The translations under genes were made by a program, and so were the position numbers. DNA of 64,000 nt from Micromonospora inyonensis (GTDB taxonomy: Bacteria > Actinomycetota > Actinomycetes > Mycobacteriales > Micromonosporaceae): assembly GCF_900091415.1 (NCBI RefSeq), contig NZ_FMHU01000002.1, forward strand, positions 1,364,001 to 1,428,000, read 5' to 3'. This document shows positions 1-64,000 of the stretch, in pieces (within the stretch, counting starts at the first letter, position 1; each line of letters opens with the position of its first letter). The notes under the pieces were generated by a model that saw only the letters and a program-made list of their open reading frames with translations, made no database searches and was not told where the DNA came from.

Positions 1-3000
1 GCGTGCCGAGGGGCAGCGTCGGGCGCTCGACCGGGCGTACGCGCGTGGCCGTGTCTCGCCGCGCCAGGTCGGGCTGATCGAGGCGCACGGCACCGGCACC
101 ATGGTCGGGGACCGTACCGAGTTGGAGACCCTGACGCGGCTGTTCGCCGAGTCGGGTGCGCAGCCGGGCAGTTGTGCGCTCGGCTCGGTCAAGTCGCAGA
201 TCGGCCACACCAAGTGCGCGGCCGGGCTCGCGGGTCTGATCAAGACGGCACTCGCGTTGTACACCGGGGTCAGACCGCCGACCATCAACCTGACCCGGCC
301 CAACCCGGTGTGGGACCCGCAGCACAGCCCGTTCGCCTTCTACACGCAGGCCCGCCCGTGGAGCGCCCCGGTCGCTGAGCGGATCGCCGGGCTCAGCGCG
401 TTCGGCTTCGGCGGCACCAACTACCACGTGGTGCTCGCCGCGTACCCACACACGCCCGAACCACGCCACGCCCGCCAGGAGTGGTCGGCGGAGCTGTTCT
501 GCTTCCGCGGCCCCGACCGCTCGGCAGCGCACCGGGCGGTGCGGCAGCTGGCCACCGCACTGTCGACCACCGACCGGTACGGCCGGCCATGGCGACTGCG
601 CGACCTGGCCGCCACTGCGGCGGCACAGGCCGATCTGCGCTCCGGCCCCGTCCAGGTCGCGATCGTCGCCCGCGACACCACCGAACTCGACCGGCTGCTG
701 CACCGCGCGCTCGCCGGCGAGCACGACCCCGGGCAGGGACTCGTCCAGCCGCCACCGCAGGCCACGGGCACTGCCGGCGGGAAGGTGGCGTTCCTGTTCC
801 CCGGGCAGGGCAGCCAGTACCCCGGCGCCCTGGCCGAACTGTTCGTCACCTTCCCCGACCTGCACCGGTACCTCGAACTCGGCGAGGAATGTGCGGACGT
901 GCTGTTCCCACCGACCGCGTTCGACCCCGCCACGGAACGCGCCCAGCAGCAGCGGATCGTCCGGATGGCCCAGCCCGTGCTCGGCATCGGCGGACTCGCC
1001 GTGGACCACCTGCTACGCCGGCTCAACATCCGCCCCGACGTCGCTGCCGGGCACAGCTACGGCGAACTCGTCGCGCTGTGCGCCGCCGGTGCCTACGACC
1101 CGCCGACCCTGCTGGAGCTCAGCCGGCAACGCACCGAGGCGATCCTCGGTGCCACCGACGACGATCCGGGCACCATGGCGGCGGTCGGCGTCACCGCCGA
1201 ACGCCTCGCGCAGATCCTGGCCGGTGCCGGCCTCGCCGACCAGGTCGTCCTGGCCAACCGGAACGCCCCCACCGAGCAGGTGATCTCCGGCCCCACGCCC
1301 GCGGTGCGGGCGGCGGTCACCGCGCTGAAGGCCGCCGGCCTGACGGCACGCCGACTCGACGTCGCCCGCGCCTTCCACAGCCCGCTCGTCGCCGCCGCCG
1401 TGGATCGCTTCGCGCAGGTGCTCGCCGCCCGACCGGTCGGACCACCGGATATCCCGGTCTGGTCCAACCGCACCGCCGCCGCCTACCCCGCCCACGCCGA
1501 CGGGGTGCGGGACGAACTCGCCGCCCAGATCGGCGCCCCCGTGCGCTTCGTCGAGCAGATCGAAGCCATGTACGCCGCAGGCACCCGCACCTTCGTCGAG
1601 GCCGGCCCCGGGCAGGTACTCACCCGTCTCGTCCAGACCATCCTCGCCGACCGGCCGCACCTCGCCGTCGCCTGCGACCGGCGCACCGGCGAAGGGCTCC
1701 GTGACTTCCTCATCGCCGTGGCGCAGCTGGCGTGCGCCGGGGTACCCGTACAGACCGGCTGGCTGCTGCACGGCCGCGACACCGTCGAGGCCACTCCGAC
1801 CGCAGCCGACAGCCGCCCCTTCTGGCGGGTGGACGGGCAACTTGTCCGCGACCGCGGCGGCAACCGCCTTCCTGGCGGCATGACGCCCCCACAACGTATG
1901 AAGGAGTTGTCCATGACCGCAGCAACCGAACGCACCGTCAGCGGTCGCGGTGAGCGTCCCGGGCGGGAACATTCCGACGACCTGCTCGCCGAGTTCCTCC
2001 GGACCAACCGGGAGATGATCGCCTCCCAGCGTGACGTGCTGCTCGCCTACCTCGGTCACGACACCAACGGTGGACCCCCCGCCCCACGGCCACCCGAGAC
2101 ACAGCGCCCCACCGGCTCACCGGTCGATCCAGTTGACGCCGTGGCGGGTCCACCGGCGCCGGTGGCGGCCGGGGCGAACCCTCCCGGCCATGATTCTGCC
2201 GCACCGCCGAGCGGCGCTCCGGGAGGAACGGAGGTCGTCGTACCGATCTCGCCAGCACCTGCGCCGACCGGGCTGCGGGCTCCGGTTCCGCCGGCCAGGA
2301 CCAGCCCACCGACACCGCTCCCGCCGATGCCGGCCGCCATGGCGGTGTTCACGCCACCCGAGCCCGGCGGAGACACCACCAGCGCCAACGGCGCGGCAGT
2401 CGCCACGCCGGTCGCCACCGTCGTGGCGGAGCCACCCGGTCCCGCCCTCCAGGACGTGGTGCTGACGGTGCTCAGCGAGCGGACCGGTTACCCGGTCGAC
2501 CTGATCGAACTCGACCTCGATCTGGAAGCGGACCTCAGTATCGACTCGATCAAGCGGGCGGAGATCGCCGGCGAGGTCGCCGCCCGGCTCGGGATGTCCG
2601 GCGAGGGCGACGAGTCGGAGCTGGAGGAGATGATCAAAGCGCGGACCGTGCGCGCGATGCTCGACCTGCTCGCCACCCGGATCAGCGCTGCGGGGACGTC
2701 CTCGGTGGCGAATGACGCCGTTGCCACCCACGTGCCAGCCGCCGGCACCACCCCCGCTGTCCCCGCCACGCGGGCAGACAGTGCCGCGTCCGCGTCCGCT
2801 CTCCCCGCACCCACCGGCGTGCCGGTCTCTCCCGTCGGCACGCCGGCGCCGCCCGCCGTCCCCGCCGCGACACCGGGCGGTGTGGACCTCCAGGACGTGG
2901 TGCTGACGGTGCTCAGCGAGCGGACCGGTTACCCGGTCGACCTGATCGAACTCGACCTCGATCTGGAAGCGGACCTCAGTATCGACTCGATCAAGCGGGC

Positions 3001-4783
3001 GGAGATCGCCGGCGAGGTCGCCGCCCGGCTCGGGATGTCCGGCGAGGGCGACGAGTCGGAGCTGGAGGAGATGATCAAAGCGCGGACCGTGCGCGCGATG
3101 CTCGACCTGCTCACCACCCGGGTGACCGACGCCGTGGCGGACACGGTCCCCGCATCGTCTCCGGGCCCCCCCACCGGGCCGGCGCCAGCTGCGGCGTCGC
3201 CCACGATACCGGCGCAGCCGCGCCCGGCGCTGCTCGCCACGGTCCCCGCCGGGCACCTGCCACGGGTGCCGCAGACGGTGCCGGCTGCGGGTGGCGCGGC
3301 GCCGGTGGACGGTGATGGGCTGCCGGGTGTCGCGCCCACGCGGATGCTTCCCACGCTGGTGTCGGTCGCGGACGCGCCGATGCAACCGGAGAGCGTGCTC
3401 GCGGGTGCCACGTTCCTGGTCACGGGCTCTTCAACGGTGGCCGACCAGGTGGTGGAGCTGCTGCGCCGACACGGGGCGACCGTACGCGCCGGCACGGCAG
3501 CCGATCCCGGCACCGTCGACGGCGTGGACGCACTGGTCCTGCTCGACGGTCTGGCCGGTGGCCGGGCGCCGCTGCTGCCCGGCGCGTTCGGGTTGATCAG
3601 ACAGGGCCTGGCGAGCGGGCCGCGCTGGGTGTTCGCGGTCGCCGACCGGAGCGCCGGCGCGGGCACGGACGGGCTGGGTGGCCTGTTCCGCACCATCGCT
3701 CGGGAGTATCCGTCGACCACGGCGCGGGTGGTCATCGTCGACGGTACGGAACCCGCGCAGGGGCTCGCCCAGCAGATCATCGACGAGTTGCTGCTCAAGG
3801 ACGATGCGGTGGTGGTGCACCGTGGCGGTGGCGGGCGGCGTGCGCACGACCTGGTGCCGGCGAGCCTCGGGGCGCTGGCGGCTGGCGGTGCCGGTCCGGC
3901 CGGCGACGGCGTGGCCGAGGCCCGGGCGATCGGTCTGGACCGTGACTCGGTGGTGGTGCTGGTGGGCGGCGCGCGGGGCATCACCTCCTGGTTCGCACGG
4001 GCTCTGGCGACGGCTGCCGGGTGCCGCATCGAGCTGGCCGGCCGCACCCCGCTGCCGGAGGGCCCACAGGATCCGGTGTTGGTGGCGGCCACCGACGCGG
4101 TGGCGTTGCGGGCGGCGCTCGCCGGACAGGGGGCCGGCTCCCCAGCGACGATCGCCCGCACGGCCCAGGCGATCCTGGCAGGCCGGGAGGTCGAGGCCAC
4201 CCTGCGGGAACTGGGTGAGCGGGGCGCCCGGGTGCGCTACCACAACCTCGACGTCCGTGACGCGCAGGCGACCAGGCAGCTCATCACCGCAATCCACGGC
4301 GAGTACGGTCGCATCGACGGGCTGGTGTACGCCGCCGGGGTGATCGAGGACAAGCTGATCGCCGACAAGGATCCGCAGTCGTTCACCCGCGTCTTCGACA
4401 CCAAGGTGGCCGGTGCCCAGGCGGTGCTGGGCCCGCTGGAGGGCCTGCGCTACCCGCCGAGGTTCGTGGTGCTGTTCGGCAGCATCGCGGCGGCGTACGG
4501 CAGCCGCGGGCAGAGCGACTATGCGGCGGCCAACGACGCCCTGGAGGCGGTTGGTGCCCGCTGGAAGGCCCGTACCGGCAACCGCTGCCTGACCGTCCAC
4601 TGGGGACCGTGGGCGCCGGTCGAAGGTCACGGCGGCATGGTCAGCGCGGAGCTGAGCCGGGCGTACGCCCGACGCGGCGTCCGGCTGATCGACCCCGAGG
4701 AAGGCGCGCTGAGCCTGCTGGGCGAGTTGGCCTGGGGCGATCCGGCGGCCACCTCCGTCGTGTACACCGCGTCGGGCTGGTGA
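1..4783 (+). CDS. PfaA-like polyketide/secondary-lipid synthase, KS-AT-ACP-ACP-KR (5' partial)
   Basis: The reading frame is open from base 2, so the start lies upstream; about 1593 residues are in the window. It begins inside the ketosynthase, with the EAHGTGT histidine motif and then SVKSQIGHTKCAAG. An acyltransferase follows, with FLFPGQGSQ and the GHSYGE nucleophile (Ser at base 1055). After a Pro/Ala-rich linker come two acyl carrier domains with the DLSIDSIKR phosphopantetheine site (Ser codons at 2546 and 2987). A ketoreductase ends the protein (VGGARGIT cofactor loop near 3960, SDYAAAND near 4515). The IDSIKR ACP motif and domain order match PUFA-synthase PfaA-type enzymes more than modular PKSs. 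It should load an acyl unit, extend it iteratively and reduce the beta-keto group. The stop overlaps the next start (TGATG), so the two megaenzymes are co-translated. The family is clear; the product is unknown. Confidence 0.93.
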   Translation, partial: RAEGQRRALDRAYARGRVSPRQVGLIEAHGTGTMVGDRTELETLTRLFAESGAQPGSCALGSVKSQIGHTKCAAGLAGLIKTALALYTGVRPPTINLTRPNPVWDPQHSPFAFYTQARPWSAPVAERIAGLSAFGFGGTNYHVVLAAYPHTPEPRHARQEWSAELFCFRGPDRSAAHRAVRQLATALSTTDRYGRPWRLRDLAATAAAQADLRSGPVQVAIVARDTTELDRLLHRALAGEHDPGQGLVQPPPQATGTAGGKVAFLFPGQGSQYPGALAELFVTFPDLHRYLELGEECADVLFPPTAFDPATERAQQQRIVRMAQPVLGIGGLAVDHLLRRLNIRPDVAAGHSYGELVALCAAGAYDPPTLLELSRQRTEAILGATDDDPGTMAAVGVTAERLAQILAGAGLADQVVLANRNAPTEQVISGPTPAVRAAVTALKAAGLTARRLDVARAFHSPLVAAAVDRFAQVLAARPVGPPDIPVWSNRTAAAYPAHADGVRDELAAQIGAPVRFVEQIEAMYAAGTRTFVEAGPGQVLTRLVQTILADRPHLAVACDRRTGEGLRDFLIAVAQLACAGVPVQTGWLLHGRDTVEATPTAADSRPFWRVDGQLVRDRGGNRLPGGMTPPQRMKELSMTAATERTVSGRGERPGREHSDDLLAEFLRTNREMIASQRDVLLAYLGHDTNGGPPAPRPPETQRPTGSPVDPVDAVAGPPAPVAAGANPPGHDSAAPPSGAPGGTEVVVPISPAPAPTGLRAPVPPARTSPPTPLPPMPAAMAVFTPPEPGGDTTSANGAAVATPVATVVAEPPGPALQDVVLTVLSERTGYPVDLIELDLDLEADLSIDSIKRAEIAGEVAARLGMSGEGDESELEEMIKARTVRAMLDLLATRISAAGTSSVANDAVATHVPAAGTTPAVPATRADSAASASALPAPTGVPVSPVGTPAPPAVPAATPGGVDLQDVVLTVLSERTGYPVDLIELDLDLEADLSIDSIKRAEIAGEVAARLGMSGEGDESELEEMIKARTVRAMLDLLTTRVTDAVADTVPASSPGPPTGPAPAAASPTIPAQPRPALLATVPAGHLPRVPQTVPAAGGAAPVDGDGLPGVAPTRMLPTLVSVADAPMQPESVLAGATFLVTGSSTVADQVVELLRRHGATVRAGTAADPGTVDGVDALVLLDGLAGGRAPLLPGAFGLIRQGLASGPRWVFAVADRSAGAGTDGLGGLFRTIAREYPSTTARVVIVDGTEPAQGLAQQIIDELLLKDDAVVVHRGGGGRRAHDLVPASLGALAAGGAGPAGDGVAEARAIGLDRDSVVVLVGGARGITSWFARALATAAGCRIELAGRTPLPEGPQDPVLVAATDAVALRAALAGQGAGSPATIARTAQAILAGREVEATLRELGERGARVRYHNLDVRDAQATRQLITAIHGEYGRIDGLVYAAGVIEDKLIADKDPQSFTRVFDTKVAGAQAVLGPLEGLRYPPRFVVLFGSIAAAYGSRGQSDYAAANDALEAVGARWKARTGNRCLTVHWGPWAPVEGHGGMVSAELSRAYARRGVRLIDPEEGALSLLGELAWGDPAATSVVYTASGW
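2446..3112 (+). repeat. Duplicated ACP coding segment (226 bp, period 441)
   Basis: Bases 2446-2671 and 2887-3112 are identical by direct comparison. Each encodes a complete acyl carrier domain including the IDSIKR site. The Ala/Pro linkers between and around them differ. Identity at silent positions points to a recent duplication or ongoing gene conversion. Confidence 0.95.
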
Positions 4784-7700
4784 TGGGAATGTCCAGCGAC
4801 CAGATCGCGATCGTGGGGATGGCCGCGGTGCTGCCCGGCGCGGGTGACCTCGACGGTTACTGGCGCAACCTGGTCGAGGGTTTCGACGCGATCATCCAGG
4901 TGCCGCCGCACCGGTGGGATCCGGAGTTCTACGACCCGGCGCAGGCGCACCGCCCGGACCGGGTGTACTGCCGCCGGGGCGGCTTCGTTGACGAGTTCGC
5001 CACCTTCGATCCGCTGAGGTTCGGCATCATGCCGGCGTCCGTCGCCGACATCGAGCCGGATCAGCTCATCGCGCTACAGGTGGCGGCGGCGGCCATCGAC
5101 GACGCCGGTGGTGGCGACCGGCTACCCGCCGCTGACCGCGTCGGTGTGATCCTCGGTCGGGGTGGCAGCATCAGCCCCGCCGCGGCCCGGTACGCCCTGC
5201 GCGTGCGGATGACCAGCCAGACGATCAACCTGCTCCGGGAGCTGATCCCGGACCTGCCGGAGAGCCGGTTGGAGGCCGTGCGGGCGAGGTTCGACGAGCA
5301 GCTCGGCGAGCACCGGCCGGAGGGAACGATCGGACTCGTGCCGAACCTGGTCGCCTCCCGGGTGGCCAACCGGCTCAACCTGCGTGGTCCGGCGTACACG
5401 TTGGATGCCGCCTGCGCTTCGTCGCTGATCGCGGTGGACCAGGCGATCAGCGAGCTGACCAGCGGCCGGCTCGACGCGGTCCTCGCCGGCGGCGTGCACC
5501 ACGTGCACGACATCGGTTTCTGGTCGATATTCAGCCAGCTCGGCGCGTTGTCCCGGCGGGGCGAGATCCGGCCGTTCGACAGCGCGGCGGACGGGCTGCT
5601 CATCGGCGAGGGCACCGGGATCGTCGTACTCAAGCGGACGGCCGACGCGGTGCGCGACGGCGATCGGATCTACGCGGTGATCCGGGGGAGCGGGGGGTCC
5701 AGCGACGGGCGCGCCGCGAGCATGGTCAACCCGGTCAGCGAAGGGCAGGTGTTGGCCGTCCGGCAGGCCTGGGCCGCGGCGGGTCTGGATCCGACCGCCC
5801 CGGACGCGCTGGGCCTGCTGGAGGCACATGGCACCGCGACGCCGACGGGCGACGTCGTCGAGCTCGCCACCATCGCCGAGGTGTTCGGTCCGCACCGGGG
5901 CGGGCCACGACCGGTGATCGGCTCGGTGAAGTCGATGATCGGTCACACCATGCCGGCGGCCGGCAGCGCAGCCCTGATCAAGGCGGCCCTGGCCGTCTAC
6001 CACGGCGTGCTCCTGCCGACGCTGCACTGTGACACCCCCCGACCGGAGCTGGCGCACACCCGGTTCGCGCCGATCAGCGGCGCTCAGCCGTGGGAGAGCG
6101 ACGGACCCCGCCGCGCCGCCGTCAACGCCTTCGGCTTCGGCGGCATCAACGCCCACGTCATCCTGGAGGAGGCGCCGGAGGCCTTCGCCTCCCGTCGGGG
6201 TGGTACGGGCACGACCGGGCTGGTGTCCCGCACCGTGTCGGCGCCCGCGGCCGTCGACACCACGGCGGCGGTCACCGTCGAACAGCCCGACGAGGTGCTG
6301 TGGCTGGCCGCCCCCGACCCGGCCGCACTGGCCCGCCTGCTCGACACCGACGACCACGCCGTCCGCGCCCTCGGCCTTGCCCGGGCCCGACCGGCCGGTC
6401 CCGCTGGCGCTCGGGGCCAGGCGGACGAGCGCTGCCGGCTCGGTGTCGTCGACCCCGACACCAAGCGCCTCGCCACCGCCCGGCGCGCCGTCGCCAAGGG
6501 GCAGCCCTGGCACGGCGCCCGGGACATCTGGTTCAGCCCCGCCCCGCTGCTCGCCGGCGATTCCCCCGGCCAGCTGGCCTTCGTGTTTCCCGGGCTGGAG
6601 ACGGAGTTCAGCCCACGCACCGCGGACGTCGCGGCGCACTTCGGCCTGCCCGACCGGCAGTGGTCCACCGACGACCTCGGTCGGCACGGCGCCGGCGTGA
6701 TCGAGGTCGGCAAGCTGCTCGACGCCGCCCTGCACCGTGTCGGGATCGCCCCACACGCGGTCGCCGGTTACAGCATCGGCGAGTGGACCGCCGCGGCCAC
6801 CACCGGACTGATCAGGCCGTCATCGGTGGACGAGTTCCTCGCCATCTTCAACTCGACGGCCGTGGAGACGCCCGGCCGCGTGTTCGCCGTCGTCGGCGGG
6901 GCCGCGCAACAGATCACCGCGCGGCTCGCCCGCTATCCGGGGGTGGTCCTCACCCACGACAACGCGCCGGCCCAGTGCATCGTCAACGGGCCCGAGAACG
7001 AGATCGACCGCCTCGTCGAGGCACTACGCGGCGACGCGATCCTGTGCCAGAAGCTGCCGTTCCGCGCCGCCTTCCACACCCCGGTGTTCGCCTCCGGGCT
7101 GGAGTCCATCGGCGCGGCCCTGCCCCGCTGGCAGGTGCGGTCCGCGCGGGTGCCCGTCTGGTCCACCACCCTCCGGGCGCCGTTGCCCACCGAGCCGGCC
7201 CGCGTGCTGGAGATCTCCGCACGACACATGCTCGAACCGGTCTGGTTCCGGCAGACCATCGCGGCCATGCACGACGCGGGCATCCGGGTCTTCCTTCAGG
7301 TCGGCGCCGGGCAGCTCGCCTCGGTCATCGCCGACAACCTGCGTGGCCGCGACCACCTCGCGATGCCGGTCAACGTCGCGCATCGCGGCGGGCTGAACCA
7401 ACTGCGCCGCGTCGCCACGGCGCTGTGGGTGGAGGGCGCCGCACCGGACCTGTCCGTCCTCGACACGACGGCCAAGGGCCGTGCCCGAGCTGCCGCGCCG
7501 GCCGCCCATCCCGCCCGCCGTGGCCCGGTCATGCGGCTCGACCTCGGCGGCGCGCTGGTGCGCTTCGGCGAGGGAGCCGACAAGCTGCTCGGCGTCTCCG
7601 TGTCCGCCGACCACTCGGCGGGTGACGCGGACGGCACCGAGCGCACGAGCGCCACGAACGGCGCAGGCGGTGGGTCCGGGTCGGTTGCCCGGGACGCGAC

Positions 7701-9480
7701 GACCGCCGTGGCAACGCAGGGCACGAAGGCCGCGGTGGTGACACCGGCGGTCGCGACCCCGCACGCCCCGGTCGGTCCGCCGAGATCCCCGACCCTGGAC
7801 AGGCTGCACGACCTCGCCGGACGCTCCAGCGTCGCCGCGGAACTCGCCTCGTTGCTGAGCGACCCCACGGACGGTGTGGTCGTCGACGGCGGTGGCGGGC
7901 ACCCGCCGCCGGTCCCGCCGCGCGTCCACCGTACGGTGCTGCGGGTCGCCCTCGACACGATGCCGTACCTGCGCGACCACTGCTTCTTCGTACAGCCCGA
8001 GGACTGGCCCGAACCGGAGGATCGCTGGCCCGTGGTGCCGGGCACCACCGCCCTGCACCACATGATGGAGGCCGCCCGGCAGGCGGCACCCGGCATGCGG
8101 GTCGTCGGCGTGCGCAGCGCCCGGTTCAACCTCTGGTGCATCGCCGCGCCGCCACAGGACGTTGAGATCACTGTCAAGCCCACCGGTCCCGGCCACCTCT
8201 CGGTGACCTTCGGTAACTACGCCCGCTCGACAGTCGAGGTGGCCCCGGCCTATCCGCACGACCGTCCGGCGTTCTGGCGCCACGATCCCGCCACGGAACA
8301 GCCGCCACGGATCAGCGCCGAGGAGATGTACGCCGAACGGTTCGTGTTCCACGGCCCCCTGTTCCGCGGCGTGACCACGGTGCACGCCGTCGGCGACATG
8401 CACATCCGTGGCGTGGTGACCGCCCCGTCTCCGCCCGGTGGGCTGCTCGACAGCACCTTCCAACTGGTGGCCAACTGGATCGTCACGACGCAACCGTTCT
8501 CGGCGCTGCCGGTGGGAATCGGACACGCACGGTTCTTCGGTCCGCCGCCGGCGCCCGGTACGGCGCTCGAGTGCATCGCCCGCGCGCGCTCGACCGACGA
8601 CGCGCAGCACGTCTTCGACATTCAACTCGCCGTCGACGGCCGGGTATGGGCGCAGCTCGACGGCTGCATCGAGCGACGGTTCAAGAGCCACCCCACCCTG
8701 CCGGAGGAACGTTTCCCGGAGCGCCACCCGATGTCGCTGCGGCAGCCCGAGGGCTGGACCTTGGCCTTCGACTGCTGGCCCGACCTGGTCACCCGGGGCA
8801 TGACCGCGCGCGGCATCCTCGGCAACCGGGGCTATACCGACTACGAGCGGCAGCCGCCCAAGGCGCGCAAGCAGTGGCTGCTCGGCCGGATCGCGGCTAT
8901 CGACGCCGTCCGGTTCCCGCTGTGGGAAAGCGGCCACACCGATGTCTACCCGATCGAGTTGACCATCACGAACGATCCGAACGGCCGGCCCCGGGTGCGC
9001 CCGCGCCCCGGCCGGGGCTTCGGCGCCTGGGACGTCTCACTCGCCCACGTCGCCGAGATCGGGGTGGCGATCGCCGGACCCCGCGTGCCGGAGGCGCTGC
9101 CCGGCGCGCCGGGTGTCGGCATCGACGCTGTCGAGATCACCGAGCCTCCGGAGGACGCGGTCTCGTCCGCACTGTCGGAACCAGAACGACGGCTGTTCGA
9201 ATCGATGCCGGCCAGCGGCGAGGACAGGCAGCTGTGGTTCGCCCGCTTCTCGGCCGCCAGGGAGGCCGTCGCCAAGGCGGAGGGCACCGGCCTGGCCGGC
9301 GACCCACGACGGTTCACGGTGGTGGCCGCCACCCCGGCCGCGCTGACCGTCGAGGTCGGTGACCGCATCTACCAGGTTGCCCATCGCGAGGTGTCCAACC
9401 CCGAGGGCCTGCCCCCGAGGCGGTACGTCGTCGGCTGGACGTGGGGACCGGAGCCTGCCCACCGGACCGGCCGCCCGTAG
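4783..9480 (+). CDS. Second synthase subunit, KS-AT-DH with integral phosphopantetheinyl transferase
   Basis: 1565 residues. The ketosynthase is complete: Cys211 in DAACASS, His349 in EAHGTATPTGD and a third motif GSVKSMIGHT. An acyltransferase-like domain has Ser664 in GYSIGEW but a divergent entry motif (FVFPGLETE). Residues about 1045-1305 form a hot-dog dehydratase-like region. The C-terminus (about 1445-1555) is an Sfp/AcpS-type phosphopantetheinyl transferase with VGIDAVE and FSAAREAVAKA, where the usual KE pair reads RE. The enzyme probably self-activates the ACPs of the partner synthase. The combination resembles the C-terminal half of enediyne-type and PUFA-like synthases. No enoylreductase (PfaD) is present in the window, which predicts an unsaturated or only partly reduced chain. 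ATG 4783 overlaps the upstream stop; 4789 is an alternative start. Confidence 0.9.
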   Translation: MGMSSDQIAIVGMAAVLPGAGDLDGYWRNLVEGFDAIIQVPPHRWDPEFYDPAQAHRPDRVYCRRGGFVDEFATFDPLRFGIMPASVADIEPDQLIALQVAAAAIDDAGGGDRLPAADRVGVILGRGGSISPAAARYALRVRMTSQTINLLRELIPDLPESRLEAVRARFDEQLGEHRPEGTIGLVPNLVASRVANRLNLRGPAYTLDAACASSLIAVDQAISELTSGRLDAVLAGGVHHVHDIGFWSIFSQLGALSRRGEIRPFDSAADGLLIGEGTGIVVLKRTADAVRDGDRIYAVIRGSGGSSDGRAASMVNPVSEGQVLAVRQAWAAAGLDPTAPDALGLLEAHGTATPTGDVVELATIAEVFGPHRGGPRPVIGSVKSMIGHTMPAAGSAALIKAALAVYHGVLLPTLHCDTPRPELAHTRFAPISGAQPWESDGPRRAAVNAFGFGGINAHVILEEAPEAFASRRGGTGTTGLVSRTVSAPAAVDTTAAVTVEQPDEVLWLAAPDPAALARLLDTDDHAVRALGLARARPAGPAGARGQADERCRLGVVDPDTKRLATARRAVAKGQPWHGARDIWFSPAPLLAGDSPGQLAFVFPGLETEFSPRTADVAAHFGLPDRQWSTDDLGRHGAGVIEVGKLLDAALHRVGIAPHAVAGYSIGEWTAAATTGLIRPSSVDEFLAIFNSTAVETPGRVFAVVGGAAQQITARLARYPGVVLTHDNAPAQCIVNGPENEIDRLVEALRGDAILCQKLPFRAAFHTPVFASGLESIGAALPRWQVRSARVPVWSTTLRAPLPTEPARVLEISARHMLEPVWFRQTIAAMHDAGIRVFLQVGAGQLASVIADNLRGRDHLAMPVNVAHRGGLNQLRRVATALWVEGAAPDLSVLDTTAKGRARAAAPAAHPARRGPVMRLDLGGALVRFGEGADKLLGVSVSADHSAGDADGTERTSATNGAGGGSGSVARDATTAVATQGTKAAVVTPAVATPHAPVGPPRSPTLDRLHDLAGRSSVAAELASLLSDPTDGVVVDGGGGHPPPVPPRVHRTVLRVALDTMPYLRDHCFFVQPEDWPEPEDRWPVVPGTTALHHMMEAARQAAPGMRVVGVRSARFNLWCIAAPPQDVEITVKPTGPGHLSVTFGNYARSTVEVAPAYPHDRPAFWRHDPATEQPPRISAEEMYAERFVFHGPLFRGVTTVHAVGDMHIRGVVTAPSPPGGLLDSTFQLVANWIVTTQPFSALPVGIGHARFFGPPPAPGTALECIARARSTDDAQHVFDIQLAVDGRVWAQLDGCIERRFKSHPTLPEERFPERHPMSLRQPEGWTLAFDCWPDLVTRGMTARGILGNRGYTDYERQPPKARKQWLLGRIAAIDAVRFPLWESGHTDVYPIELTITNDPNGRPRVRPRPGRGFGAWDVSLAHVAEIGVAIAGPRVPEALPGAPGVGIDAVEITEPPEDAVSSALSEPERRLFESMPASGEDRQLWFARFSAAREAVAKAEGTGLAGDPRRFTVVAATPAALTVEVGDRIYQVAHREVSNPEGLPPRRYVVGWTWGPEPAHRTGRP

Positions 9481-9504
9481 CGCGATCACGAGAGGGGACA
9501 TCAC

Positions 9505-9843
9505 ATGTCCGTAGACCAGGCCACCATCCTCGCCGAGGTCGCCGCGATGGTGCACGCGATCCGCGACGACGCCGGAGTCGACGGTGAGATCACCATGGCG
9601 ACCAGGTTCCAGGACGACCTGGAGATGGAGAGCATCGACGTCATCTCCCTCGCCGGCCGCCTCCAGGCGCGGTACGGCAACGTGGTCAACTTCGCCCAGT
9701 TCGTGGCCAAACTGGACCTGGACTCCATTCGACAACTGCGGGTCGGCCACCTCGTCGCACACATAGCCACCGCGCTCGACGGGGCGGACGCGGACGCCGG
9801 CCATGCGGACGCCGGCCTCGGCCCGGCGGGCCGGTCCGCATGA
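9505..9843 (+). CDS. Free-standing acyl carrier protein
   Basis: 112 residues. An ACP fold is suggested by the helix II region with Ser in LEMESIDVISLAG, the phosphopantetheine attachment site, and by FQDDL just before it. Residues after about 85 are a low-complexity Ala/Asp/Gly tail. It follows the second synthase by 24 bases, with a Shine-Dalgarno-like GAGAGGGG upstream, and its stop overlaps the next start as ATGA. It probably carries either the starter or the finished acyl chain for the hydrolase and sulfotransferase encoded next. The substrate cannot be read from sequence. Confidence 0.88.
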   Translation: MSVDQATILAEVAAMVHAIRDDAGVDGEITMATRFQDDLEMESIDVISLAGRLQARYGNVVNFAQFVAKLDLDSIRQLRVGHLVAHIATALDGADADAGHADAGLGPAGRSA

Positions 9844-10715
9844 GCGTCCTCCGGGCCAACGGACTCGCCGTCCACGTGGAGCAGCTCCGGCCGCCCGAAG
9901 CGGCGCCCGGCGTACCCGGCGGTGGCCCCACCGCCGTGCTGATCCACGGCCTGGCCACGGACAACCTGGCGAGCTGGTATCTCAGCATGGCCCACCCGCT
10001 CGCCGCCGCTGGCCTCCGCGTGATCATGTACGACCTGCGTGGGCACGGAAAGAGCGAGCGGCCGCCGGCGGGCTACACGCTGGACCACTTCGTCGACGAC
10101 CTGGCGGCGCTGCTGACCGTGCTCGACGTCACCGGTCCGGTCCACCTGCTGGGCAACTCCTTCGGCGGCACGATCGCGTTCGGCTACGCGGCACGTCACC
10201 CTGAGCAGGTCGCCGCGATCGCCGCCGTCGAGTCCTCCCCGCCCACCGCGGCCTGGTTCGGGCGGGTGGCCAAGCGGCTCGCCGCCGCCGCCGCACAGCT
10301 GACGGACGAGCACGTGCTCGCCAGGATCAGCGTCGAACGCGGAGAGCGGGCCAGCCGCCGGGCCAGGACGGCTCGCGAGGTGCTCGTCGCCACGAGCCTC
10401 ACGCGCGACCTGCCGGCCAGCCGGCTACCGGCCGAGGAGCGGATAGCCGCGGTCCGGTGCCCGGGGCTGTGGGTGTACGGCGGATCCTCGGCCGTGGTCG
10501 AGCTGGCCCCCGACGTCGAGCGGCTGCTGCCACACGCGCGGATCGTCACCGTGCCCGGCCAGCGGCACTCCATCCTCATCGACCAGCCGGACACCGTCCG
10601 CGACATCGTCCTGTCCTGGCTGCGCCAGGACTGTGGCCTCCACCCCGGCCCCGCCGACGCCGCAGCCGGACGTGACGGTCCCGACCAGCCGCCCTCACCC
10701 GTCACCCTGCACTGA
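9840..10715 (+). CDS. Alpha/beta hydrolase (putative chain-releasing or editing esterase)
   Basis: 291 residues, start overlapping the ACP stop by four bases. The oxyanion segment is LIHGLAT, DLRGHGKS is typical of the fold, the nucleophile elbow is GNSFGG and the catalytic histidine lies in PGQRHSIL near the C-terminus; the acid is probably in the WVYGGSS region. It has no signal peptide. In this operon it could act as a type II thioesterase or product-releasing hydrolase for the synthase, but it could equally tailor the product. The family call is firm and the role is inferred from position. Confidence 0.87.
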   Translation: MSVLRANGLAVHVEQLRPPEAAPGVPGGGPTAVLIHGLATDNLASWYLSMAHPLAAAGLRVIMYDLRGHGKSERPPAGYTLDHFVDDLAALLTVLDVTGPVHLLGNSFGGTIAFGYAARHPEQVAAIAAVESSPPTAAWFGRVAKRLAAAAAQLTDEHVLARISVERGERASRRARTAREVLVATSLTRDLPASRLPAEERIAAVRCPGLWVYGGSSAVVELAPDVERLLPHARIVTVPGQRHSILIDQPDTVRDIVLSWLRQDCGLHPGPADAAAGRDGPDQPPSPVTLH

Positions 10716-10739
10716 CCCGCATCACTCAGGAGGTTGTCG

Positions 10740-11699
10740 ATGGACGCATCGAGCCCTGACCAGGCGATCATCATCAGCACCGGGCGGTGTGGGTCGACGT
10801 TGCTGTCCGACCTGATCGCCGAGCAGCGCGACACGCTGTCGGTCCAGGAGTTCTTCGTGCCGATGGGGTCCTGGATCGAGGACAGGGAGAGGCTCAGCGG
10901 TGCCGAGTACTGGTCGAGGGTGAGCGAGCCCAACCCGGCACTCTCCGCCCTCTTCCGGATCGGACTCCCGCCGCCCGAGGTGCGCTACCCCGAGAATGGC
11001 CGGTGGGCCGGCAATCTCGGGGAGCTGCCGCGGGTTCTGGCGACCACGCTGCCGAAGATCTCGTCCGATCCGGACCACCTGTACGACACACTCGCAGAAC
11101 GGGTGCCCGGGTTTCCCACCCAACCGGTGGCGCAGCACCATCGGATGTTCCTGGAGTTGCTCACCTCGCTCCACAACCGGCGGCGCTGGGTCGAGCGTTC
11201 CGGTGGCTCCAGCCACTTCGCCCTGTCACTGCTGAAGCACTTTCCGACCGCGAAGATCGTCTATCTGACCCGTAGCTGGGCGGACACCGCCGAGTCGATG
11301 AGGCACCACTCCTACTTCCAGCTCCTCGAGCTTCGCATGAACGCGTTCCGCCGGTACGGGCTCGACCCGTTCGAGCTCGACGCCGACCAGCCGGTGCCGG
11401 AGGAGATGAAGCGTTACCTGCCCGGCCAGCTGACGGCCCGGACGCTACGCGAACGCGGCGGGGACATCGGGCACTACCTGGTCCTGTGCGCGTTCCTCGC
11501 CAACGAGGCCGAGCAGGCCATCGCCGACGCCGGGCCGCGCGAGCTGTTGACGATGACGTACGAGGACCTCGTCGACGACCCGCTGACGCAGCTCGGTCGG
11601 CTGGGCCGGTTCCTGGGCTTCGACGACTGGGCGCCGTGGGCGCACCGGGTCGTCGGGTCGGTTAAGACCCGCCCTCGCGGGCTCCAAGCCAGGCTGTAA
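10740..11699 (+). CDS. Sulfotransferase (PAPS-dependent, Stf-like)
   Basis: 319 residues. The N-terminal IIISTGRCGSTLL is the 5'-phosphosulfate-binding loop. Further on, VYLTRSWADTAESM fits the 3'-phosphate-binding strand/loop and TYEDLVDDP is a typical late motif. A perfect AGGAGG at 10728-10733 stands six bases before ATG 10740; the TTG at 10734 touches it and is not a likely start. Being last in the synthase operon, it probably transfers sulfate from PAPS to a hydroxyl of the lipid/polyketide product, or drives release through a sulfated hydroxy group. It has no membrane segment, so it should be cytosolic. Confidence 0.88.
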   Translation: MDASSPDQAIIISTGRCGSTLLSDLIAEQRDTLSVQEFFVPMGSWIEDRERLSGAEYWSRVSEPNPALSALFRIGLPPPEVRYPENGRWAGNLGELPRVLATTLPKISSDPDHLYDTLAERVPGFPTQPVAQHHRMFLELLTSLHNRRRWVERSGGSSHFALSLLKHFPTAKIVYLTRSWADTAESMRHHSYFQLLELRMNAFRRYGLDPFELDADQPVPEEMKRYLPGQLTARTLRERGGDIGHYLVLCAFLANEAEQAIADAGPRELLTMTYEDLVDDPLTQLGRLGRFLGFDDWAPWAHRVVGSVKTRPRGLQARL

Positions 11700-11730
11700 C
11701 CCGGATCGCAGATGCGGAAACAGAAGAGGC

Positions 11731-11790
11731 ATGGAAGAAGACGACCGGGCAAGATTCGTGGAGTTGTTCCGGCGACATTACGCGCCCCGT
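11731..11790 (+). pseudogene. Stub of an ECF sigma factor N-terminus
   Basis: ATG 11731 encodes MEEDDRARFVELFRRHYAP, which reads like the first helix of an ECF/sigma-70 region 2 protein. The frame then runs straight into the terminator hairpin and loses any similarity. No remaining sigma domains are seen nearby. It is probably a deletion remnant; chance resemblance over 19 residues is possible. Confidence 0.35.
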
Positions 11791-11814
11791 CCACCGGGCA
11801 CCGGTGGACGGGGC
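11784..11814. terminator. Bidirectional intrinsic-type hairpin
   Basis: A 14-bp perfect stem GCCCCGTCCACCGG with a GCA loop lies between the convergent sulfotransferase and DUF4153-type genes. No T tract follows, as is common for actinomycete terminators. Confidence 0.75.
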
Positions 11815-11856
11815 AGTGCACGTCGACCGACGACCGCCGCTCCTGCCGCCGGCCGA

Positions 11857-13951
11857 TCAGCGGGGCTGGCGGTTCCTCGGCAGGTCGTACTGGTCGGCCG
11901 CCCGGCAGTCGGTCGGGCCGCCGACCGCGTCCGGACCGGCCCGGTCCAGGGCCTGCCGGGCGCGGAGCCGGCCCAGGTTCCAGGTGTACCAGGGGTCCGG
12001 CTCGTCGAGGTCCTCGGCGATCCAGCTCAGCGTGCAGCGGCGTACCGGGTCGGGCAGGCCGGCCAGGGCGGGGGTCGCGTCGGCCGACAACGCCCGCAGA
12101 TACCAGGCGTCGATCTTGCCGGTCTCCCGGTACCGGTCGATGTTGCGGCCGGCGGCGTACCCCTCCGGGTTGAGCACCGCCAGGCCGAGCAGCATCGCCA
12201 CGGCGAGCGCCACCGTCCCGCGCGGGATCCAGGCGCCCCGCAGCCGTAGCCCGGCGGCGAGGATCATCAGGAAGACGCTGCCGAGGAGCAGCTCGAACGC
12301 CATCACGAACAGTCGCTCGCCGGTGAAGCTGTAGACCTTCTGGTACGTGTACATCCGGGACAGCGCCGAGATCACGATCACGACGCTGAGGGCGCTCAGC
12401 GCACCGAGCAGGACACGCAGCACGATCCGCTCGGCCCTGCTCTCCCGTCGCGCCCAGCGACCCACGCCGCCGAGTACCGCCAACGTCAGCAGGGTGACCG
12501 CCAGGAGCTGCCAGAAGCCGCTGCGGGCGTACTCGGCGTAGTCGAGACCCGCAGTACGCAGTACGTGCCGCTCGCCACCGAACAGCACGGTGAACTGCAC
12601 CGCGACGAAACCGCCGAACAGCAGGGTCAGCGCGCTGATGGCCGGAGCCCACTCCGTCATGCCGAGGCTGCGGCGGGTCGGGCGGTCCACCGCCGACAGG
12701 TCCGGTGGCGCGGAGAGGGTCCACACGGCGGCCACCACGCAGAGCGCGCCCACCGTGGCGAGGAAGACCCAGCGGAGCACCGTACCGACGCCGACCTCGG
12801 GCACGATCGCACCGAGCAGCACCGAGAACGCGCTGTCGGCGGAGGCGAGCAGGGTGCCGAAGACGACAAGCGCGGCGATGGTGGCCGTGGCCGAGCCGAC
12901 CACGCGACGGAGCAACCCCGGGTCGGCCGGGGACCGGAAGTGGGCGCGTACCCAGGGCAGTCCCCGGAACGCCGCGGTCGGCGCGGCCACCAGACTGAAC
13001 AGGATCGACCGGATGCGCCGACCCCCGACCACGCCGAGCGCCGCGCAGCCCAGCGCGACCAGGACGCAGAACGTCACCAGCCACCAGGCGTTGCGGAACG
13101 CCGGCACCGCCAGCAGCGCCAACGCCGCCCCCGCCCAGCCGGCCCGAACCCACCGCTCGCTGCGCGGCAGCTCGGCCACCGCCCGCCGGACCGCGAACAC
13201 CACCGCCACGGTCACCGCCAGCCAGCCGAGGAACCACCCGATCCCGGTGCGGCTCAGCGGCACGAAGAACGCCAGCCCGAGCGCGCCGACACCGACGGCG
13301 GCAGGCACCGCCCGCCCACGGGCCGGCTTCGGTCCGGGCCAGTACCGCTGGAGGAACGACGGTCCGGGCGGCTTCGGCCGGTAGAAGCCACCGGCCAACC
13401 CCGGGTACGTCGGAACACCCGGCCGGCCGCCGACGGCGACGAGGTGCACCGGAGGACCGAACGTCCGAGCGGGCGGCGTGCTGCCGGAGGTGGTGGGTGC
13501 CGTGGCGGGCGGCGGAGGGCAGCCAGGGCCGGACGCGGTGGTCGCCCGGGTGCCCGCGGGCGCCGGGGCACCAAGGAGCGCGGCGACCGGTGCCGCCGGG
13601 GCCGACGCTGCCGAGAACCCACTGGCGGCTGGCCCGGGCCCGCTCGCCGGAGCAGCGGCGGGAGGGCGGGTCCACCGTCGACGTCGACAGTGGACCCGCC
13701 GCCTCGGCTGGAGCCGTGGACACCGTCGCGGCAGCCGCGCCCGACGCGGCCACCGGCACCAGGGGGATGAACACGGCGTACCCGCGGGTGCCGGGCGGAA
13801 GGTCGACCGGGATCGCCCACGCGGGCTGGCCCTCCGGCCAGGGAATGGCACCGGGGACTTCCGCGTTCGCCAGCATGGCCAGTAGGTACGGCGGCATGGT
13901 GCCGCCGCCGGAGTCCTCGGGGGACGGTCGGGGCGCCGGTGGCTGCGTCAC
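11857..13951 (-). pseudogene. DUF4153/DUF4173-type polytopic membrane protein, frameshifted
   Basis: The C-terminal part (about 13650 down to 11857) has many hydrophobic segments and the RMYTYQKVYSFTGERLFV and NPEGYAAGRNIDRY stretches typical of DUF4173 (DUF4153-like) membrane proteins. The natural N-terminus lies in another frame: GTG 13951 gives a plausible soluble segment (PYLLAMLANAEVPGAIPWPE, then AWAIPVDLPPGTRGYAVFIP). The two frames meet at a perfect-looking palindrome at 13665-13700, after which the second frame becomes an Ala/Pro linker into the membrane part. A single indel at the palindrome would restore one protein of about 690 residues. Either a true frameshift or an assembly error at the hairpin would explain it. 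Function is unknown. Confidence 0.75.
13665..13700. repeat. 36-bp inverted repeat at the frameshift point
   Basis: GGCGGGTCCAC and its reverse complement flank a GTCGACGTCGAC core, giving an 18-bp half-site with one mismatch and no loop. It coincides with the frame change in the membrane-protein gene. Confidence 0.9.
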
Positions 13952-14186
13952 GGCACTCTCCTCGTTAGGGGTGGGCACACTGTACGGCCGACCCATCCCA
14001 CACGCCGCCCCGCCGTCGGGGGCGACCCGCCCCGCCGAGGACCCTTGTCCGGCCGCAGGTCACCCCCGGTGGTGGGCCCGCCACCGCTACCCCGGGCGCG
14101 TCGGCCCCGCTCCGGTCCGGTGGACGGGTCGGGTCTCCTCCCGGCTTCCGGTACCTCGATCCCGGTGTGCGGCGGTTGTTGTCGCG

Positions 14187-14717
14187 TCAGCAGGGGTCAA
14201 TGTAATAAGTGGGATCCCAGTCGATCCGTACCGGATCGGGGTCCGGGTCGAGGGCTACCTGGATGACCCGGTTCTGGTTGAGCAGGAGTGCTCTGGCGCT
14301 GCCGGTCTGGGCGTTCTTGGCAGAACCGTCGCCGATGAAGTTGGTGAGCGAGCGTTCGGTGCAGTAGTAGAGGTAGTAGACGGTGTGCAGACCGTTGCCC
14401 TCGCCGGCCGCAACACACAGACGGCCACTCGGGCAGAGGTCGATGAGGAGGTTTCGGCCGTCCGTGTCCACGTGGGGGAAACGCTTCTCGCGGTCGGTGT
14501 AGAACGGGCTGATCACCGGTGTCCAGGCCATCGCGTGGACGTCGTCCCTGCTCGTCGTCCCCTCGCGGGTGTTTTCCGTGGCCTGCGCCGCCGGGGCGGC
14601 CATGGCGAACACTGAGACGAGCGCGGTCAATGCGGCGGCAACGGTCAGCATTCGGGGGCGTGACCGTGAGGTTCGATCGGTGCGCCCAGGGGAGGGGCTT
14701 CTCCGGGGTTGTGACAT
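14187..14717 (-). CDS. Small secreted protein of unknown function
   Basis: 176 residues. The N-terminus is Arg-rich and followed by a hydrophobic stretch (LTVAAALTALVSVFA) and an AQA-type cleavage site, so a Sec (possibly Tat-like, though without RR-F) signal peptide is likely. The mature part of about 130 residues has four cysteines (CPSGRLC, YYC and the terminal C), suggesting two disulfides, and a Tyr-rich centre. The CPSGRLCVA start resembles small secreted peptidase-inhibitor I36-like proteins of actinomycetes, but the match is too weak to name it. It stands alone, convergent with nothing and downstream of the AraC gene on the same strand side. Confidence 0.72.
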   Translation of the reverse strand: MSQPRRSPSPGRTDRTSRSRPRMLTVAAALTALVSVFAMAAPAAQATENTREGTTSRDDVHAMAWTPVISPFYTDREKRFPHVDTDGRNLLIDLCPSGRLCVAAGEGNGLHTVYYLYYCTERSLTNFIGDGSAKNAQTGSARALLLNQNRVIQVALDPDPDPVRIDWDPTYYIDPC

Positions 14718-14851
14718 TTTCGATTCCGTTCCTCTCGGGACGTGGCGTGCGGGTGCCGGCAGATCGGCAGTGCGCGGGGCGCGTCACCGTCCGCCACCAA
14801 GAGGATGCAGCCCGTCGTGCGAGATGTCCTTACGGCTGCGTGCACAGTTGT

Positions 14852-15832
14852 TCAGTCTGCGTGCACTCGTGTGGTCTGGCGGCGGAACTGGCGCGGGGAG
14901 AGGCCGTAGGCGCTGCGGAATGCCTGGCTGAAGTGCGCGGGGCTGCTGAACCCCCACCGGGCCGCGATCGCCCGGATCGGGCGGACGTCCAGGCGGGGGT
15001 CGGTGAGGTCGCGCCGACACCGCTCCAGGCGGAGCTCTCGGACGTAGCCGGCGACAGTCTGCCCGTCCTGCTGGAACAACTTGTGCAGATAGCGCAACGA
15101 GATGTGGTGGGCTGAGGCGATCGCGTCCGGGGTGAGCCGCGCGTCACCCAGGTGGTGCCGGATGAAGGATTTGATCTGGGCCATCAGTGCGCGCTGCCGG
15201 GTGCGGGGCGGCACCACGCTCTCGCACTCCAGCGCGTGGGCGAGCGCCGTGCCGAGCACCTCGACGGTGAGGGTGGACAGCCGGCGGACATCCGAGGGTC
15301 CGAGCTCGGGCATGCGTTGGGCCAGATGCAGGAGGAACTGTGACGTCAGCGCACCGACGCCCTGGTCACCCGGGATGCGCACCGCGGTCAGGCTCCGCAT
15401 GTCCGCCGGGGGGATCGGCAGGAGCGAGCGCGGCGTGTGGAGAAGCAGGACCCGGCTCAGCCGAATGTGCGGCGCGGGCTCGATGCGGTAGGGACGCGAG
15501 GGATCGAGGAGAACCAGGTCCCCGCCACCCACGTCCGCGCTCCGGCCGTCCTGGGTCACCGTACCGCCGCCGCGCACGGTGCAGACGACCTCGAACACCT
15601 CGGGGTCGGCCTGGCGGATGCGTCTCGGCGTGCGGTGGAGCGAGTGTGGCATCACGGTTGCCAGGGCCGCCCGCACGGGACCGAACGAGCTGAATCCGGC
15701 ATGCGCCCAGAACTCGTTCTCCACGTGCGGGTCGCAGTGCAGGTCACAGGGAACGGCGAGCTTCGAGATCACCTCGCGCCAGTAGGCGAACCGCTCCGCC
15801 GGGGGGACATCGTCGGTGCTGACCGCGTCCAT
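14852..15832 (-). CDS. AraC-family transcriptional regulator
   Basis: 326 residues from ATG 15832; the open frame continues upstream, but that part is non-coding in character. The N-terminal about 200 residues are an AraC-binding-like sensor domain (RFAYWREVISK, FGPVRAA, DPSRPYRIE). The C-terminal double helix-turn-helix is complete: TPDAIASAHHISLRYLHKLF as the first, and RAIAARWGFSSPAHFSQAF followed by GLSPRQFR as the second. It is divergent from the M43 metalloprotease gene, with 265 bases between starts, and probably controls that gene or itself. The inducer is unknown. Confidence 0.9.
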   Translation of the reverse strand: MDAVSTDDVPPAERFAYWREVISKLAVPCDLHCDPHVENEFWAHAGFSSFGPVRAALATVMPHSLHRTPRRIRQADPEVFEVVCTVRGGGTVTQDGRSADVGGGDLVLLDPSRPYRIEPAPHIRLSRVLLLHTPRSLLPIPPADMRSLTAVRIPGDQGVGALTSQFLLHLAQRMPELGPSDVRRLSTLTVEVLGTALAHALECESVVPPRTRQRALMAQIKSFIRHHLGDARLTPDAIASAHHISLRYLHKLFQQDGQTVAGYVRELRLERCRRDLTDPRLDVRPIRAIAARWGFSSPAHFSQAFRSAYGLSPRQFRRQTTRVHAD

Positions 15833-16097
15833 GACCCCATGGTGTCGCGACGCGTCCGAGCGGCACCACCAGGATCGCAGTCGACGCCCCGACATCACCC
15901 ACCTGCGCAGCGCGAGGGGCAGCCTAATCGACACCTGTCGCGGCCGCAGCGATGTCGGAGGTCGTCTCTTTGGGCCTGTTGTCGACGTCGACGGCGTGTT
16001 TTCATACCGGGACGACGATGGCGGTGGTCTTCCCCGCGGCGGCCCTCGGTCGTCCTGCTCCGTGAACCCCCCATCTCCCGCGCGTGAAAGGGCAACT

Positions 16098-17060
16098 ATG
16101 CGCAGAAAATCCACCTTCCAACTGGCAGTCCTGATCGCTACCGCGTCGACGTTCCTGGCTGCCGGCGGCGCCTCCGGAGCGGTGAACACGGCAGCGCCCG
16201 GGACCGCCTCCCCGGGTGCCGCGGCGTGTGAGCCGGGCGCCGATGTGCACAGCGCGGCGCGGGTGCGCGAGGGCGCCACCGTGCACGAGCCGGAGTTGTA
16301 CTCCAAGAACGAGGCGAACGCCTACGGCGTGATCAAGGACTCGCCGCGCCTGGCCAACGGCAGCGTCACCGTGCCCACGGTCTTCCACATGATCTCCGAC
16401 CACGCCTTCAGCGCCGCCGAGACGGAGAGGTGGAAGACCCTGATCGCGGCGCAGATGACGGTGCTCAACGACTCGTTCGCGGGCCGCACCGCGACGGACG
16501 CCTCCGACACGCCGTTCCGGTTCTCGCTCGTCGACACCACCTGGACGGTGAACAGCGACTGGTACACGGTCGTGCCGGGCAAGAACGAGCGGGACATGAA
16601 GCAGGCGCTGCACACCGGCGATTCCCGCACCCTGAACGTGTACGCGGCCAACATCGGCGACGGGCTCCTCGGCTGGGCGTACTTCCCGAAGGGTTACAAC
16701 AACGGCCGGGACTACATCGACGGCGTCGTGATGCTCGACGAGTCGATGCCGGGCGGAACGGCGGGCAAGTACGCCCTCGGCGACACGCTGACCCACGAGG
16801 TCGGGCACTGGCTGATGCTGGAGCACACCTTCGCGCACGGCTGCGCCGCCTCCGGTGACTACGTCGCCGACACTCCCCGGGAGGCGGCGCCGCAGTTCAA
16901 CTGCCCGCAGGGCGCGGACAGCTGCACCGCCCCCGGTCTGGACCCGATCCACAACTTCATGGACTACACGCAGGACTCCTGCATGGACATGTTCACCCCG
17001 GGCCAGGCGGACCGGATGAGTGATGCCTGGGTGGCCTTCCGGGCCGGCGGCAGCAAATAG
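16098..17060 (+). CDS. Secreted M43-type (pappalysin-like) zinc metalloprotease
   Basis: 320 residues with start ATG 16098 eight bases after AAAGGG. A signal peptide (RRKSTFQLAVLIATASTFLAAGG) is followed by a propeptide-like region. The zinc site is HEVGHWLMLEH, with a downstream Met-turn candidate NFMDYTQDSCMDMF. Cysteines in the C-terminal part (GCAASGD, NCPQG, SCTAP, SCMD) fit the disulfides of this family. It should be exported and degrade extracellular protein. The gene is monocistronic and ends in a strong hairpin. Confidence 0.92.
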   Translation: MRRKSTFQLAVLIATASTFLAAGGASGAVNTAAPGTASPGAAACEPGADVHSAARVREGATVHEPELYSKNEANAYGVIKDSPRLANGSVTVPTVFHMISDHAFSAAETERWKTLIAAQMTVLNDSFAGRTATDASDTPFRFSLVDTTWTVNSDWYTVVPGKNERDMKQALHTGDSRTLNVYAANIGDGLLGWAYFPKGYNNGRDYIDGVVMLDESMPGGTAGKYALGDTLTHEVGHWLMLEHTFAHGCAASGDYVADTPREAAPQFNCPQGADSCTAPGLDPIHNFMDYTQDSCMDMFTPGQADRMSDAWVAFRAGGSK

Positions 17061-17084
17061 TCAAGCACTGACAGCACGTGTCCG

Positions 17085-17117
17085 GGTTGGCGGGCCGCGA
17101 TCAGCGGCCCGCCAACC
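17085..17117. terminator. Strong hairpin after the metalloprotease
   Basis: A 14-bp perfect stem GGTTGGCGGGCCGC with loop GATCA is followed by GTTTCC. It lies between two convergent genes and can serve both. Confidence 0.85.
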
Positions 17118-17125
17118 GTTTCCGA

Positions 17126-18086
17126 TCACGACGTGGCCGCTGCCGGACCATCCATCAGGGCGGAGACATAGGCGTCCAGCCGCTCCTCCACGACTCGCGT
17201 CGTCAGGTCTGCCCTGCCCGCCTCGCGCCATGGCTGCGCCACCGACCGCACCTCCTCTGAGCACGCCAGCGCGTCCCGCACCTGCCAGTACAGCCGTTCG
17301 CTCGCGGCGGCGGCCAGCACTCCGCCGGCCTCCTCGTACGCCTGCGCGAACCGCCGGCCCCAGGCCGGGCCGTGCAACAGCGCGAGATTGGTGGCGCAGT
17401 GCGCCACATCGAGATCCACCGGGCCCCAGGATGTCCCCGCCCAGTCGACGACCCCGGTGATCCGGGCACCTGCCGGCCCGGGGGACCGCAGGTCGAACAG
17501 CACGTTGCCGGGTTGAAAGTCCCGGTGCAGGAATCGCCCTTCATAGGGCGGCGCGGGCTTGCGGATCACGTCGATCGCTGCGGCCCAAGCCCCCGTGTCG
17601 GCGACCACCGGAGTCACGACGGTGTCGGCGGTCGTCAACGTCGCGTTACTTTCGGGGCCGCTCGGTGGGTCGCACCGCGTGGATCGCCACGAGCTGACGG
17701 GCCAACAGGAGAACGCGCGTCTCCACGCCCTCGTCGTGGAGGATGGTCCGGCCTGCCAGATGCGTCATCAGGAGCGACGGATACTCGCAATGCGTGGCGG
17801 TCGGATCGACCGCCACCAGTTCAGGAGCCGGCACGCTGGTCCGCGTGAGCAGGGACAGGGCGTCGGCCTCCCGGTTCAGCCAGTCCTCGGCGTGCCTCAG
17901 ATGGAACGGGTCGACGAAGCTTCGCAGCACCAGGCCCCGGGTGCTGCCGTCCGGCCTGTCGACGGTCAACATCCGCATCCGGGCGGTGATGCCGCCGAGC
18001 AGCGTCTCGGTCCTGACGATTCGCTCACCGACCTCCAGGTGCCGGCTCACCCAAGCCAGTGTCGACGGTAGGACAGACGCGGACAC
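17126..18086 (-). pseudogene. Aminoglycoside-phosphotransferase-family kinase, one frameshift
   Basis: The N-terminal frame (18086-17646, 146 residues) carries the kinase small lobe (LVLRSFVDP, EADALSLL, LLMTHLAGR). The C-terminal frame (17638-17126) carries the catalytic loop FLHRDFQPGNVLFD and the metal-binding GVVDWAGTSWGP. The N frame stops at ERPRK; the other frame continues as PESNATLTTADTVVTP, so one base lost near 17650 would join them. The pieces together are about 315 residues, normal for this family of small-molecule or antibiotic kinases. The HRD, N and D residues are intact, so the protein may be functional if the shift is a sequencing error. Confidence 0.85.
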
Positions 18087-18119
18087 TGGCCCCGCTCCTC
18101 GATGGGATCGACCCCTCAG

Positions 18120-18836
18120 TCAGTGCACGGCGCGGTAGGTCTGCAAGGCTGCGTGGATGTGCTCCTCGGCGGCGCGCCGGGCAGCGTTCTCGTCACCATT
18201 CACGATGGCCTGACAAATCTCCTGGTGCTGGGTGATCACGGTCTTCGCCCAGGCGCGGTCCTGCAGGTTGGAGACGGTCGACACCGCGATCCTGTCCCAC
18301 ACCCGGTGCAGGGCGTCCTCGAGAAACGGGTTGCTCGGGGAGTGCCCGAAGGCCCGGTGGAATGCCAGATTGGCTCGGGCGGAACGCTTCGCGTCGCCCT
18401 CGCTCACCGCCTGTTCGACCTCGTCGGCAGCGTCCTGGATGCCGCGGATCTCCGCGGGGGCGATCAGTCCGGCCGCCTGCCTGCGCGCCGTCTGCGCCGC
18501 CGCCAGGCCTTCGAGGACTGCCCGCAGCTCGTAGATCTGCTCGATCTCGTCGCTGCTCAGCGTCGCCACCACCACACCGCGCGCCGTCGGTACGACCAGA
18601 CCGTCCGCCTGTAGTCGGCCGAGCGCCTCCCGGACGGGTGTGCGGCTGACTCCGAGTGCCTGCGCCAGGGCGGTCTCCGTGAGCCGTTCGGCCGGGGCCA
18701 GGTCTCCATCGGCGAAGCGTCTGCGCAGCGTGACGTACACGGCCTGCGCGCTGCTTGACTCGGTCCCGCGCGTTCCCACAGACAGAGCATACCTTGCATG
18801 CGATTCGAGCGTCGGGAGGATTGACATGCACTGCAT
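18120..18836 (-). CDS. GntR-family regulator with FCD domain
   Basis: 238 residues from the longest start; GTG 18779 (219 residues) is a credible alternative that would leave the palindromic operator outside the gene. A winged helix-turn-helix (RLTETALAQALGVSRTPVREALGRLQADGLV) precedes an FCD all-helical effector domain (EIEQIYELRAVLEGLAA, then FHRAFGHSPSNPFLE). It is divergent from the catabolic operon beginning near 18.9 kb and probably represses it until the substrate or an early metabolite binds. FCD regulators generally control sugar-acid, amino-acid or organic-acid catabolism. Confidence 0.92.
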   Translation of the reverse strand: MQCMSILPTLESHARYALSVGTRGTESSSAQAVYVTLRRRFADGDLAPAERLTETALAQALGVSRTPVREALGRLQADGLVVPTARGVVVATLSSDEIEQIYELRAVLEGLAAAQTARRQAAGLIAPAEIRGIQDAADEVEQAVSEGDAKRSARANLAFHRAFGHSPSNPFLEDALHRVWDRIAVSTVSNLQDRAWAKTVITQHQEICQAIVNGDENAARRAAEEHIHAALQTYRAVH

Positions 18837-18850
18837 ACACTACATACCTT
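18821..18850 (+). promoter_or_regulatory. Putative promoter and GntR operator of the amidohydrolase operon
   Basis: TTGACA (18821-18826) with an 18-base gap to TACCTT fits a rightward -35/-10 pair. The perfect ATGCACTGCAT palindrome (18826-18836) sits inside the spacer, and TACCTTG occurs again at 18790. This arrangement fits repression by the divergent FCD regulator. Confidence 0.5.
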
Positions 18851-18931
18851 GTCCTTCTGGCAGGGGAGGTGGGTGGGCATGGCAACGAGGTTCGTGGCGC
18901 TCGGCACCGACGACACGAGGTCGGCCGTCCG

Positions 18932-19696
18932 GTGAGCGGCTCGTGGCAGTTCATCGGTCTGGCGGCGGGCGGCTTGCTGGCGGGCGCGGTGAACGCCGTG
19001 GCCGGCGGCGGGTCGATGATCTCCTTCCCCGCCCTGCTGGCAATGGGGGTCGCACCCGTCACCGCGAACGTCACCAGCGCGGTGGCGGCGGTGCCCGGGT
19101 ATCTCGGTGGCTCGATCGGGTACGCGGCGGAGCTGACCGGCCAGGGGCGACGGATCGTACGACTCGGTTTGGTGAGCGTGGTCGGCGCGGCTGGCGGGGC
19201 GCTGACCCTGCTGGTGGTCAGCGCCGACGTCTTCCGGGCCGTGGTACCTGGGCTGGTGCTCGCCTCCGCCGTGATGCTGGCCGTGCAGCCTCGCGTCCTC
19301 TCCTGGGTGGCGCGGCGTGGTGGCGGTGGATCGCACCGGCCCGCCCTGCTGTCATCTCAGCTCGCCGTGGCGTTCTACGGCGGGTTCTTCGCCGCCGGTC
19401 TGGGCATCGTGATGTTGGCTACCCTCGGGATGTTCCTCAATGATTCGACGCAGCGGCTCAATGCGCTCAAGGGCGTCCTGTCGCTGGTCGTCGGTTCGGT
19501 CTCTGCAATTGCCTTCGTGTCTCTCACCTCCGTGGCCTGGGGTCCGGCGGTGCTGCTGGCTGCGACGGGACTGGTCGGCGGTCGGCTCGGTGTGCTGGCC
19601 GCCCGACGTATCCCGCCGGCCGCGCTCCGCTGGACGGTCGCCGTGTGGGGTGGGGGCGTCGCCATCGCTCTGGAGGTTAGCCGGCATGTTTCCTGA
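18932..19696 (+). CDS. TauE/SafE-family membrane permease
   Basis: 254 residues from GTG 18932 (GTG 18869 in frame is an alternative). Seven to eight hydrophobic helices are present with the family signature GLLAGAVNAVAGGGSMISFPALLA at the start and GFFAAGLGIVMLATLGMF repeated at mid-length. These proteins export or import small organic anions and sulfur compounds. As first gene of the operon, with its end overlapping the next start by 11 bases, it probably moves the substrate or an acidic product of this pathway. Confidence 0.87.
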   Translation: MSGSWQFIGLAAGGLLAGAVNAVAGGGSMISFPALLAMGVAPVTANVTSAVAAVPGYLGGSIGYAAELTGQGRRIVRLGLVSVVGAAGGALTLLVVSADVFRAVVPGLVLASAVMLAVQPRVLSWVARRGGGGSHRPALLSSQLAVAFYGGFFAAGLGIVMLATLGMFLNDSTQRLNALKGVLSLVVGSVSAIAFVSLTSVAWGPAVLLAATGLVGGRLGVLAARRIPPAALRWTVAVWGGGVAIALEVSRHVS

Positions 19697-21038
19697 CGCC
19701 GATCTGCCCGCACGACAGGACTTGGTCCTGACCGGTGTCACCGCGGTGACGATGGACCCCCGGTTGGGAGAGCTGGAGGACGCCACCGTGACGGTGGAGT
19801 CCGGCGTGATCACCGCCGTGTCGACCGAACCGCCTGCGGGGTCCGCGGGGCCGGGCACCAGGGTGCTCGACGGGAGAGGTCTCATCGTGCTGCCCGGTTT
19901 CGTCGATACCCACTGGCACCTGTGGAACAGCCTGCTCCGCGGTACCGTCGGCGACGCACCAGGTCGCGACTACTTCTCTGTGAAGCGTGGTCTCGGCCCT
20001 CACCACGAACTCGACGACTTCTACTGGGCGGCGCGTTTCGCGCTCGCCGAGGCGGTGACCGCCGGCATCACCACGGTGCACAACTGGGATCACAACGTCC
20101 GGTCCGCCGATGACGCTGATGTGAACGTCCGGGCGCAACTCGATGCCGGCGTCCGTGGCAGGTTCTCCTACGGTCCGCGGGACTCCACGCCCGCGGACGA
20201 GCCGATGGACCTCGACGACGTCCGCCGGTTCGCCGGCCGTTGGCCGGCGGAGCGGCTGGACGGCCTGCTGGATGTCGGGGTGGCGCTACGCGGGCCGTAC
20301 CGGACGCCTGCGGAGGTCTACCGGCGCGAGTGGGCGACCGCGCGCGAGCTGGGCCTGCCGATCACGATGCACTGCGACCGCTGCCTGCGGGAGGAGGGAT
20401 GCCGTTCGTGCGGTCTCACCCGGCTCGCCGACGAGGGGCTGCTGGGGCCGGACATGCAGATCGTGCATGCCGTGCATGCCTCGGCGGCGGACATCGCAGC
20501 CTTGGCGGCCACCGGGACCAGTGTGTCCCTCAGCCCGATCACTGAGCTGCGCACGATGGGTTTCCCACTGGTCAGCGAGATGATCGAGGCAGGGGTGCCG
20601 GTCTCGTTGTCGACGGACACCCTGGCGATGCCGACCGCACCTGACGTTTTCACCACGCTCCGCGCTGTGGAGGCCGTCGAGACCGCCCGGTGCGGACCGG
20701 CGGCCGTCACCCCACGCCGGCTCCTACAGATGGCGACCATCGACGGCGCCAAGGATCTCGGGCTCGGCGACGTGACGGGATCCATCACCGAGGGGAAGCG
20801 AGCCGACCTGCTGCTGCTCGACGCGGCCGCTTCCAACCTGCTTCCCACGGGCGACGTCATCGAGGCGCTCGTCCGCCAGGGCCGCGCCACCGACATCGTC
20901 GCTGTCGTGGTCGACGGTCGGGTCCTCTTTGAGAACGGCCGGCTCACCCAGCCGTCGGCTCGCGCCGCGGTCGCCGGCGCCGACGCCCGCCGAAACGCTC
21001 TGGTCGAGCGTGCGCGCGTGGCCGGCGACTGGGACTGA
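19686..21038 (+). CDS. Amidohydrolase (cytosine deaminase / chlorohydrolase-like, TrzA-AtzA group)
   Basis: 450 residues. A metal-binding beta/alpha barrel is shown by THWHLW (HxH), HNWDH, MHCD (metal His on strand 5 with a cysteine-rich insert CLREEGCRSC), HAVHAS and STDT. The C-terminus has the usual GSITEGKRADLLLLD return to the beta sandwich. Enzymes of this group hydrolyse amino or chloro substituents or open N-heterocycles (8-oxoguanine, triazines, cytosine). The CxxxxCxxC insert is unusual and could be a structural feature. Its place beside a ring-cleavage-product hydrolase and PuuE-like protein suggests the first step in breakdown of a nitrogenous ring. Confidence 0.9.
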   Translation: MFPDADLPARQDLVLTGVTAVTMDPRLGELEDATVTVESGVITAVSTEPPAGSAGPGTRVLDGRGLIVLPGFVDTHWHLWNSLLRGTVGDAPGRDYFSVKRGLGPHHELDDFYWAARFALAEAVTAGITTVHNWDHNVRSADDADVNVRAQLDAGVRGRFSYGPRDSTPADEPMDLDDVRRFAGRWPAERLDGLLDVGVALRGPYRTPAEVYRREWATARELGLPITMHCDRCLREEGCRSCGLTRLADEGLLGPDMQIVHAVHASAADIAALAATGTSVSLSPITELRTMGFPLVSEMIEAGVPVSLSTDTLAMPTAPDVFTTLRAVEAVETARCGPAAVTPRRLLQMATIDGAKDLGLGDVTGSITEGKRADLLLLDAAASNLLPTGDVIEALVRQGRATDIVAVVVDGRVLFENGRLTQPSARAAVAGADARRNALVERARVAGDWD

Positions 21039-21096
21039 CTCGTCCCCCTACCCACCTTCCCCCTTTCAGTTCAACGACGACTTGGGTGGTGACCAG

Positions 21097-22350
21097 ATGA
21101 CTACCAACGTTGTACCGACCGACACCACACCGGGGCGAGGCGCGACCAGGCCAGCCATCGCGATGTTCGCGTTGCTCCTCCTGGCCTACTCGGTCAACGC
21201 GATGGACCGCATGGTCTTCCCGATGCTGCTCCCCGAGGTCAGATCCGAGTATGGGTTCAGCCTGGACCAGTCCGGTCTTCAGGCCACGGTGTTCGCGCTC
21301 GGCATGGGGATCACAGGCATCCCCGCCGGGATCGCGCTCGCGAGATTCGGTCGCAAGCCCCTGATCGTCGTCGGCACCGTGGCCTTCTCGGTGGCGACGA
21401 TCATGACGATCGCCAGCGCCGGCTTCGCCGACATGCTGGTCTGGCGGGTGCTCTCCGGCGTCGGGGAGGCGCTTCAGTTGGCCGCGATCATCACCGTGGC
21501 GGCCGGAGCGTTCCCGCGGCACCGCGGGCTGGCGATCGGCGCGGTGAACATGGCGTTCGCTACCGGCTCGGTCGTGGGCCCAACCGCGGCGGCCGCCCTG
21601 CTGGTGGAGCACGGCACCTGGCGTTCGCCGATGATCGTCTTCGGGGCGCTCGGCCTGGTCCTGGCCGTCGCCGTCATGATCTTCGTGCCGCGCCGGTTCA
21701 CCGAGGCGGCCGGCGGTGCACCCACCCAGTCCCGGTACGTCGGTGGTGTGCGATCGCTGGTGAGCTGGAACCCGTTGCTTCTGGCCGTCATCACCGTGCT
21801 GTTCGGGCTGGCTGACTTCGCCTACATCGGCCTGTACCCGACCTACCTGCGCGAGAATCTCGGCTTCACCCCCGGTCAGGCAGGGCTCGCGGTGGGTCTG
21901 GCGGGTCTGGCCGCGTTCGCGTCGCCGCTGGGGGGCCTTCTCACCGACCGGCTCGATCCCCGCGCCTGCCTGGGTCTGGTGAGCCTGCTGACGGCCGCGG
22001 CCGCCTCCGCCCTGTTCCTCGGTCCCCCGACGCCGGGGTGGCACGCGGCGTTCTCCTTCCTGTTCGGCCTCTTCGCCAGCAGCGGTGTGTATGTCGTTCT
22101 CGCCAGTCTGCTGGTGAAGTCGGTGCATCCCGACATCGTGGGGCACGCCTCGGGGCTCTTTATCACCTGCATCTATGTCGCAGCGGGCATCGCGGGCTAC
22201 GTGTTCAGCCGCATCGTGGGCGCCGTCGACTGGGTCGGCGCTGGGCTCGTGCAGATCGCCGGCTTCTCCCTGGCCGGGGCGCTGCTGGCCCTGTTGCTGC
22301 GTCCGTCCCTGTTCAGCACCGCCGTACCCACCGAATCGGAGATCCGATGA
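21097..22350 (+). CDS. MFS transporter
   Basis: 417 residues with about twelve transmembrane segments. The loop 2-3 signature is present as GIALARFGRKPLIVVG, and LLTDRLDPRACLG is its repeat between helices 8 and 9. The start is ATG 21097 after a weak GGTGGTGA. It lies between the amidohydrolase and the FAH-family hydrolase and overlaps the latter by ATGA, so it most likely takes up the substrate of the pathway. The substrate cannot be assigned. Confidence 0.9.
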   Translation: MTTNVVPTDTTPGRGATRPAIAMFALLLLAYSVNAMDRMVFPMLLPEVRSEYGFSLDQSGLQATVFALGMGITGIPAGIALARFGRKPLIVVGTVAFSVATIMTIASAGFADMLVWRVLSGVGEALQLAAIITVAAGAFPRHRGLAIGAVNMAFATGSVVGPTAAAALLVEHGTWRSPMIVFGALGLVLAVAVMIFVPRRFTEAAGGAPTQSRYVGGVRSLVSWNPLLLAVITVLFGLADFAYIGLYPTYLRENLGFTPGQAGLAVGLAGLAAFASPLGGLLTDRLDPRACLGLVSLLTAAAASALFLGPPTPGWHAAFSFLFGLFASSGVYVVLASLLVKSVHPDIVGHASGLFITCIYVAAGIAGYVFSRIVGAVDWVGAGLVQIAGFSLAGALLALLLRPSLFSTAVPTESEIR

Positions 22351-23051
22351 CGCTGCTGTTCACCCAACCGACCGTGTCTGTGCCGATCGTCGGCTCTGCC
22401 GAGCGATTCCCGGTGCGACGTATCTACTGCGTGGGTCGCAACTACGTCGCCCACGTCCAGGAGATGCAGGAGGGCGACGAGCGCGATGACCCGTTCTTCT
22501 TCCAGAAGCCAACGGACGCGGTCGTCGCAGAGGGCGCGCGTGTGCCCTATCCACCGCGGACCGCCAGCTTCGAATTCGAGGGAGAACTCGTCGTCGCGGT
22601 CGGCGCGGAGGGGGTGGACGTCCCCGCCGAGCGCGCGCTCGACCTGGTCTTCGGATACGCCGCCGGGATCGACCTGACTCGGCGCGACAGACAGCGCGAC
22701 TGCCGCGAGCGGCAGATCTCCTGGGAGGCGGGAAAGGCCTTCGACGCTTCCGCGCCGTGCGGATCGATCACCCCCCGCGAGCGCGCCGGTGACATGGCCG
22801 AGGCGACGCTGCAGCTGACGGTCAACCACCAGGTCCGTCAACGCACCCGGATTGCGCTGATGATCTGGGATGTCGCGGAGATCATTTCCCACCTGTCTGC
22901 CGATTACCGGCTCATGCCCGGAGACCTGATCTACACCGGGACGCCGGCAGGGGTGGGCGCGGTCGTGCCCGGAGACGAGATCCGGGTCGACATCGACGGT
23001 CTGGAGCCCCTGTCCGTCACCATCGTCAACCATGGAGAGGCGGAGCTGTGA
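22347..23051 (+). CDS. Fumarylacetoacetate-hydrolase-family protein (fumarylpyruvate-hydrolase-like)
   Basis: 234 residues. Conserved family blocks are in order: YCVGRNYVAHVQEM, PFFFQKPTDAV, FEFEGELVVAVG (metal Glu), GYAAGIDLTRRDRQ, WEAGKAFDASAP (catalytic Lys) and GDLIYTGTPAGVG. These enzymes cleave C-C bonds of acylpyruvates or isomerise dienoic acids, steps after ring opening in catabolism of aromatic or heterocyclic acids. Start and stop both overlap neighbours by four bases. Confidence 0.92.
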   Translation: MTLLFTQPTVSVPIVGSAERFPVRRIYCVGRNYVAHVQEMQEGDERDDPFFFQKPTDAVVAEGARVPYPPRTASFEFEGELVVAVGAEGVDVPAERALDLVFGYAAGIDLTRRDRQRDCRERQISWEAGKAFDASAPCGSITPRERAGDMAEATLQLTVNHQVRQRTRIALMIWDVAEIISHLSADYRLMPGDLIYTGTPAGVGAVVPGDEIRVDIDGLEPLSVTIVNHGEAEL

Positions 23052-23941
23052 AACCCACGGAGCGCATCGACTACGACCCCATCGAGGGCCGCCCGGCGCT
23101 GCACCTCGCAGCGGGAGCGCGCGTCGCCGTCTGGTTGATCGTCAACGTCGAGGAGTGGTCGCCGACCGAACCGATGCCGCGGACGGTTCTCACTCCGCCG
23201 GCGGGCGGCGTGCCGTCCCCGGACGTCCCGAACTGGGCCTGGCACGAGTACGGCAATCGCGTCGGGTTCTGGCGCGTGCTCCGCATCATCGACCGGCACG
23301 CGATACCCGCTGCGCTCGCCATCAACGGGTCGGCGATCGGCGCCTACCCGCAGATCACTGAGGCGGCGATCAAACGGCAATGGGAGTTCATCGGACACGG
23401 CTACACCCAGAAGAACATGCAGAAGGTGCCCGACGAACGGCTTGACATCCAGCGGACCCGCGACGCGATCACGGCGGCGACCGGACGCAGGCCGCGCGGA
23501 TGGCTCGGCCCCGGCCTCACCGAGACCTGGGAGACCCCGGACCTGCTGGTCGAGGAGGGGTTCGAGTACGTGTGCGACTGGGTGCTGGACGACCAGCCGA
23601 CCCAACTCAGCACCCGCGGGGACCGGATCGTCAGCGTGCCGTACACCCAGGAGTGCAACGACGTGGCGATGATGCTCATCCAGCACCACACCGCTGACGA
23701 GTACCGCCGCCGGGCCGTCGACCAGTTCGACCAGATCCTCGCCGATGCACGGGCGGACGACTCGGCGCGCGTCATGGCGCTGGTCGTGCACCCGTACATC
23801 ATGGGAGCACCTCATCGCACGAAATACCTCGACCTTGCGCTTGACCACATCCGAGGTCACGAGGAGGCGGTGTTCTGCACAGGGGAGCAGATCCTGGATT
23901 GGTACACCGCTGACCGGTCGGCCGCGGGAGTGCCAAGGTAG
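23048..23941 (+). CDS. Polysaccharide-deacetylase-fold hydrolase (PuuE-like)
   Basis: 297 residues with start GTG 23048 overlapping the FAH stop. The NodB-type fold is indicated by [10 protein letters not shown] near the start, GHGYTQKNM at mid-length (metal His), [14 protein letters not shown] and [11 protein letters not shown]. There is no signal peptide, so it is cytosolic, as for the PuuE allantoinase-like subgroup. That subgroup opens amide or ureide rings, which agrees with the amidohydrolase and FAH genes upstream. It is the last gene of the operon. Confidence 0.88.
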
Positions 23942-24029
23942 CGCTGATCGGCCGGGGTGGGCCGGCCTTCGCATGGTCCGCCGCCGCCGGTCGCCGGCCG
24001 GCGGCGGCCGGCGGGGCCCAGGCTCAACA

Positions 24030-24435
24030 AGGCCAACTACACGCAGGTGCCGGGCCAGCATGCCGATCGGGAACTTCCCGGGCAACTTCGGCTCGTCGTC
24101 GACGGTGATCCTGAGCGACATGACGAACAACCTGTTCGAAGCGGTTCAGGTCTACAAGCTCCAGGGCCAGAACCGGTACCTCATGCTCGTCGAGGCGATC
24201 GGCGCGCAGGGTCGCTACTTCCGGTCGTTCACGGCCACCAACCTGAACGGTTCGTGGACGCCGCAGGCCGCGACCGAGAGCAGTCCCTTCGCCGGCAAGG
24301 CCAACAGTGGCGCCACCTGGACCAACGACATCAGCCACGGCGAGCTGATTCGCAGTAACGCCGACCAGACCATGACCGTCGATCCCTGCCACCTGCAGTT
24401 GCTCTACCAGGGGCGTTCCCCCAACTCCGGTGGTG
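24030..24435 (+). pseudogene. Remnant of a GH62 alpha-L-arabinofuranosidase
   Basis: The frame reads [72 protein letters not shown] and [17 protein letters not shown], the central and C-terminal barrel of GH62 enzymes. The N-terminal half is missing and the frame is scrambled before 24057. The normal PYRPG end after DYGLL is replaced by unrelated sequence. No start codon or signal peptide is attached, so it is not expressed as an enzyme. The remaining bases of 23942-24741 hold nothing else I recognise. Confidence 0.85.
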
Positions 24436-24717
24436 ACTACGGCCTCCTGGTGTCTTGCGAAACTGCGGGAGCTGGTGTCGGTCGTGTCTGCTATTCGCTC
24501 GCCGTTCGTGCTCCGGCTCGTATTCACCGCCGGCGTGACTGGCTGGCAATGTACATCAATGGGATTCCCAAAGCTGCTGGGTATTGAGTCGTGGGATTGC
24601 GGCGCGGTGGTATCTCATCAGGAGTGGCGAGACACGCGCTGGGGTGTCGGTGATCGGGGCGCTGCTCTTCGGTTGTCCACCGGGTGCTCGCCATGTGTTG
24701 TCGGTGGCCGATGACGT

Positions 24718-24733
24718 CACCTCCCGGGAGGTG
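24718..24733. terminator. Palindrome beyond the caspase-like gene
   Basis: CACCTCCCGGGAGGTG is a perfect 16-bp palindrome eight bases past the end of the leftward gene. It can fold as a 6-bp stem with CCGG loop; a T tract is absent. Confidence 0.45.
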
Positions 24734-24741
24734 TCACCGGG

Positions 24742-25599
24742 TCAGTAGCCTTCAACTTCCCGCACGGCGTCGGGGTGGGCGAAGAAGGCGCCACGATAGC
24801 GCGGTGGGTACGCCGGGTCGGGTGGATAGGCGCGGTTGATGCCGAGTGCCACCTCGTGGCCGCCGTGGAGGAGCAGCTGCTTCGCTCCCGGAACGTACTC
24901 GTTCTCGACCCGGTACCGCAGTTCGGTGAACTCGGCCTCCACCGCGTCGCGGAGCGTCACGAGGTCCAGGGTCTCCGGACCGCCGTTGACCCCTGCCTGT
25001 AGCGCTCTGGTCAGCGTGCTCGTGAACGGGTCGATCTCGCTGCCGAACAGCAGCCCCCTGCTGGCGCCCAGCAGGGACAGGGGCGCGCGGTGCCGGGGAC
25101 GGGCCGGTGGGGGCGGCTGGATGAAGTGCGGTGCGGCGGTTACCGCATCACCGCAGTCCAGCAGGACGACGAGGCGCGTGGCCCCACTGTCCCGCATGAC
25201 GTCGGCGACCCTCGCCAACACCGACCGCCGGCCGCCCGGATACCCGGCCCACTGCTCCCCGCCATCCGGGGCCTCCCCGTGTTCCTGGCCGGTCGCGGCG
25301 TAGGAGAACAACAGGACGTCCGTCGCCGCCGCAGCGGCCCGCCGCACGGCGTCGATCACCGCGTCGGGGGACTCCCCGCGCACGAGCTGTTCGATGTGCG
25401 TCCCGAGGAACGGCGTGCCGGTGTCCCGGGAGGCGAGGGTGCGCGCCAACGCCCCAATCGCCGCCACCGCCGACTCGTAGCCGTCGCCGAAGCCGCGGTC
25501 GGCGTCGGGCTCCGGGATGTCCCGGCCGACGAGCACGGCTCGGGACCCGGCCAGGGCGGGCAGGAGCGGAGATCGTCGCGGGTCGGAGTCGGCTGTCAC
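24742..25599 (-). CDS. Degenerate caspase-like protein (EACC1-associated-like)
   Basis: 285 residues. The order SRAVLVGR, then IDAVRRAAAAATDVLLFSYAATG, then RLVVLLDCGDA matches the p20 fold of bacterial caspase-like proteins such as those linked to EACC1 effector systems. In that alignment the catalytic histidine of YAGHG is replaced (YAATG), while the cysteine of the DC motif is retained. It is cytosolic with no membrane segment. It has no visible effector-domain partner gene beside it and may be a non-catalytic or decayed member. The assignment rests on pattern resemblance. Confidence 0.6.
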   Translation of the reverse strand: MTADSDPRRSPLLPALAGSRAVLVGRDIPEPDADRGFGDGYESAVAAIGALARTLASRDTGTPFLGTHIEQLVRGESPDAVIDAVRRAAAAATDVLLFSYAATGQEHGEAPDGGEQWAGYPGGRRSVLARVADVMRDSGATRLVVLLDCGDAVTAAPHFIQPPPPARPRHRAPLSLLGASRGLLFGSEIDPFTSTLTRALQAGVNGGPETLDLVTLRDAVEAEFTELRYRVENEYVPGAKQLLLHGGHEVALGINRAYPPDPAYPPRYRGAFFAHPDAVREVEGY

Positions 25600-25638
25600 C
25601 GCCTCAGTATGAGCACCGATCGGAAGCTGACCGAGCTG

Positions 25639-27096
25639 TCAGGGGGCTGGCAGCGCCACATAGGTGGTCTCCAGGTACTCCTCGATTCCCTCGAAGCCGC
25701 CCTCACGGCCGAATCCCGAGGCCTTCAGCCCACCGAACGGTGCGGCCGGGTTCGAGATCAGTCCGGTGTTGACGCCGACCATGCCGTACTCGAGCAGCTC
25801 CGCCAGCCGCACCGTCCGGGCGAGGTCACGGGTGAAGACATAGGCGGCGAGGCCGTACTCGGTGGTGTTGGCACGGCGGACCGCCTCCTCCTCGGTGGTG
25901 AAGACGCTGACCGGGGCGACGGGGCCGAAGATCTCCTGGCGGTTGATCTCCGACTCCTGCGCAACGTCGAGCAGCACAGTGGGGTGGTAGAAACAGCCCG
26001 GCCCCTCGGGAGCGGAGCCACCGACCACGAGGCGGGCCCCGTCCCGGACGGCGTCGGTGACGAGCCGGTGGACGGCGTCGACGGCGCGCTCGTCGATCAG
26101 CGGGCCGACGTCGACACCCGGGTCCTGACCACGACCGACGACCAGCCGGCCCATCCGGTCGGCCAGCTTCTCGGCGAACTCCCGGGCGACGTCCGTGTGG
26201 ACCAGGAAGCGGTTCGCGGCCGTGCACGCCTCGCCCATGTTGCGCATCTTGGCGAGCATCGCGCCGTCGACGGCGGCGTCGACGTCGGCGTCGGCGAAGA
26301 CGAGGAAGGGAGCGTTGCCGCCGAGCTCCATGCTCAGCCGCTGCAACTGGCCGGCCGACTGGCGGACGAGCTGCCGTCCCACCGGGGTCGATCCGGTGAA
26401 GGACACCTTGCGCAGTCGTGGGTCCGCCATCAGCGCCTCGCTCATCGCCGCGGCACGAGAGGTCGGCACGACGTTCAGGACGCCCGGTGGCAGCCCGGCC
26501 TCGTCGAAGATGGCCGCCAACGCCAGCATCGTGAGCGGCGTGAGCTCGGCCGGTTTGACCACCATCGTGCAGCCGGCGGCGATCGCCGGACCGATCTTGC
26601 GCGTCCCCATCGCCATCGGAAAGTTCCACGGCGTGATGAGGAGACACGGGCCGACCGGTTTGCGGACGGTGAGCAGGCGGCTGGCGCCATCGGGGGCGTG
26701 CATCCACCGGCCGTGGATGCGCACCGCCTCTTCGGAGAACCACCGGAGGAACTCGTTGCCGTAGGCGACCTCGCCTCTGGCCTCGGTGACCGTCTTGCCC
26801 ATCTCCAGGCTCATCAGCTCGGCCAGCTCGTCCGTCCTGGCCCGGATCAGCTCGAACGCCCTGCGCAGGATCTCCCCACGGTCACGTGGGGCACTGGCCG
26901 CCCAGCCCGCCTGGGCGGCGACAGCGGCGTCGAGGGCGTCGACCGCGTCCCGGACCGAGCCGTCCGCGACCGAGGCGAGGACGGACCCGTCGGCCGGGTC
27001 GCGCACGGGGAAGGTGGCTCCCCCCTCCGCCTCGCGCCAACCACCGTCGATGAAGAGGCCACGCTGGTCGGGGCCGGGCAGAGCGCGTCCGGGCAT
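25639..27096 (-). CDS. Aldehyde dehydrogenase (succinate-semialdehyde-dehydrogenase-like)
   Basis: 485 residues. It has PWNFPMAMGTRKIGPAIAAG, KPAELTPLT, the cofactor loop FTGSTPVGR, catalytic Glu in LELGGNAP-type context (SMELGGNAPF) and catalytic Cys in MGEACTAANRF. The C-terminus ends EGIEEYLETTYVAL, as in GabD-type enzymes. It oxidises a semialdehyde with NAD(P)+. It follows the IclR gene by 75 bases on the same strand and is probably the last gene of the ABC-transporter operon. A second paralogue lies at 35.7 kb in the opposing operon. Confidence 0.93.
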   Translation of the reverse strand: MPGRALPGPDQRGLFIDGGWREAEGGATFPVRDPADGSVLASVADGSVRDAVDALDAAVAAQAGWAASAPRDRGEILRRAFELIRARTDELAELMSLEMGKTVTEARGEVAYGNEFLRWFSEEAVRIHGRWMHAPDGASRLLTVRKPVGPCLLITPWNFPMAMGTRKIGPAIAAGCTMVVKPAELTPLTMLALAAIFDEAGLPPGVLNVVPTSRAAAMSEALMADPRLRKVSFTGSTPVGRQLVRQSAGQLQRLSMELGGNAPFLVFADADVDAAVDGAMLAKMRNMGEACTAANRFLVHTDVAREFAEKLADRMGRLVVGRGQDPGVDVGPLIDERAVDAVHRLVTDAVRDGARLVVGGSAPEGPGCFYHPTVLLDVAQESEINRQEIFGPVAPVSVFTTEEEAVRRANTTEYGLAAYVFTRDLARTVRLAELLEYGMVGVNTGLISNPAAPFGGLKASGFGREGGFEGIEEYLETTYVALPAP

Positions 27097-27170
27097 GGGC
27101 GACTGAACTCCTCGGGGTGTGTCGGGCGGGCAGAGTCGCACCGGTTCCGGCGACTCGGTCGGTGGGACCT

Positions 27171-27947
27171 TCAGCGGCTGGCGGCCGTCGCGGCTCGCCG
27201 CAGAGCCACCTGGACCTTCGCGATGTACTGCTCGTCCGACCGGGTCATCGGGACGACCACGGCCAGGACGCCGAGAAGGAGGTCGCCCCGGAAGACCGGG
27301 GCGGCGACCGCCCACGACTCCTCGGTCGACTCGCGACCGCTGTAGCCCATGCCACGTTCTCGGATGGCGGCGCATTCGGCCCGGAGGTCGGCCAGGGTGC
27401 GCACGGCCCCGGACTCGGTCTTGAACTCGTCGGTGCCGGGCGGCAGGCCGAGGTAACCGTGCTCGGCGTTGCTGAAGGCGATGAGGGCCTTGCCGGCGGC
27501 ACCCAGGTAGACCGGCCCGCGCTCACCGGGGTGACAGACCCTCCGCACGAGCCTGGCGGACTCCGCCGACTCGATGCAGACCCGGTCGTTCCCGGCGCGG
27601 ACGAAGAACGCCACGGTCTCGTCGAGCTCGTCGCGGAGGCTCGCGGCGGCCTCTCCGGCGAGCTTGCGGATCCCCGACCACTGGTCGCCGGCGTACAGGA
27701 GCGCGGTCAGTTCGGGCCCGGGAACGAACTGGCCGTCCTCGTCCTGCTGGAGGAAGTCCGCCATCTTCAGGGTCGCCAGGAGCCGCGATGCGGTGCTCAG
27801 GCTGACCCCGGCCTCGCCGGCGAGCTCGGTGAGTGTCCGGCTTCCGCGAGCGGCCGCGGAGAGCAGGTTGAGCGCCCGGATGACCGACCTGACTCCACGT
27901 TGCTCCGTGGGCTCGCATTCCAGCTCGGTCACCGCGTCCTCCTTCAT
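27171..27947 (-). CDS. IclR-family transcriptional regulator
   Basis: 258 residues. The N-terminal winged helix is VRSVIRALNLLSAAA with TLTELAGEAGVSLSTASRLLATL. The C-terminal effector domain includes VYLGAAGKALIAF and RGMGYSGRESTEESWAVAAPVF, the usual ligand pocket. Its start overlaps the ATPase stop by four bases, so it is translated with the transporter. The shared palindromes at 31955 and 33217 have the TGGAA/TTCCA character typical of IclR-family operators, making it the likely controller of both arms of the locus. Confidence 0.92.
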   Translation of the reverse strand: MKEDAVTELECEPTEQRGVRSVIRALNLLSAAARGSRTLTELAGEAGVSLSTASRLLATLKMADFLQQDEDGQFVPGPELTALLYAGDQWSGIRKLAGEAAASLRDELDETVAFFVRAGNDRVCIESAESARLVRRVCHPGERGPVYLGAAGKALIAFSNAEHGYLGLPPGTDEFKTESGAVRTLADLRAECAAIRERGMGYSGRESTEESWAVAAPVFRGDLLLGVLAVVVPMTRSDEQYIAKVQVALRRAATAASR

Positions 27948-29035
27948 CGTTCGGCCGTCGAGCCGAAGACGTTCACATCACGTGTCCGCCAGATCATGCC
28001 GACCGTTTCGCCGGTGCGGTAGGGATGCTCGCCGTCATCGTGCTGCATCTGCACCCGCACCGGGCCGAGTGTCTCAGAGTGGACGGTGTACATCGTGTGC
28101 GAGCCGAGGTACAGACGGTGCGTGACCTTCCCGGTGCAGTGGCTGAACCCGGCCGGTGGGGCAGCGGTGACGTCCGTCAGCGCGATCCGCTCCGGACGTA
28201 CCGCGGCCACGGACGCGTCGGCGGGCATGATCCGGCCGTCGTCGAGTGCCAGCAGTCCGCCGTTCTCGACGCTCAGCCGTCCCGGGGCCTCGGGACGGAC
28301 GGCGAGCATGTTGTTGGTGCCGAGGAAGTCCGCGACGAAGGCGGACCGGGGCTGCTCGTACAGCTCCCGTGGCGTTCCCATCTGCTCGATCCGGCCGTGG
28401 TTCATCAGGGCGACGCGATCGGACATCGACATCGCCTCCTCCTGGTCGTGGGTGACGTAGACCATCGTCACCTTCAACGCCTGCTGGAGCTGCCGCAGCT
28501 CGACCTGGAGACGCTGCCGCAGCTTGCGGTCGAGGGCGCCCAGCGGCTCGTCCATGAGCAGGAACGCCGGATCGAACACGATGGCCCGCGCCACCGCGAT
28601 CCGTTGTTTCTGGCCACCGGAGAGCTGGTCGGGCAGCCGGTCCGCCGCAGCGGTCATGTCGACGAGCGTGAGCGCCCGGTCCACCCGCTCGGCGATGACC
28701 GCGCGCGACTCCTTGCGCATGTCCAGCGGGAACGCGAGGTTGTCGCGGACCGACATGTGCGGGAAGAGCGCGTAGTCCTGGAAGACGACACCGATGTTGC
28801 GCTTGTCGCTCGGCACGTGCGCGATGTCGACGCCGTCGACCCGGATGGCTCCCGAGGTCGGCTCGGTGAAGCCGGCGAGCATCATCAGGGTCGTGGTCTT
28901 CCCCGAACCCGACGGGCCGAGCACGGTGAAGAACTCACCAGGCTCGATCGTGAGGGTGAGGTCGTCGACGGCGACGTGGTCGCCGTACTCCTTGCGGACG
29001 GTGTCGAAGTGGATCGCGCCCTGGCTGCGGGTCAT
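27944..29035 (-). CDS. ABC transporter ATPase, PotA-like
   Basis: 363 residues. Walker A is LGPSGSGKTTTLMML, the signature is LSGGQKQRIAVARAI, Walker B is FLLMDEPLGALD and the switch is VYVTHDQEEA. After residue about 240 a TOBE domain follows (AAVRPERIAL). It energises the fused permease encoded upstream, whose stop overlaps this start. The PotA/spermidine-putrescine-type subfamily also handles other small organic cations and acids, so the substrate is open. Confidence 0.95.
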   Translation of the reverse strand: MTRSQGAIHFDTVRKEYGDHVAVDDLTLTIEPGEFFTVLGPSGSGKTTTLMMLAGFTEPTSGAIRVDGVDIAHVPSDKRNIGVVFQDYALFPHMSVRDNLAFPLDMRKESRAVIAERVDRALTLVDMTAAADRLPDQLSGGQKQRIAVARAIVFDPAFLLMDEPLGALDRKLRQRLQVELRQLQQALKVTMVYVTHDQEEAMSMSDRVALMNHGRIEQMGTPRELYEQPRSAFVADFLGTNNMLAVRPEAPGRLSVENGGLLALDDGRIMPADASVAAVRPERIALTDVTAAPPAGFSHCTGKVTHRLYLGSHTMYTVHSETLGPVRVQMQHDDGEHPYRTGETVGMIWRTRDVNVFGSTAER

Positions 29036-30819
29036 GGGTTGCTCCTCCAGATCTGGGTGAGGCGGCGGAACAGCACATAGCCGAGCCAGACGACAGCGGC
29101 GCATGCCATGACGAAGACGGAGATCACCGCCACGGTCGGGTTGGTCTCCAGGGAGAGCGCTTCGAAGATCCGCTTGGGGAGGGTCTTGACGTGCACGCCG
29201 GAGAGGAAGATCGCGACCGTCGACTCGTCGAACGAGGTCAGGAACGCGAAGAGGCTGGCGGTCGCGATGGACGGGGCGATCAGCGGGAGCACGATCCGGC
29301 GTAGCTGGACCGCCCGGCTCGCACCCAGGCTGGAGGCGGCCCTCTCGTAGACCGGACTGAGCGAGCGGAGCCCCGCGCTGACCACGCTGAACACGAACGG
29401 CAGAGCCAGCGTCACGTGGGCCAGGACGATCCCCAGCTCGGTGTCGACGAGCCCGAGCCGCTCGAACTCCACGTAGAAGCCGGCAGCGGCGACCACCGTC
29501 GGGAACAGCAGCGGGAGCATCATCAGCGTCGAGGTCAGCGCTCCCCACCGGTGGGCGGTTCCCCGAACGACGCCCATCGCGGCGAGCGTCCCGAGCACTC
29601 CGGCGATGATGGTCACGAAGAACGCGATCCGGAGGCTCACCGCGAGCGGATCGAGCCAGCTCGCGGTGAAGAACTCCGCGTACCACTGGGTCGAGTAGCC
29701 GACCGGCGGGAACACCAGCGCCTTGGTGGAGGCGAACGAGATCGGGACGACGATGAACTGCGGCGCCAGCACCAGGGCGCCGAGGGTGGCGGCCAGGATC
29801 TTCGGCAGCCTGCGGCTGCGGGTGACCCCGAGGCGGTCGAGTGCGCCGGCGGCGCGGCCCGCGAGCTTGAGGCCGCGTCCGCCCCGGCGCCCGGTGCGGG
29901 GGGAGCGGGTGGCCACGGTGCCGGATCGCCCCGCGAGTTCGGTCGTCGACATGCCGGTCAGCCGTTGGAAGCCCAGGACGATGGCCAGGACCAGGGCGCC
30001 GAGCACGAGAGCGGCGGCCGAGGCGAGGCCGTAGTCGCCGCTCTGCTTGATCGCACTGTGGATCAGCGTGCCGAGCATGCTGCCCTGGGAGCCGCCGAGG
30101 AGCGCGGGGATCACGAAGGCGCCGATGCCGTAGACGAAGCAGAGGACCGATCCCGCCTGGATGCCGGGCTTGGTCAACGGCAGGTAGACCCGGACGAACG
30201 CCTGGGCCGGCCCGGCGCCCAGGCTGGTCGCGGCGCGTGTCCGCGAGTCGCCGAGCGAGCGCATCGTGGCGGCCAGGGGCAGGATCATCAGGGGAAGCAG
30301 GTAGTGGGAGAGGCTGACGACGACCGCGATCGGGGTGAAGACCATCGCGACCGGCTCCAGCCCGACCTGCGCCAGCAGTTTGTTGACCGGGCCCTGGCGG
30401 CCGAGGATCACCAGCCAGGAGAACGACCGCAGCAGGATCGAGGTCAGGTACGGCGCCATGATCGCCACCGTCAGGAAGGTGCGCAGCCACTTGCCGCCGT
30501 GCACCATCTGGTACGCGATCGGGTAGCCGAAGACCAGCGCCAGCAACGTCGAGGCCGCGGAGATCAGGATCGTCCGTACGATGCTGTCGCGGTAGCCGGA
30601 GTGCCCGAGGAGCCGGGTGAAGTTCTCCAGGCCGAAGGTCGGCTCCGTCACGCTGCGCAGGCAGAGGATCGCGACCGGAAGCACGAAGACCAGGGCCACG
30701 ACCACGGCTGCCGGAACCGCGCTCACATCCCAGCCGCGCCGCCGGTGGCGCCGGCCCCCCGTGGTGCGGGAGGCCGGCCCAGCACGATCCGCGTCTGGCA
30801 GTGTCGGAGTGTTGGTCAC
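29032..30819 (-). CDS. Fused ABC permease (PotB-PotC in one chain)
   Basis: 595 residues, GTG start 30819 overlapping the binding-protein stop. Two complete six-helix permease halves are joined by an Arg/Gly-rich linker near residues 305-335. Each half has the EAA-type coupling loop: RAATSLGAGPAQAFVRVYLPLTKPG in the first and ERAASSLGASRAVQLRRIVLPLIAPS in the second. Normally PotB and PotC are separate proteins, so the fusion is notable but not unknown in ABC importers. It should form the whole membrane pore for the PotD/PotA-like partners. Confidence 0.92.
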   Translation of the reverse strand: MTNTPTLPDADRAGPASRTTGGRRHRRRGWDVSAVPAAVVVALVFVLPVAILCLRSVTEPTFGLENFTRLLGHSGYRDSIVRTILISAASTLLALVFGYPIAYQMVHGGKWLRTFLTVAIMAPYLTSILLRSFSWLVILGRQGPVNKLLAQVGLEPVAMVFTPIAVVVSLSHYLLPLMILPLAATMRSLGDSRTRAATSLGAGPAQAFVRVYLPLTKPGIQAGSVLCFVYGIGAFVIPALLGGSQGSMLGTLIHSAIKQSGDYGLASAAALVLGALVLAIVLGFQRLTGMSTTELAGRSGTVATRSPRTGRRGGRGLKLAGRAAGALDRLGVTRSRRLPKILAATLGALVLAPQFIVVPISFASTKALVFPPVGYSTQWYAEFFTASWLDPLAVSLRIAFFVTIIAGVLGTLAAMGVVRGTAHRWGALTSTLMMLPLLFPTVVAAAGFYVEFERLGLVDTELGIVLAHVTLALPFVFSVVSAGLRSLSPVYERAASSLGASRAVQLRRIVLPLIAPSIATASLFAFLTSFDESTVAIFLSGVHVKTLPKRIFEALSLETNPTVAVISVFVMACAAVVWLGYVLFRRLTQIWRSNP

Positions 30820-31889
30820 CTGTTCTGCCAGTCCTGCCAGCGCTTGAGTACGTCCGCGCCGTTCTTCGCCCACCAGTCCACGTCGATGCGGAAGGTCTCG
30901 TCGCTGGCGGTCTCCTCGGTGCCGGGAAGGTCGGCCCGTGCCTTGGCGTCGAGGCCGTCGAGCACCGACTTCAGCGACGGCGTGTAACCGAGCTTGTCCA
31001 TGATCGCCTTCTGGACCTCGGGCTTCAACGAGTACTTGATCGCCTCGAAGGCGTCCGGCTGGTCCGGCGCTCCCTTGGGAATGACGAGCTGCTGAACGGA
31101 GAGGACAGCGCCGTCCCAGGTGTAGTCCAGCGGCACCGCGCCGCTGGCGGCGATGCTCTTGATCCGCGCGAGGTTCCCGTAGCCCAGCGCGATCTCGCCC
31201 TGTGAGATGGCGTTCTGCAGGTCGCCGTTGGACGGGAAGAAGACGGTGTTGCCGCGGATGGTGTCGAGCTTGCGGAAGGCGCGGTCCAGGTCGAGCGGGT
31301 AGAGCTGGTCGACCGGGACGCCGTCGGCGATCAGGGCGCCCTCCAGGATCCCCCAGGGCAGCCCCACCATGCCGCGCTTGCCCGGGATGCCCTTCGTGTC
31401 GAACAGGTCGGCCCAGGAGTCGACGCCACCGGGCACCTCGTCCTTGTTCCAGAACAGGTTGCGCGAGAACGTGTACCACGGCACCGAGTACCCGGTGACC
31501 GCGCTCGGGTCGGCGAAGCCCTCCAGGCCCTTGGTGTCGATCGGCTGGAGGATGTCGGCGGCCATGAACTGGGCGAGCGAGGAGTCCTCGGCGTCGATCA
31601 GGTCGAGGTTCATCGAGCCGGACTTGGACATCTGCACCAGCTTGGCGACGTCGGAGCCGCTGCTGTCGTAGAGGACCTTGACGCCGGTGTCCTTCGAGTA
31701 CGGGTCGAAGAGCGCGGCCTTGACGGCCTCCTCGTAGGTACCGCCGAAGCCGGCGTACGTGATCGACCCCTTCTCGCCGGCGTCGTCGCCACCGGAGCAG
31801 GCCGTTAGGCTGCCCAGGGCCACGACGACCGCGGCCAGCAGGGCACCGGCGCGACGTCGACCCCCGGTGACGTCGAGATAAGTTCGCAT
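30816..31889 (-). CDS. PotD-like substrate-binding lipoprotein
   Basis: 357 residues. A lipoprotein signal ends at the lipobox LTAC, with SGGDD after the cysteine. The mature protein begins ITYAGFGGTYEEAVKAALF and later has VPWYTFSRNLFWNKDE, IALGYGN and PLDYTWDGAVLSVQQLVIPKGA, the pattern of periplasmic spermidine/putrescine-type binding proteins. It is first in the leftward operon and is preceded by a 21-base palindrome. It captures the substrate outside the membrane. Confidence 0.93.
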   Translation of the reverse strand: MRTYLDVTGGRRRAGALLAAVVVALGSLTACSGGDDAGEKGSITYAGFGGTYEEAVKAALFDPYSKDTGVKVLYDSSGSDVAKLVQMSKSGSMNLDLIDAEDSSLAQFMAADILQPIDTKGLEGFADPSAVTGYSVPWYTFSRNLFWNKDEVPGGVDSWADLFDTKGIPGKRGMVGLPWGILEGALIADGVPVDQLYPLDLDRAFRKLDTIRGNTVFFPSNGDLQNAISQGEIALGYGNLARIKSIAASGAVPLDYTWDGAVLSVQQLVIPKGAPDQPDAFEAIKYSLKPEVQKAIMDKLGYTPSLKSVLDGLDAKARADLPGTEETASDETFRIDVDWWAKNGADVLKRWQDWQNR

Positions 31890-31954
31890 AGCGGTTCCTT
31901 CTTGTTGGAGCGGCCGGTTGACTGGGTGAACCACCTCGGGTTGGGCTTCCGCAG

Positions 31955-31975
31955 AATGGAAGTGTGACTTCCATT
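31955..31975. promoter_or_regulatory. Palindromic operator upstream of the ABC operon
   Basis: AATGGAAGT-GTG-ACTTCCATT is a perfect 9-bp inverted repeat with a 3-base centre, 66 bases before the lipoprotein start. Its core GGAAGT-N3-ACTTCC recurs at 33217, so both probably bind the IclR regulator. Confidence 0.72.
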
Positions 31976-32005
31976 GCAGATGCTGGTGGGCCGGGCGGTG
32001 GGCTG

Positions 32006-33124
32006 TCAAGAGCTGTAGCTGGGCTTTTCTGTGACGACGCTGGCGAGGGACCCCGAACGCTCGTACTCGTCCAGGGCGGCGGCGTACGGCGTCACGTCGA
32101 TACCGTGTTCCGCGCGCCAGGACGGGTCGTAGTACGTCGAGGCGTACCGCTCGCCGCCGTCGCAGATCAGGCTCACCACGCTGCCCCGCTCGCCGTCGCG
32201 TTGCAGTTCGGCGACGAGCTGGAGGGTCGCCCACATGCTGGTCCCGGTCGAGGGTCCGACCCGGCGGCCCAGGCGGCGCGAGGCCCAGAGCATCGCCGCG
32301 ACCGACGCCGCGTCCGGCACCCGGACCATCTCGTCGATCACCTCTGGCACGAAGGACGGCTCGACCCGGGGGCGGCCGATCCCCTCGATCCGGGAGCCGC
32401 TGGCCGACCGCAGTCCGCGGTCGCCGAGGCGCCAGGCGTCGAGGAAGACCGAGTTCTCGGGATCCGGTACCAGCAGTCGCGTGGGGTGCCGCCGGTAGCG
32501 CAGGTAGCGCCCGATGGTCGCCGCCGTTCCGCCGGTCCCGGCGCTGGCGACGATCCAGGTCGGCACCGGTCGCGCCTCGCCGGACATCTGCGCGAAGATA
32601 GACTCGGCGATGTTGTTGTTGCCGCGCCAGTCGGTGGCCCGCTCGGCGTAGGTGAACTGGTCGAGATAGTGGCCGTCGAGCTCGGCGGCGAGCCGCCGGG
32701 CCTCGTCGTACACCTGCCCCGGGTGATTGACCATCTGGCAGCGACCGCCGTGCCACTCGATGAGTTCGAGCTTGGCGGGACTGGTCGTGGCCGGGACGAC
32801 GGCGATGAACGGCAGGTTCAGCAGGCGGGCGAAGTAGGCCTCGGAGACCGCGGTCGAGCCGCTGGAGGCCTCGACCACCGTCGTGGTCGGGCCGATCCAG
32901 CCGTTGCACAGCGCGTACAAAAAGAGTGAGCGGGCGAGCCGGTGCTTGAGGCTCCCGGTGGGGTGTGAGGACTCGTCCTTCAGGTAGACGTCGACGTCGT
33001 GCCGACCGGGCAGGTCGAACGTCAGCAGGTGGGTGTCGGAGCTGCGGTTGGCGTCGGCCTCGACGCGGCGGACCGCCTCGTCGACCCAGGTCCGGTCGAC
33101 ACGGGTCTGCTCACGCATCGTCAT
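32006..33124 (-). CDS. PLP-dependent cysteine-synthase-family enzyme (Cds1-like)
   Basis: 372 residues; ATG 33118 is a second possible start. The PLP lysine lies in [15 protein letters not shown], the substrate loop in [12 protein letters not shown], and the phosphate-binding glycines in [16 protein letters not shown]. The family (cysteine synthase fold) includes the cysteine desulfhydrase Cds1 and related beta-elimination or beta-replacement enzymes. It stands between the two arms of the IclR-controlled locus on the left-going strand and has its own divergent promoter region with the right arm. Its exact reaction is unassigned. Confidence 0.88.
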
Positions 33125-33216
33125 TCGAGATCTCCTTCGGGGTCGTCTGCCGACCGTCCGCGCGGATGCCGCAGTGGCGCTTGACCGGGTTCCGATTCGA
33201 GGGCATCCTATGGTAC

Positions 33217-33231
33217 GGAAGTCAGACTTCC
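33217..33231. promoter_or_regulatory. Second GGAAGT-N3-ACTTCC operator
   Basis: GGAAGT-CAG-ACTTCC lies in the divergent promoter between the PLP enzyme and the NTF2-like gene, 28 bases before the latter's GTG. It is the same core as the palindrome at 31955. Confidence 0.7.
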
Positions 33232-33258
33232 ACTGTACGGAATATCTGAAGGAGTCCA

Positions 33259-33645
33259 GTGATCAACCAACCCGTGAATCCGGCCGATGCCCGAGCGATC
33301 GAGGAAGTCCTCAACCGGGTCGCCTACCTCCTCGACACCCGGGAGTACGGCCGGCTCGGGGAGGTGTTCGCGCCCGAGATCTCCTTCGACAACCCGGGTC
33401 GTCTCACCGCCAGCGGGCTCGATGCCGTGATCGCGGCGTTCAAGGCGATCGCGACGCCCGCGGTCAGTCACCACATCACGAACGTGGTGGTGAACGGCGT
33501 CGGCGACGACACCGCCGAATGCGACAGCAAGGCGCTCGCCCTGCGGGCGGGAGGGGAGGTCACCGCCGCGATCTACCGCGACACGGTGACCCGCACCGAC
33601 GCGGGCTGGCGCATCTCGGCTCGACGTATCAGCCCGCTCGGCTGA
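33259..33645 (+). CDS. NTF2/SnoaL-like protein
   Basis: 128 residues from GTG 33259 with AAGGAG upstream. The cone-shaped NTF2 fold is suggested by [34 protein letters not shown] and [17 protein letters not shown]. Related proteins are small isomerases, hydratases or the small subunits of ring-hydroxylating enzymes. It is the first gene of the right arm. The catalytic residues cannot be fixed from sequence. Confidence 0.85.
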
Positions 33646-33677
33646 CCCGCCAACGGCGACCGAACGGGAGGAAGCGG

Positions 33678-35279
33678 ATGGAGCAGGCGTACGACGTGAT
33701 CGTCGTCGGGACCGGGCACAGCGGCCTGGTCGCCACCGGATACCTGGCGCGGGCCGGGCTGAGGGTGCTCGCCCTGGAGCGCCGGGACGTCGTGGGGGGC
33801 ACCTGCGTCACGGAGGAGATCTTCCCGGGGTACCGGGGGAGCAGCGTGGCCAACGCGAGTCACAGCCTCGACCCGCGTATCGCCCGGGAACTCGAACTGG
33901 AGAAGCACGGGCTCCGCTTCGCCCATCCGTCGCTCGGATCCCTCACCCTCTTCGAGGACGGCCGGGCCCTGCCGGCGTGGCCGGACCGGGCCAAGCGCCG
34001 GGCGGCCATGGCGCAGTTCGCGCACGGGGACGCGGACCTCGCCGGTTACGCCTCGGTCATCGAGCTGTACGCCTCGGTGGCCCGGCAGATGAAGGTCTCC
34101 TTCTACGACCCGCCGCCGTCGTTCGCCGAGGTCGCCGCGCGCTTCACCACCCCGCGCCAGCGCCGCGACTTCGAGTCGATCATGTTCGGCCCGGTCGCGG
34201 ACATCCTCGAGGAGCGGCTCTCGTCGCCGCAACTACAGGCGTTCTTCGCCGGCACCGCGGTCGCCACCAACTTCGTCGGCCCGAGGACGCCCGGCAGCGG
34301 CTACCTGCTGCTCCAGCGACCGCTCTGGGAGGAGTCGCTCCGCAGCGTCGGCAGCCACGACGACAACGAGTTGATGATGCGCAACGCCGCGCCGCTGGGC
34401 GGCATCGGCGCCGTGACCGGCGCGATGGCGGAGTCCGCCCGCGCCCACGGCGCGACGATCCTCACCGGCATGCAGGTCGAGCGCATCCTCTGCCAGGACC
34501 AGCGGGTCGTCGGCGTCGCCCTGCGCGACGGGCGTGAGTTCCGCGCCCCCCGGGTCGTCTCCAACGCGAACCCGAAGCTGACCCTGACCCAACTGGTCGG
34601 ACCCGAGGACATCGGAGCGGACCTGTACGACCTGGCCACGTCGGTCAGCATGAAGGGCACCTCCGCCAAGGTCCACCTCGCGCTCGACGGGACCCCACGG
34701 TTCGCCGCCGCGCGCAACGAGGAGGAGAACCGTCTCTTCCTCGGCACCAACTTCCGGATCGCGGCCAGCATCGACGTGCTCCAGAACGCCTACAACGAGG
34801 CGGTGCTCGGGCGCTGGAGCAAGCGGCCGACCGTCACCGCGATGATCGACTCGGCGCACGACCCCTCGCTGACCCCGCCGGGATGCCACTTCGTGAGCAT
34901 CAGCGTCCGCGGGGTCCCGTACCACCTGGCCGAGGGCACCTGGGACGAGCAGCGCGACGACCTGGGCAAGGCCGTGGTCGACACGTTGGAGCAGCACATC
35001 CCGAACCTGTCCGCGATCCTGGCCGGCGTCCACGTCTACTCGCCCCTGGACCTCGAACGCGAGTTCGCCCTCGTCGAGGGCAACGGCGCACACGGCGACA
35101 TCGTGCCCGGACACATCTTCGACTCCCGCCCGATCCCGGGCTGCGCCGACTACCGGACCCCGGTCGAGGGGCTCTACCTGACCGGCGTCGGTAACTGGCC
35201 GGGCAACTTCATGAGCGGCGTCACCGGCTACAACGCGAGCAACCGCCTGCTGGCCGACCTCCGCCGTACCACCGACTGA
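33678..35279 (+). CDS. FAD-dependent oxidoreductase, phytoene-desaturase-like
   Basis: 533 residues. The N-terminal Rossmann motif is VIVVGTGHSGLVATGYLARAG (GxGxxG with His), followed by the E at LALERRD and DVVGGTC. The C-terminal FAD segment TPVEGLYLTGVGNWPGNFMSGVTGYN is typical of the phytoene-desaturase/amine-oxidase group. It probably oxidises a C-N or C-C bond of the imported substrate, giving an aldehyde for the two dehydrogenases in this locus. It starts 32 bases after the NTF2-like gene. Confidence 0.92.
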   Translation: MEQAYDVIVVGTGHSGLVATGYLARAGLRVLALERRDVVGGTCVTEEIFPGYRGSSVANASHSLDPRIARELELEKHGLRFAHPSLGSLTLFEDGRALPAWPDRAKRRAAMAQFAHGDADLAGYASVIELYASVARQMKVSFYDPPPSFAEVAARFTTPRQRRDFESIMFGPVADILEERLSSPQLQAFFAGTAVATNFVGPRTPGSGYLLLQRPLWEESLRSVGSHDDNELMMRNAAPLGGIGAVTGAMAESARAHGATILTGMQVERILCQDQRVVGVALRDGREFRAPRVVSNANPKLTLTQLVGPEDIGADLYDLATSVSMKGTSAKVHLALDGTPRFAAARNEEENRLFLGTNFRIAASIDVLQNAYNEAVLGRWSKRPTVTAMIDSAHDPSLTPPGCHFVSISVRGVPYHLAEGTWDEQRDDLGKAVVDTLEQHIPNLSAILAGVHVYSPLDLEREFALVEGNGAHGDIVPGHIFDSRPIPGCADYRTPVEGLYLTGVGNWPGNFMSGVTGYNASNRLLADLRRTTD

Positions 35280-35306
35280 CCCGACCCCAGCAACCGGAGG
35301 AGCACG

Positions 35307-35708
35307 ATGATCATCGGACGAGGCATTCCCGCGGACCGGGTGTCGGCCATGCGGTCGGCGACCACGACCGGACAGGTCTGGTCGGACATCGTCCTGGCCG
35401 AGGGTGGGACGCGCGCCCTCAACATGTTCTTCGCGCCCGGCTCCCGCACGCACTGGCACCGGCACCCGGGCGGCCAGATGCTCTACACCGTCTCCGGTGA
35501 GGGCTGGATCCAGGAGCGCGGCGGCGAGGTGGTGGTGATGCGTCCGGGCGACGTCGTCTGGACCGAGCCCGGGGTCGAGCACTGGCACGGCGCCACCGCG
35601 TCCGCCCAGCTGGTCCAGCTGGTGCTCCACTTCGGCGACGTCGAGTGGACCGGCGAGGTCGACGAGGCCGAGTACGCCGCCTGCTGCGGCGCCGGGGACG
35701 CGCGATGA
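35307..35708 (+). CDS. Cupin-domain protein
   Basis: 133 residues with GGAGGAG upstream of ATG 35307. Cupin motif 1 is GSRTHWHRHPGGQMLYTVSGEGW and motif 2 is PGDVVWTEPGVEHWHGA, so three histidines and a glutamine are in metal-binding position. It is probably a small dioxygenase, isomerase or binding protein for a pathway intermediate. The stop overlaps the following start by four bases (ATGA). Confidence 0.9.
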   Translation: MIIGRGIPADRVSAMRSATTTGQVWSDIVLAEGGTRALNMFFAPGSRTHWHRHPGGQMLYTVSGEGWIQERGGEVVVMRPGDVVWTEPGVEHWHGATASAQLVQLVLHFGDVEWTGEVDEAEYAACCGAGDAR

Positions 35709-37183
35709 GCAGCCGCCCGGCCGACCTGGTCGCCCGGCTCGTGGGCGACCGTCCGGGCTCGTGGATCGACGGCGCCTGGGTGATTTCCCCGGACACGTTC
35801 GACGTCCACGACCCGGCCACCGGGGCCACGATCTGCGCGGTCGCCGACGCCGACGCCGACCAGGCCAGTGCAGCGGTCGCGGCGGCGTCGGCCGCCCTCG
35901 ACGGGTGGTCGTCGGCGACCGGCTGGCAGCGTTTCGAGGTGCTCAGCCGGGCGACCGACCTGCTCGGGGAACGGGTCGAGGCGATCGCCGAGCTGATCAG
36001 CGCGGAGACCGGCAAGCCGTTGCAGGAGGGGATCGGCGAGGCCCGCAACACGGTCCGCTTCTTCGAGTGGTTCAGCCACGAGACGCTGCGTCTGCCCGGC
36101 GAAGCCTGGTCCGACGTCGCGCCCGGCCGCGACGCCCTCGTGCTGCACGAGCCGATCGGGGTGGTCCTGGCGATCACGCCGTGGAACTTCCCGGCCTTCA
36201 TGGTGGCCTGCAAGGTCGGCGCCGCCCTCGCGGCCGGTTGTACGGTCGTGCTCAAACCGGCCCCGCAGACGCCGCTCACCGCGCTGGCCATCGCCCGTTG
36301 TTTCGAGGAGGCGGGTCTCCCCGCCGGTGTGCTGAACGTCGTCGTGGCCGGTGATCCGCAGCGGGTCAGCGACGCCCTGCTGGACGCCCCCGAGGTCGCG
36401 TGTGTCAGCCTCACCGGGTCGCGCCGGGTGGGCGAACTCGTCATGCGCAAGGCCGCGTCGTCGATCAAGCGGGTCCTGCTGGAGCTGGGCGGCAACGCCG
36501 CCGCGGTGGTGCTGCCCGACGCGGACGTCGTGCGGACCGCGCGTGACCTGGTCCGGGCCCGGTTCCTCAACTCCGGGCAGGCGTGCATGGCCGCCAACCG
36601 GGTGTACGTCGTCGAGTCGGCGGCCGGCGACCTGGTCGCCGAACTCACCGCGGCGGTCGACCAGATCGTCCTCGGCGACCCGCGCGACCCGGCGACCACG
36701 ATGGGCCCGCTCATCGACCACGCGGCGGTGGGACGGATCGAGGCGCAGGTGGCCGAGGCCGTGGCGGGCGGCGCGACGCTCGTCACGGGCGGTGCCCGGA
36801 CCGCCGAGAACGAGGCGAGCGCGTTCCTGGCGCCGACGCTGCTGACCGCCGAGGGGAAGAGCCAGCCCGCCGTACTCGGCGAGGAGTTCTTCGGTCCGGT
36901 GCTCAGCGTCATCCGCTGCGCCGACGTCGACGAAGCCGTCCGGTTGGCCAACGCCACCGAGTACGGCCTCGCGGCGTACGTGTTCGGCGGTGACCAGGCC
37001 GCCGCGACCGCGGTGGCCCGGAAGCTCAAGGCGGGCTCGGTCGGCGTCAACGCTCCGCTGGTCAGCGAGCCGGCTCTGCCGTTCGGCGGTATGCGCAGCA
37101 GTGGCCTCGGACGGGAGCGCGGGCGGCTCGGCGTCGAGGAGTACCTGGAGACCAAGACCGTGCAAATGCCCGCCGTCCGCTGA
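35705..37183 (+). CDS. Aldehyde dehydrogenase, NAD(P)+
   Basis: 492 residues. Key features are TPWNFPAFMVACKVG, KPAPQTPLT, the cofactor motif LTGSRRVGE, catalytic Glu in LLELGGNAA and catalytic Cys in SGQACMAANRVYVV, and EEYLETKTV near the C-terminus. It is the SSADH-like family, paralogous to the enzyme at 25.6 kb but with different active-site context. Coupled to the cupin gene, it oxidises an aldehyde produced upstream in the pathway. Confidence 0.94.
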   Translation: MSSRPADLVARLVGDRPGSWIDGAWVISPDTFDVHDPATGATICAVADADADQASAAVAAASAALDGWSSATGWQRFEVLSRATDLLGERVEAIAELISAETGKPLQEGIGEARNTVRFFEWFSHETLRLPGEAWSDVAPGRDALVLHEPIGVVLAITPWNFPAFMVACKVGAALAAGCTVVLKPAPQTPLTALAIARCFEEAGLPAGVLNVVVAGDPQRVSDALLDAPEVACVSLTGSRRVGELVMRKAASSIKRVLLELGGNAAAVVLPDADVVRTARDLVRARFLNSGQACMAANRVYVVESAAGDLVAELTAAVDQIVLGDPRDPATTMGPLIDHAAVGRIEAQVAEAVAGGATLVTGGARTAENEASAFLAPTLLTAEGKSQPAVLGEEFFGPVLSVIRCADVDEAVRLANATEYGLAAYVFGGDQAAATAVARKLKAGSVGVNAPLVSEPALPFGGMRSSGLGRERGRLGVEEYLETKTVQMPAVR

Positions 37184-37258
37184 CGCAGCCCCCTGATCCG
37201 CCACCGTCGCCCCACCACGACGGAGGCTCGACAACCATGCCCGGAAAGAGGTAGAGCA

Positions 37259-38881
37259 GTGCCAACAGAGACAGTGTGCTTCGTCGGCGGTCGGGTCCGC
37301 ACGATGGACCAGGCGGGAACCGTCGCGGAGGCCTTCCGCGCCGAGGACGGCCGGATCGCGGCGGTCGGGAGGACAGAGGAGATTCTCGCGGGGGCCGCAG
37401 GGGCGCGGGTCGTCGACCTGGCCGGTGCGGTGGTGATCCCCGGACTGGTGGACTGCCACTCCCACCTGGAGCTGCTCGCCTATGCCTGGGAGCTGGCCGC
37501 CGACTGCCGCTCGTCCCGGGTGTCGAGCGTCGAGGAGATCGTCTCCGTGCTCGCGGAGCGCGCCGGCTCCACGCCCGCCGGCGAGTGGATCCTCGGTCAG
37601 GGGCAGCACTACCAGAATCTCAAGCTCGCCGAGGGGCGCTATCCCGACCGCCACGACCTGGACCGGGTCAGCACCACCCACCCGGTGATGTACCGGGCGA
37701 GCTACCACATCAACGTCTTCAACTCCCTGGCCCTGGAGCTGCTGGGTGTCGACGACGACACCCCGAACGCGCCCGGCGGCCGGATCGAGCGTGACCCGGA
37801 CACCGGCGTCGCCACCGGCCGCACCTACGACATGTTCGAGCCGCTCGGCGGCCCGCAACCGACGGTCGAGGAACTCGCGGCGGCGATCCGGCGGGTGCAG
37901 GAACGGTATCTCGCCGTCGGCGTCACCACCGTCGGCGACATCCCCCTGCACCGCGAGGGGCTGGAAGCGATCGCCGCGCTCGCTGCCGACGGTGAGCTGG
38001 TGCTGCGCGCCGCGCTGTACCCGAAGCTGGAGGCGGTGCTGTCGGCCGAGGACGTACGCACCGGCCGTACCAGGGACCGCATCGACGCCCTCGACCCGGA
38101 CCACCTCGCGATGGTCGGTTTCAAGGTCTTCCTCGACGGCGGGCTCACCGCGGGGGCGGCCGCCCTGCACGGGGACTACCCCGGCCAGCCCGGCTACCGC
38201 GGTGAGCTGGCGTTCCCCGACAAGGAGGTCGCCGCGCTGATCGCCACCGCCGACGAGGCGGGCCTCCAGATCGCCATGCACGCGATCGGCGACCGTGCCC
38301 TGGACCAGGCTCTCGACGGCGCGTTGGCACTGCCGCCCGAGCGCCACGGCGTCGCCCGGCACCGGATCGAGCACGCGGGAAACATGTTCATGACCGACGA
38401 ACGGATCAAGCGGCTGGCCGCCTCCGGGGTCGTCCCCGTTCCGCAGCCGGCCTTCATCATGACGACCGCGGCCGGATACGTCGCGCACCTGGGCACCGAC
38501 CGGATCGGGACGGTGATGCCGTTCCGGACGCTGATCGACCACGGCCTGCCGATCCCGGGCAACTCCGATGCGATCGGCATCACCGCCGACCAGCACGACC
38601 CCTTCCCGGCTATGCAGGCCGCCGTCACCCGGCGCACCAACGACGGTGACGTGCTGGCCGCCCAGGAGGCGGTCACGATCGAGGAGGCGCTGCGGATGTA
38701 CACCGAGTGGTCGGCGTTCTCGATCGGCTGGGAGGACCGGATCGGTTCGATCGAGGTGGGTAAGTTCGCCGATTTCGTCCTCCTGTCCGCGGACCCGTTG
38801 GAGACCGAGCCGACGGATCTGGCCGCCCTGACCGTCACGCAGACCTGGATCGGCGCGACGCTGGTCTTCGAGCGGAGCTGA
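37259..38881 (+). CDS. YtcJ-like amidohydrolase
   Basis: 540 residues from GTG 37259 after AAAGAGG. The metal-binding barrel has DCHSHLEL (HxH), GFKVFLDGGLTAG (carbamylated Lys candidate), IAMHAIGDRALD (metal His), HRIEHAGN and NSDAIG. The C-terminal segment is GSIEVGKFADFVLLSADPL. YtcJ-type enzymes hydrolyse N-acyl or formamide bonds of small amides. Last in the right arm, it could release the amine or acid used by the other enzymes. Confidence 0.91.
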   Translation: MPTETVCFVGGRVRTMDQAGTVAEAFRAEDGRIAAVGRTEEILAGAAGARVVDLAGAVVIPGLVDCHSHLELLAYAWELAADCRSSRVSSVEEIVSVLAERAGSTPAGEWILGQGQHYQNLKLAEGRYPDRHDLDRVSTTHPVMYRASYHINVFNSLALELLGVDDDTPNAPGGRIERDPDTGVATGRTYDMFEPLGGPQPTVEELAAAIRRVQERYLAVGVTTVGDIPLHREGLEAIAALAADGELVLRAALYPKLEAVLSAEDVRTGRTRDRIDALDPDHLAMVGFKVFLDGGLTAGAAALHGDYPGQPGYRGELAFPDKEVAALIATADEAGLQIAMHAIGDRALDQALDGALALPPERHGVARHRIEHAGNMFMTDERIKRLAASGVVPVPQPAFIMTTAAGYVAHLGTDRIGTVMPFRTLIDHGLPIPGNSDAIGITADQHDPFPAMQAAVTRRTNDGDVLAAQEAVTIEEALRMYTEWSAFSIGWEDRIGSIEVGKFADFVLLSADPLETEPTDLAALTVTQTWIGATLVFERS

Positions 38882-38955
38882 ACGCGGCGGCCAACTGCTC
38901 CACCAGGGCGAGCCCGGCCAAGACGTGACGCCGGGGAGGGCCGGGAGTGGGTTCG

Positions 38956-39030
38956 GCGTGTGGAACGCGGCGGGGCAGGGGCGTGTGGAACGCGGCGGGG
39001 CAGGGGCGTGTGGAACGCGGCGGGGCAGGG
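38956..39030 (+). repeat. Three tandem copies of a 25-bp repeat
   Basis: The unit starts GCGTGTGGAACG and ends GGGCAGGG; three copies are perfect. The 25-base period changes frame in each copy, so it is not a protein repeat. It lies just before a gene fragment and may be a replication-slippage product. Bases 38882-39293 otherwise hold the fragment below. Confidence 0.9.
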
Positions 39031-39220
39031 GTTCGCGCGGACGCAGGAGGGCCTCGCCGAGGAGGGTGTCGTGCGGGTGGCGCTGCCCATGGACGGAAGG
39101 ACCTTCTGCGCCGGGATGCGGTTTCTCGGCCGGGAGCACCTCGGCGAGCGGATCGGCGGCCTTTCCCCGGCGAAGCAGCGCGAGCTCGACGTCGCGATGG
39201 AGCTGTCCGGCGCCGGGTGA
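39031..39220 (+). pseudogene. Gene fragment, possibly MazF/PemK-like C-terminus
   Basis: The frame through 39220 reads VRVALPMDGRTFCAGMRFLG and REHLGERIGGLSPAKQREL, ending in a stop. The R-LGERIGGLSP pattern resembles the C-terminal helix of MazF/PemK toxins. The N-terminal part is lost in the tandem repeat. The similarity is slight, and another family is possible. Confidence 0.35.
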
Positions 39221-39256
39221 CCGCTCTGGTCCGCGTGCGGGTCCGAGTCGAAACAA

Positions 39257-39293
39257 AACTTGATTCATTCCAAAACTGGGCTATGTTCAACAC
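39257..39293 (+). promoter_or_regulatory. furA promoter and FurA box (leaderless)
   Basis: TTGATTCATTCCAAAA (39260 onward) resembles the actinobacterial FurA/CatR operator core TTGACTCATTCCAG. TTGATT (39260-39265) and TATGTT (39282-39287) form -35/-10 elements with 16-base spacing. The -10 ends six bases before the furA ATG, so the transcript probably starts at or beside the start codon. Confidence 0.75.
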
Positions 39294-42021
<2,728 letters not shown>

Positions 42022-42032
42022 CCCTGCTCCAA

Positions 42033-42079
42033 CCGACGGGCCCCGGTCGATCCACCCGTGATCGACCGGGGCTCGTCGG
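42033..42079. terminator. Long hairpin after katG
   Basis: A 19-bp stem with one G-U pair (CCGACGGGCCCCGGTCGAT) and a 9-base loop ends the operon. It also faces the convergent glycosyltransferase gene. Confidence 0.88.
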
Positions 42080-42122
42080 TTCCTGGGATGAGCCGTGACG
42101 GAGTCGGCGGGCCGGTGGCCGG

Positions 42123-42903
42123 TCAGTGGGTGCCGAGCAGGGACGCCAGGCCGAAACGCAGCAGGGGCCAGTACACCTGGGCCGAGTCGGTGACCACCCC
42201 GAAGTGGGACGACTCGTTGTCCCCCAGGTAGCGGGTGGCGACGCGCGTCTGCTCGATCGCGTGACGGTCGCGCGTCGCGAACAGCAGGACGTTCATCTCG
42301 AAGTCGAAGTCGAAGCCGTCGCCGGGAACCCGCCGCAGCCAATCGAGCAGCGCGTACGGGTACGCGCGGAGCCCGGTCTGCGTGTCCCGCACCGGACGAC
42401 CGGTGACCAGGGCGAACAGGACACGGGTCAGTGCGTTGCCGGCCCTGCTGCGCAGCGGCGTCCCCGCGTCGAAACGGCGTACGCCCAGCGTGAGGTGTCC
42501 GGTCTCGCTCGTGCGGGCCGCCACCCTGGCGATGTCGGCGGCGTGGTGCTGCCCGTCGGCGTCAGCGCAGGCCAACGTGCTGTCCCGGATGGTGCGCGGC
42601 GGCGTACCGGAAGCCGACCCGCAGGGCCATACCCTTGCCACGGTTACGTCTGAGCCGAAGCAGGGTGCATCCCCGGTCCCGCGCAGCGTGCAGCACCCGA
42701 TCGGCCGACGGTTCGTCGCTGCCGTCGTCGATCACGACCACATCGACGTCCGGCGCCGTCAGGCGAAGATCGTCGATCAGTTCGAGCAGTGCTCGACCCG
42801 GCTGGTAGACGGGCAGCAGGACGACGACCCGGGCCTCGCCCGGGGCGGTGGGACCGCCGGGGCCGCACGGACCGGGGGAGCAGGACTCGTTGGGCATCGG
42901 CAC
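42123..42903 (-). pseudogene. GT2-family glycosyltransferase, one frameshift
   Basis: The first frame (42903-42562) has VVVLLPVYQPG, VVVIDDGSDE and RLRRNRGKGMALRVGFRYA, the start of a GT-A fold. The second (to 42123) continues with LACADADGQHHAADI (DxD motif), FALVTGRPVRDTQTGLRAYP and FDFDFEMNVLLFA. The frames overlap near 42585, where one indel would join them to about 255 residues. Dolichol-phosphate-mannose-synthase-like enzymes have this order. The active residues are present, so an assembly error is possible. Confidence 0.82.
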
Positions 42904-43024
42904 CTCGTCGACGTGGTCGGGTCGTCCGGCGCGGTGGCTGGTGCCGGGCGACGACTACCGCGACCGATACCCCGCTCGGCGTCCGGTCATGCGATGACCG
43001 TCGCCGGCGACCACCTGAGCACTG

Positions 43025-43705
43025 TCACCGTGCGGATCCGGCTGTCCCGGGCCGACGCAGCGCTCGTTCCACCCGGCGCAGCCGGGTGATCGCCTGCTCC
43101 TCCCGGCGCAGCAGGTCGGCGCTGGTACGCGCACCCATCAGCGTCAGCCGCGCCGCGACCCGGAGCAGCCGCTCGGACCCACCCCTCTCCGGTTCACCAC
43201 CGAACGCCGGCACGTCGAGCAGCGCCGCGCCCCGAAGCCCGGGCACCCGGGCAGCGAGGAGTCTGATTCCGTGGCAGGTGCCAGACATGCGACACGATGC
43301 CCAGGGGATGCGAGGCATCCAGGACGTGGTCGGGTAGTAGCCCGTCCTCGGCAACCTGTACGAGGTTCTCGAGCGTGCTGCGGGAACGGGACTCCGCCCG
43401 CAGGTCGGCGTACCGTCGAGACCAGCCAGACGGGCGTGGCGCACCATCAGGTCCGCCTCGCGGCTACCCGCTGGCGGGGGCTCCGCCCGGTCGCACGCTT
43501 CGGCCCACCCTCCGGTGAAGACGACGCGTGGCGGCTGGTCCTGCCGGGCCGACCACCGATAGGAGGACGTGTGTGTCGTGACGTAGCCGACCGCGGCCTC
43601 GACCCGGGCGATGCTGGCCGCCGTCAACAGGTAGCGCCCCTGTTCACACCGGACACCGCGCCCGAAGACCACCAGCACCGTGGCGACCTCGCCCGCACCG
43701 GTCAC
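43025..43705 (-). pseudogene. YdcF/ElyC-SanA-family protein with two compensating frameshifts
   Basis: The main frame from GTG 43705 gives VLVVFGRGVRC, YVTTHTSSYRW and PPRVVFTGGWAEACDRAEPP, and ends VPGLRGAALLDVPAFGGEPE, both typical of YdcF-like proteins. Between about 43430 and 43275 another frame carries YADLRAESRSRSTLENLV, DHVLDASHPLGIVSHVWHLP, the conserved middle. So the gene leaves and regains its frame, losing the middle in the annotated frame. The start overlaps the ZIP stop by four bases. The protein would be a membrane-linked, envelope-related protein of unknown chemistry. Confidence 0.8.
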
Positions 43706-44475
43706 AACGTGGCGAGGACGAAGGAGAGCACGAATCCGGCGGTGGTACTCAGCGCGACCAGCGGCCCGCCCTTCTCGTACGCCTCGGGCATCAGGGTGTC
43801 CGCCAGTGACGCCAACACCGCGCCCGCGGCGAACGCCAGCGGTAGTGAGATGGTCTCCGGCGCGGCGCTCGACAACGGCCCGGCGCCCAGCACCACCGCC
43901 AGGACGAGTACCGCGGCGCACGCACTCCAGGTGCCCAACACGAACCGCCGGGACCGGCCCTGGGCGCGCATCGACGCGCTGCCGACCAGCGCCTCCGGGA
44001 AGTTCGACACGAAGATCGCGGCCAGCAGCGCCAGCCCACCGGTGCCCTCACCGAGAGACACCCCGAGCGCGACGTTCTCCGGCACACCGTCGAGAGTGAC
44101 CGCCGCCAGCAGCGCGAGTCCCGCCGCTCCGGTGGTCGAGGCGGCCGACGCGGCACGATCGCGGGCAGCGGCGTCCGGATCGAGTTTCTCACTGCCGTGG
44201 GCCTCTTTCCGGCTGCCCTGCGCCACCCGGTCCAGCCCGGCGCTGAGCACGGTGAACACGGCCGCGCCCACCACCAGACCCACCGCCGCGCGCCAGATGC
44301 CGCCCTGCTCGTAGGCATCCTCGAACAACTCGAACGCCAACGCGGTGATCAGTGCTCCCGAGGCGAACGCGAGCAGCACCGCCAGCCACTTCTTCGGAAG
44401 ACGCACCCAGACGCCGGCCAACGCACCGAACACCAACGCGCTGGAGGCCACCAACCCGAACATGAAAGCTCTCAC
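43702..44475 (-). CDS. ZIP-family metal transporter
   Basis: 257 residues with about eight hydrophobic helices. The ZIP motifs are AVTLDGVPENVALGVSLGEG (transmembrane helix 4, with D and E replacing the usual H) and FVSNFPEALVGSASM (helix 5). A charged, His-poor loop lies at residues 100-125. It moves divalent metal, probably Zn2+ or Fe2+/Mn2+, down its gradient. It is first in the small leftward operon whose next two genes are frameshifted. Confidence 0.88.
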   Translation of the reverse strand: MRAFMFGLVASSALVFGALAGVWVRLPKKWLAVLLAFASGALITALAFELFEDAYEQGGIWRAAVGLVVGAAVFTVLSAGLDRVAQGSRKEAHGSEKLDPDAAARDRAASAASTTGAAGLALLAAVTLDGVPENVALGVSLGEGTGGLALLAAIFVSNFPEALVGSASMRAQGRSRRFVLGTWSACAAVLVLAVVLGAGPLSSAAPETISLPLAFAAGAVLASLADTLMPEAYEKGGPLVALSTTAGFVLSFVLATL

Positions 44476-44964
44476 GCGTCTGACCTACCCACCGGGGTGG
44501 GCGCCGCAACCGGATCAGCGAACTCCGACGATGTCGGCGGTGACACTTCGTGATCTTGTCGGACGGGGCAGCCAACCTCGACGGCGAGGCCGGCTGCGTC
44601 AGTGGCCGGCTGCTGCCCGAGCGGTCACCGCAGGTCACTCTGCCGTCCCGGCCTCGGGCGGACCCTTGGCCATTGGTTTCTACGTGCGGTCGGGGTGGTG
44701 AACCCACTGCCGCGATTCAGTCGTGAGGCAACAGAGCGGGGTGACGGGGATGATCGGGCTGACCGACGAGGAGCTGTTGGTGGAGATGCGTGCGGCTGTG
44801 GATTTCAGGGCGAGGAGGCGGACCCGGTTCGCTGTGTCGGGGTGAACGCCGAGGCCACCGGTGCCGAGCTGGTTGCGGACATGAGTGGTGGCACGCGGGG
44901 TTGATCCGCGGAGGCGAGATGGCCGAGGGCTGGGGCGGTGGTCTGCGCCGCTGGGTGATTCGCA
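44476..44964. other. Upstream region of the giant gene, no firm gene
   Basis: Two short frames (44750-44845, MIGLTDEELLVEMRAAVDF...; and 44842-44904) overlap by GTGA and are preceded by G-rich ribosome-site-like sequence. Their coupled layout recalls small genes before secreted toxins, but no family is recognised and they may not be expressed. Confidence 0.3.
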
Positions 44965-47900
44965 TTGAGTGCCCCTGGTGGGGGTGGGGAGGGGGCGTTG
45001 GCGGTGGCTGAGGCCGCGGTTCCTTCCGTTGGGCTCAGTGAGTCGTCGAAGCGGGCGTTGGAGGCGTTCACCGGGATGCGGTTGCACCGGTCGAATCTGC
45101 CGGTGTTGGCGTATGACCTGAACGCGTTGGAGGTGTTGGCGGAGCGGTTGCGGACCGTGTTGGTTCCGGAGCTGGCCCAGGTGATCAAGGTGGTTGGGGC
45201 GGCGGGAGAGGGTGAGGTCTTCGACCGGTTCGTGGCGCAGACGGCTCCGTTCGTGGAGTTGTTGGACGGGGTCGCCGACGTGAAGGTCGGCGTGGCTCAG
45301 GCGATGCGGGGCTTCCTGAACCAGATGGAGCTGACGGATCGTCAGGCGCTGGTCATGTTCATCTTCATGATGACGGAGTTGGCGGTCGCGTTCGCGATGG
45401 CGTTCTTCCTGCCGGTGGAGGCGGCGGCGCACATCGTGAAGGTTCGGACGATCATCCAGACGATCCTGCGGTCGTCGATGGTGCGGGCGGCGGCGAGTAG
45501 CACGGCGATTCAGATGTTGTTCATGCCGGGGTCGTCGTTGTTGGCGCAGATCAGCATGATGGCTGATGGTCTGGTGCCGGGGGTCGACTGGGCGCAGGTC
45601 GGTAAGCAGGCGTTGTACGGGTTGGCGGTGGCGGGTGTGACCACGGCGGCCGGGCCGGCGTTGGGCCGGTTCGCGGGGGTCGTGGGTGGTGGTCTGGCGA
45701 AGTTCGGGGTGTCGGATACCACGCGTGACCTGTTGACCCGTTTGTGGATGGTGCCGGTGTCGGAGGTCGGCCTGGAGGTGGTCGGCGATATCGCCGCCAG
45801 CTACATGGTCGACGGGACCTACGACCCCGGCGGTCTCGGTATGGCCGTGATTTCCGGGGCGTTGTCGGGGACGGGTGAGCTGGGCGCGTCCGGGGCCGGG
45901 GCCGCTGCGCGTCGCGTGGCTGTCGGTTTGGGGTTCAATCCGACCCGGCCCCGGTGGAACATGCCCGGTGGCACCGGTTTCACCGCCGACGGCAGGCCGG
46001 TCGCTCCGGTCAATCCGGCACCGTCCACGTATCAGCCGGAGGTCGACGATCCGGCGGGTGCGGGCTCCGGGGGGCAGGCCCCGGTGCCTGTCCCGCCGGT
46101 GCCGGCACCGGCGCTGTCAGCACCGGCACCGGTACCGGAGTGGTCGGCACCGACCATGTCCGCGCCGTCGTGGTCGACGCCGGACCTGCCGGTGCCGTCG
46201 TGGTCCGTGCCGAACTTCTCGGTGCCGCCGGTGCCGGTGGTGCCTGTGCCGGAGTGGTCGGCACCGACCATGTCCGCGCCGTCGTGGTCGGCGCCGGACC
46301 TGCCGGTTCCGTCGTGGTCTGTGCCGAACTTCTCGGTGCCGACGGTGCCGACGGTGCCGGTGGTGCCCGTGCCGGAGTGGGTAGCGGTCGCCGGCGCGCC
46401 GGTGGTGGAGCAGTGGCAGCGGTTCCAGCGGGAACTGGTGGACCACTACGGTGGGCTCCTGGCCGGGACGGGGCAGGCGCGGCAGTTCCTGGCCGCGCTT
46501 CCCGTGCCGGTCGAGCAGGTCTTCACCGAGTGGGCCGACGCTCGGCAGAACGACCCGACCGTTCCCGCTTTCCTGTTCCGGATCGGCCTACCCGCCACCG
46601 CGCTCACCGAGCGGTACCTGTTCGGGGTCCGGGACCAGGCCGTCGCCCGCATCACCGAAGCCCTCGCGGGGCAGATCCCGGCGGGCGGGCAGATCCCGGC
46701 GGTGGTACGGCCGGAGCAGGTCGTCGCCGCGTTGCCGGCGGAGTTCGACCGGCAGGCGTTGCGCTCGGCCGTGCATCTGGCCGCCCAGCACCACATCGAC
46801 CAGTACCTCACCACCGCCACACCGACGCCCGTCACCCTGCAAGGCGGACTGGTCCTGCCCGGGGCCGTTCAGGTGCCGGGGGCCCCTGGCCTGCCGGGCG
46901 GTGCTGGCGTGCCGGGCGGTGCTGCCCTGCCGGCGGTCGTCGGTACGCCGGGGACCCCGGGCGTGCCGGGTGGCGCGGGCGTGCCGGGGGCCGCCGGGGC
47001 GGCGGCGGTGCCGTCGGACGCCGTGCGCGCCGCGGTCGCGCGTGACGTGCGGACCCACGTGGACCGGAGCCTCGACGCGATCCTCGGCACCAACCCACTA
47101 CCCACCGCACCACTCACCATGCCGTCGGCCGTGCCGTCGGCCGTGCCGTCGGCCGTGCCGTCGGCCGTGCCGTCGGCTGCGGTGGCCGGTCCGGACGCCG
47201 CGCAGGTCAACGCCGTGGCGGACGTGGTCCGCCAGGTGGTCACCGACCTACCCGCCCGCTTCACGGCCGCGGTCATCCCCGACACCACCGCACCGGAGGC
47301 CACCCCAGCCGGCACGGACACCCCGGCACACGGGCGCACCGACGTGCCGACGGTGCCGGTGACCCCGGAGCAGCACACCGCAGCAGCGACCAGCCTGGCG
47401 GAATCCCAGTTCACCGCCCTGGCGAAGGAGTACGGCGTCGAGCCGGCCAACCACGACACCCTCGCCGGATCCTTCCGACAGGACTGGGTCGACGGATACC
47501 ACCAGGTACTCGCCCAGGCCACCGCCACCCCCGGCACCCCGGCCATGCCCGGGGTGCCGGCCATGCCCGGGGTGCCGGCCATGCCCGGGGTGCCGGCCAT
47601 GCCCAGCGTGCCGGCGATCCCCAGCACGTCGGACGCGCCGGGAACTCCGGGCACGCCGGATGCGGCCGGGGGCCGCAGTCCGGTGCCGGTCGGCGCGGCC
47701 CCCCGCACCGACGGCACGCCGATCCACGACAACGCCAGCGACCGGATGTCAGTCAGTGACATGTCCGTCTCCAGTGAGGACATGTTCAGCCGCGACAGCA
47801 GTTTCCACGACACCATGACGGTCAGTGACCTCTCCTCGTCGGACGAGCCGATCAGCCGTGACCCCGTCAAGGGCGAAGTCAGTGACACGGATTCGTTCAG

Positions 47901-50900
47901 TGGCGTGTCCTTGTGGGACGACCCGATCGGTGGTGAGCCTGGCGGACGCGGTGAGCCGGCTGTAACGGCGACTGGGCCGGCCGTAACGGCGACTGGGCTG
48001 GCCGTGGGGATGGTCGAGTCCGGGCGGCGGGGCGGTGACTGGGCTATCGCGGAGCAGGTGCGTCCCGGCGGCGGTGACGGGTGGTGGTGTGTGGCGGCGA
48101 CGTTCGATGTGTTCCGGGCCGAGTACGGGCGGCTGGGTAACCGGGTGGTGTTCGACGACCGGGTCATGGGAGCGGATGGGCGGCTCGCGCCGACTATGGG
48201 TTGGTCGCAGCTGATGGAGATCCTCGATGCGGTACCGGAGCGTGTCGCTCAGCCGGGCGGGGTTGCGGGAGAGGATGTGCTGGCGGGGTTGCGGGCGGTG
48301 CCGGGGTCGATGGTCGTGGTCAGGGTCGCGCCACCGAACGAACCGCAGCATGTGTTCGCTCTTTCCAGCCAGCCGCGGGGTTCCGGGCCGGCGAGGATCC
48401 GGGTGCGGGATCCTCTGGTGCCCGGGGCGGTGGACCGGCCCGAGCCGGAGGATCCGGTACGTGATCCGTGGCTGCGGCATCTGTTCGTATCCGGTACCCG
48501 GGTGGCGGTGTTCGATGGGGACGGGCGGCCCACCACGATCAGCGGTCTCCTCGGCCGGACCGGCGGGCACCGGCGGCCGGTCACCGCGGCCGGTACCGAT
48601 GTCGGTGGGTTCCTGCTCGCCTCGACCAGCACGCCACGCGGCCCGTCGCACGCGATGCGGGCTGACACCACCGTTGCCGGCCCGGTCGACTCCCCGAGGT
48701 CCGGTCCGGTGGGCGAGGACGGCTCGTCTGGTCCTGGTCTGGCGTTTGGTGTCCAGGCTTTCCCGGATGTCGTCCCCTCGGATCTGGAGGGGATGGATCT
48801 GGGCACACCACAGCTCGACGGCGGGTGGGAGCCGGCGCGGGACACCGGACAGGCCGAGTCCCCGCTGACGGAAGTACCCGGGATGCCGGACCTGGGCCCG
48901 GATCTGGACCCGGACCCGGATCTGGGTCGATTGGGTGTGCCGTCGCTTGATGAGGATGGTGCGTGGGTGTCGTCGGTGGTGGGGGACCCGGCGCCGGTGG
49001 GGGTTGCGCGGGAGGGGGTTGCGGCTGGTGTGGGTGGGGTTGCCCCGCTACCGGAGCCGCCGGATCATGTGGTTCATTGGCGGCCCGGTGAGGATGGGCC
49101 CGCGACCCTCCGCGCATACCTGGAGACGGTGGAACTCCCCGACGGGGTGTCCCTGGACCCCGACAAAAAGGGGAGGTTGGGGTCGGGGATGGCCGCTTGG
49201 GTGAAAGCCTGGGCACAGGGACTGCGGGGTAAGACCACCCCCGACGGCCACCCCTACACCCAGGACGCGGTAGCCACACTGTCCGGCAACCTGACCAACC
49301 AGCAAACGGTCGGGAATTATTGGCGGGAGGTGGCGGCGCCGCTGCCCCCGCCGCCGGGTCATGTGGTTCGTTGGCGGCCCGGTGAGGGTGGGCCCGTGAC
49401 CCTCCGCGCATACCTGGAGACGCTGAAACTCCCCGACCGGGTGTCCCTGGACCCCGACAAAAAGGGGAGGCTGGGGCCGGGGATGGCCGCTTGGGTGAAA
49501 GCCTGGGCACAGGGACTGCAGGGTAAGACCACCCCCGACGGCCACCCCTACACCCTGGCTGCGGTAGCCGCACTGTCCGGCGACCTGATCAACCAGGTAT
49601 CGGTCTTGAGATATTGGCGGGAGGTGGCGGCGCCGCTGCCCCCGCCGCCGGGTCATGTGGTTCGTTGGCGGCCCGGTGAGGGTGGGCCCGTGACCCTCCG
49701 GGCATACCTGGAGACGGTGGAACTCCCCGAGGGGGTGTCCTTGGACACCGGCAAAAAGGGGAGGCTGGGGTCGGGGATGGCCGCTTGGGTGAAAGCCTGG
49801 GTACAGGGACTGCGGGGTGAGACCACCCCCGACGGCCACCCCTACACCCTGGACGCGGTAGTCACACTGTCCGGCAACCTGATCAACCAGCAAACGGTCG
49901 GGAATTATTGGCGGGAGGTGGCGGCGCCGCTGCCCCCGCCGCCGGGTCATGTGGTTCGTTGGCGGCCCGGTGAGGGTGGGCCCGTGACCCTCCGGGCATA
50001 CCTGGAGACGGTGGAACTCCCCGAGGGGGTGTCCCTGGACCGCGACCAACTCGGAAGGCTGGGGCCGGGGATGGCCGCTTGGGTGAAAGCCTGGGCACAG
50101 GGACTGCGGGGTAAGACCACCCCCGACGGCCACCCCTACACCCAGGATGAGGTAGCCGCACTGTCCGGCAATCTGATCAACCAGCAAACGGTCGGGACAT
50201 ATTGGCGGGTGGCGGCGCCGCTGCCCCCGCCGCCGGATCATGTGGTTCGCTGGCGGCCCGGTGAGGATGGGCCCGTGACCCTCCGCGCATACCTGGAGAC
50301 GGTGGAACTCCCCGACCGGGTGTCCCTGAACACCGGCAAACAGGGGAAGCTGGGGCCGGGGATGGCCGCTTGGGTGAAAGCCTGGGCACAGGGACTGCGG
50401 GGTGAGACCACCCCCGACGGCCACCCCTACACCCAGGACGCGGTAGCCGCACTGTCCGGCAACCTGACCACCCAGGGATCGGTCGGGAATTATTGGCGGG
50501 AGGCGGCGCCGCCGCTGCCCCCGCCGCCGGATCACGTGTCCACTTGGCGGCCCGGTGAGGATGGGCCCGTGACCCTCCGTGCATACCTGGAGACGGTGGA
50601 ACTCCCTGACGGGGTGTCCCTGGACACCGACAAGAAGGGGTATCTGGGGTCGGGGATGGCCGGTTGGGTGAAAGCCTGGGCACAGGGACTGCGGGGTGAG
50701 ACCACCCCCGACGGCCACCCCTACACCCAGGATGAGGTAGCCGCACTGTCCGGCAACTTGATCAACCGGCGAACGGTCGGGAGATATTGGCGGGAGGTGG
50801 CGCCGCCGCTGCCCCCACCGCCGGATCACGTGTCCACTTGGCGGCCCGGTGAGGATGGGCCGGCGACCCTCCGCGCATACCTGGAGACGGTGGAACTCCC

Positions 50901-53900
50901 CGAGGGGGTGTCCCTAAACACCGACAAAAACGGGAAATTGGGGCAGGGGATGGTCGCTTGGGTGAAAGCCTGGGTGCAGGGACTACAGGATGAGACCACC
51001 CCCGACGGCCACCCCTACACCCAGGCTGCGGTAGTCACACTGTCCGGCAACCTGACCAACCAGACATCGGTCTGGAGATATTGGCGGGAGCCGGCGCCGC
51101 CGCTGCCCCCGCCGCCGGATCACGTGGCCACGTGGCGGCCCGGCGAGGATGGGCATGACCCGTCTCAACGCGACACGGAAATCCTCGACCCGGAAATCCT
51201 CGACCCGGAACTCCTTGACCCGACGCTTCTTGACCCGGCGGTCGTGGAGGATCCGGGGTTGCCGGACCTGGGCCCGGGCGTGGGTCTAGGCCTGGCAGGG
51301 GTGGATCTGTCGGGATCGCCGCCGGGCTTGGGGTGGACGCCACCGGACGGCACCGATCAGGTCGATTCTCTGTTCCCGCTGTCGGAGGTGCCCGGGCTGG
51401 ATGGTTCGTCGCCGCACGCGATGCGGGCTGACACCACCGTTGCCGACCCGGTTGACTCCCCGAGGTCCGGTTCGGTGGGCGAGGACGGCTCGTCTGGTCC
51501 TGGTCTGGAGTTTGGTGTCCAGGCGTTCCCGGGTGTCGTCCCCTGGGATCTGGAGGGGGTGGATCTGGGCACACTGCAACTCGACGGCGGGTTGGAGCCG
51601 GCGCGGGACACCGGACAGGCCGAGTCTCCGTTGATGGGAGTTCCCGGGCTGGATGGTCCGTGGGCGTCCTCAGCAGTGGAGGACACCGCGACCGTGGCGG
51701 TCCCGCACCAGCGGGACGCGGGAGACCACGACCGGTCTCAACGCGACCCGGAACTCCTTGACCCGGAACTCCTTGACCCGATGCTTCTTGACCCGGCAGT
51801 CGTGGAGGATCCGGGGTTGCCGGACCTGGGTCCGGGCGTGGGTCTAGGCCTGGCAGGGGTGGATCTGTCGGGATCGCCGCCGGGCTTGGGGTGGACGCCA
51901 CCGGACGGCACCGATCAGGTCGATTCTCTGTTCCCGCTGTCGGAGGTGCCCGGGCTGGATGGTTCGTCGCCGCACGCGATGCGGGCTGACACCACCGTTG
52001 CCGACCCGGTTGACTCCCCGAGGTCCGGTTCGGTGGGCGAGGACGGCTCGTCTGGTCCTGGTCTGGAGTTTGGTGTCCAGGCGTTCCCGGGTGTCGTCCC
52101 CTGGGATCTGGAGGGGGTGGATCTGGGCACACTGCAACTCGACGGCGGGTTGGAGCCGGCGCGGGACACCGGACAGGCCGAGTCTCCGTTGATGGGAGTT
52201 CCCGGGCTGGATGGTCCGTGGGCGTCCTCAGCAGTGGAGGACACCGCGACCGTGGCGGTCCCGCACCAGCGGGACGCGGGGGACCACGACCGGTCTCAAC
52301 GCGACCCGGAACTCCTCGACCCGGAACTCCTTGACCCGACGCTTCTTGACCCGGCAGTCGTGGAGGATCCGGGGCTGCCGGACCTGGGCCCGGATCTGGG
52401 CCCGGATCTGGGCCCGGATCTGGGCCCGGACCTGGACCTGGACCTGGACCTGGACCTGGACCTGGACCTGGACCTGGACCTGGACCTGGACCTGGACCTG
52501 GACCTGGACCAGGATCCGGATCCGGATCTGGATCTGGATCTGGATCGATTGGCTGTGCCGACGCTTGATGAGGATGGTGCGTGGGTGGCGTCGGTGGTGG
52601 GAGACCCGGCGCCGGTGGGGGTTGCGCGGGAGGGGGTTCTGGCCGGTGTGGGTGGGGTTGCCCAGGCCGGGTGGGAGTTTCCGGTGCCGGCTGATGGGTT
52701 TTGTGTGTTGTCGGCGTTGGTGGCGGCTGATCCGGTGTGGGTGCGGGACGTGTTGGCGGGGGCGGGGGTGTTGCCGGCGGATCTGTATGCGTGGCTGTCT
52801 GATCCTGGTGGGGTGCGTGTCGGTGTGGGGCGGTTGGGTGGTGTGGTGCCGGTCGGGTCTGAGTTGGGCCGGGTGGATGGGTTGTTGCAGGGGCTTGTCC
52901 TGTCGTATCTGGGTGCTCGGGTCGGGGGGTTGCCGGCGGATGTGGTGATGCGGCGGGCGTTTCTGCCGCAGGGGGAGCCGTGGCGGCAGGTGCGGGGGCT
53001 CAGTGATGGGCAGGTGGTGGCGCGGTTGGTGGAACGTCTGGGTGGTCAGGGGGTGTTGGGGGGTGGTGTGGTGACTGAGGCTGGGTTTCTGGATGTGGGG
53101 CGGGTCGGGCAGCGGTATGAGGAGGCGCGTGCGGAGTTGGTCGGGTTGGGGTGGGATCCGGGTCCGGTGACGGAGGTGCCGCAGGAGCAGTTGGATTTTG
53201 TCAATGGGCGTGGTCGGGGTTTTCAGGTGGCGTTGTTGGCGCCGGAGCGGGCGCGTGACTATCTGGTGCATGTGTTGCTTACGTCTGATGGGCCGTTGGA
53301 GGCGGACGAGTTCGCCGAGGTCGTGGAGACGGTGGCTGATTGGGGTCGTCGGTGGGGTGGGCCGGGTGGGGAGTTCCTGCTGCCGTTGTTGGCTCATGCC
53401 ACGGGTAGTCGGATCACGGTGTTGCAGCGCACCGGGTGGGGGGTGAGCCCGGTGGCGGTGTTCGGGCCGTTGGACGGCCGGGGGGTCAGCTTGTATTACG
53501 TCGCTGGCGACCCGGCGAATCCCGCCCTCTACAACCACTACAACGCCGCTGTTTCCGCTGCTGTCCTGTTGCCGTCCGGGCCGGCCGGGTTGTCGTGGTC
53601 GGACGACTGGGACCGGTTGTTCACGCGGTTCGCCGGTGTGCTGGGGCTGGGGTCCGCAGCGGGTGAGCGGACATTGGCGCCAGGAGCTGAGAATGTGCGT
53701 CATCGTCTGCAGGTGGAGTTCGACCACGTCGTGGGCAGAACCGGCTTCGTGGAGGAGAATGGTCTGTCCACGGCGGATGTGGCGATGCTGCGGCAGGCCC
53801 TGGACACGCGTGGGACGTCCGTTCCTCACCTTGAGGGGGCGCTGCTACGTCTGATGTCGCAGGTGTATGAAGTGACCATCGCGGTGACCTCTGCCGGGTC

Positions 53901-55893
53901 GGGATTCCACGGTGACCATGTTGTCGGATCCGGGTATTTCAGGACGGTTGCCCTGGACCTCTCCGACACTCAGGTCATGCCCGGCCCGGCAGCTCTGCAG
54001 ACGCCGGCGGCGTCCATGCCGGCCCCTGCGGCCCGACCGGTGACCCCGCAGCCCTCACCACCCCCACCCCCACCCACATCCACAACCGCGGTACCGCTAC
54101 CGGCGCCACCGGATCATGTGGTTCATTGGCGGCCCGGTGAGGATGGGCCCGCCACCCTCCGCGCATACCTGGAGACGGTGGAACTCCCCGACCGGGTGTC
54201 CCTGGACCCCGACAAACAGGGGAAGCTGGGGTCGGGGATGGCCGCTTGGGTGAAAGCCTGGGTACAGGGACTGCGGGGTAAGACCACCCCCGACGGCCAC
54301 CCCTACACCCTGGATGCGGTAGTCGCACTGTCCGGCAACCTGATCGACCAGAGCACGGTCTCGAGATATTGGTCAAATGTGGCGCCGCCGCCGCCGGATC
54401 ATGTGGTTCGTTGGCGGCCCGGTGCGGATGGGCCCGCGACCCTCCGCGCATACCTGGAGACGCTGGACCTCCCCGACCTGGTGTCCCTAAACCCCGACAA
54501 ACTCGGAAGGCTGGGGTCGGGGATGGCCGCTTGGGTGAAAGCCTGGGTACAGGGACTGCAGGGTAAGACCAGCCCCGACGGCCGCCGCTACACCGAGGCA
54601 GCGGTAGCCGCACTGTCCGGCGGCCTGATCAACCGGCGAACGGTCGGGAGATATTGGCAGGAGGCGCCTCCGCCGCCGGATCATGTGGTTCGTTGGCGGC
54701 CCGGTGCGGATGGGCCCGCGACCCTTCGCGAATACCTGGAGACGGTGGAACTCCCCGACCGGGTGTCCCTGGAACCCGACAGAAAGGGGAGGCCGGGGTC
54801 GGGGATGGCCGCTTGGGTGAAAGCCTGGGCGCGGGGACTGCAGGGTAAGACCACCCCCGACGGCCACCCCTACACCGAGGAAGCGGTAGTCACACTGTCC
54901 GGCAACCTGATCAACAAGAGCACGGTCGGGAAATACTGGCGGAAGGTGGCGCCACCGCCGCCGCTGCCACCGCCGCTGGATCATGTGGTTCGTTGGCGGC
55001 CCGGTGCGGATGGGCCCGCGACCCTTCGCGAATACCTGGAGACGGTGGAACTCCCCGACCGGGTGTCCCTGGAACCCGACGAAAAGGGGAGGCTGGGGTC
55101 GGGGATGGCCGCTTGGGTGAAAGCCTGGGTGCGGGGACTGCGGGGTAAGACCACCCCCGACGGCCACCCTTACACCGAGGAAGCGGTAGCCGCACTGTCC
55201 GGCAACCTGATCAACCAGCAAACGGTCGGGACATATTGGCAGGAGGTGGCGCCGCCGCCGCCGGATCATGTGGTTCGTTGGCGGCCCGGTGAGGATGGGC
55301 CCGCGACCCTCCGCGAATACCTGGAGACGGTGGAACTCCCCGACCGGGTGTCCCTGGAACCCGACGAAAAGGGGAGGCTGGGGCCGGGGATGGCCGCTTG
55401 GGTGAAAGCCTGGGTACAGGGACTGCAGGGTAAGACCACCCCCGACGGCCACCTTTACACCCAGGAAGCGGTAGCCGCACTGTCCGGCAACCTGATCAAC
55501 CAGCAAACGGTCGGGACATATTGGCAGGAGGTGGCGCCGCCGCCGCCGGATCATGTGGTTCGTTGGCGGCCCGGTGAGGATGGGCCCGCGACCCTCCGCG
55601 AATACCTGGAGACGCTGGACCTCCCCGACCTGGTCTCCCTGGACCCCCACAAACCCGGGAGGCTGGGGTCGGGGATGGCCGCTTGGGTGAAAGCCTGGGT
55701 ACAGGGACTGCGGGGTAAGACCACCCCCGACGGCCGCCGCTACACCCTGGACGCGGTAGCCGCGCTGTCCGGCGGCCTGATCAACCGGCGATTGGTCGCG
55801 ACATATTGGCGGGAGGCGGCACCGTCGCTCCCTCCACCACACGGAACGGGTCAAGGTCCTGACCGGACGTCTACTTCGCCTTCGCGTCAGTAG
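44965..55893 (+). CDS. Giant modular CpnT-like protein with papain-fold, OTU-like and 13 HTH-like repeats
   Basis: 3642 residues counted from TTG 44965; GTG 45004, ten bases after GGGGAGGGGG, is a likelier start. The N-terminal about 350 residues are helical, with hydrophobic stretches (ALVMFIFMMTELAVAFAMAFF), as in type VII-secreted toxin N-termini. Pro-rich repeats follow. Residues about 1020-1200 form a papain-fold (Tox-PL-like) domain: Cys1042 in WWCVAA, His1129 in QHVFAL, Asp1149 in RVRDPL. Then come repeats R1-R7 plus truncated R8 (49055-51152), a duplicated Asp/Pro linker, a DL tract, an OTU-like domain (Asp2577, Cys2580, His2858 in NHYNAAV) and repeats R9-R14 to the end. No immunity gene is seen downstream. 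It may be a secreted effector or a repeat-based DNA-binding protein; both readings are inference. Confidence 0.85.
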   Translation: MSAPGGGGEGALAVAEAAVPSVGLSESSKRALEAFTGMRLHRSNLPVLAYDLNALEVLAERLRTVLVPELAQVIKVVGAAGEGEVFDRFVAQTAPFVELLDGVADVKVGVAQAMRGFLNQMELTDRQALVMFIFMMTELAVAFAMAFFLPVEAAAHIVKVRTIIQTILRSSMVRAAASSTAIQMLFMPGSSLLAQISMMADGLVPGVDWAQVGKQALYGLAVAGVTTAAGPALGRFAGVVGGGLAKFGVSDTTRDLLTRLWMVPVSEVGLEVVGDIAASYMVDGTYDPGGLGMAVISGALSGTGELGASGAGAAARRVAVGLGFNPTRPRWNMPGGTGFTADGRPVAPVNPAPSTYQPEVDDPAGAGSGGQAPVPVPPVPAPALSAPAPVPEWSAPTMSAPSWSTPDLPVPSWSVPNFSVPPVPVVPVPEWSAPTMSAPSWSAPDLPVPSWSVPNFSVPTVPTVPVVPVPEWVAVAGAPVVEQWQRFQRELVDHYGGLLAGTGQARQFLAALPVPVEQVFTEWADARQNDPTVPAFLFRIGLPATALTERYLFGVRDQAVARITEALAGQIPAGGQIPAVVRPEQVVAALPAEFDRQALRSAVHLAAQHHIDQYLTTATPTPVTLQGGLVLPGAVQVPGAPGLPGGAGVPGGAALPAVVGTPGTPGVPGGAGVPGAAGAAAVPSDAVRAAVARDVRTHVDRSLDAILGTNPLPTAPLTMPSAVPSAVPSAVPSAVPSAAVAGPDAAQVNAVADVVRQVVTDLPARFTAAVIPDTTAPEATPAGTDTPAHGRTDVPTVPVTPEQHTAAATSLAESQFTALAKEYGVEPANHDTLAGSFRQDWVDGYHQVLAQATATPGTPAMPGVPAMPGVPAMPGVPAMPSVPAIPSTSDAPGTPGTPDAAGGRSPVPVGAAPRTDGTPIHDNASDRMSVSDMSVSSEDMFSRDSSFHDTMTVSDLSSSDEPISRDPVKGEVSDTDSFSGVSLWDDPIGGEPGGRGEPAVTATGPAVTATGLAVGMVESGRRGGDWAIAEQVRPGGGDGWWCVAATFDVFRAEYGRLGNRVVFDDRVMGADGRLAPTMGWSQLMEILDAVPERVAQPGGVAGEDVLAGLRAVPGSMVVVRVAPPNEPQHVFALSSQPRGSGPARIRVRDPLVPGAVDRPEPEDPVRDPWLRHLFVSGTRVAVFDGDGRPTTISGLLGRTGGHRRPVTAAGTDVGGFLLASTSTPRGPSHAMRADTTVAGPVDSPRSGPVGEDGSSGPGLAFGVQAFPDVVPSDLEGMDLGTPQLDGGWEPARDTGQAESPLTEVPGMPDLGPDLDPDPDLGRLGVPSLDEDGAWVSSVVGDPAPVGVAREGVAAGVGGVAPLPEPPDHVVHWRPGEDGPATLRAYLETVELPDGVSLDPDKKGRLGSGMAAWVKAWAQGLRGKTTPDGHPYTQDAVATLSGNLTNQQTVGNYWREVAAPLPPPPGHVVRWRPGEGGPVTLRAYLETLKLPDRVSLDPDKKGRLGPGMAAWVKAWAQGLQGKTTPDGHPYTLAAVAALSGDLINQVSVLRYWREVAAPLPPPPGHVVRWRPGEGGPVTLRAYLETVELPEGVSLDTGKKGRLGSGMAAWVKAWVQGLRGETTPDGHPYTLDAVVTLSGNLINQQTVGNYWREVAAPLPPPPGHVVRWRPGEGGPVTLRAYLETVELPEGVSLDRDQLGRLGPGMAAWVKAWAQGLRGKTTPDGHPYTQDEVAALSGNLINQQTVGTYWRVAAPLPPPPDHVVRWRPGEDGPVTLRAYLETVELPDRVSLNTGKQGKLGPGMAAWVKAWAQGLRGETTPDGHPYTQDAVAALSGNLTTQGSVGNYWREAAPPLPPPPDHVSTWRPGEDGPVTLRAYLETVELPDGVSLDTDKKGYLGSGMAGWVKAWAQGLRGETTPDGHPYTQDEVAALSGNLINRRTVGRYWREVAPPLPPPPDHVSTWRPGEDGPATLRAYLETVELPEGVSLNTDKNGKLGQGMVAWVKAWVQGLQDETTPDGHPYTQAAVVTLSGNLTNQTSVWRYWREPAPPLPPPPDHVATWRPGEDGHDPSQRDTEILDPEILDPELLDPTLLDPAVVEDPGLPDLGPGVGLGLAGVDLSGSPPGLGWTPPDGTDQVDSLFPLSEVPGLDGSSPHAMRADTTVADPVDSPRSGSVGEDGSSGPGLEFGVQAFPGVVPWDLEGVDLGTLQLDGGLEPARDTGQAESPLMGVPGLDGPWASSAVEDTATVAVPHQRDAGDHDRSQRDPELLDPELLDPMLLDPAVVEDPGLPDLGPGVGLGLAGVDLSGSPPGLGWTPPDGTDQVDSLFPLSEVPGLDGSSPHAMRADTTVADPVDSPRSGSVGEDGSSGPGLEFGVQAFPGVVPWDLEGVDLGTLQLDGGLEPARDTGQAESPLMGVPGLDGPWASSAVEDTATVAVPHQRDAGDHDRSQRDPELLDPELLDPTLLDPAVVEDPGLPDLGPDLGPDLGPDLGPDLDLDLDLDLDLDLDLDLDLDLDLDLDQDPDPDLDLDLDRLAVPTLDEDGAWVASVVGDPAPVGVAREGVLAGVGGVAQAGWEFPVPADGFCVLSALVAADPVWVRDVLAGAGVLPADLYAWLSDPGGVRVGVGRLGGVVPVGSELGRVDGLLQGLVLSYLGARVGGLPADVVMRRAFLPQGEPWRQVRGLSDGQVVARLVERLGGQGVLGGGVVTEAGFLDVGRVGQRYEEARAELVGLGWDPGPVTEVPQEQLDFVNGRGRGFQVALLAPERARDYLVHVLLTSDGPLEADEFAEVVETVADWGRRWGGPGGEFLLPLLAHATGSRITVLQRTGWGVSPVAVFGPLDGRGVSLYYVAGDPANPALYNHYNAAVSAAVLLPSGPAGLSWSDDWDRLFTRFAGVLGLGSAAGERTLAPGAENVRHRLQVEFDHVVGRTGFVEENGLSTADVAMLRQALDTRGTSVPHLEGALLRLMSQVYEVTIAVTSAGSGFHGDHVVGSGYFRTVALDLSDTQVMPGPAALQTPAASMPAPAARPVTPQPSPPPPPPTSTTAVPLPAPPDHVVHWRPGEDGPATLRAYLETVELPDRVSLDPDKQGKLGSGMAAWVKAWVQGLRGKTTPDGHPYTLDAVVALSGNLIDQSTVSRYWSNVAPPPPDHVVRWRPGADGPATLRAYLETLDLPDLVSLNPDKLGRLGSGMAAWVKAWVQGLQGKTSPDGRRYTEAAVAALSGGLINRRTVGRYWQEAPPPPDHVVRWRPGADGPATLREYLETVELPDRVSLEPDRKGRPGSGMAAWVKAWARGLQGKTTPDGHPYTEEAVVTLSGNLINKSTVGKYWRKVAPPPPLPPPLDHVVRWRPGADGPATLREYLETVELPDRVSLEPDEKGRLGSGMAAWVKAWVRGLRGKTTPDGHPYTEEAVAALSGNLINQQTVGTYWQEVAPPPPDHVVRWRPGEDGPATLREYLETVELPDRVSLEPDEKGRLGPGMAAWVKAWVQGLQGKTTPDGHLYTQEAVAALSGNLINQQTVGTYWQEVAPPPPDHVVRWRPGEDGPATLREYLETLDLPDLVSLDPHKPGRLGSGMAAWVKAWVQGLRGKTTPDGRRYTLDAVAALSGGLINRRLVATYWREAAPSLPPPHGTGQGPDRTSTSPSRQ
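46132..46380 (+). repeat. Pro-rich duplication in the giant gene
   Basis: Two near-identical segments encode PVPEWSAPTMSAPSWS, PDLPVPSWSVPNFSVP; the second begins near 46252. They form an extended linker between the N-terminal and middle domains. Shorter 12-bp (47119-47175) and 18-bp (47541-47615) unit repeats also encode linkers. Confidence 0.85.
48010..48590 (+). other. Papain-fold (toxin glutamine-deamidase-like) domain
   Basis: GDGWWCVAATFDVF, then MVVVRVAPPNEPQHVFALSS, then ARIRVRDPL give a Cys-His-Asp order. This matches papain-like toxin domains that deamidate or proteolyse host protein, as in Tox-PL. Spacing is about 87 and 20 residues. Confidence 0.6.
49055..51152 (+). repeat. Repeat block 1: seven 97-98-residue HTH-like repeats plus a truncated eighth
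   Basis: CGGCCCGGTGAG anchors lie at 49081, 49375, 49669, 49963, 50254, 50548, 50842 and 51136, i.e. steps of 294 or 291 bases. Each unit holds DHVVRWRPGEDGP, TLRAYLETVELP, GMAAWVKAW and TTPDGHPYTQ, then a helix-turn-helix-like end ALSGNLINQQTVGNYW. The eighth copy stops matching after 51152. Confidence 0.95.
51182..52297 (+). repeat. 558-bp tandem duplication (186 codons)
   Basis: GGTCTAGGCCTGGC occurs at 51283 and again at 51841, and the surrounding sequence is almost identical for 558 bases. The unit encodes an Asp/Leu/Pro/Gly-rich linker (LDPELLDP, VVEDPGLPDLGPG, SHAMRADTTVADP). A diverged third copy of its middle lies at 48645-48990. Confidence 0.95.
52381..52550 (+). repeat. Hexanucleotide GACCTG microsatellite and GGCCCGGATCTG repeats
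   Basis: A 12-bp unit encoding GPDL is repeated about four times, then GACCTG/GATCTG hexamers encode a (Asp-Leu) tract from about 52429 to 52545. Because units are multiples of three, length change would keep the frame. Confidence 0.93.
52660..53960 (+). other. OTU-like cysteine-protease domain of the giant protein
   Basis: VPADGFCVLSALVAADP fits the DGxC nucleophile of OTU proteases; GSRITVLQRTGW and GPLDGRGVSLYYVAG precede the NHYNAAV histidine. The core is about 285 residues and followed by a further helical region to 53960. OTU domains cleave ubiquitin-like or peptide bonds; in polymorphic toxins they act as effectors. Confidence 0.65.
54100..55830 (+). repeat. Repeat block 2: six HTH-like repeats
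   Basis: Anchors are at 54130, 54415, 54697, 54997, 55282 and 55567. Units are 94-100 residues, the same family as block 1 but with shorter Pro linkers and more TLREYLETVELPDR forms. They run almost to the stop codon of the giant gene. Confidence 0.95.
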
Positions 55894-56082
55894 CGGCCGA
55901 TTCACGTCTCGGCAGCGGTAGTGCGAGATGCCCGACCTGACCGGTAGTGGATGCATTCGGTCCGGCTCGCCCCCGCGCGGAATCAGCGCATCTCGTCCCG
56001 CGATCGTGTCTGGTTCGCCCTCGCCCGACATCGACGGACATGGTGTCCGTCGAGCCGCGCCTCAGACGCCGTACGCCTACCA

Positions 56083-56380
56083 CATGACCGCGCGGCGCGC
56101 CTACTCCTCCGACCTGTCCGACGCCCGGTAGGCCCTGATCGCACCCGCCTGACCGCCTGGCGACAGGCCTGCGCCGACGCCGGCGTCGGCGGCCGCACCC
56201 CCACCCACGACCTACGCGACATCCTCGACGCCATCCTGTAGGTCAACCGCACCGGCATCGCCCGGCGCTACCTGCCCCACGACTTCCCGCCCCACTCGAC
56301 GGTCTACGGCTACTTCGCCGCCTGGAGCAGGGAAGGCATCTTCACCGACTTGAACCACCAGCTCACCGGGGCACGATCGA
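56083..56380 (+). pseudogene. IS5-family transposase remnant
   Basis: The frames read MTARRAYSSDLSDAR, then a TAG where tryptophan is expected, ALIAP, a frameshift, LTAWRQACADAGVGGRTPTH, DLRDILDAIL, another TAG, and VNRTGIARRYLPHDFPPHST, VYGYFAAWSREGIFTDLNHQ. This is the N-terminal part of IS5/IS112-type transposases. The catalytic DDE part is missing, and no terminal inverted repeats were found. Confidence 0.88.
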
Positions 56381-56436
56381 AGCCACGACCACGCCACCAC
56401 CCGCTGCGGCGGGGTGGCCCGAACTCCAGCGGGTCA

Positions 56437-56890
56437 AGCTGCACCTACGGCTGCCTGCGGGCTACCGGCTGGACGGCGCGACGGATCCGGGTCCGGGCAG
56501 ACCCCGTTCGCCCGTATCGCCAGGAACGGGCTCGCATGGCAGGAGGTCCGCACCCGCGTCTCGGTCCCGGCTGACGCGGCGCCCGGTGACTACCGGATCA
56601 CCACGACCGCCCGCCCGGACGACGGGGAGCCCAGGGCGTTCACCACGACCGTGACGGTGGCCCGGCCGACTTCCGGGACCTACTCGGACCTGGTGCGAGC
56701 CGACGGCGCCGTCGGTTACTGGCGGCTCGACGACTCCGGGGGGACGGTGCTCGACAGGTCCGGGCACGGCAACGACGGGGTCGTCCGGGGAACTGTGACT
56801 CAGGGGCAGCCGGGACCGCTGGCCGACGAGGACAGCCGGTCGACGAGCCTCGAGGGCGGCGACCAGGGCGTGCTGGTTTCGCGATCATGG
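56437..56890 (+). pseudogene. Fragment of a secreted glycosidase (NEW3 plus LamG region)
   Basis: The frame reads VRTRVSVPADAAPGDYRITT and later YSDLVRADGAVGYWRLDDSG, VLDRSGHGNDGVVRGTVTQG, typical of a NEW3-type domain joined to a LamG/concanavalin-like domain. There is no start, signal or catalytic domain, and the LamG part ends abruptly near 56890. It follows directly after the IS5 remnant. The remaining stretch 55894-56082 holds nothing I recognise. Confidence 0.75.
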
Positions 56891-56913
56891 ACCCTGTGCC
56901 GTACCGGAGGCGG

Positions 56914-59900
56914 TCAGGCGGCCGGCCGGCGACGACCCAGGGACAGGAGCAGGCCGACCGCGGCGAAGGCGGTGCCGGCACCGGCGGCGTACCCGGGGAG
57001 GCCGGCGGGGATGCCCAGGTGGACGGTGATGCCGAGGATGCGGGACAGGCCCCAGGGCAGCAGCGCCAGCTGGTCGTTCCAGACCGTCAGCGCGCGCTCC
57101 AGGCCGACCACCGCGACCAGGCCGGACAGCACGACGAGCGGGACGCCCGCCGCGGTCAGGGTCAGTCCGACAGCGCCTCGGCGTCGCAGACCGTACCGGT
57201 CCCGCAGGACCAGGGCGGTGGCCACGAACAGCCAGCAGAACGCCGCGAACGCGACGGTGACGTACACCGCGCGCGGGGTCGGCTCGGTCCAGAAGGCGAA
57301 CCAGTACCGTCCCGGTCCGCGCCCGGCGAGCGCCACCAGCAGCAGCACGCTGCGCAGCAGCGCGACACCGCCGACCACGGCCCACAGGTGGAACGGGTCC
57401 CGCCGGCCGACCACGAGGCGTACGACGAGGGCGAACAGCGCCCACCCGCCGAGGGTGACCAGCAGGTGCGCCGGGGCGGCGAACCAGGTGAAGACGAGGC
57501 GGCTCCCCACCAGCACCGCAGCCGGGACCAACCACACCAGCAACCGGTCCACCCGGGACTCGGGCACCGGCAGTGCGGCGACCCGCCACGGGCGGACCGC
57601 GCCGAGCAGCAGCCCCCGCGCGGCGGCACCGCCGAACCCGTGCCCGCGCAGGCCGAGCAGGACCACCAGCAGGATCGACCCGAGCAGCACCCGGGCCGCC
57701 CAGGCCATCGCCGGGTCCCGGTCCGCGCGCCGCGCCCCGAGGTCGGCGGCGGTGAAGTTGTACGCGGGCAGGTCCAGGTCGGCGCCGTAGCGCTGCCGGT
57801 GCACGTCGCGTGCGTCGGCGTACGCCGCCCCGGCCAGCCGCCAACCGTGGTAGGCGGCCGGGGAGCCGGTGTCCAGCCACTGCGTGTGCCGCAGCACCAT
57901 GGTCCGGTAGGCGCCCAGGGTCTCGAACAGGTTGACCTGATAGTCGAGCGTCCTGGTGAAGTGCTCGCGTAACCCGGCGTCCCGCCACGTCGCCGGGTCG
58001 GTCGCGGTGACCAGGTCGCGCATGCGTCGGGCCAGTGCGACGGCCTGCCCACCCTCGTCGATCGCCACGTCGACGCGACCACCGGTCACCGCGTAGACGC
58101 TGCCGAGCGCGGCGGAGTCGCCGGTCGGGATGTCCCACTCGAAGATCCACATCATCGGCGGTGGCTCCAGCCCGAGCGCCCGCACCGACCTGTCGGCGTA
58201 CGGCCCGATGTAGAGGCCACTGGTGACCGCCTGCCGGGACAGCGCCATGGCCTGCCCGATCGCGGCGACGGTGGCCGGGTCGGCGGAGAACGTGCGGTAC
58301 GCCCAGTCCGCGGTGACCTGCGCCGGGTCGGCGTCCGGGTCCCAGGCCAACCGGGCGACGGCGTACGTGTTCAGGTCGTACAGCTGCCAGAACCCGGCAC
58401 GCAGGTGCAGCGACATGGGCCCGGCGCGCAGCGGGCCGCCGTCCTGGGTCCAGTTCCAGACACCCTCGACCCTCGGGTTGGCGGCGAGGAACTCGCGTAG
58501 CGCCTGCCGGTGCAGCGGGCCGAGGTCGTTGGGCAGCGAGCCGAACCCCTCGAACTCGCGCCGGGCCTGGAACTCCACGATGCGGCGGTGCCCACCGGAG
58601 CGCAGCGTGGTGTTCAGCGGCAGGTGACTGTAGAAGTCGCCGAGGGTGTACTTGGTGGAGACGATCAGGTGCGGGTCGTGGAACCCGCCCAGCACACGCT
58701 CGTACGACTCGGGGTTGGTGTGCAGGTCACCGACGGCGCCGACGCCGACCGTCCAGGTGCGGAAGACGACCTCCTTGCCGGCCCGGCCGGCGGTGTCCAA
58801 CAGCGCCCGCAGCATCGCGCGTACGGACGCCTCCGTGGTGACCGCGAGCCGCGACGAGTAGTCCCAGCCGTCGGCGGCGTACACCTCGCCGCCCTCGCCG
58901 ACGCGGACCATGAGGCCGTCGACGAACGGCATCTTCCCGAACAGCTCGGCCAGCCCGGCCTGGTAGACCGCCCACAGCCGGGGGTCGGTCACGTCGAGAC
59001 CACCGACGGTCCTGGTCAGGTACGCCTCCAGCGGAGGCGACACCGCGAGCATGTCGGTGAGCAGGAAGACCCGCACACCCATCTCCTCGGCGTACCGGAG
59101 GACCGGGCCGAACGCGGCCACCATCGCCGCCGCGCGGTCGACGTGCGGGTCACCGGGCGGGTAGACCGCGTGCCCGTCGCCGACGTCGGCGAAGGTGACG
59201 TACTCCAGGAAGCCGGGCACGACGATCCCGTTGTAGCCCTGCGCCACCGAGTGGTCGACGAACTGCCGGAACTGCGCGTCGATGCGGGCCACCGCCCCGG
59301 CGTCCACCCACGGAGCCCTGGGCAGCAGCGCCGGCCCGACCACGTCGGTGTTCAGGTTGTAGTCGTCGCCCGCGGCGAAGGCGGCCGGGTCGGGCTCGCG
59401 GCCCACCGAGCCCGCGTCGGTCAGCCGCAGGCCGAGCCGGGGCGTGACCAGCCGGCCCGCGTCGGCGGCGGGGAGCACCTCGGCACCGGAGCGGATCCGG
59501 TCGGCGAGCCGGTACAACCCGGCGGCGGTGCCCACGACGTCGCTGCCCTCGACGGCCAGTTCGGTCCCGCGCACGCCGAGCCGGTACGACTCCGCCGTCC
59601 CGCCGAGAGTGGCGAGCACGCCCGCCCGGAGGGTGGTCACCCCCGACAGGGCCGAGCCCGGGGTGCCAGCCGCGCCGGCCTGCCGTCGGCCCGTGGCCGG
59701 TCCGGCGTCGGGTGGCGCACCCACGGCAGTCGCCGTCGTGACGGGGCGCGCGGCCGGGGTGACGACCGGGCGGGGCCGGCCACGGGAGACGAGCGCGTCG
59801 GCGACGGCGGTCGCGGCCTTCCTGGTGCGCGGCGCGTCGGGCACGACGAGGGACGTCAACGGAGGTGGCGGGGCGGCCACCAGTGGCGGCGCGGCGGTGG

Positions 59901-60054
59901 CGTCCTCGCGCGGCACGGCGGCAGGGGTGTGACTCAACCCGAGCGTGTCGCCGACGCCCCAGGCCACGCCCCCGCCAAGTGCCAGCAGCACGGCCACGGT
60001 GACGAGAAGGTGATTATGGCCTCCGGACCCGAACAACGTGAGCCACATTCGCAT
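56914..60054 (-). CDS. GH67-like glycosidase fused to a polytopic membrane domain
   Basis: 1046 residues from ATG 60054. A short N-terminal hydrophobic segment and Ala/Pro region lead to an N-terminal domain (VEGSDVVGTAAGLYRLADRI) and a beta/alpha barrel (AQGYNGIVVPGFLEYVTFAD, RVFLLTDM, VDGLMVRVGEGG, VSTKYTLGDFYSHLPLN, RREFEGFG). These resemble alpha-glucuronidase GH67-type enzymes. From about residue 770 there are eight or nine transmembrane segments (LLGSILLVVLLGL onward). A catalytic barrel facing out with a multi-helix C-terminus is unusual. The substrate is unknown; GH67 catalytic acids cannot be fixed here. Confidence 0.75.
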   Translation of the reverse strand: MRMWLTLFGSGGHNHLLVTVAVLLALGGGVAWGVGDTLGLSHTPAAVPREDATAAPPLVAAPPPPLTSLVVPDAPRTRKAATAVADALVSRGRPRPVVTPAARPVTTATAVGAPPDAGPATGRRQAGAAGTPGSALSGVTTLRAGVLATLGGTAESYRLGVRGTELAVEGSDVVGTAAGLYRLADRIRSGAEVLPAADAGRLVTPRLGLRLTDAGSVGREPDPAAFAAGDDYNLNTDVVGPALLPRAPWVDAGAVARIDAQFRQFVDHSVAQGYNGIVVPGFLEYVTFADVGDGHAVYPPGDPHVDRAAAMVAAFGPVLRYAEEMGVRVFLLTDMLAVSPPLEAYLTRTVGGLDVTDPRLWAVYQAGLAELFGKMPFVDGLMVRVGEGGEVYAADGWDYSSRLAVTTEASVRAMLRALLDTAGRAGKEVVFRTWTVGVGAVGDLHTNPESYERVLGGFHDPHLIVSTKYTLGDFYSHLPLNTTLRSGGHRRIVEFQARREFEGFGSLPNDLGPLHRQALREFLAANPRVEGVWNWTQDGGPLRAGPMSLHLRAGFWQLYDLNTYAVARLAWDPDADPAQVTADWAYRTFSADPATVAAIGQAMALSRQAVTSGLYIGPYADRSVRALGLEPPPMMWIFEWDIPTGDSAALGSVYAVTGGRVDVAIDEGGQAVALARRMRDLVTATDPATWRDAGLREHFTRTLDYQVNLFETLGAYRTMVLRHTQWLDTGSPAAYHGWRLAGAAYADARDVHRQRYGADLDLPAYNFTAADLGARRADRDPAMAWAARVLLGSILLVVLLGLRGHGFGGAAARGLLLGAVRPWRVAALPVPESRVDRLLVWLVPAAVLVGSRLVFTWFAAPAHLLVTLGGWALFALVVRLVVGRRDPFHLWAVVGGVALLRSVLLLVALAGRGPGRYWFAFWTEPTPRAVYVTVAFAAFCWLFVATALVLRDRYGLRRRGAVGLTLTAAGVPLVVLSGLVAVVGLERALTVWNDQLALLPWGLSRILGITVHLGIPAGLPGYAAGAGTAFAAVGLLLSLGRRRPAA

Positions 60055-60181
60055 CGTAGTCCCACTGTGGACCCGGCCGGCGGCTCCGCGCCTGACCATC
60101 ACGTCGCGGGAGGGGCAGGCCCCGCCCTGGTACCCCGTGGACGGAGGTGCCAGGACCGGGCCCTGTGGTGCGACCGCCGGG

Positions 60182-61546
60182 TCAGCCGGCGCTCTGGTCG
60201 TGGGGAACGGTGACCGTGACGGTGCAGCCGAGCGGACGACCGATCTCGTCGTGGCCGGCGTAGGTCAGGCGGTAGACCCGGTCGCCGCCGTCGCCGGGGC
60301 GACTTGCGCGGAAGCGCCCGCTGAAGTCCGGCGTTCCGTCGACGAAGCCCTCGACGTCCTCGGTTGCACCGCCGGTGACCCCGGTCAGGGTGAGCGCGTT
60401 CGGGCCGAGCACGCCGTCGGGCAGATCCGCCGTCACGGTGACATCGACCATGCGGTGGTTCGGGGGCCAGAGCACCGGTCGGTCCACCACGCAGTCCACC
60501 GTACGGGTGGGCGGCGGTTCGGCCAGGTTGGCCACCGCGTGGCCGATCGTCGCGGTGAGCCGCCCGCCCGCCTCGTAGTACATGTGCATGGTCTGACCGT
60601 CGAAGTAGAAGGTGGGTGCGGCCGAGCGGCCCAGGTCCGGCGCACCGGTCATCGAGTCGTGCACCAGGCCGAGGTGCGTCTCCTGGTCGAAGTTCTCACC
60701 GACGTCGACGGCGTGCATGTTGCCGTCGGCCGCGTGGAAGATCACCAGGTTGCGGTTCTCCCAGCGCAGGAAGAACGGGCCCGAGGCGTTGGGGCCCTGG
60801 ATGCCCCGGGGTGTCACGATCGGATCCGGCTGGATCGTCCACGTCCTCGCGTCCTGGGACACCGCCCAGCGGATCCGGCGTGACACGGGTCCGGTGGGTC
60901 CGGGCAGCGCCGCCGTGGGGTTGTCCATGAACAGCATCAGGTAGCGCGTGCCCAGTCGGGGCACCGACTGTTCGAAGACCCGGGCGTAGGACGTCTCGCC
61001 ACCGGTGGTGGCGTCCCGGCTGATCGCGGTGCCGCCGTAGCTGAAGTGGATGCCGTCGTCGGAGGTGGCGTACCGGGTGATGGAGTTCTCGCCGTGGAAG
61101 TAGAGGAAGAGCTTCCGCTCGCCCTCGATCCAGATCGCGTGCGGCGAGGAGACGTGGCTGACCGTCGAGTAGTGCGGTAGCCAGGTGTTGCTGATCAGCG
61201 GGTTGGCGGCGTACTCGGTCCAGGGGCCGTTGATCGAGTCGGCGTAGGCCAGGGCGATTCCGCCCGGGCGCTCGTGGGGGGCGTAGTACAGGTAGTAGGT
61301 GCCGAGGGGGTTCGGGAAGTAGTCGGCGGCCCGGATGATGCTCGGGAAGATGAACTCGTTGGTCGGGTTGTAGTCGAGGGTGCTCTTGTCGAAGGCGTTG
61401 CCGACGTAGCTGAACTGCGGGAAGGCGAAGGCGAAGGCGGGGTCGGCGGCGGCCGGCGGGGCGGCGGTGAGAGCGGTGACCAGTAGCCCGGCGCCGGCCG
61501 CCGCGGCGGCGGCGCGGCGGCGCGGTACGAGGAATGTTCTCGTCAT
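60182..61546 (-). CDS. Secreted beta-propeller glycosidase (GH43/GH32-like)
   Basis: 454 residues. An Ala-rich signal peptide (AAAAAAGAGLLVTALTAAPPAAA) precedes a five-bladed-propeller-like domain with NPTNEFIFPSIIRAADYF, YYLYYAPHERPGGIALAYAD, SSPHAIWIEGERKLFLYFHG, PNASGPFFLRWENRNLVIFH and DLGRSAAPTFYFDGQTMHMYYEA. After residue about 350 an Ig-like domain follows (VLWPPNHRMVDVTVTADL). It probably attacks a plant or microbial polysaccharide outside the cell. It is next to the GH67-like gene on the same strand (80-base gap), so they could form a unit. Confidence 0.8.
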   Translation of the reverse strand: MTRTFLVPRRRAAAAAAGAGLLVTALTAAPPAAADPAFAFAFPQFSYVGNAFDKSTLDYNPTNEFIFPSIIRAADYFPNPLGTYYLYYAPHERPGGIALAYADSINGPWTEYAANPLISNTWLPHYSTVSHVSSPHAIWIEGERKLFLYFHGENSITRYATSDDGIHFSYGGTAISRDATTGGETSYARVFEQSVPRLGTRYLMLFMDNPTAALPGPTGPVSRRIRWAVSQDARTWTIQPDPIVTPRGIQGPNASGPFFLRWENRNLVIFHAADGNMHAVDVGENFDQETHLGLVHDSMTGAPDLGRSAAPTFYFDGQTMHMYYEAGGRLTATIGHAVANLAEPPPTRTVDCVVDRPVLWPPNHRMVDVTVTADLPDGVLGPNALTLTGVTGGATEDVEGFVDGTPDFSGRFRASRPGDGGDRVYRLTYAGHDEIGRPLGCTVTVTVPHDQSAG

Positions 61547-62333
61547 CAGTCTTCCTTTCGGGGGTGGGATCGGACGCCGGGCGGTACCGGGACGGGCGGC
61601 ACGGGGGCGGGCGTCGACGAGGGAGACACGGACATGATTCGTCGTCGGACCACGGCTGCCGCGATGCCGATGACTGGCAGAGCTAAGCGTGACACTCCGT
61701 GAGTTACCTGCCGGGCACGTGGTGCCCGCGGACGACTCGGACTGGCTTGCTAATACGTATTAACGATTATGTTTCTCGAATCTTGCTGGGGCGGCGGGTG
61801 CCCTGTCAAGGGGTTGCCGCCGCAGCCTCCCCGGTGGCGGGATGGCGGCGCGCGCCTCGACGGCGGCGGTGACGGGCGGTCGCTAATCCGCGTTTGTGCA
61901 GGGAGTTCATCGACCCGAAACCCTGCTTCGGTCCTCTTGGCATCGTCCGGGTCGGACCGGGAGGCTCATGTCCGGCCCGCAGTGCTGATGGGCGCCAGAG
62001 GCAAGGGTGTTTCCGCCGCGCCCCTGCATCCCGAGGCGTCACCGACCGTGACGGAGAGTGGCTGGCGCTCGACTTGTCCGGCGCTCGTCGGCGTGACACC
62101 AGGGAGGGACCGGCATCTAGCCGCGGACCTTCGGGACCCTCGCGTGCGCGGCTCCCGGTCGCCAGAAGCCCGTGACCAGACCGGCGGCGACGGTCGCAGG
62201 GCGGGGCGACGCGCGGAGGAGTTACCGATCACGAGCACCCGGCCAGCGGTTGGCGGGTACCAACAGTGCGGATACGGGTACGTGCGGTCAGATCGGCGAT
62301 AGTGTCGACCCGTGGTCTCCATACCGTGCCGCC
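61547..62333. other. Intergenic region with a palindromic operator candidate
   Basis: Bases 61751-61762 are TAATACGTATTA, a perfect 12-bp palindrome in an AT-rich patch, about 205 bases before the beta-propeller glycosidase start. LacI-family operators of sugar genes often look like this. No gene was recognised in the rest of the stretch. Confidence 0.45.
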
Positions 62334-62786
62334 ATGGCTGACAACAGGCCGACAGCCGGAGGACAGGGCTGGTCGTTTCGGCTCGGCGCGGACGAGGTGG
62401 GCCGGGTCGTTCGTGCCTTGCAGGAGTACGAAGCCGCCCACCCCGGGGAGCAGGTCCCCCTCGGCGACGTGATCCGGGGGATCACCGGTCGGGAACCCAT
62501 CCGGTCGGACGTACCACCTCCGAAAGTGGACCCGCCGGTGGTCGGGCCTTCCTGGGAGGTCGGGCCGTTCAGGGTGGGACTTGTGCCGTCCGCGCAGCTC
62601 GCCGGGCTGGAGTTCACCGCCCCCGACGGCCGGGTCCAGGTGGCGGTGTTGACGTTGACGGAACTGGCGGCGTTGGTTCCCCTGTTCGCGCACGCCACGG
62701 AGGGCGTGGCGAGGGACGGGAGGGTCGACGTGGCTGCGGCATGCCTGGACCTGATCGGGCGTGACCCCTTCGAGAACGCCGGCTAG
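62334..62786 (+). CDS. Protein of unknown function
   Basis: 150 residues, ATG 62334. The sequence is soluble and has no signal peptide. It opens with WSFRLGADEVGRVVRALQEYE, then a Pro-rich central turn (SDVPPPKVDPPVVGP), and ends with LTELAALVPLFAHATEGVARDGRVDVAAACLDLIGRDP. I do not recognise the family. It is divergent-free, facing toward the DUF397 gene (convergent). Confidence 0.6.
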   Translation: MADNRPTAGGQGWSFRLGADEVGRVVRALQEYEAAHPGEQVPLGDVIRGITGREPIRSDVPPPKVDPPVVGPSWEVGPFRVGLVPSAQLAGLEFTAPDGRVQVAVLTLTELAALVPLFAHATEGVARDGRVDVAAACLDLIGRDPFENAG

Positions 62787-62878
62787 CCGCTGCGCCGCGG
62801 GACGACGAGCCCCGAAAATGAATGCCTGTAGACATCGGCCCCCAGGGCCAACTGGGCTGGGGGCCGCGCCACAAAGAA

Positions 62879-63064
62879 CTACCGAAGTGTCCGAGTGAAG
62901 ACTGACCACGTGCGGGTGGAGAACATGAGGACCCCGCTGGCCCGGTCTTTGCTATCGCGTACGGCGACAACGCCGGGCAGGTTGGTTGCTACCTCCACGC
63001 ATGCTCCACCGTTGTCGCCGCTGTAGCTGCTCTTGCGCCAGCGGGCCATCGTCAGATCAGGCAC
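62879..63064 (-). CDS. DUF397-family protein
   Basis: 61 residues from GTG 63064 (ATG 63049 is also possible). The family signature WRKSSYSGDNGGACVEVA is followed by VAVRDSKD and the FSTRTWSVF end, as in DUF397 proteins. It overlaps the end of the helix-turn-helix gene by eight bases. Such pairs are very common in actinomycetes; DUF397 proteins are thought to antagonise the partner regulator. Confidence 0.9.
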   Translation of the reverse strand: MPDLTMARWRKSSYSGDNGGACVEVATNLPGVVAVRDSKDRASGVLMFSTRTWSVFTRTLR

Positions 63065-63938
63065 CGTGAACCTCCCCAAGGGTTTTGTTGATCAGATGCT
63101 TGGATTCTCCCGCGCCGAGTGCTAACGCGTCGAGGCTCGACCAAACCCGCTCGTACGCGCCTACCTCTTCGGGACGATCGAGGTATAGGGCTCCCGTCAA
63201 GGACTCGCAGTAGATCACCGGCGGTTGCGGTGTGGATCGGTTACCTGGCGGGAAGTCGAGCATCATGAACGTTCCTGCCAGTGCGCCATAGTGCGCGCCT
63301 GCCATGAGGGGTAGCACGCGGATCGAGAGCTTCGGTATCTCGGCGACCTCCAGGAGGTGCGACAACTGCTCGGCCATCGTGGCGGCGTCGCCGATGCGCT
63401 TGAGCAGGACAGACTCTGCGAGGAAGAGTTCTACCTCCGGCGCTTTGGGGAGCCGCCGCGTCAGGATCCCCTGTCGTTGCAGTCGCACCTGGATGTACTG
63501 CTCCAACTTCTCCTCGGTCACATCGTCGCGATGTTGGAACACGCCTCGTACGTAGGCAGGTGTCTGTAGCAGCCCGTTGATCAAAGACTCGTCGTAGCCG
63601 CGTAGGCGGGAGGCGGCCTGTTCGAGGCTGACGTACAGCTCGAACCAGTCGGGGATGGCGTTGCCGTAGGAGTGCCACCAGCCTTTGGCCTTGGTTTCGG
63701 CGGCGAGGTTGGTGAGGGCGTCGGAGAGTTCGCGGGTGGCCCCGTACAGCTCGCACATGAAGCGGACGTCGAGTGGGCGGACCGAACCGAGGCCGGACTC
63801 GATACGCCACATCTTCTGCCGGCTACAGTGCAGCGCTTCCGCTACCGCGTCCAAGGTCATCTGGGCTTCGACGCGTAGCTCCTTCAGAGCCCGCCCGAGC
63901 TGCCGTCTAGGGACGGTCGATCCCATGTCGTCGGCCAT
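63057..63938 (-). CDS. Helix-turn-helix regulator with DUF5753 domain
   Basis: 293 residues from ATG 63938. The N-terminal XRE-type helix-turn-helix is RRQLGRALKELRVEAQMTLDA with VAEALHCSRQKMWRIESG. The C-terminal DUF5753 sensor includes WFELYVSLEQAASRLRGYDES, INGLLQTPAYVR and VELFLAESVLLKRIGD, with LSIRVLPLMAGAHYG. It forms a pair with the overlapping DUF397 gene. Targets are unknown; related pairs affect development or antibiotic genes. Confidence 0.93.
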   Translation of the reverse strand: MADDMGSTVPRRQLGRALKELRVEAQMTLDAVAEALHCSRQKMWRIESGLGSVRPLDVRFMCELYGATRELSDALTNLAAETKAKGWWHSYGNAIPDWFELYVSLEQAASRLRGYDESLINGLLQTPAYVRGVFQHRDDVTEEKLEQYIQVRLQRQGILTRRLPKAPEVELFLAESVLLKRIGDAATMAEQLSHLLEVAEIPKLSIRVLPLMAGAHYGALAGTFMMLDFPPGNRSTPQPPVIYCESLTGALYLDRPEEVGAYERVWSSLDALALGAGESKHLINKTLGEVHGA

Positions 63939-64000
63939 CCGCCACCCCTTTCCGTGTTGCTTTCTGTTACATCGCGCCGCCATCGGTGAAACGTGGTTCT

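Follow-up and report, generated by a model that had tools for sequence, protein, structure and literature searches.

What might a bacterial protein read with thirteen tandem copies of one module that vary most at the start of a predicted helix? The question is raised by a giant open reading frame (ORF) on the plus strand at 44965..55893 in the stretch of Micromonospora inyonensis DNA analyzed here (the window, 64,000 nucleotides). As called, the ORF begins at a TTG codon and encodes 3642 aa; the start is uncertain, with a GTG at 45004 as an alternative. An earlier note had described thirteen near-identical repeats of ~95 residues in it and had suggested a modular reader of a composite site.

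Thirteen units in one giant ORF

All 13 full ~95-residue units were recovered in a single plus-strand frame, together with one truncated unit. They form two blocks, seven units at 49054-51108 and six at 54103-55833, with ~3 kb of other sequence in between. Tandem Repeats Finder reports 7.1 copies of 294 bp (90% matches) and 6.0 copies of 285 bp (89% matches), so the tandem arrays are not a product of chance. Each unit carries a variable heptad at columns 79-85 of the unit alignment. In the first block these are NQQTVGN (49297-49317) in unit 1 (49063..49323), NQVSVLR (49591-49611) in unit 2 (49357..49617), NQQTVGN (49885-49905) in unit 3 (49651..49911), NQQTVGT (50179-50199) in unit 4 (49945..50205), TQGSVGN (50470-50490) in unit 5 (50236..50496), NRRTVGR (50764-50784) in unit 6 (50530..50790), and NQTSVWR (51058-51078) in unit 7 (50824..51084). 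The second block comprises unit 8 (54112..54372; DQSTVSR, 54346-54366), unit 9 (54397..54657; NRRTVGR, 54631-54651), unit 10 (54679..54939; NKSTVGK, 54913-54933), unit 11 (54979..55239; NQQTVGT, 55213-55233), unit 12 (55264..55524; NQQTVGT, 55498-55518), and unit 13 (55549..55809; NRRLVAT, 55783-55803). These heptads are identical, letter for letter, to those read in the earlier note (13/13), and nine distinct heptads occur among the 13 units. Spacing from unit to unit is 94-100 residues. The mean pairwise identity of the window units is 78.5% (n = 13), with 51% at columns 79-85 and 81% elsewhere, and 45 of the 87 columns are invariant. The repeats are real, but "near-identical" is too strong a term at this identity, as the scaffold is also polymorphic.

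Beyond unit 7, the truncated unit (51118..51153, plus strand; DHVATWRPGEDG) leads into an Asp-rich linker. The 3 kb between the blocks hold two copies of the linker, an Asp-Leu run, and the OTU-like domain described below. At the nucleotide level, a 300-nt stretch of this linker is present twice within 51186-52043 (98% alike, 558 bp apart), and a run of the hexanucleotide GGACCT lies further on.

Variation among the units

A search of the genome itself (6.92 Mb, 4 contigs) gave 93 unit matches, 91 of them in six paralogous giant loci, of which the ORF studied here is one. From these six loci we obtained 87 full units, aligned over 87 columns; the other matches in them are partial, lie in broken frames, or were missed by the extraction pattern. 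In L024 the ORF is broken up into frames of 3208 and 223 aa, and L025 has a degenerate unit with stops after its array. Separately, a 10,625-residue open frame at ~568-582 kb of contig C2 (L026, L027) has two weak unit fragments.

No two of the 87 full units are the same, and 60 different octets occur at their columns 78-85. These columns represent 9% of the alignment and hold 22-23% of its amino-acid entropy. They are the most variable run of eight columns both in the 13 window units (permutation p = 0.026) and in the 87 own-genome units (p = 0.0099). By column entropy, the variation is not spread equally over the unit and is most concentrated at the predicted helix, as the earlier note had claimed. 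By single column, 81 and 85 rank highest in the own genome, followed by 36 and 68, while column 79 is joint fifth and column 80 is moderate (0.84 bits). The variable columns outside the heptad are 36, 38, 67, 68, 5, and 14.

The hydrophobic anchors of the helix, V83, Y86, and W87, are identical in 87/87 own-genome units. Columns 80 and 85 are occupied by N, Q, R, K, S, T, or H in 99-100% of these units. None of the 87 has an acidic residue at columns 80, 81, 84, or 85, where the congener M. olivasterospora has some, and overall the own-genome units are net acidic. Columns 79, 80, 81, 84, and 85 form 48 distinct quintets among the 87 own-genome units and 47 among 60 units of M. olivasterospora.

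Non-synonymous excess and recombination

The pN/pS ratio at columns 78-85 was 5.15 as compared to 0.78 in the scaffold for the 87 own-genome units, and 5.95 as compared to 1.17 for the 13 window units. The helix ratio exceeded that of the scaffold in 6 of 6 own-genome loci with at least five units (a single-unit fragment was left out). Pairwise pN/pS is no formal selection test and is undermined by recombination among the units, so we counted distinct alleles once per column instead. This count gave 27 non-synonymous to 2 synonymous alleles in the helix and 102 to 41 in the scaffold for the own genome (p = 0.017), and 19 to 0 and 55 to 22, respectively, for the window alone (p = 0.005). In this comparison of helix and scaffold, proposed in the earlier note, the excess of non-synonymous change is concentrated at the helix in both sets. 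The same test over the last 24 columns in M. olivasterospora was not significant (p = 0.54).

Recombination shuffles the units. All four gametes are present at 1244 of 2060 site pairs, r2 drops from 0.068 within 30 nt to 0.028 over the next 30 nt, and the divergence of the scaffold is uncorrelated with that of the helix (−0.07). For 44 of the 87 units the nearest unit, ties counted, resides in the same locus (∼16% expected for one random neighbor). The start of the last helix has most likely been diversified by selection, at columns 79, 80, 81, and 85 and less so at 84. A diversity-generating retroelement was rejected as the source: the 10 RVT_1 matches in the genome all lie more than 20 kb away from any of the six array loci, and adenine-only change is contradicted by the 19 of 40 own-genome helix base changes that are at C, G, or T.

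Fold of the unit

The AlphaFold (AF2) model of the unit (pTM 0.74) has helices at residues 70-77 and 83-94, two helices with a tight turn as in a helix-turn-helix (HTH). With the helices so placed, the heptad (model residues 82-88) is predicted to form the start of the last helix. Confidence is pLDDT 83 at heptad columns 79-85, 86-90 in the blocks covering residues 61-90, and 65 for residues 91-98. The HTH-like helix on which the earlier note had put the variable heptad is thus present in the predicted model.

We compared the unit with HTH profiles made from LacI (13), sigma region 4 (25), and HTH_24 (12) sequences of the own genome and from 9 RpoN ends. With the C-terminal segment of the unit alignment, a segment chosen by us, as hhalign query and 40 column shuffles as the control, LacI scored 16.9 (P 0.0006) and RpoN 16.1 (P 0.003), both above 40/40 shuffles, as was sigma region 4 with 12.1. 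HTH_24 scored 9.7 and was equalled or beaten by 5/40 shuffles. The whole unit gave P 0.004 for LacI and P 0.01, over 46 columns, for RpoN. For known HTH families the same test gives 10.8-17.2 against RpoN, which puts the unit no further from RpoN than these families; comparisons among LacI, sigma region 4, and HTH_24 themselves, however, reach 29-37, well beyond the scores of the unit. The LacI alignment has a turn longer by two residues, and the RpoN alignment is gapless from the turn glycine on. The DNA-binding domain of sigma-54 (the RpoN box) has the same spacing from turn glycine to helix as the unit (SGNLINRRTVGRYW against EQGIMVARRTVAKYR). The unit shares the HTH register of the RpoN box and of LacI-type HTHs at a profile similarity that is borderline (P 0.0006-0.01). 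A single E. coli RpoN sequence aligned with the wrong part of the unit profile, the nine-sequence RpoN profile gave the right register, and a comparison with the LacI headpiece aligned only 10 columns. We infer an HTH ancestry of the unit.

Library searches returned little. Neither PF04552 nor PF00356 was reported for the 33 units scanned, single units had nothing above the Pfam cut-offs, sigma-54 had no match in the own genome, and helicase-associated (HA) domains were absent from all Pfam outputs. Sequence searches of the PDB with the unit reached E 0.17 at best, and fold searches with both models gave weak scores at which cyclins tie. Among the relatives, Pfam HTH matches were all below cut-off: HTH_24 on P0002 (21.5 bits, cut-off 21.9), and HTH_32 and LacI on P0004. 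The whole ORF exceeded the Pfam whole-protein cut-offs of DUF6965 (37.6 bits, cut-off 25) and DUF7917 (29.7, cut-off 27), yet no single stretch passes, and both were rejected; we take these scores as sums of repeated chance matches, the best stretches being 18-19 residues long. The NCBIfam families HpaC and TIGR00156 scored far under their cut-offs.

In HTH-DNA complexes, according to PMC4653904, contacts recur at positions 10, 11, 14, and 15 of a common frame, that is, at i, i+1, i+4, and i+5. Columns 80, 81, 84, and 85 have this spacing, which is similar to what any exposed face at a helix start would give.

Relatives in other genomes

A single-sequence search of 60 congeners found no match (1/61 genomes counting the own genome). 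With a mixed profile, 4 of 300 genomes of the family matched: the own genome, one congener (M. olivasterospora), and two of another genus. Profile searches matched 6/397 genomes of the order, with frames including 9,259, 11,795, and 16,768 aa, and 2/396 genomes of the phylum, the second a weak match with an internal stop. Further relatives reside in Lentzea (two loci), Catellatospora, and Saccharopolyspora; in a search of genome contigs, query A1 gave no relative and query A3 gave the two Lentzea loci. The Lentzea units are divergent, with 28-45% identity to the first window unit, indicating that the unit is older than the homogenized arrays. One search for standalone proteins gave three short matches, two of which are partial M. 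olivasterospora proteins, and no complete standalone protein with the unit.

M. olivasterospora has at least 82 unit matches genome-wide. We sampled ten loci with 63 matches and analyzed 60 complete units from nine of them. The unit types of these nine loci differ from those of the own genome and have been homogenized separately. The four most variable columns in the 60 units are 85, 81, 80, and 79, and column entropies in the two species correlate with a Spearman coefficient of 0.66 (0.61 when the helix is left out). In 9/9 loci pN is higher in the helix than in the scaffold, and the same holds for the pN/pS ratio in 7/9 (not in L070 and L074).

A different arrangement is found in genome G766 (L106, 1-20000, covering part of the frame), where the 16,768-residue frame has one divergent unit per ∼1,030-1,600 residues. 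These units are nearly identical to each other and their helix region barely varies, in contrast to the Micromonospora arrays.

Domains accompanying the arrays

The N-terminal region of the giant ORF (45028..46017, plus strand) includes a hydrophobic segment and is shared by all six paralogues of the own genome and by one M. olivasterospora locus, L075, there at 55% identity; it has no Pfam match. The N-terminus of a Lentzea relative matches WXG100_2 (PF25547, 56.5 bits) and did not align with that of the window family. A second domain (48013..48615, plus strand) has the invariant pattern WWC ... H ... RDP and no library match, and by eye we assume it to be papain/C39-like. The domain between the unit blocks (52648..53625, plus strand) has DGxC near its start and NHYN near its end, invariant in 9/9 aligned sequences (eight from Micromonospora, one from Catellatospora). 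We take these to be the catalytic Cys and His motifs of an OTU peptidase, and on the motif alone we call the domain OTU-like. It has no Pfam, NCBIfam, or PDB match; PF02338 is not reported for the window and reaches 14 bits (cut-off 23.3) in the Saccharopolyspora relative.

Both the WWC domain and the OTU-like motif are present in 6/6 giants of the own genome, where unit blocks flank the OTU-like domain on both sides. M. olivasterospora has both domains in 7/9 loci, with a single array after the OTU-like domain, and neither was seen in L068 and L074. In the two Lentzea loci and in genome G897, a conserved domain of ∼300 residues, SET-like by eye, comes after the units. Such array-end domains are at 11423-12814 and 14828-15874 of L078 and at 6127-8190 of L108. 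The SET-like domain has no Pfam match and no SET protein among its PDB matches; NF043024 (LegAS4) scores 12-16 bits in 3/3 Lentzea pieces and 24.3 for the whole of P0001 (cut-off 550). A basic stretch, KR-x-L-x-D-D ... KRRAT, lies ahead of this domain in Lentzea; as speculation, it might serve as a nuclear signal.

Three EccC genes of type VII secretion score above cut-off in the own genome. Pfam recognized no immunity gene among the 9 neighboring ORFs scanned. Elsewhere in the window, an HTH_31 + DUF5753 gene is located at 63057-63983 on the minus strand, and a perfect 25-bp tandem repeat (3.1 copies) at 38955-39031 coincides with a long minus-strand ORF without a Pfam match. Two large ORFs at 101-9480, with ketosynthase, acyltransferase, ketoreductase, carrier, and phosphopantetheinyl transferase domains, are part of a polyketide synthase cluster.

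What the arrays may read

We tentatively favor an array of HTH-like modules that has been diversified at putative ligand-contact positions, with DNA as the likeliest ligand. The units are modules, predicted to be small and helical with the HTH at the C-terminus, and form arrays of ∼4-9 in which proline-rich linkers connect them; recombination among units and loci keeps the scaffold alike within a genome. Each module would present one short recognition helix that reads a few base pairs, and the modules of an array would together recognize a composite target, for which DNA is the likeliest candidate. With their hydrophobic N-terminal part, papain-like domain, and putative OTU-like cysteine protease, the giants resemble exported polymorphic toxins; the array may be the targeting part and the enzyme domain (OTU-like, or SET-like in Lentzea) the working part. 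The modular reader suggested in the earlier note fits the HTH-like helix, its register, and the recurrence of the variable columns; its DNA binding stays conditional, with weak fold scores and net acidic units.

A similar mode of evolution is described for the C2H2 zinc fingers of PRDM9, which show concerted evolution and a non-synonymous excess at the DNA-contact positions −1, 3, and 6, in a protein that also carries a histone methyltransferase domain (PMC2779102). The own-genome units show the same combination of concerted evolution and non-synonymous excess, at positions that would be contacts. Both systems are built from similar tandem modules, and the methyltransferase domain invites comparison with the weakly identified SET-like domain of the Lentzea relatives. 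PRDM9 differs in being an animal protein with zinc-coordinating Cys2His2 fingers, whereas here helical modules of 94-100 residues are found in giant bacterial proteins, with no conserved Cys column in 87 units.

TAL effectors, which act once delivered into host cells, and the TALE-likes (Bat, RipTAL, STAR) are bacterial arrays too, and each of their repeats likewise sets variable positions in a fixed scaffold. Compared by description only, they differ from the units studied here, which have 94-100 residues and vary at about five positions of an HTH-like helix. We rejected membership in the TAL effector class, whose repeats measure 33-35 residues, as the units are 94-100 residues apart with their top variable columns in 79-85. 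TALE repeats have 34 residues, of which residues 12/13 vary, and PMC11417379, which reports this, mentions neither Micromonospora nor helix-turn-helix. PMC5472282 contains none of the six actinobacterial terms checked.

The main rival to a DNA reader, which we consider somewhat unlikely, is that the HTH-like modules bind proteins, the variable helix face recognizing partner or rival proteins (self/non-self, immunity, or host factors). Fungal NLR repeats with high internal conservation (WD, ANK, or TPR repeats in NTPase receptors) evolve in the same manner: they are shuffled within and between family members, and their selected ANK sites lie on the binding surface (PMC4986451). No NOD module was seen in the giants studied here. 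A protein ligand would also agree with the net acidic own-genome units and with the lack of a complete standalone unit protein among the candidates of one search. The variable positions, however, carry the spacing of HTH-DNA contacts, no acidic residue occupies columns 80, 81, 84, and 85 in the 87 own-genome units (some do in M. olivasterospora), and the profile similarity points to DNA-binding HTHs.

An adhesive or antigenically varying surface stalk, with variation that escapes phages, predators, or immunity and no single ligand, is clearly unlikely. Proline-rich linkers, giant size, many paralogues, recombination between units, and linker-like Asp-Leu repeats between the blocks would suit a stalk, but the variation peaks at one helix start, at the same columns in two species, and enzyme-like domains reside within the same proteins. 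Least probable is relaxed constraint combined with homogenization, in which conversion holds the scaffold alike and the helix face merely tolerates change: a scaffold pN/pS of ∼0.8-1.2 does indicate that overall constraint is weak, recombination makes the ratio unreliable for selection, and the allele-level test is not significant in M. olivasterospora, but a helix ratio of 5-6 is above neutrality, helix alleles are non-synonymous in 27/29 cases in the own genome and 19/19 in the window, and V83, Y86, and W87 are fixed in 87/87 units.

For an array of HTH-like modules that reads DNA, a bolder proposal, which we hold to be doubtful, is an undescribed class of modular nucleic-acid readers with a conserved scaffold, a code of about five positions (columns 79, 80, 81, 84, and 85), and specificities renewed by recombination, which would direct exported effectors with OTU-like or SET-like enzymes to their targets. 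Such a class would do in bacteria, on an HTH fold, what PRDM9 or TAL effectors do, possibly with eukaryotic chromatin, rival cells, or phages as the target. Actinobacterial polymorphic toxins with WXG and OTU domains are known (PMC3482391). The giants share with them their size and actinobacterial origin, the putative papain-like and OTU-like peptidases, and, in a Lentzea relative, the WXG100_2 N-terminus; they differ in having an array rather than a swapped toxin domain at the C-terminus, and HTH arrays are absent from the available part of that paper. Our search of open-access sources found no paper on this repeat family.

The modules differ most at the start of a putative contact helix, and the giants therefore have the look of swappable readers. 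Should DNA be what the arrays read, the succession of variable residues along each paralogue would be a natural code table and the unit a new, possibly programmable, DNA-binding scaffold, raising the question of why two soil actinomycete genomes maintain at least six and at least nine such giant genes. If the ligand is a protein, these would still be unusual bacterial repeat arrays diversified at a single contact face.
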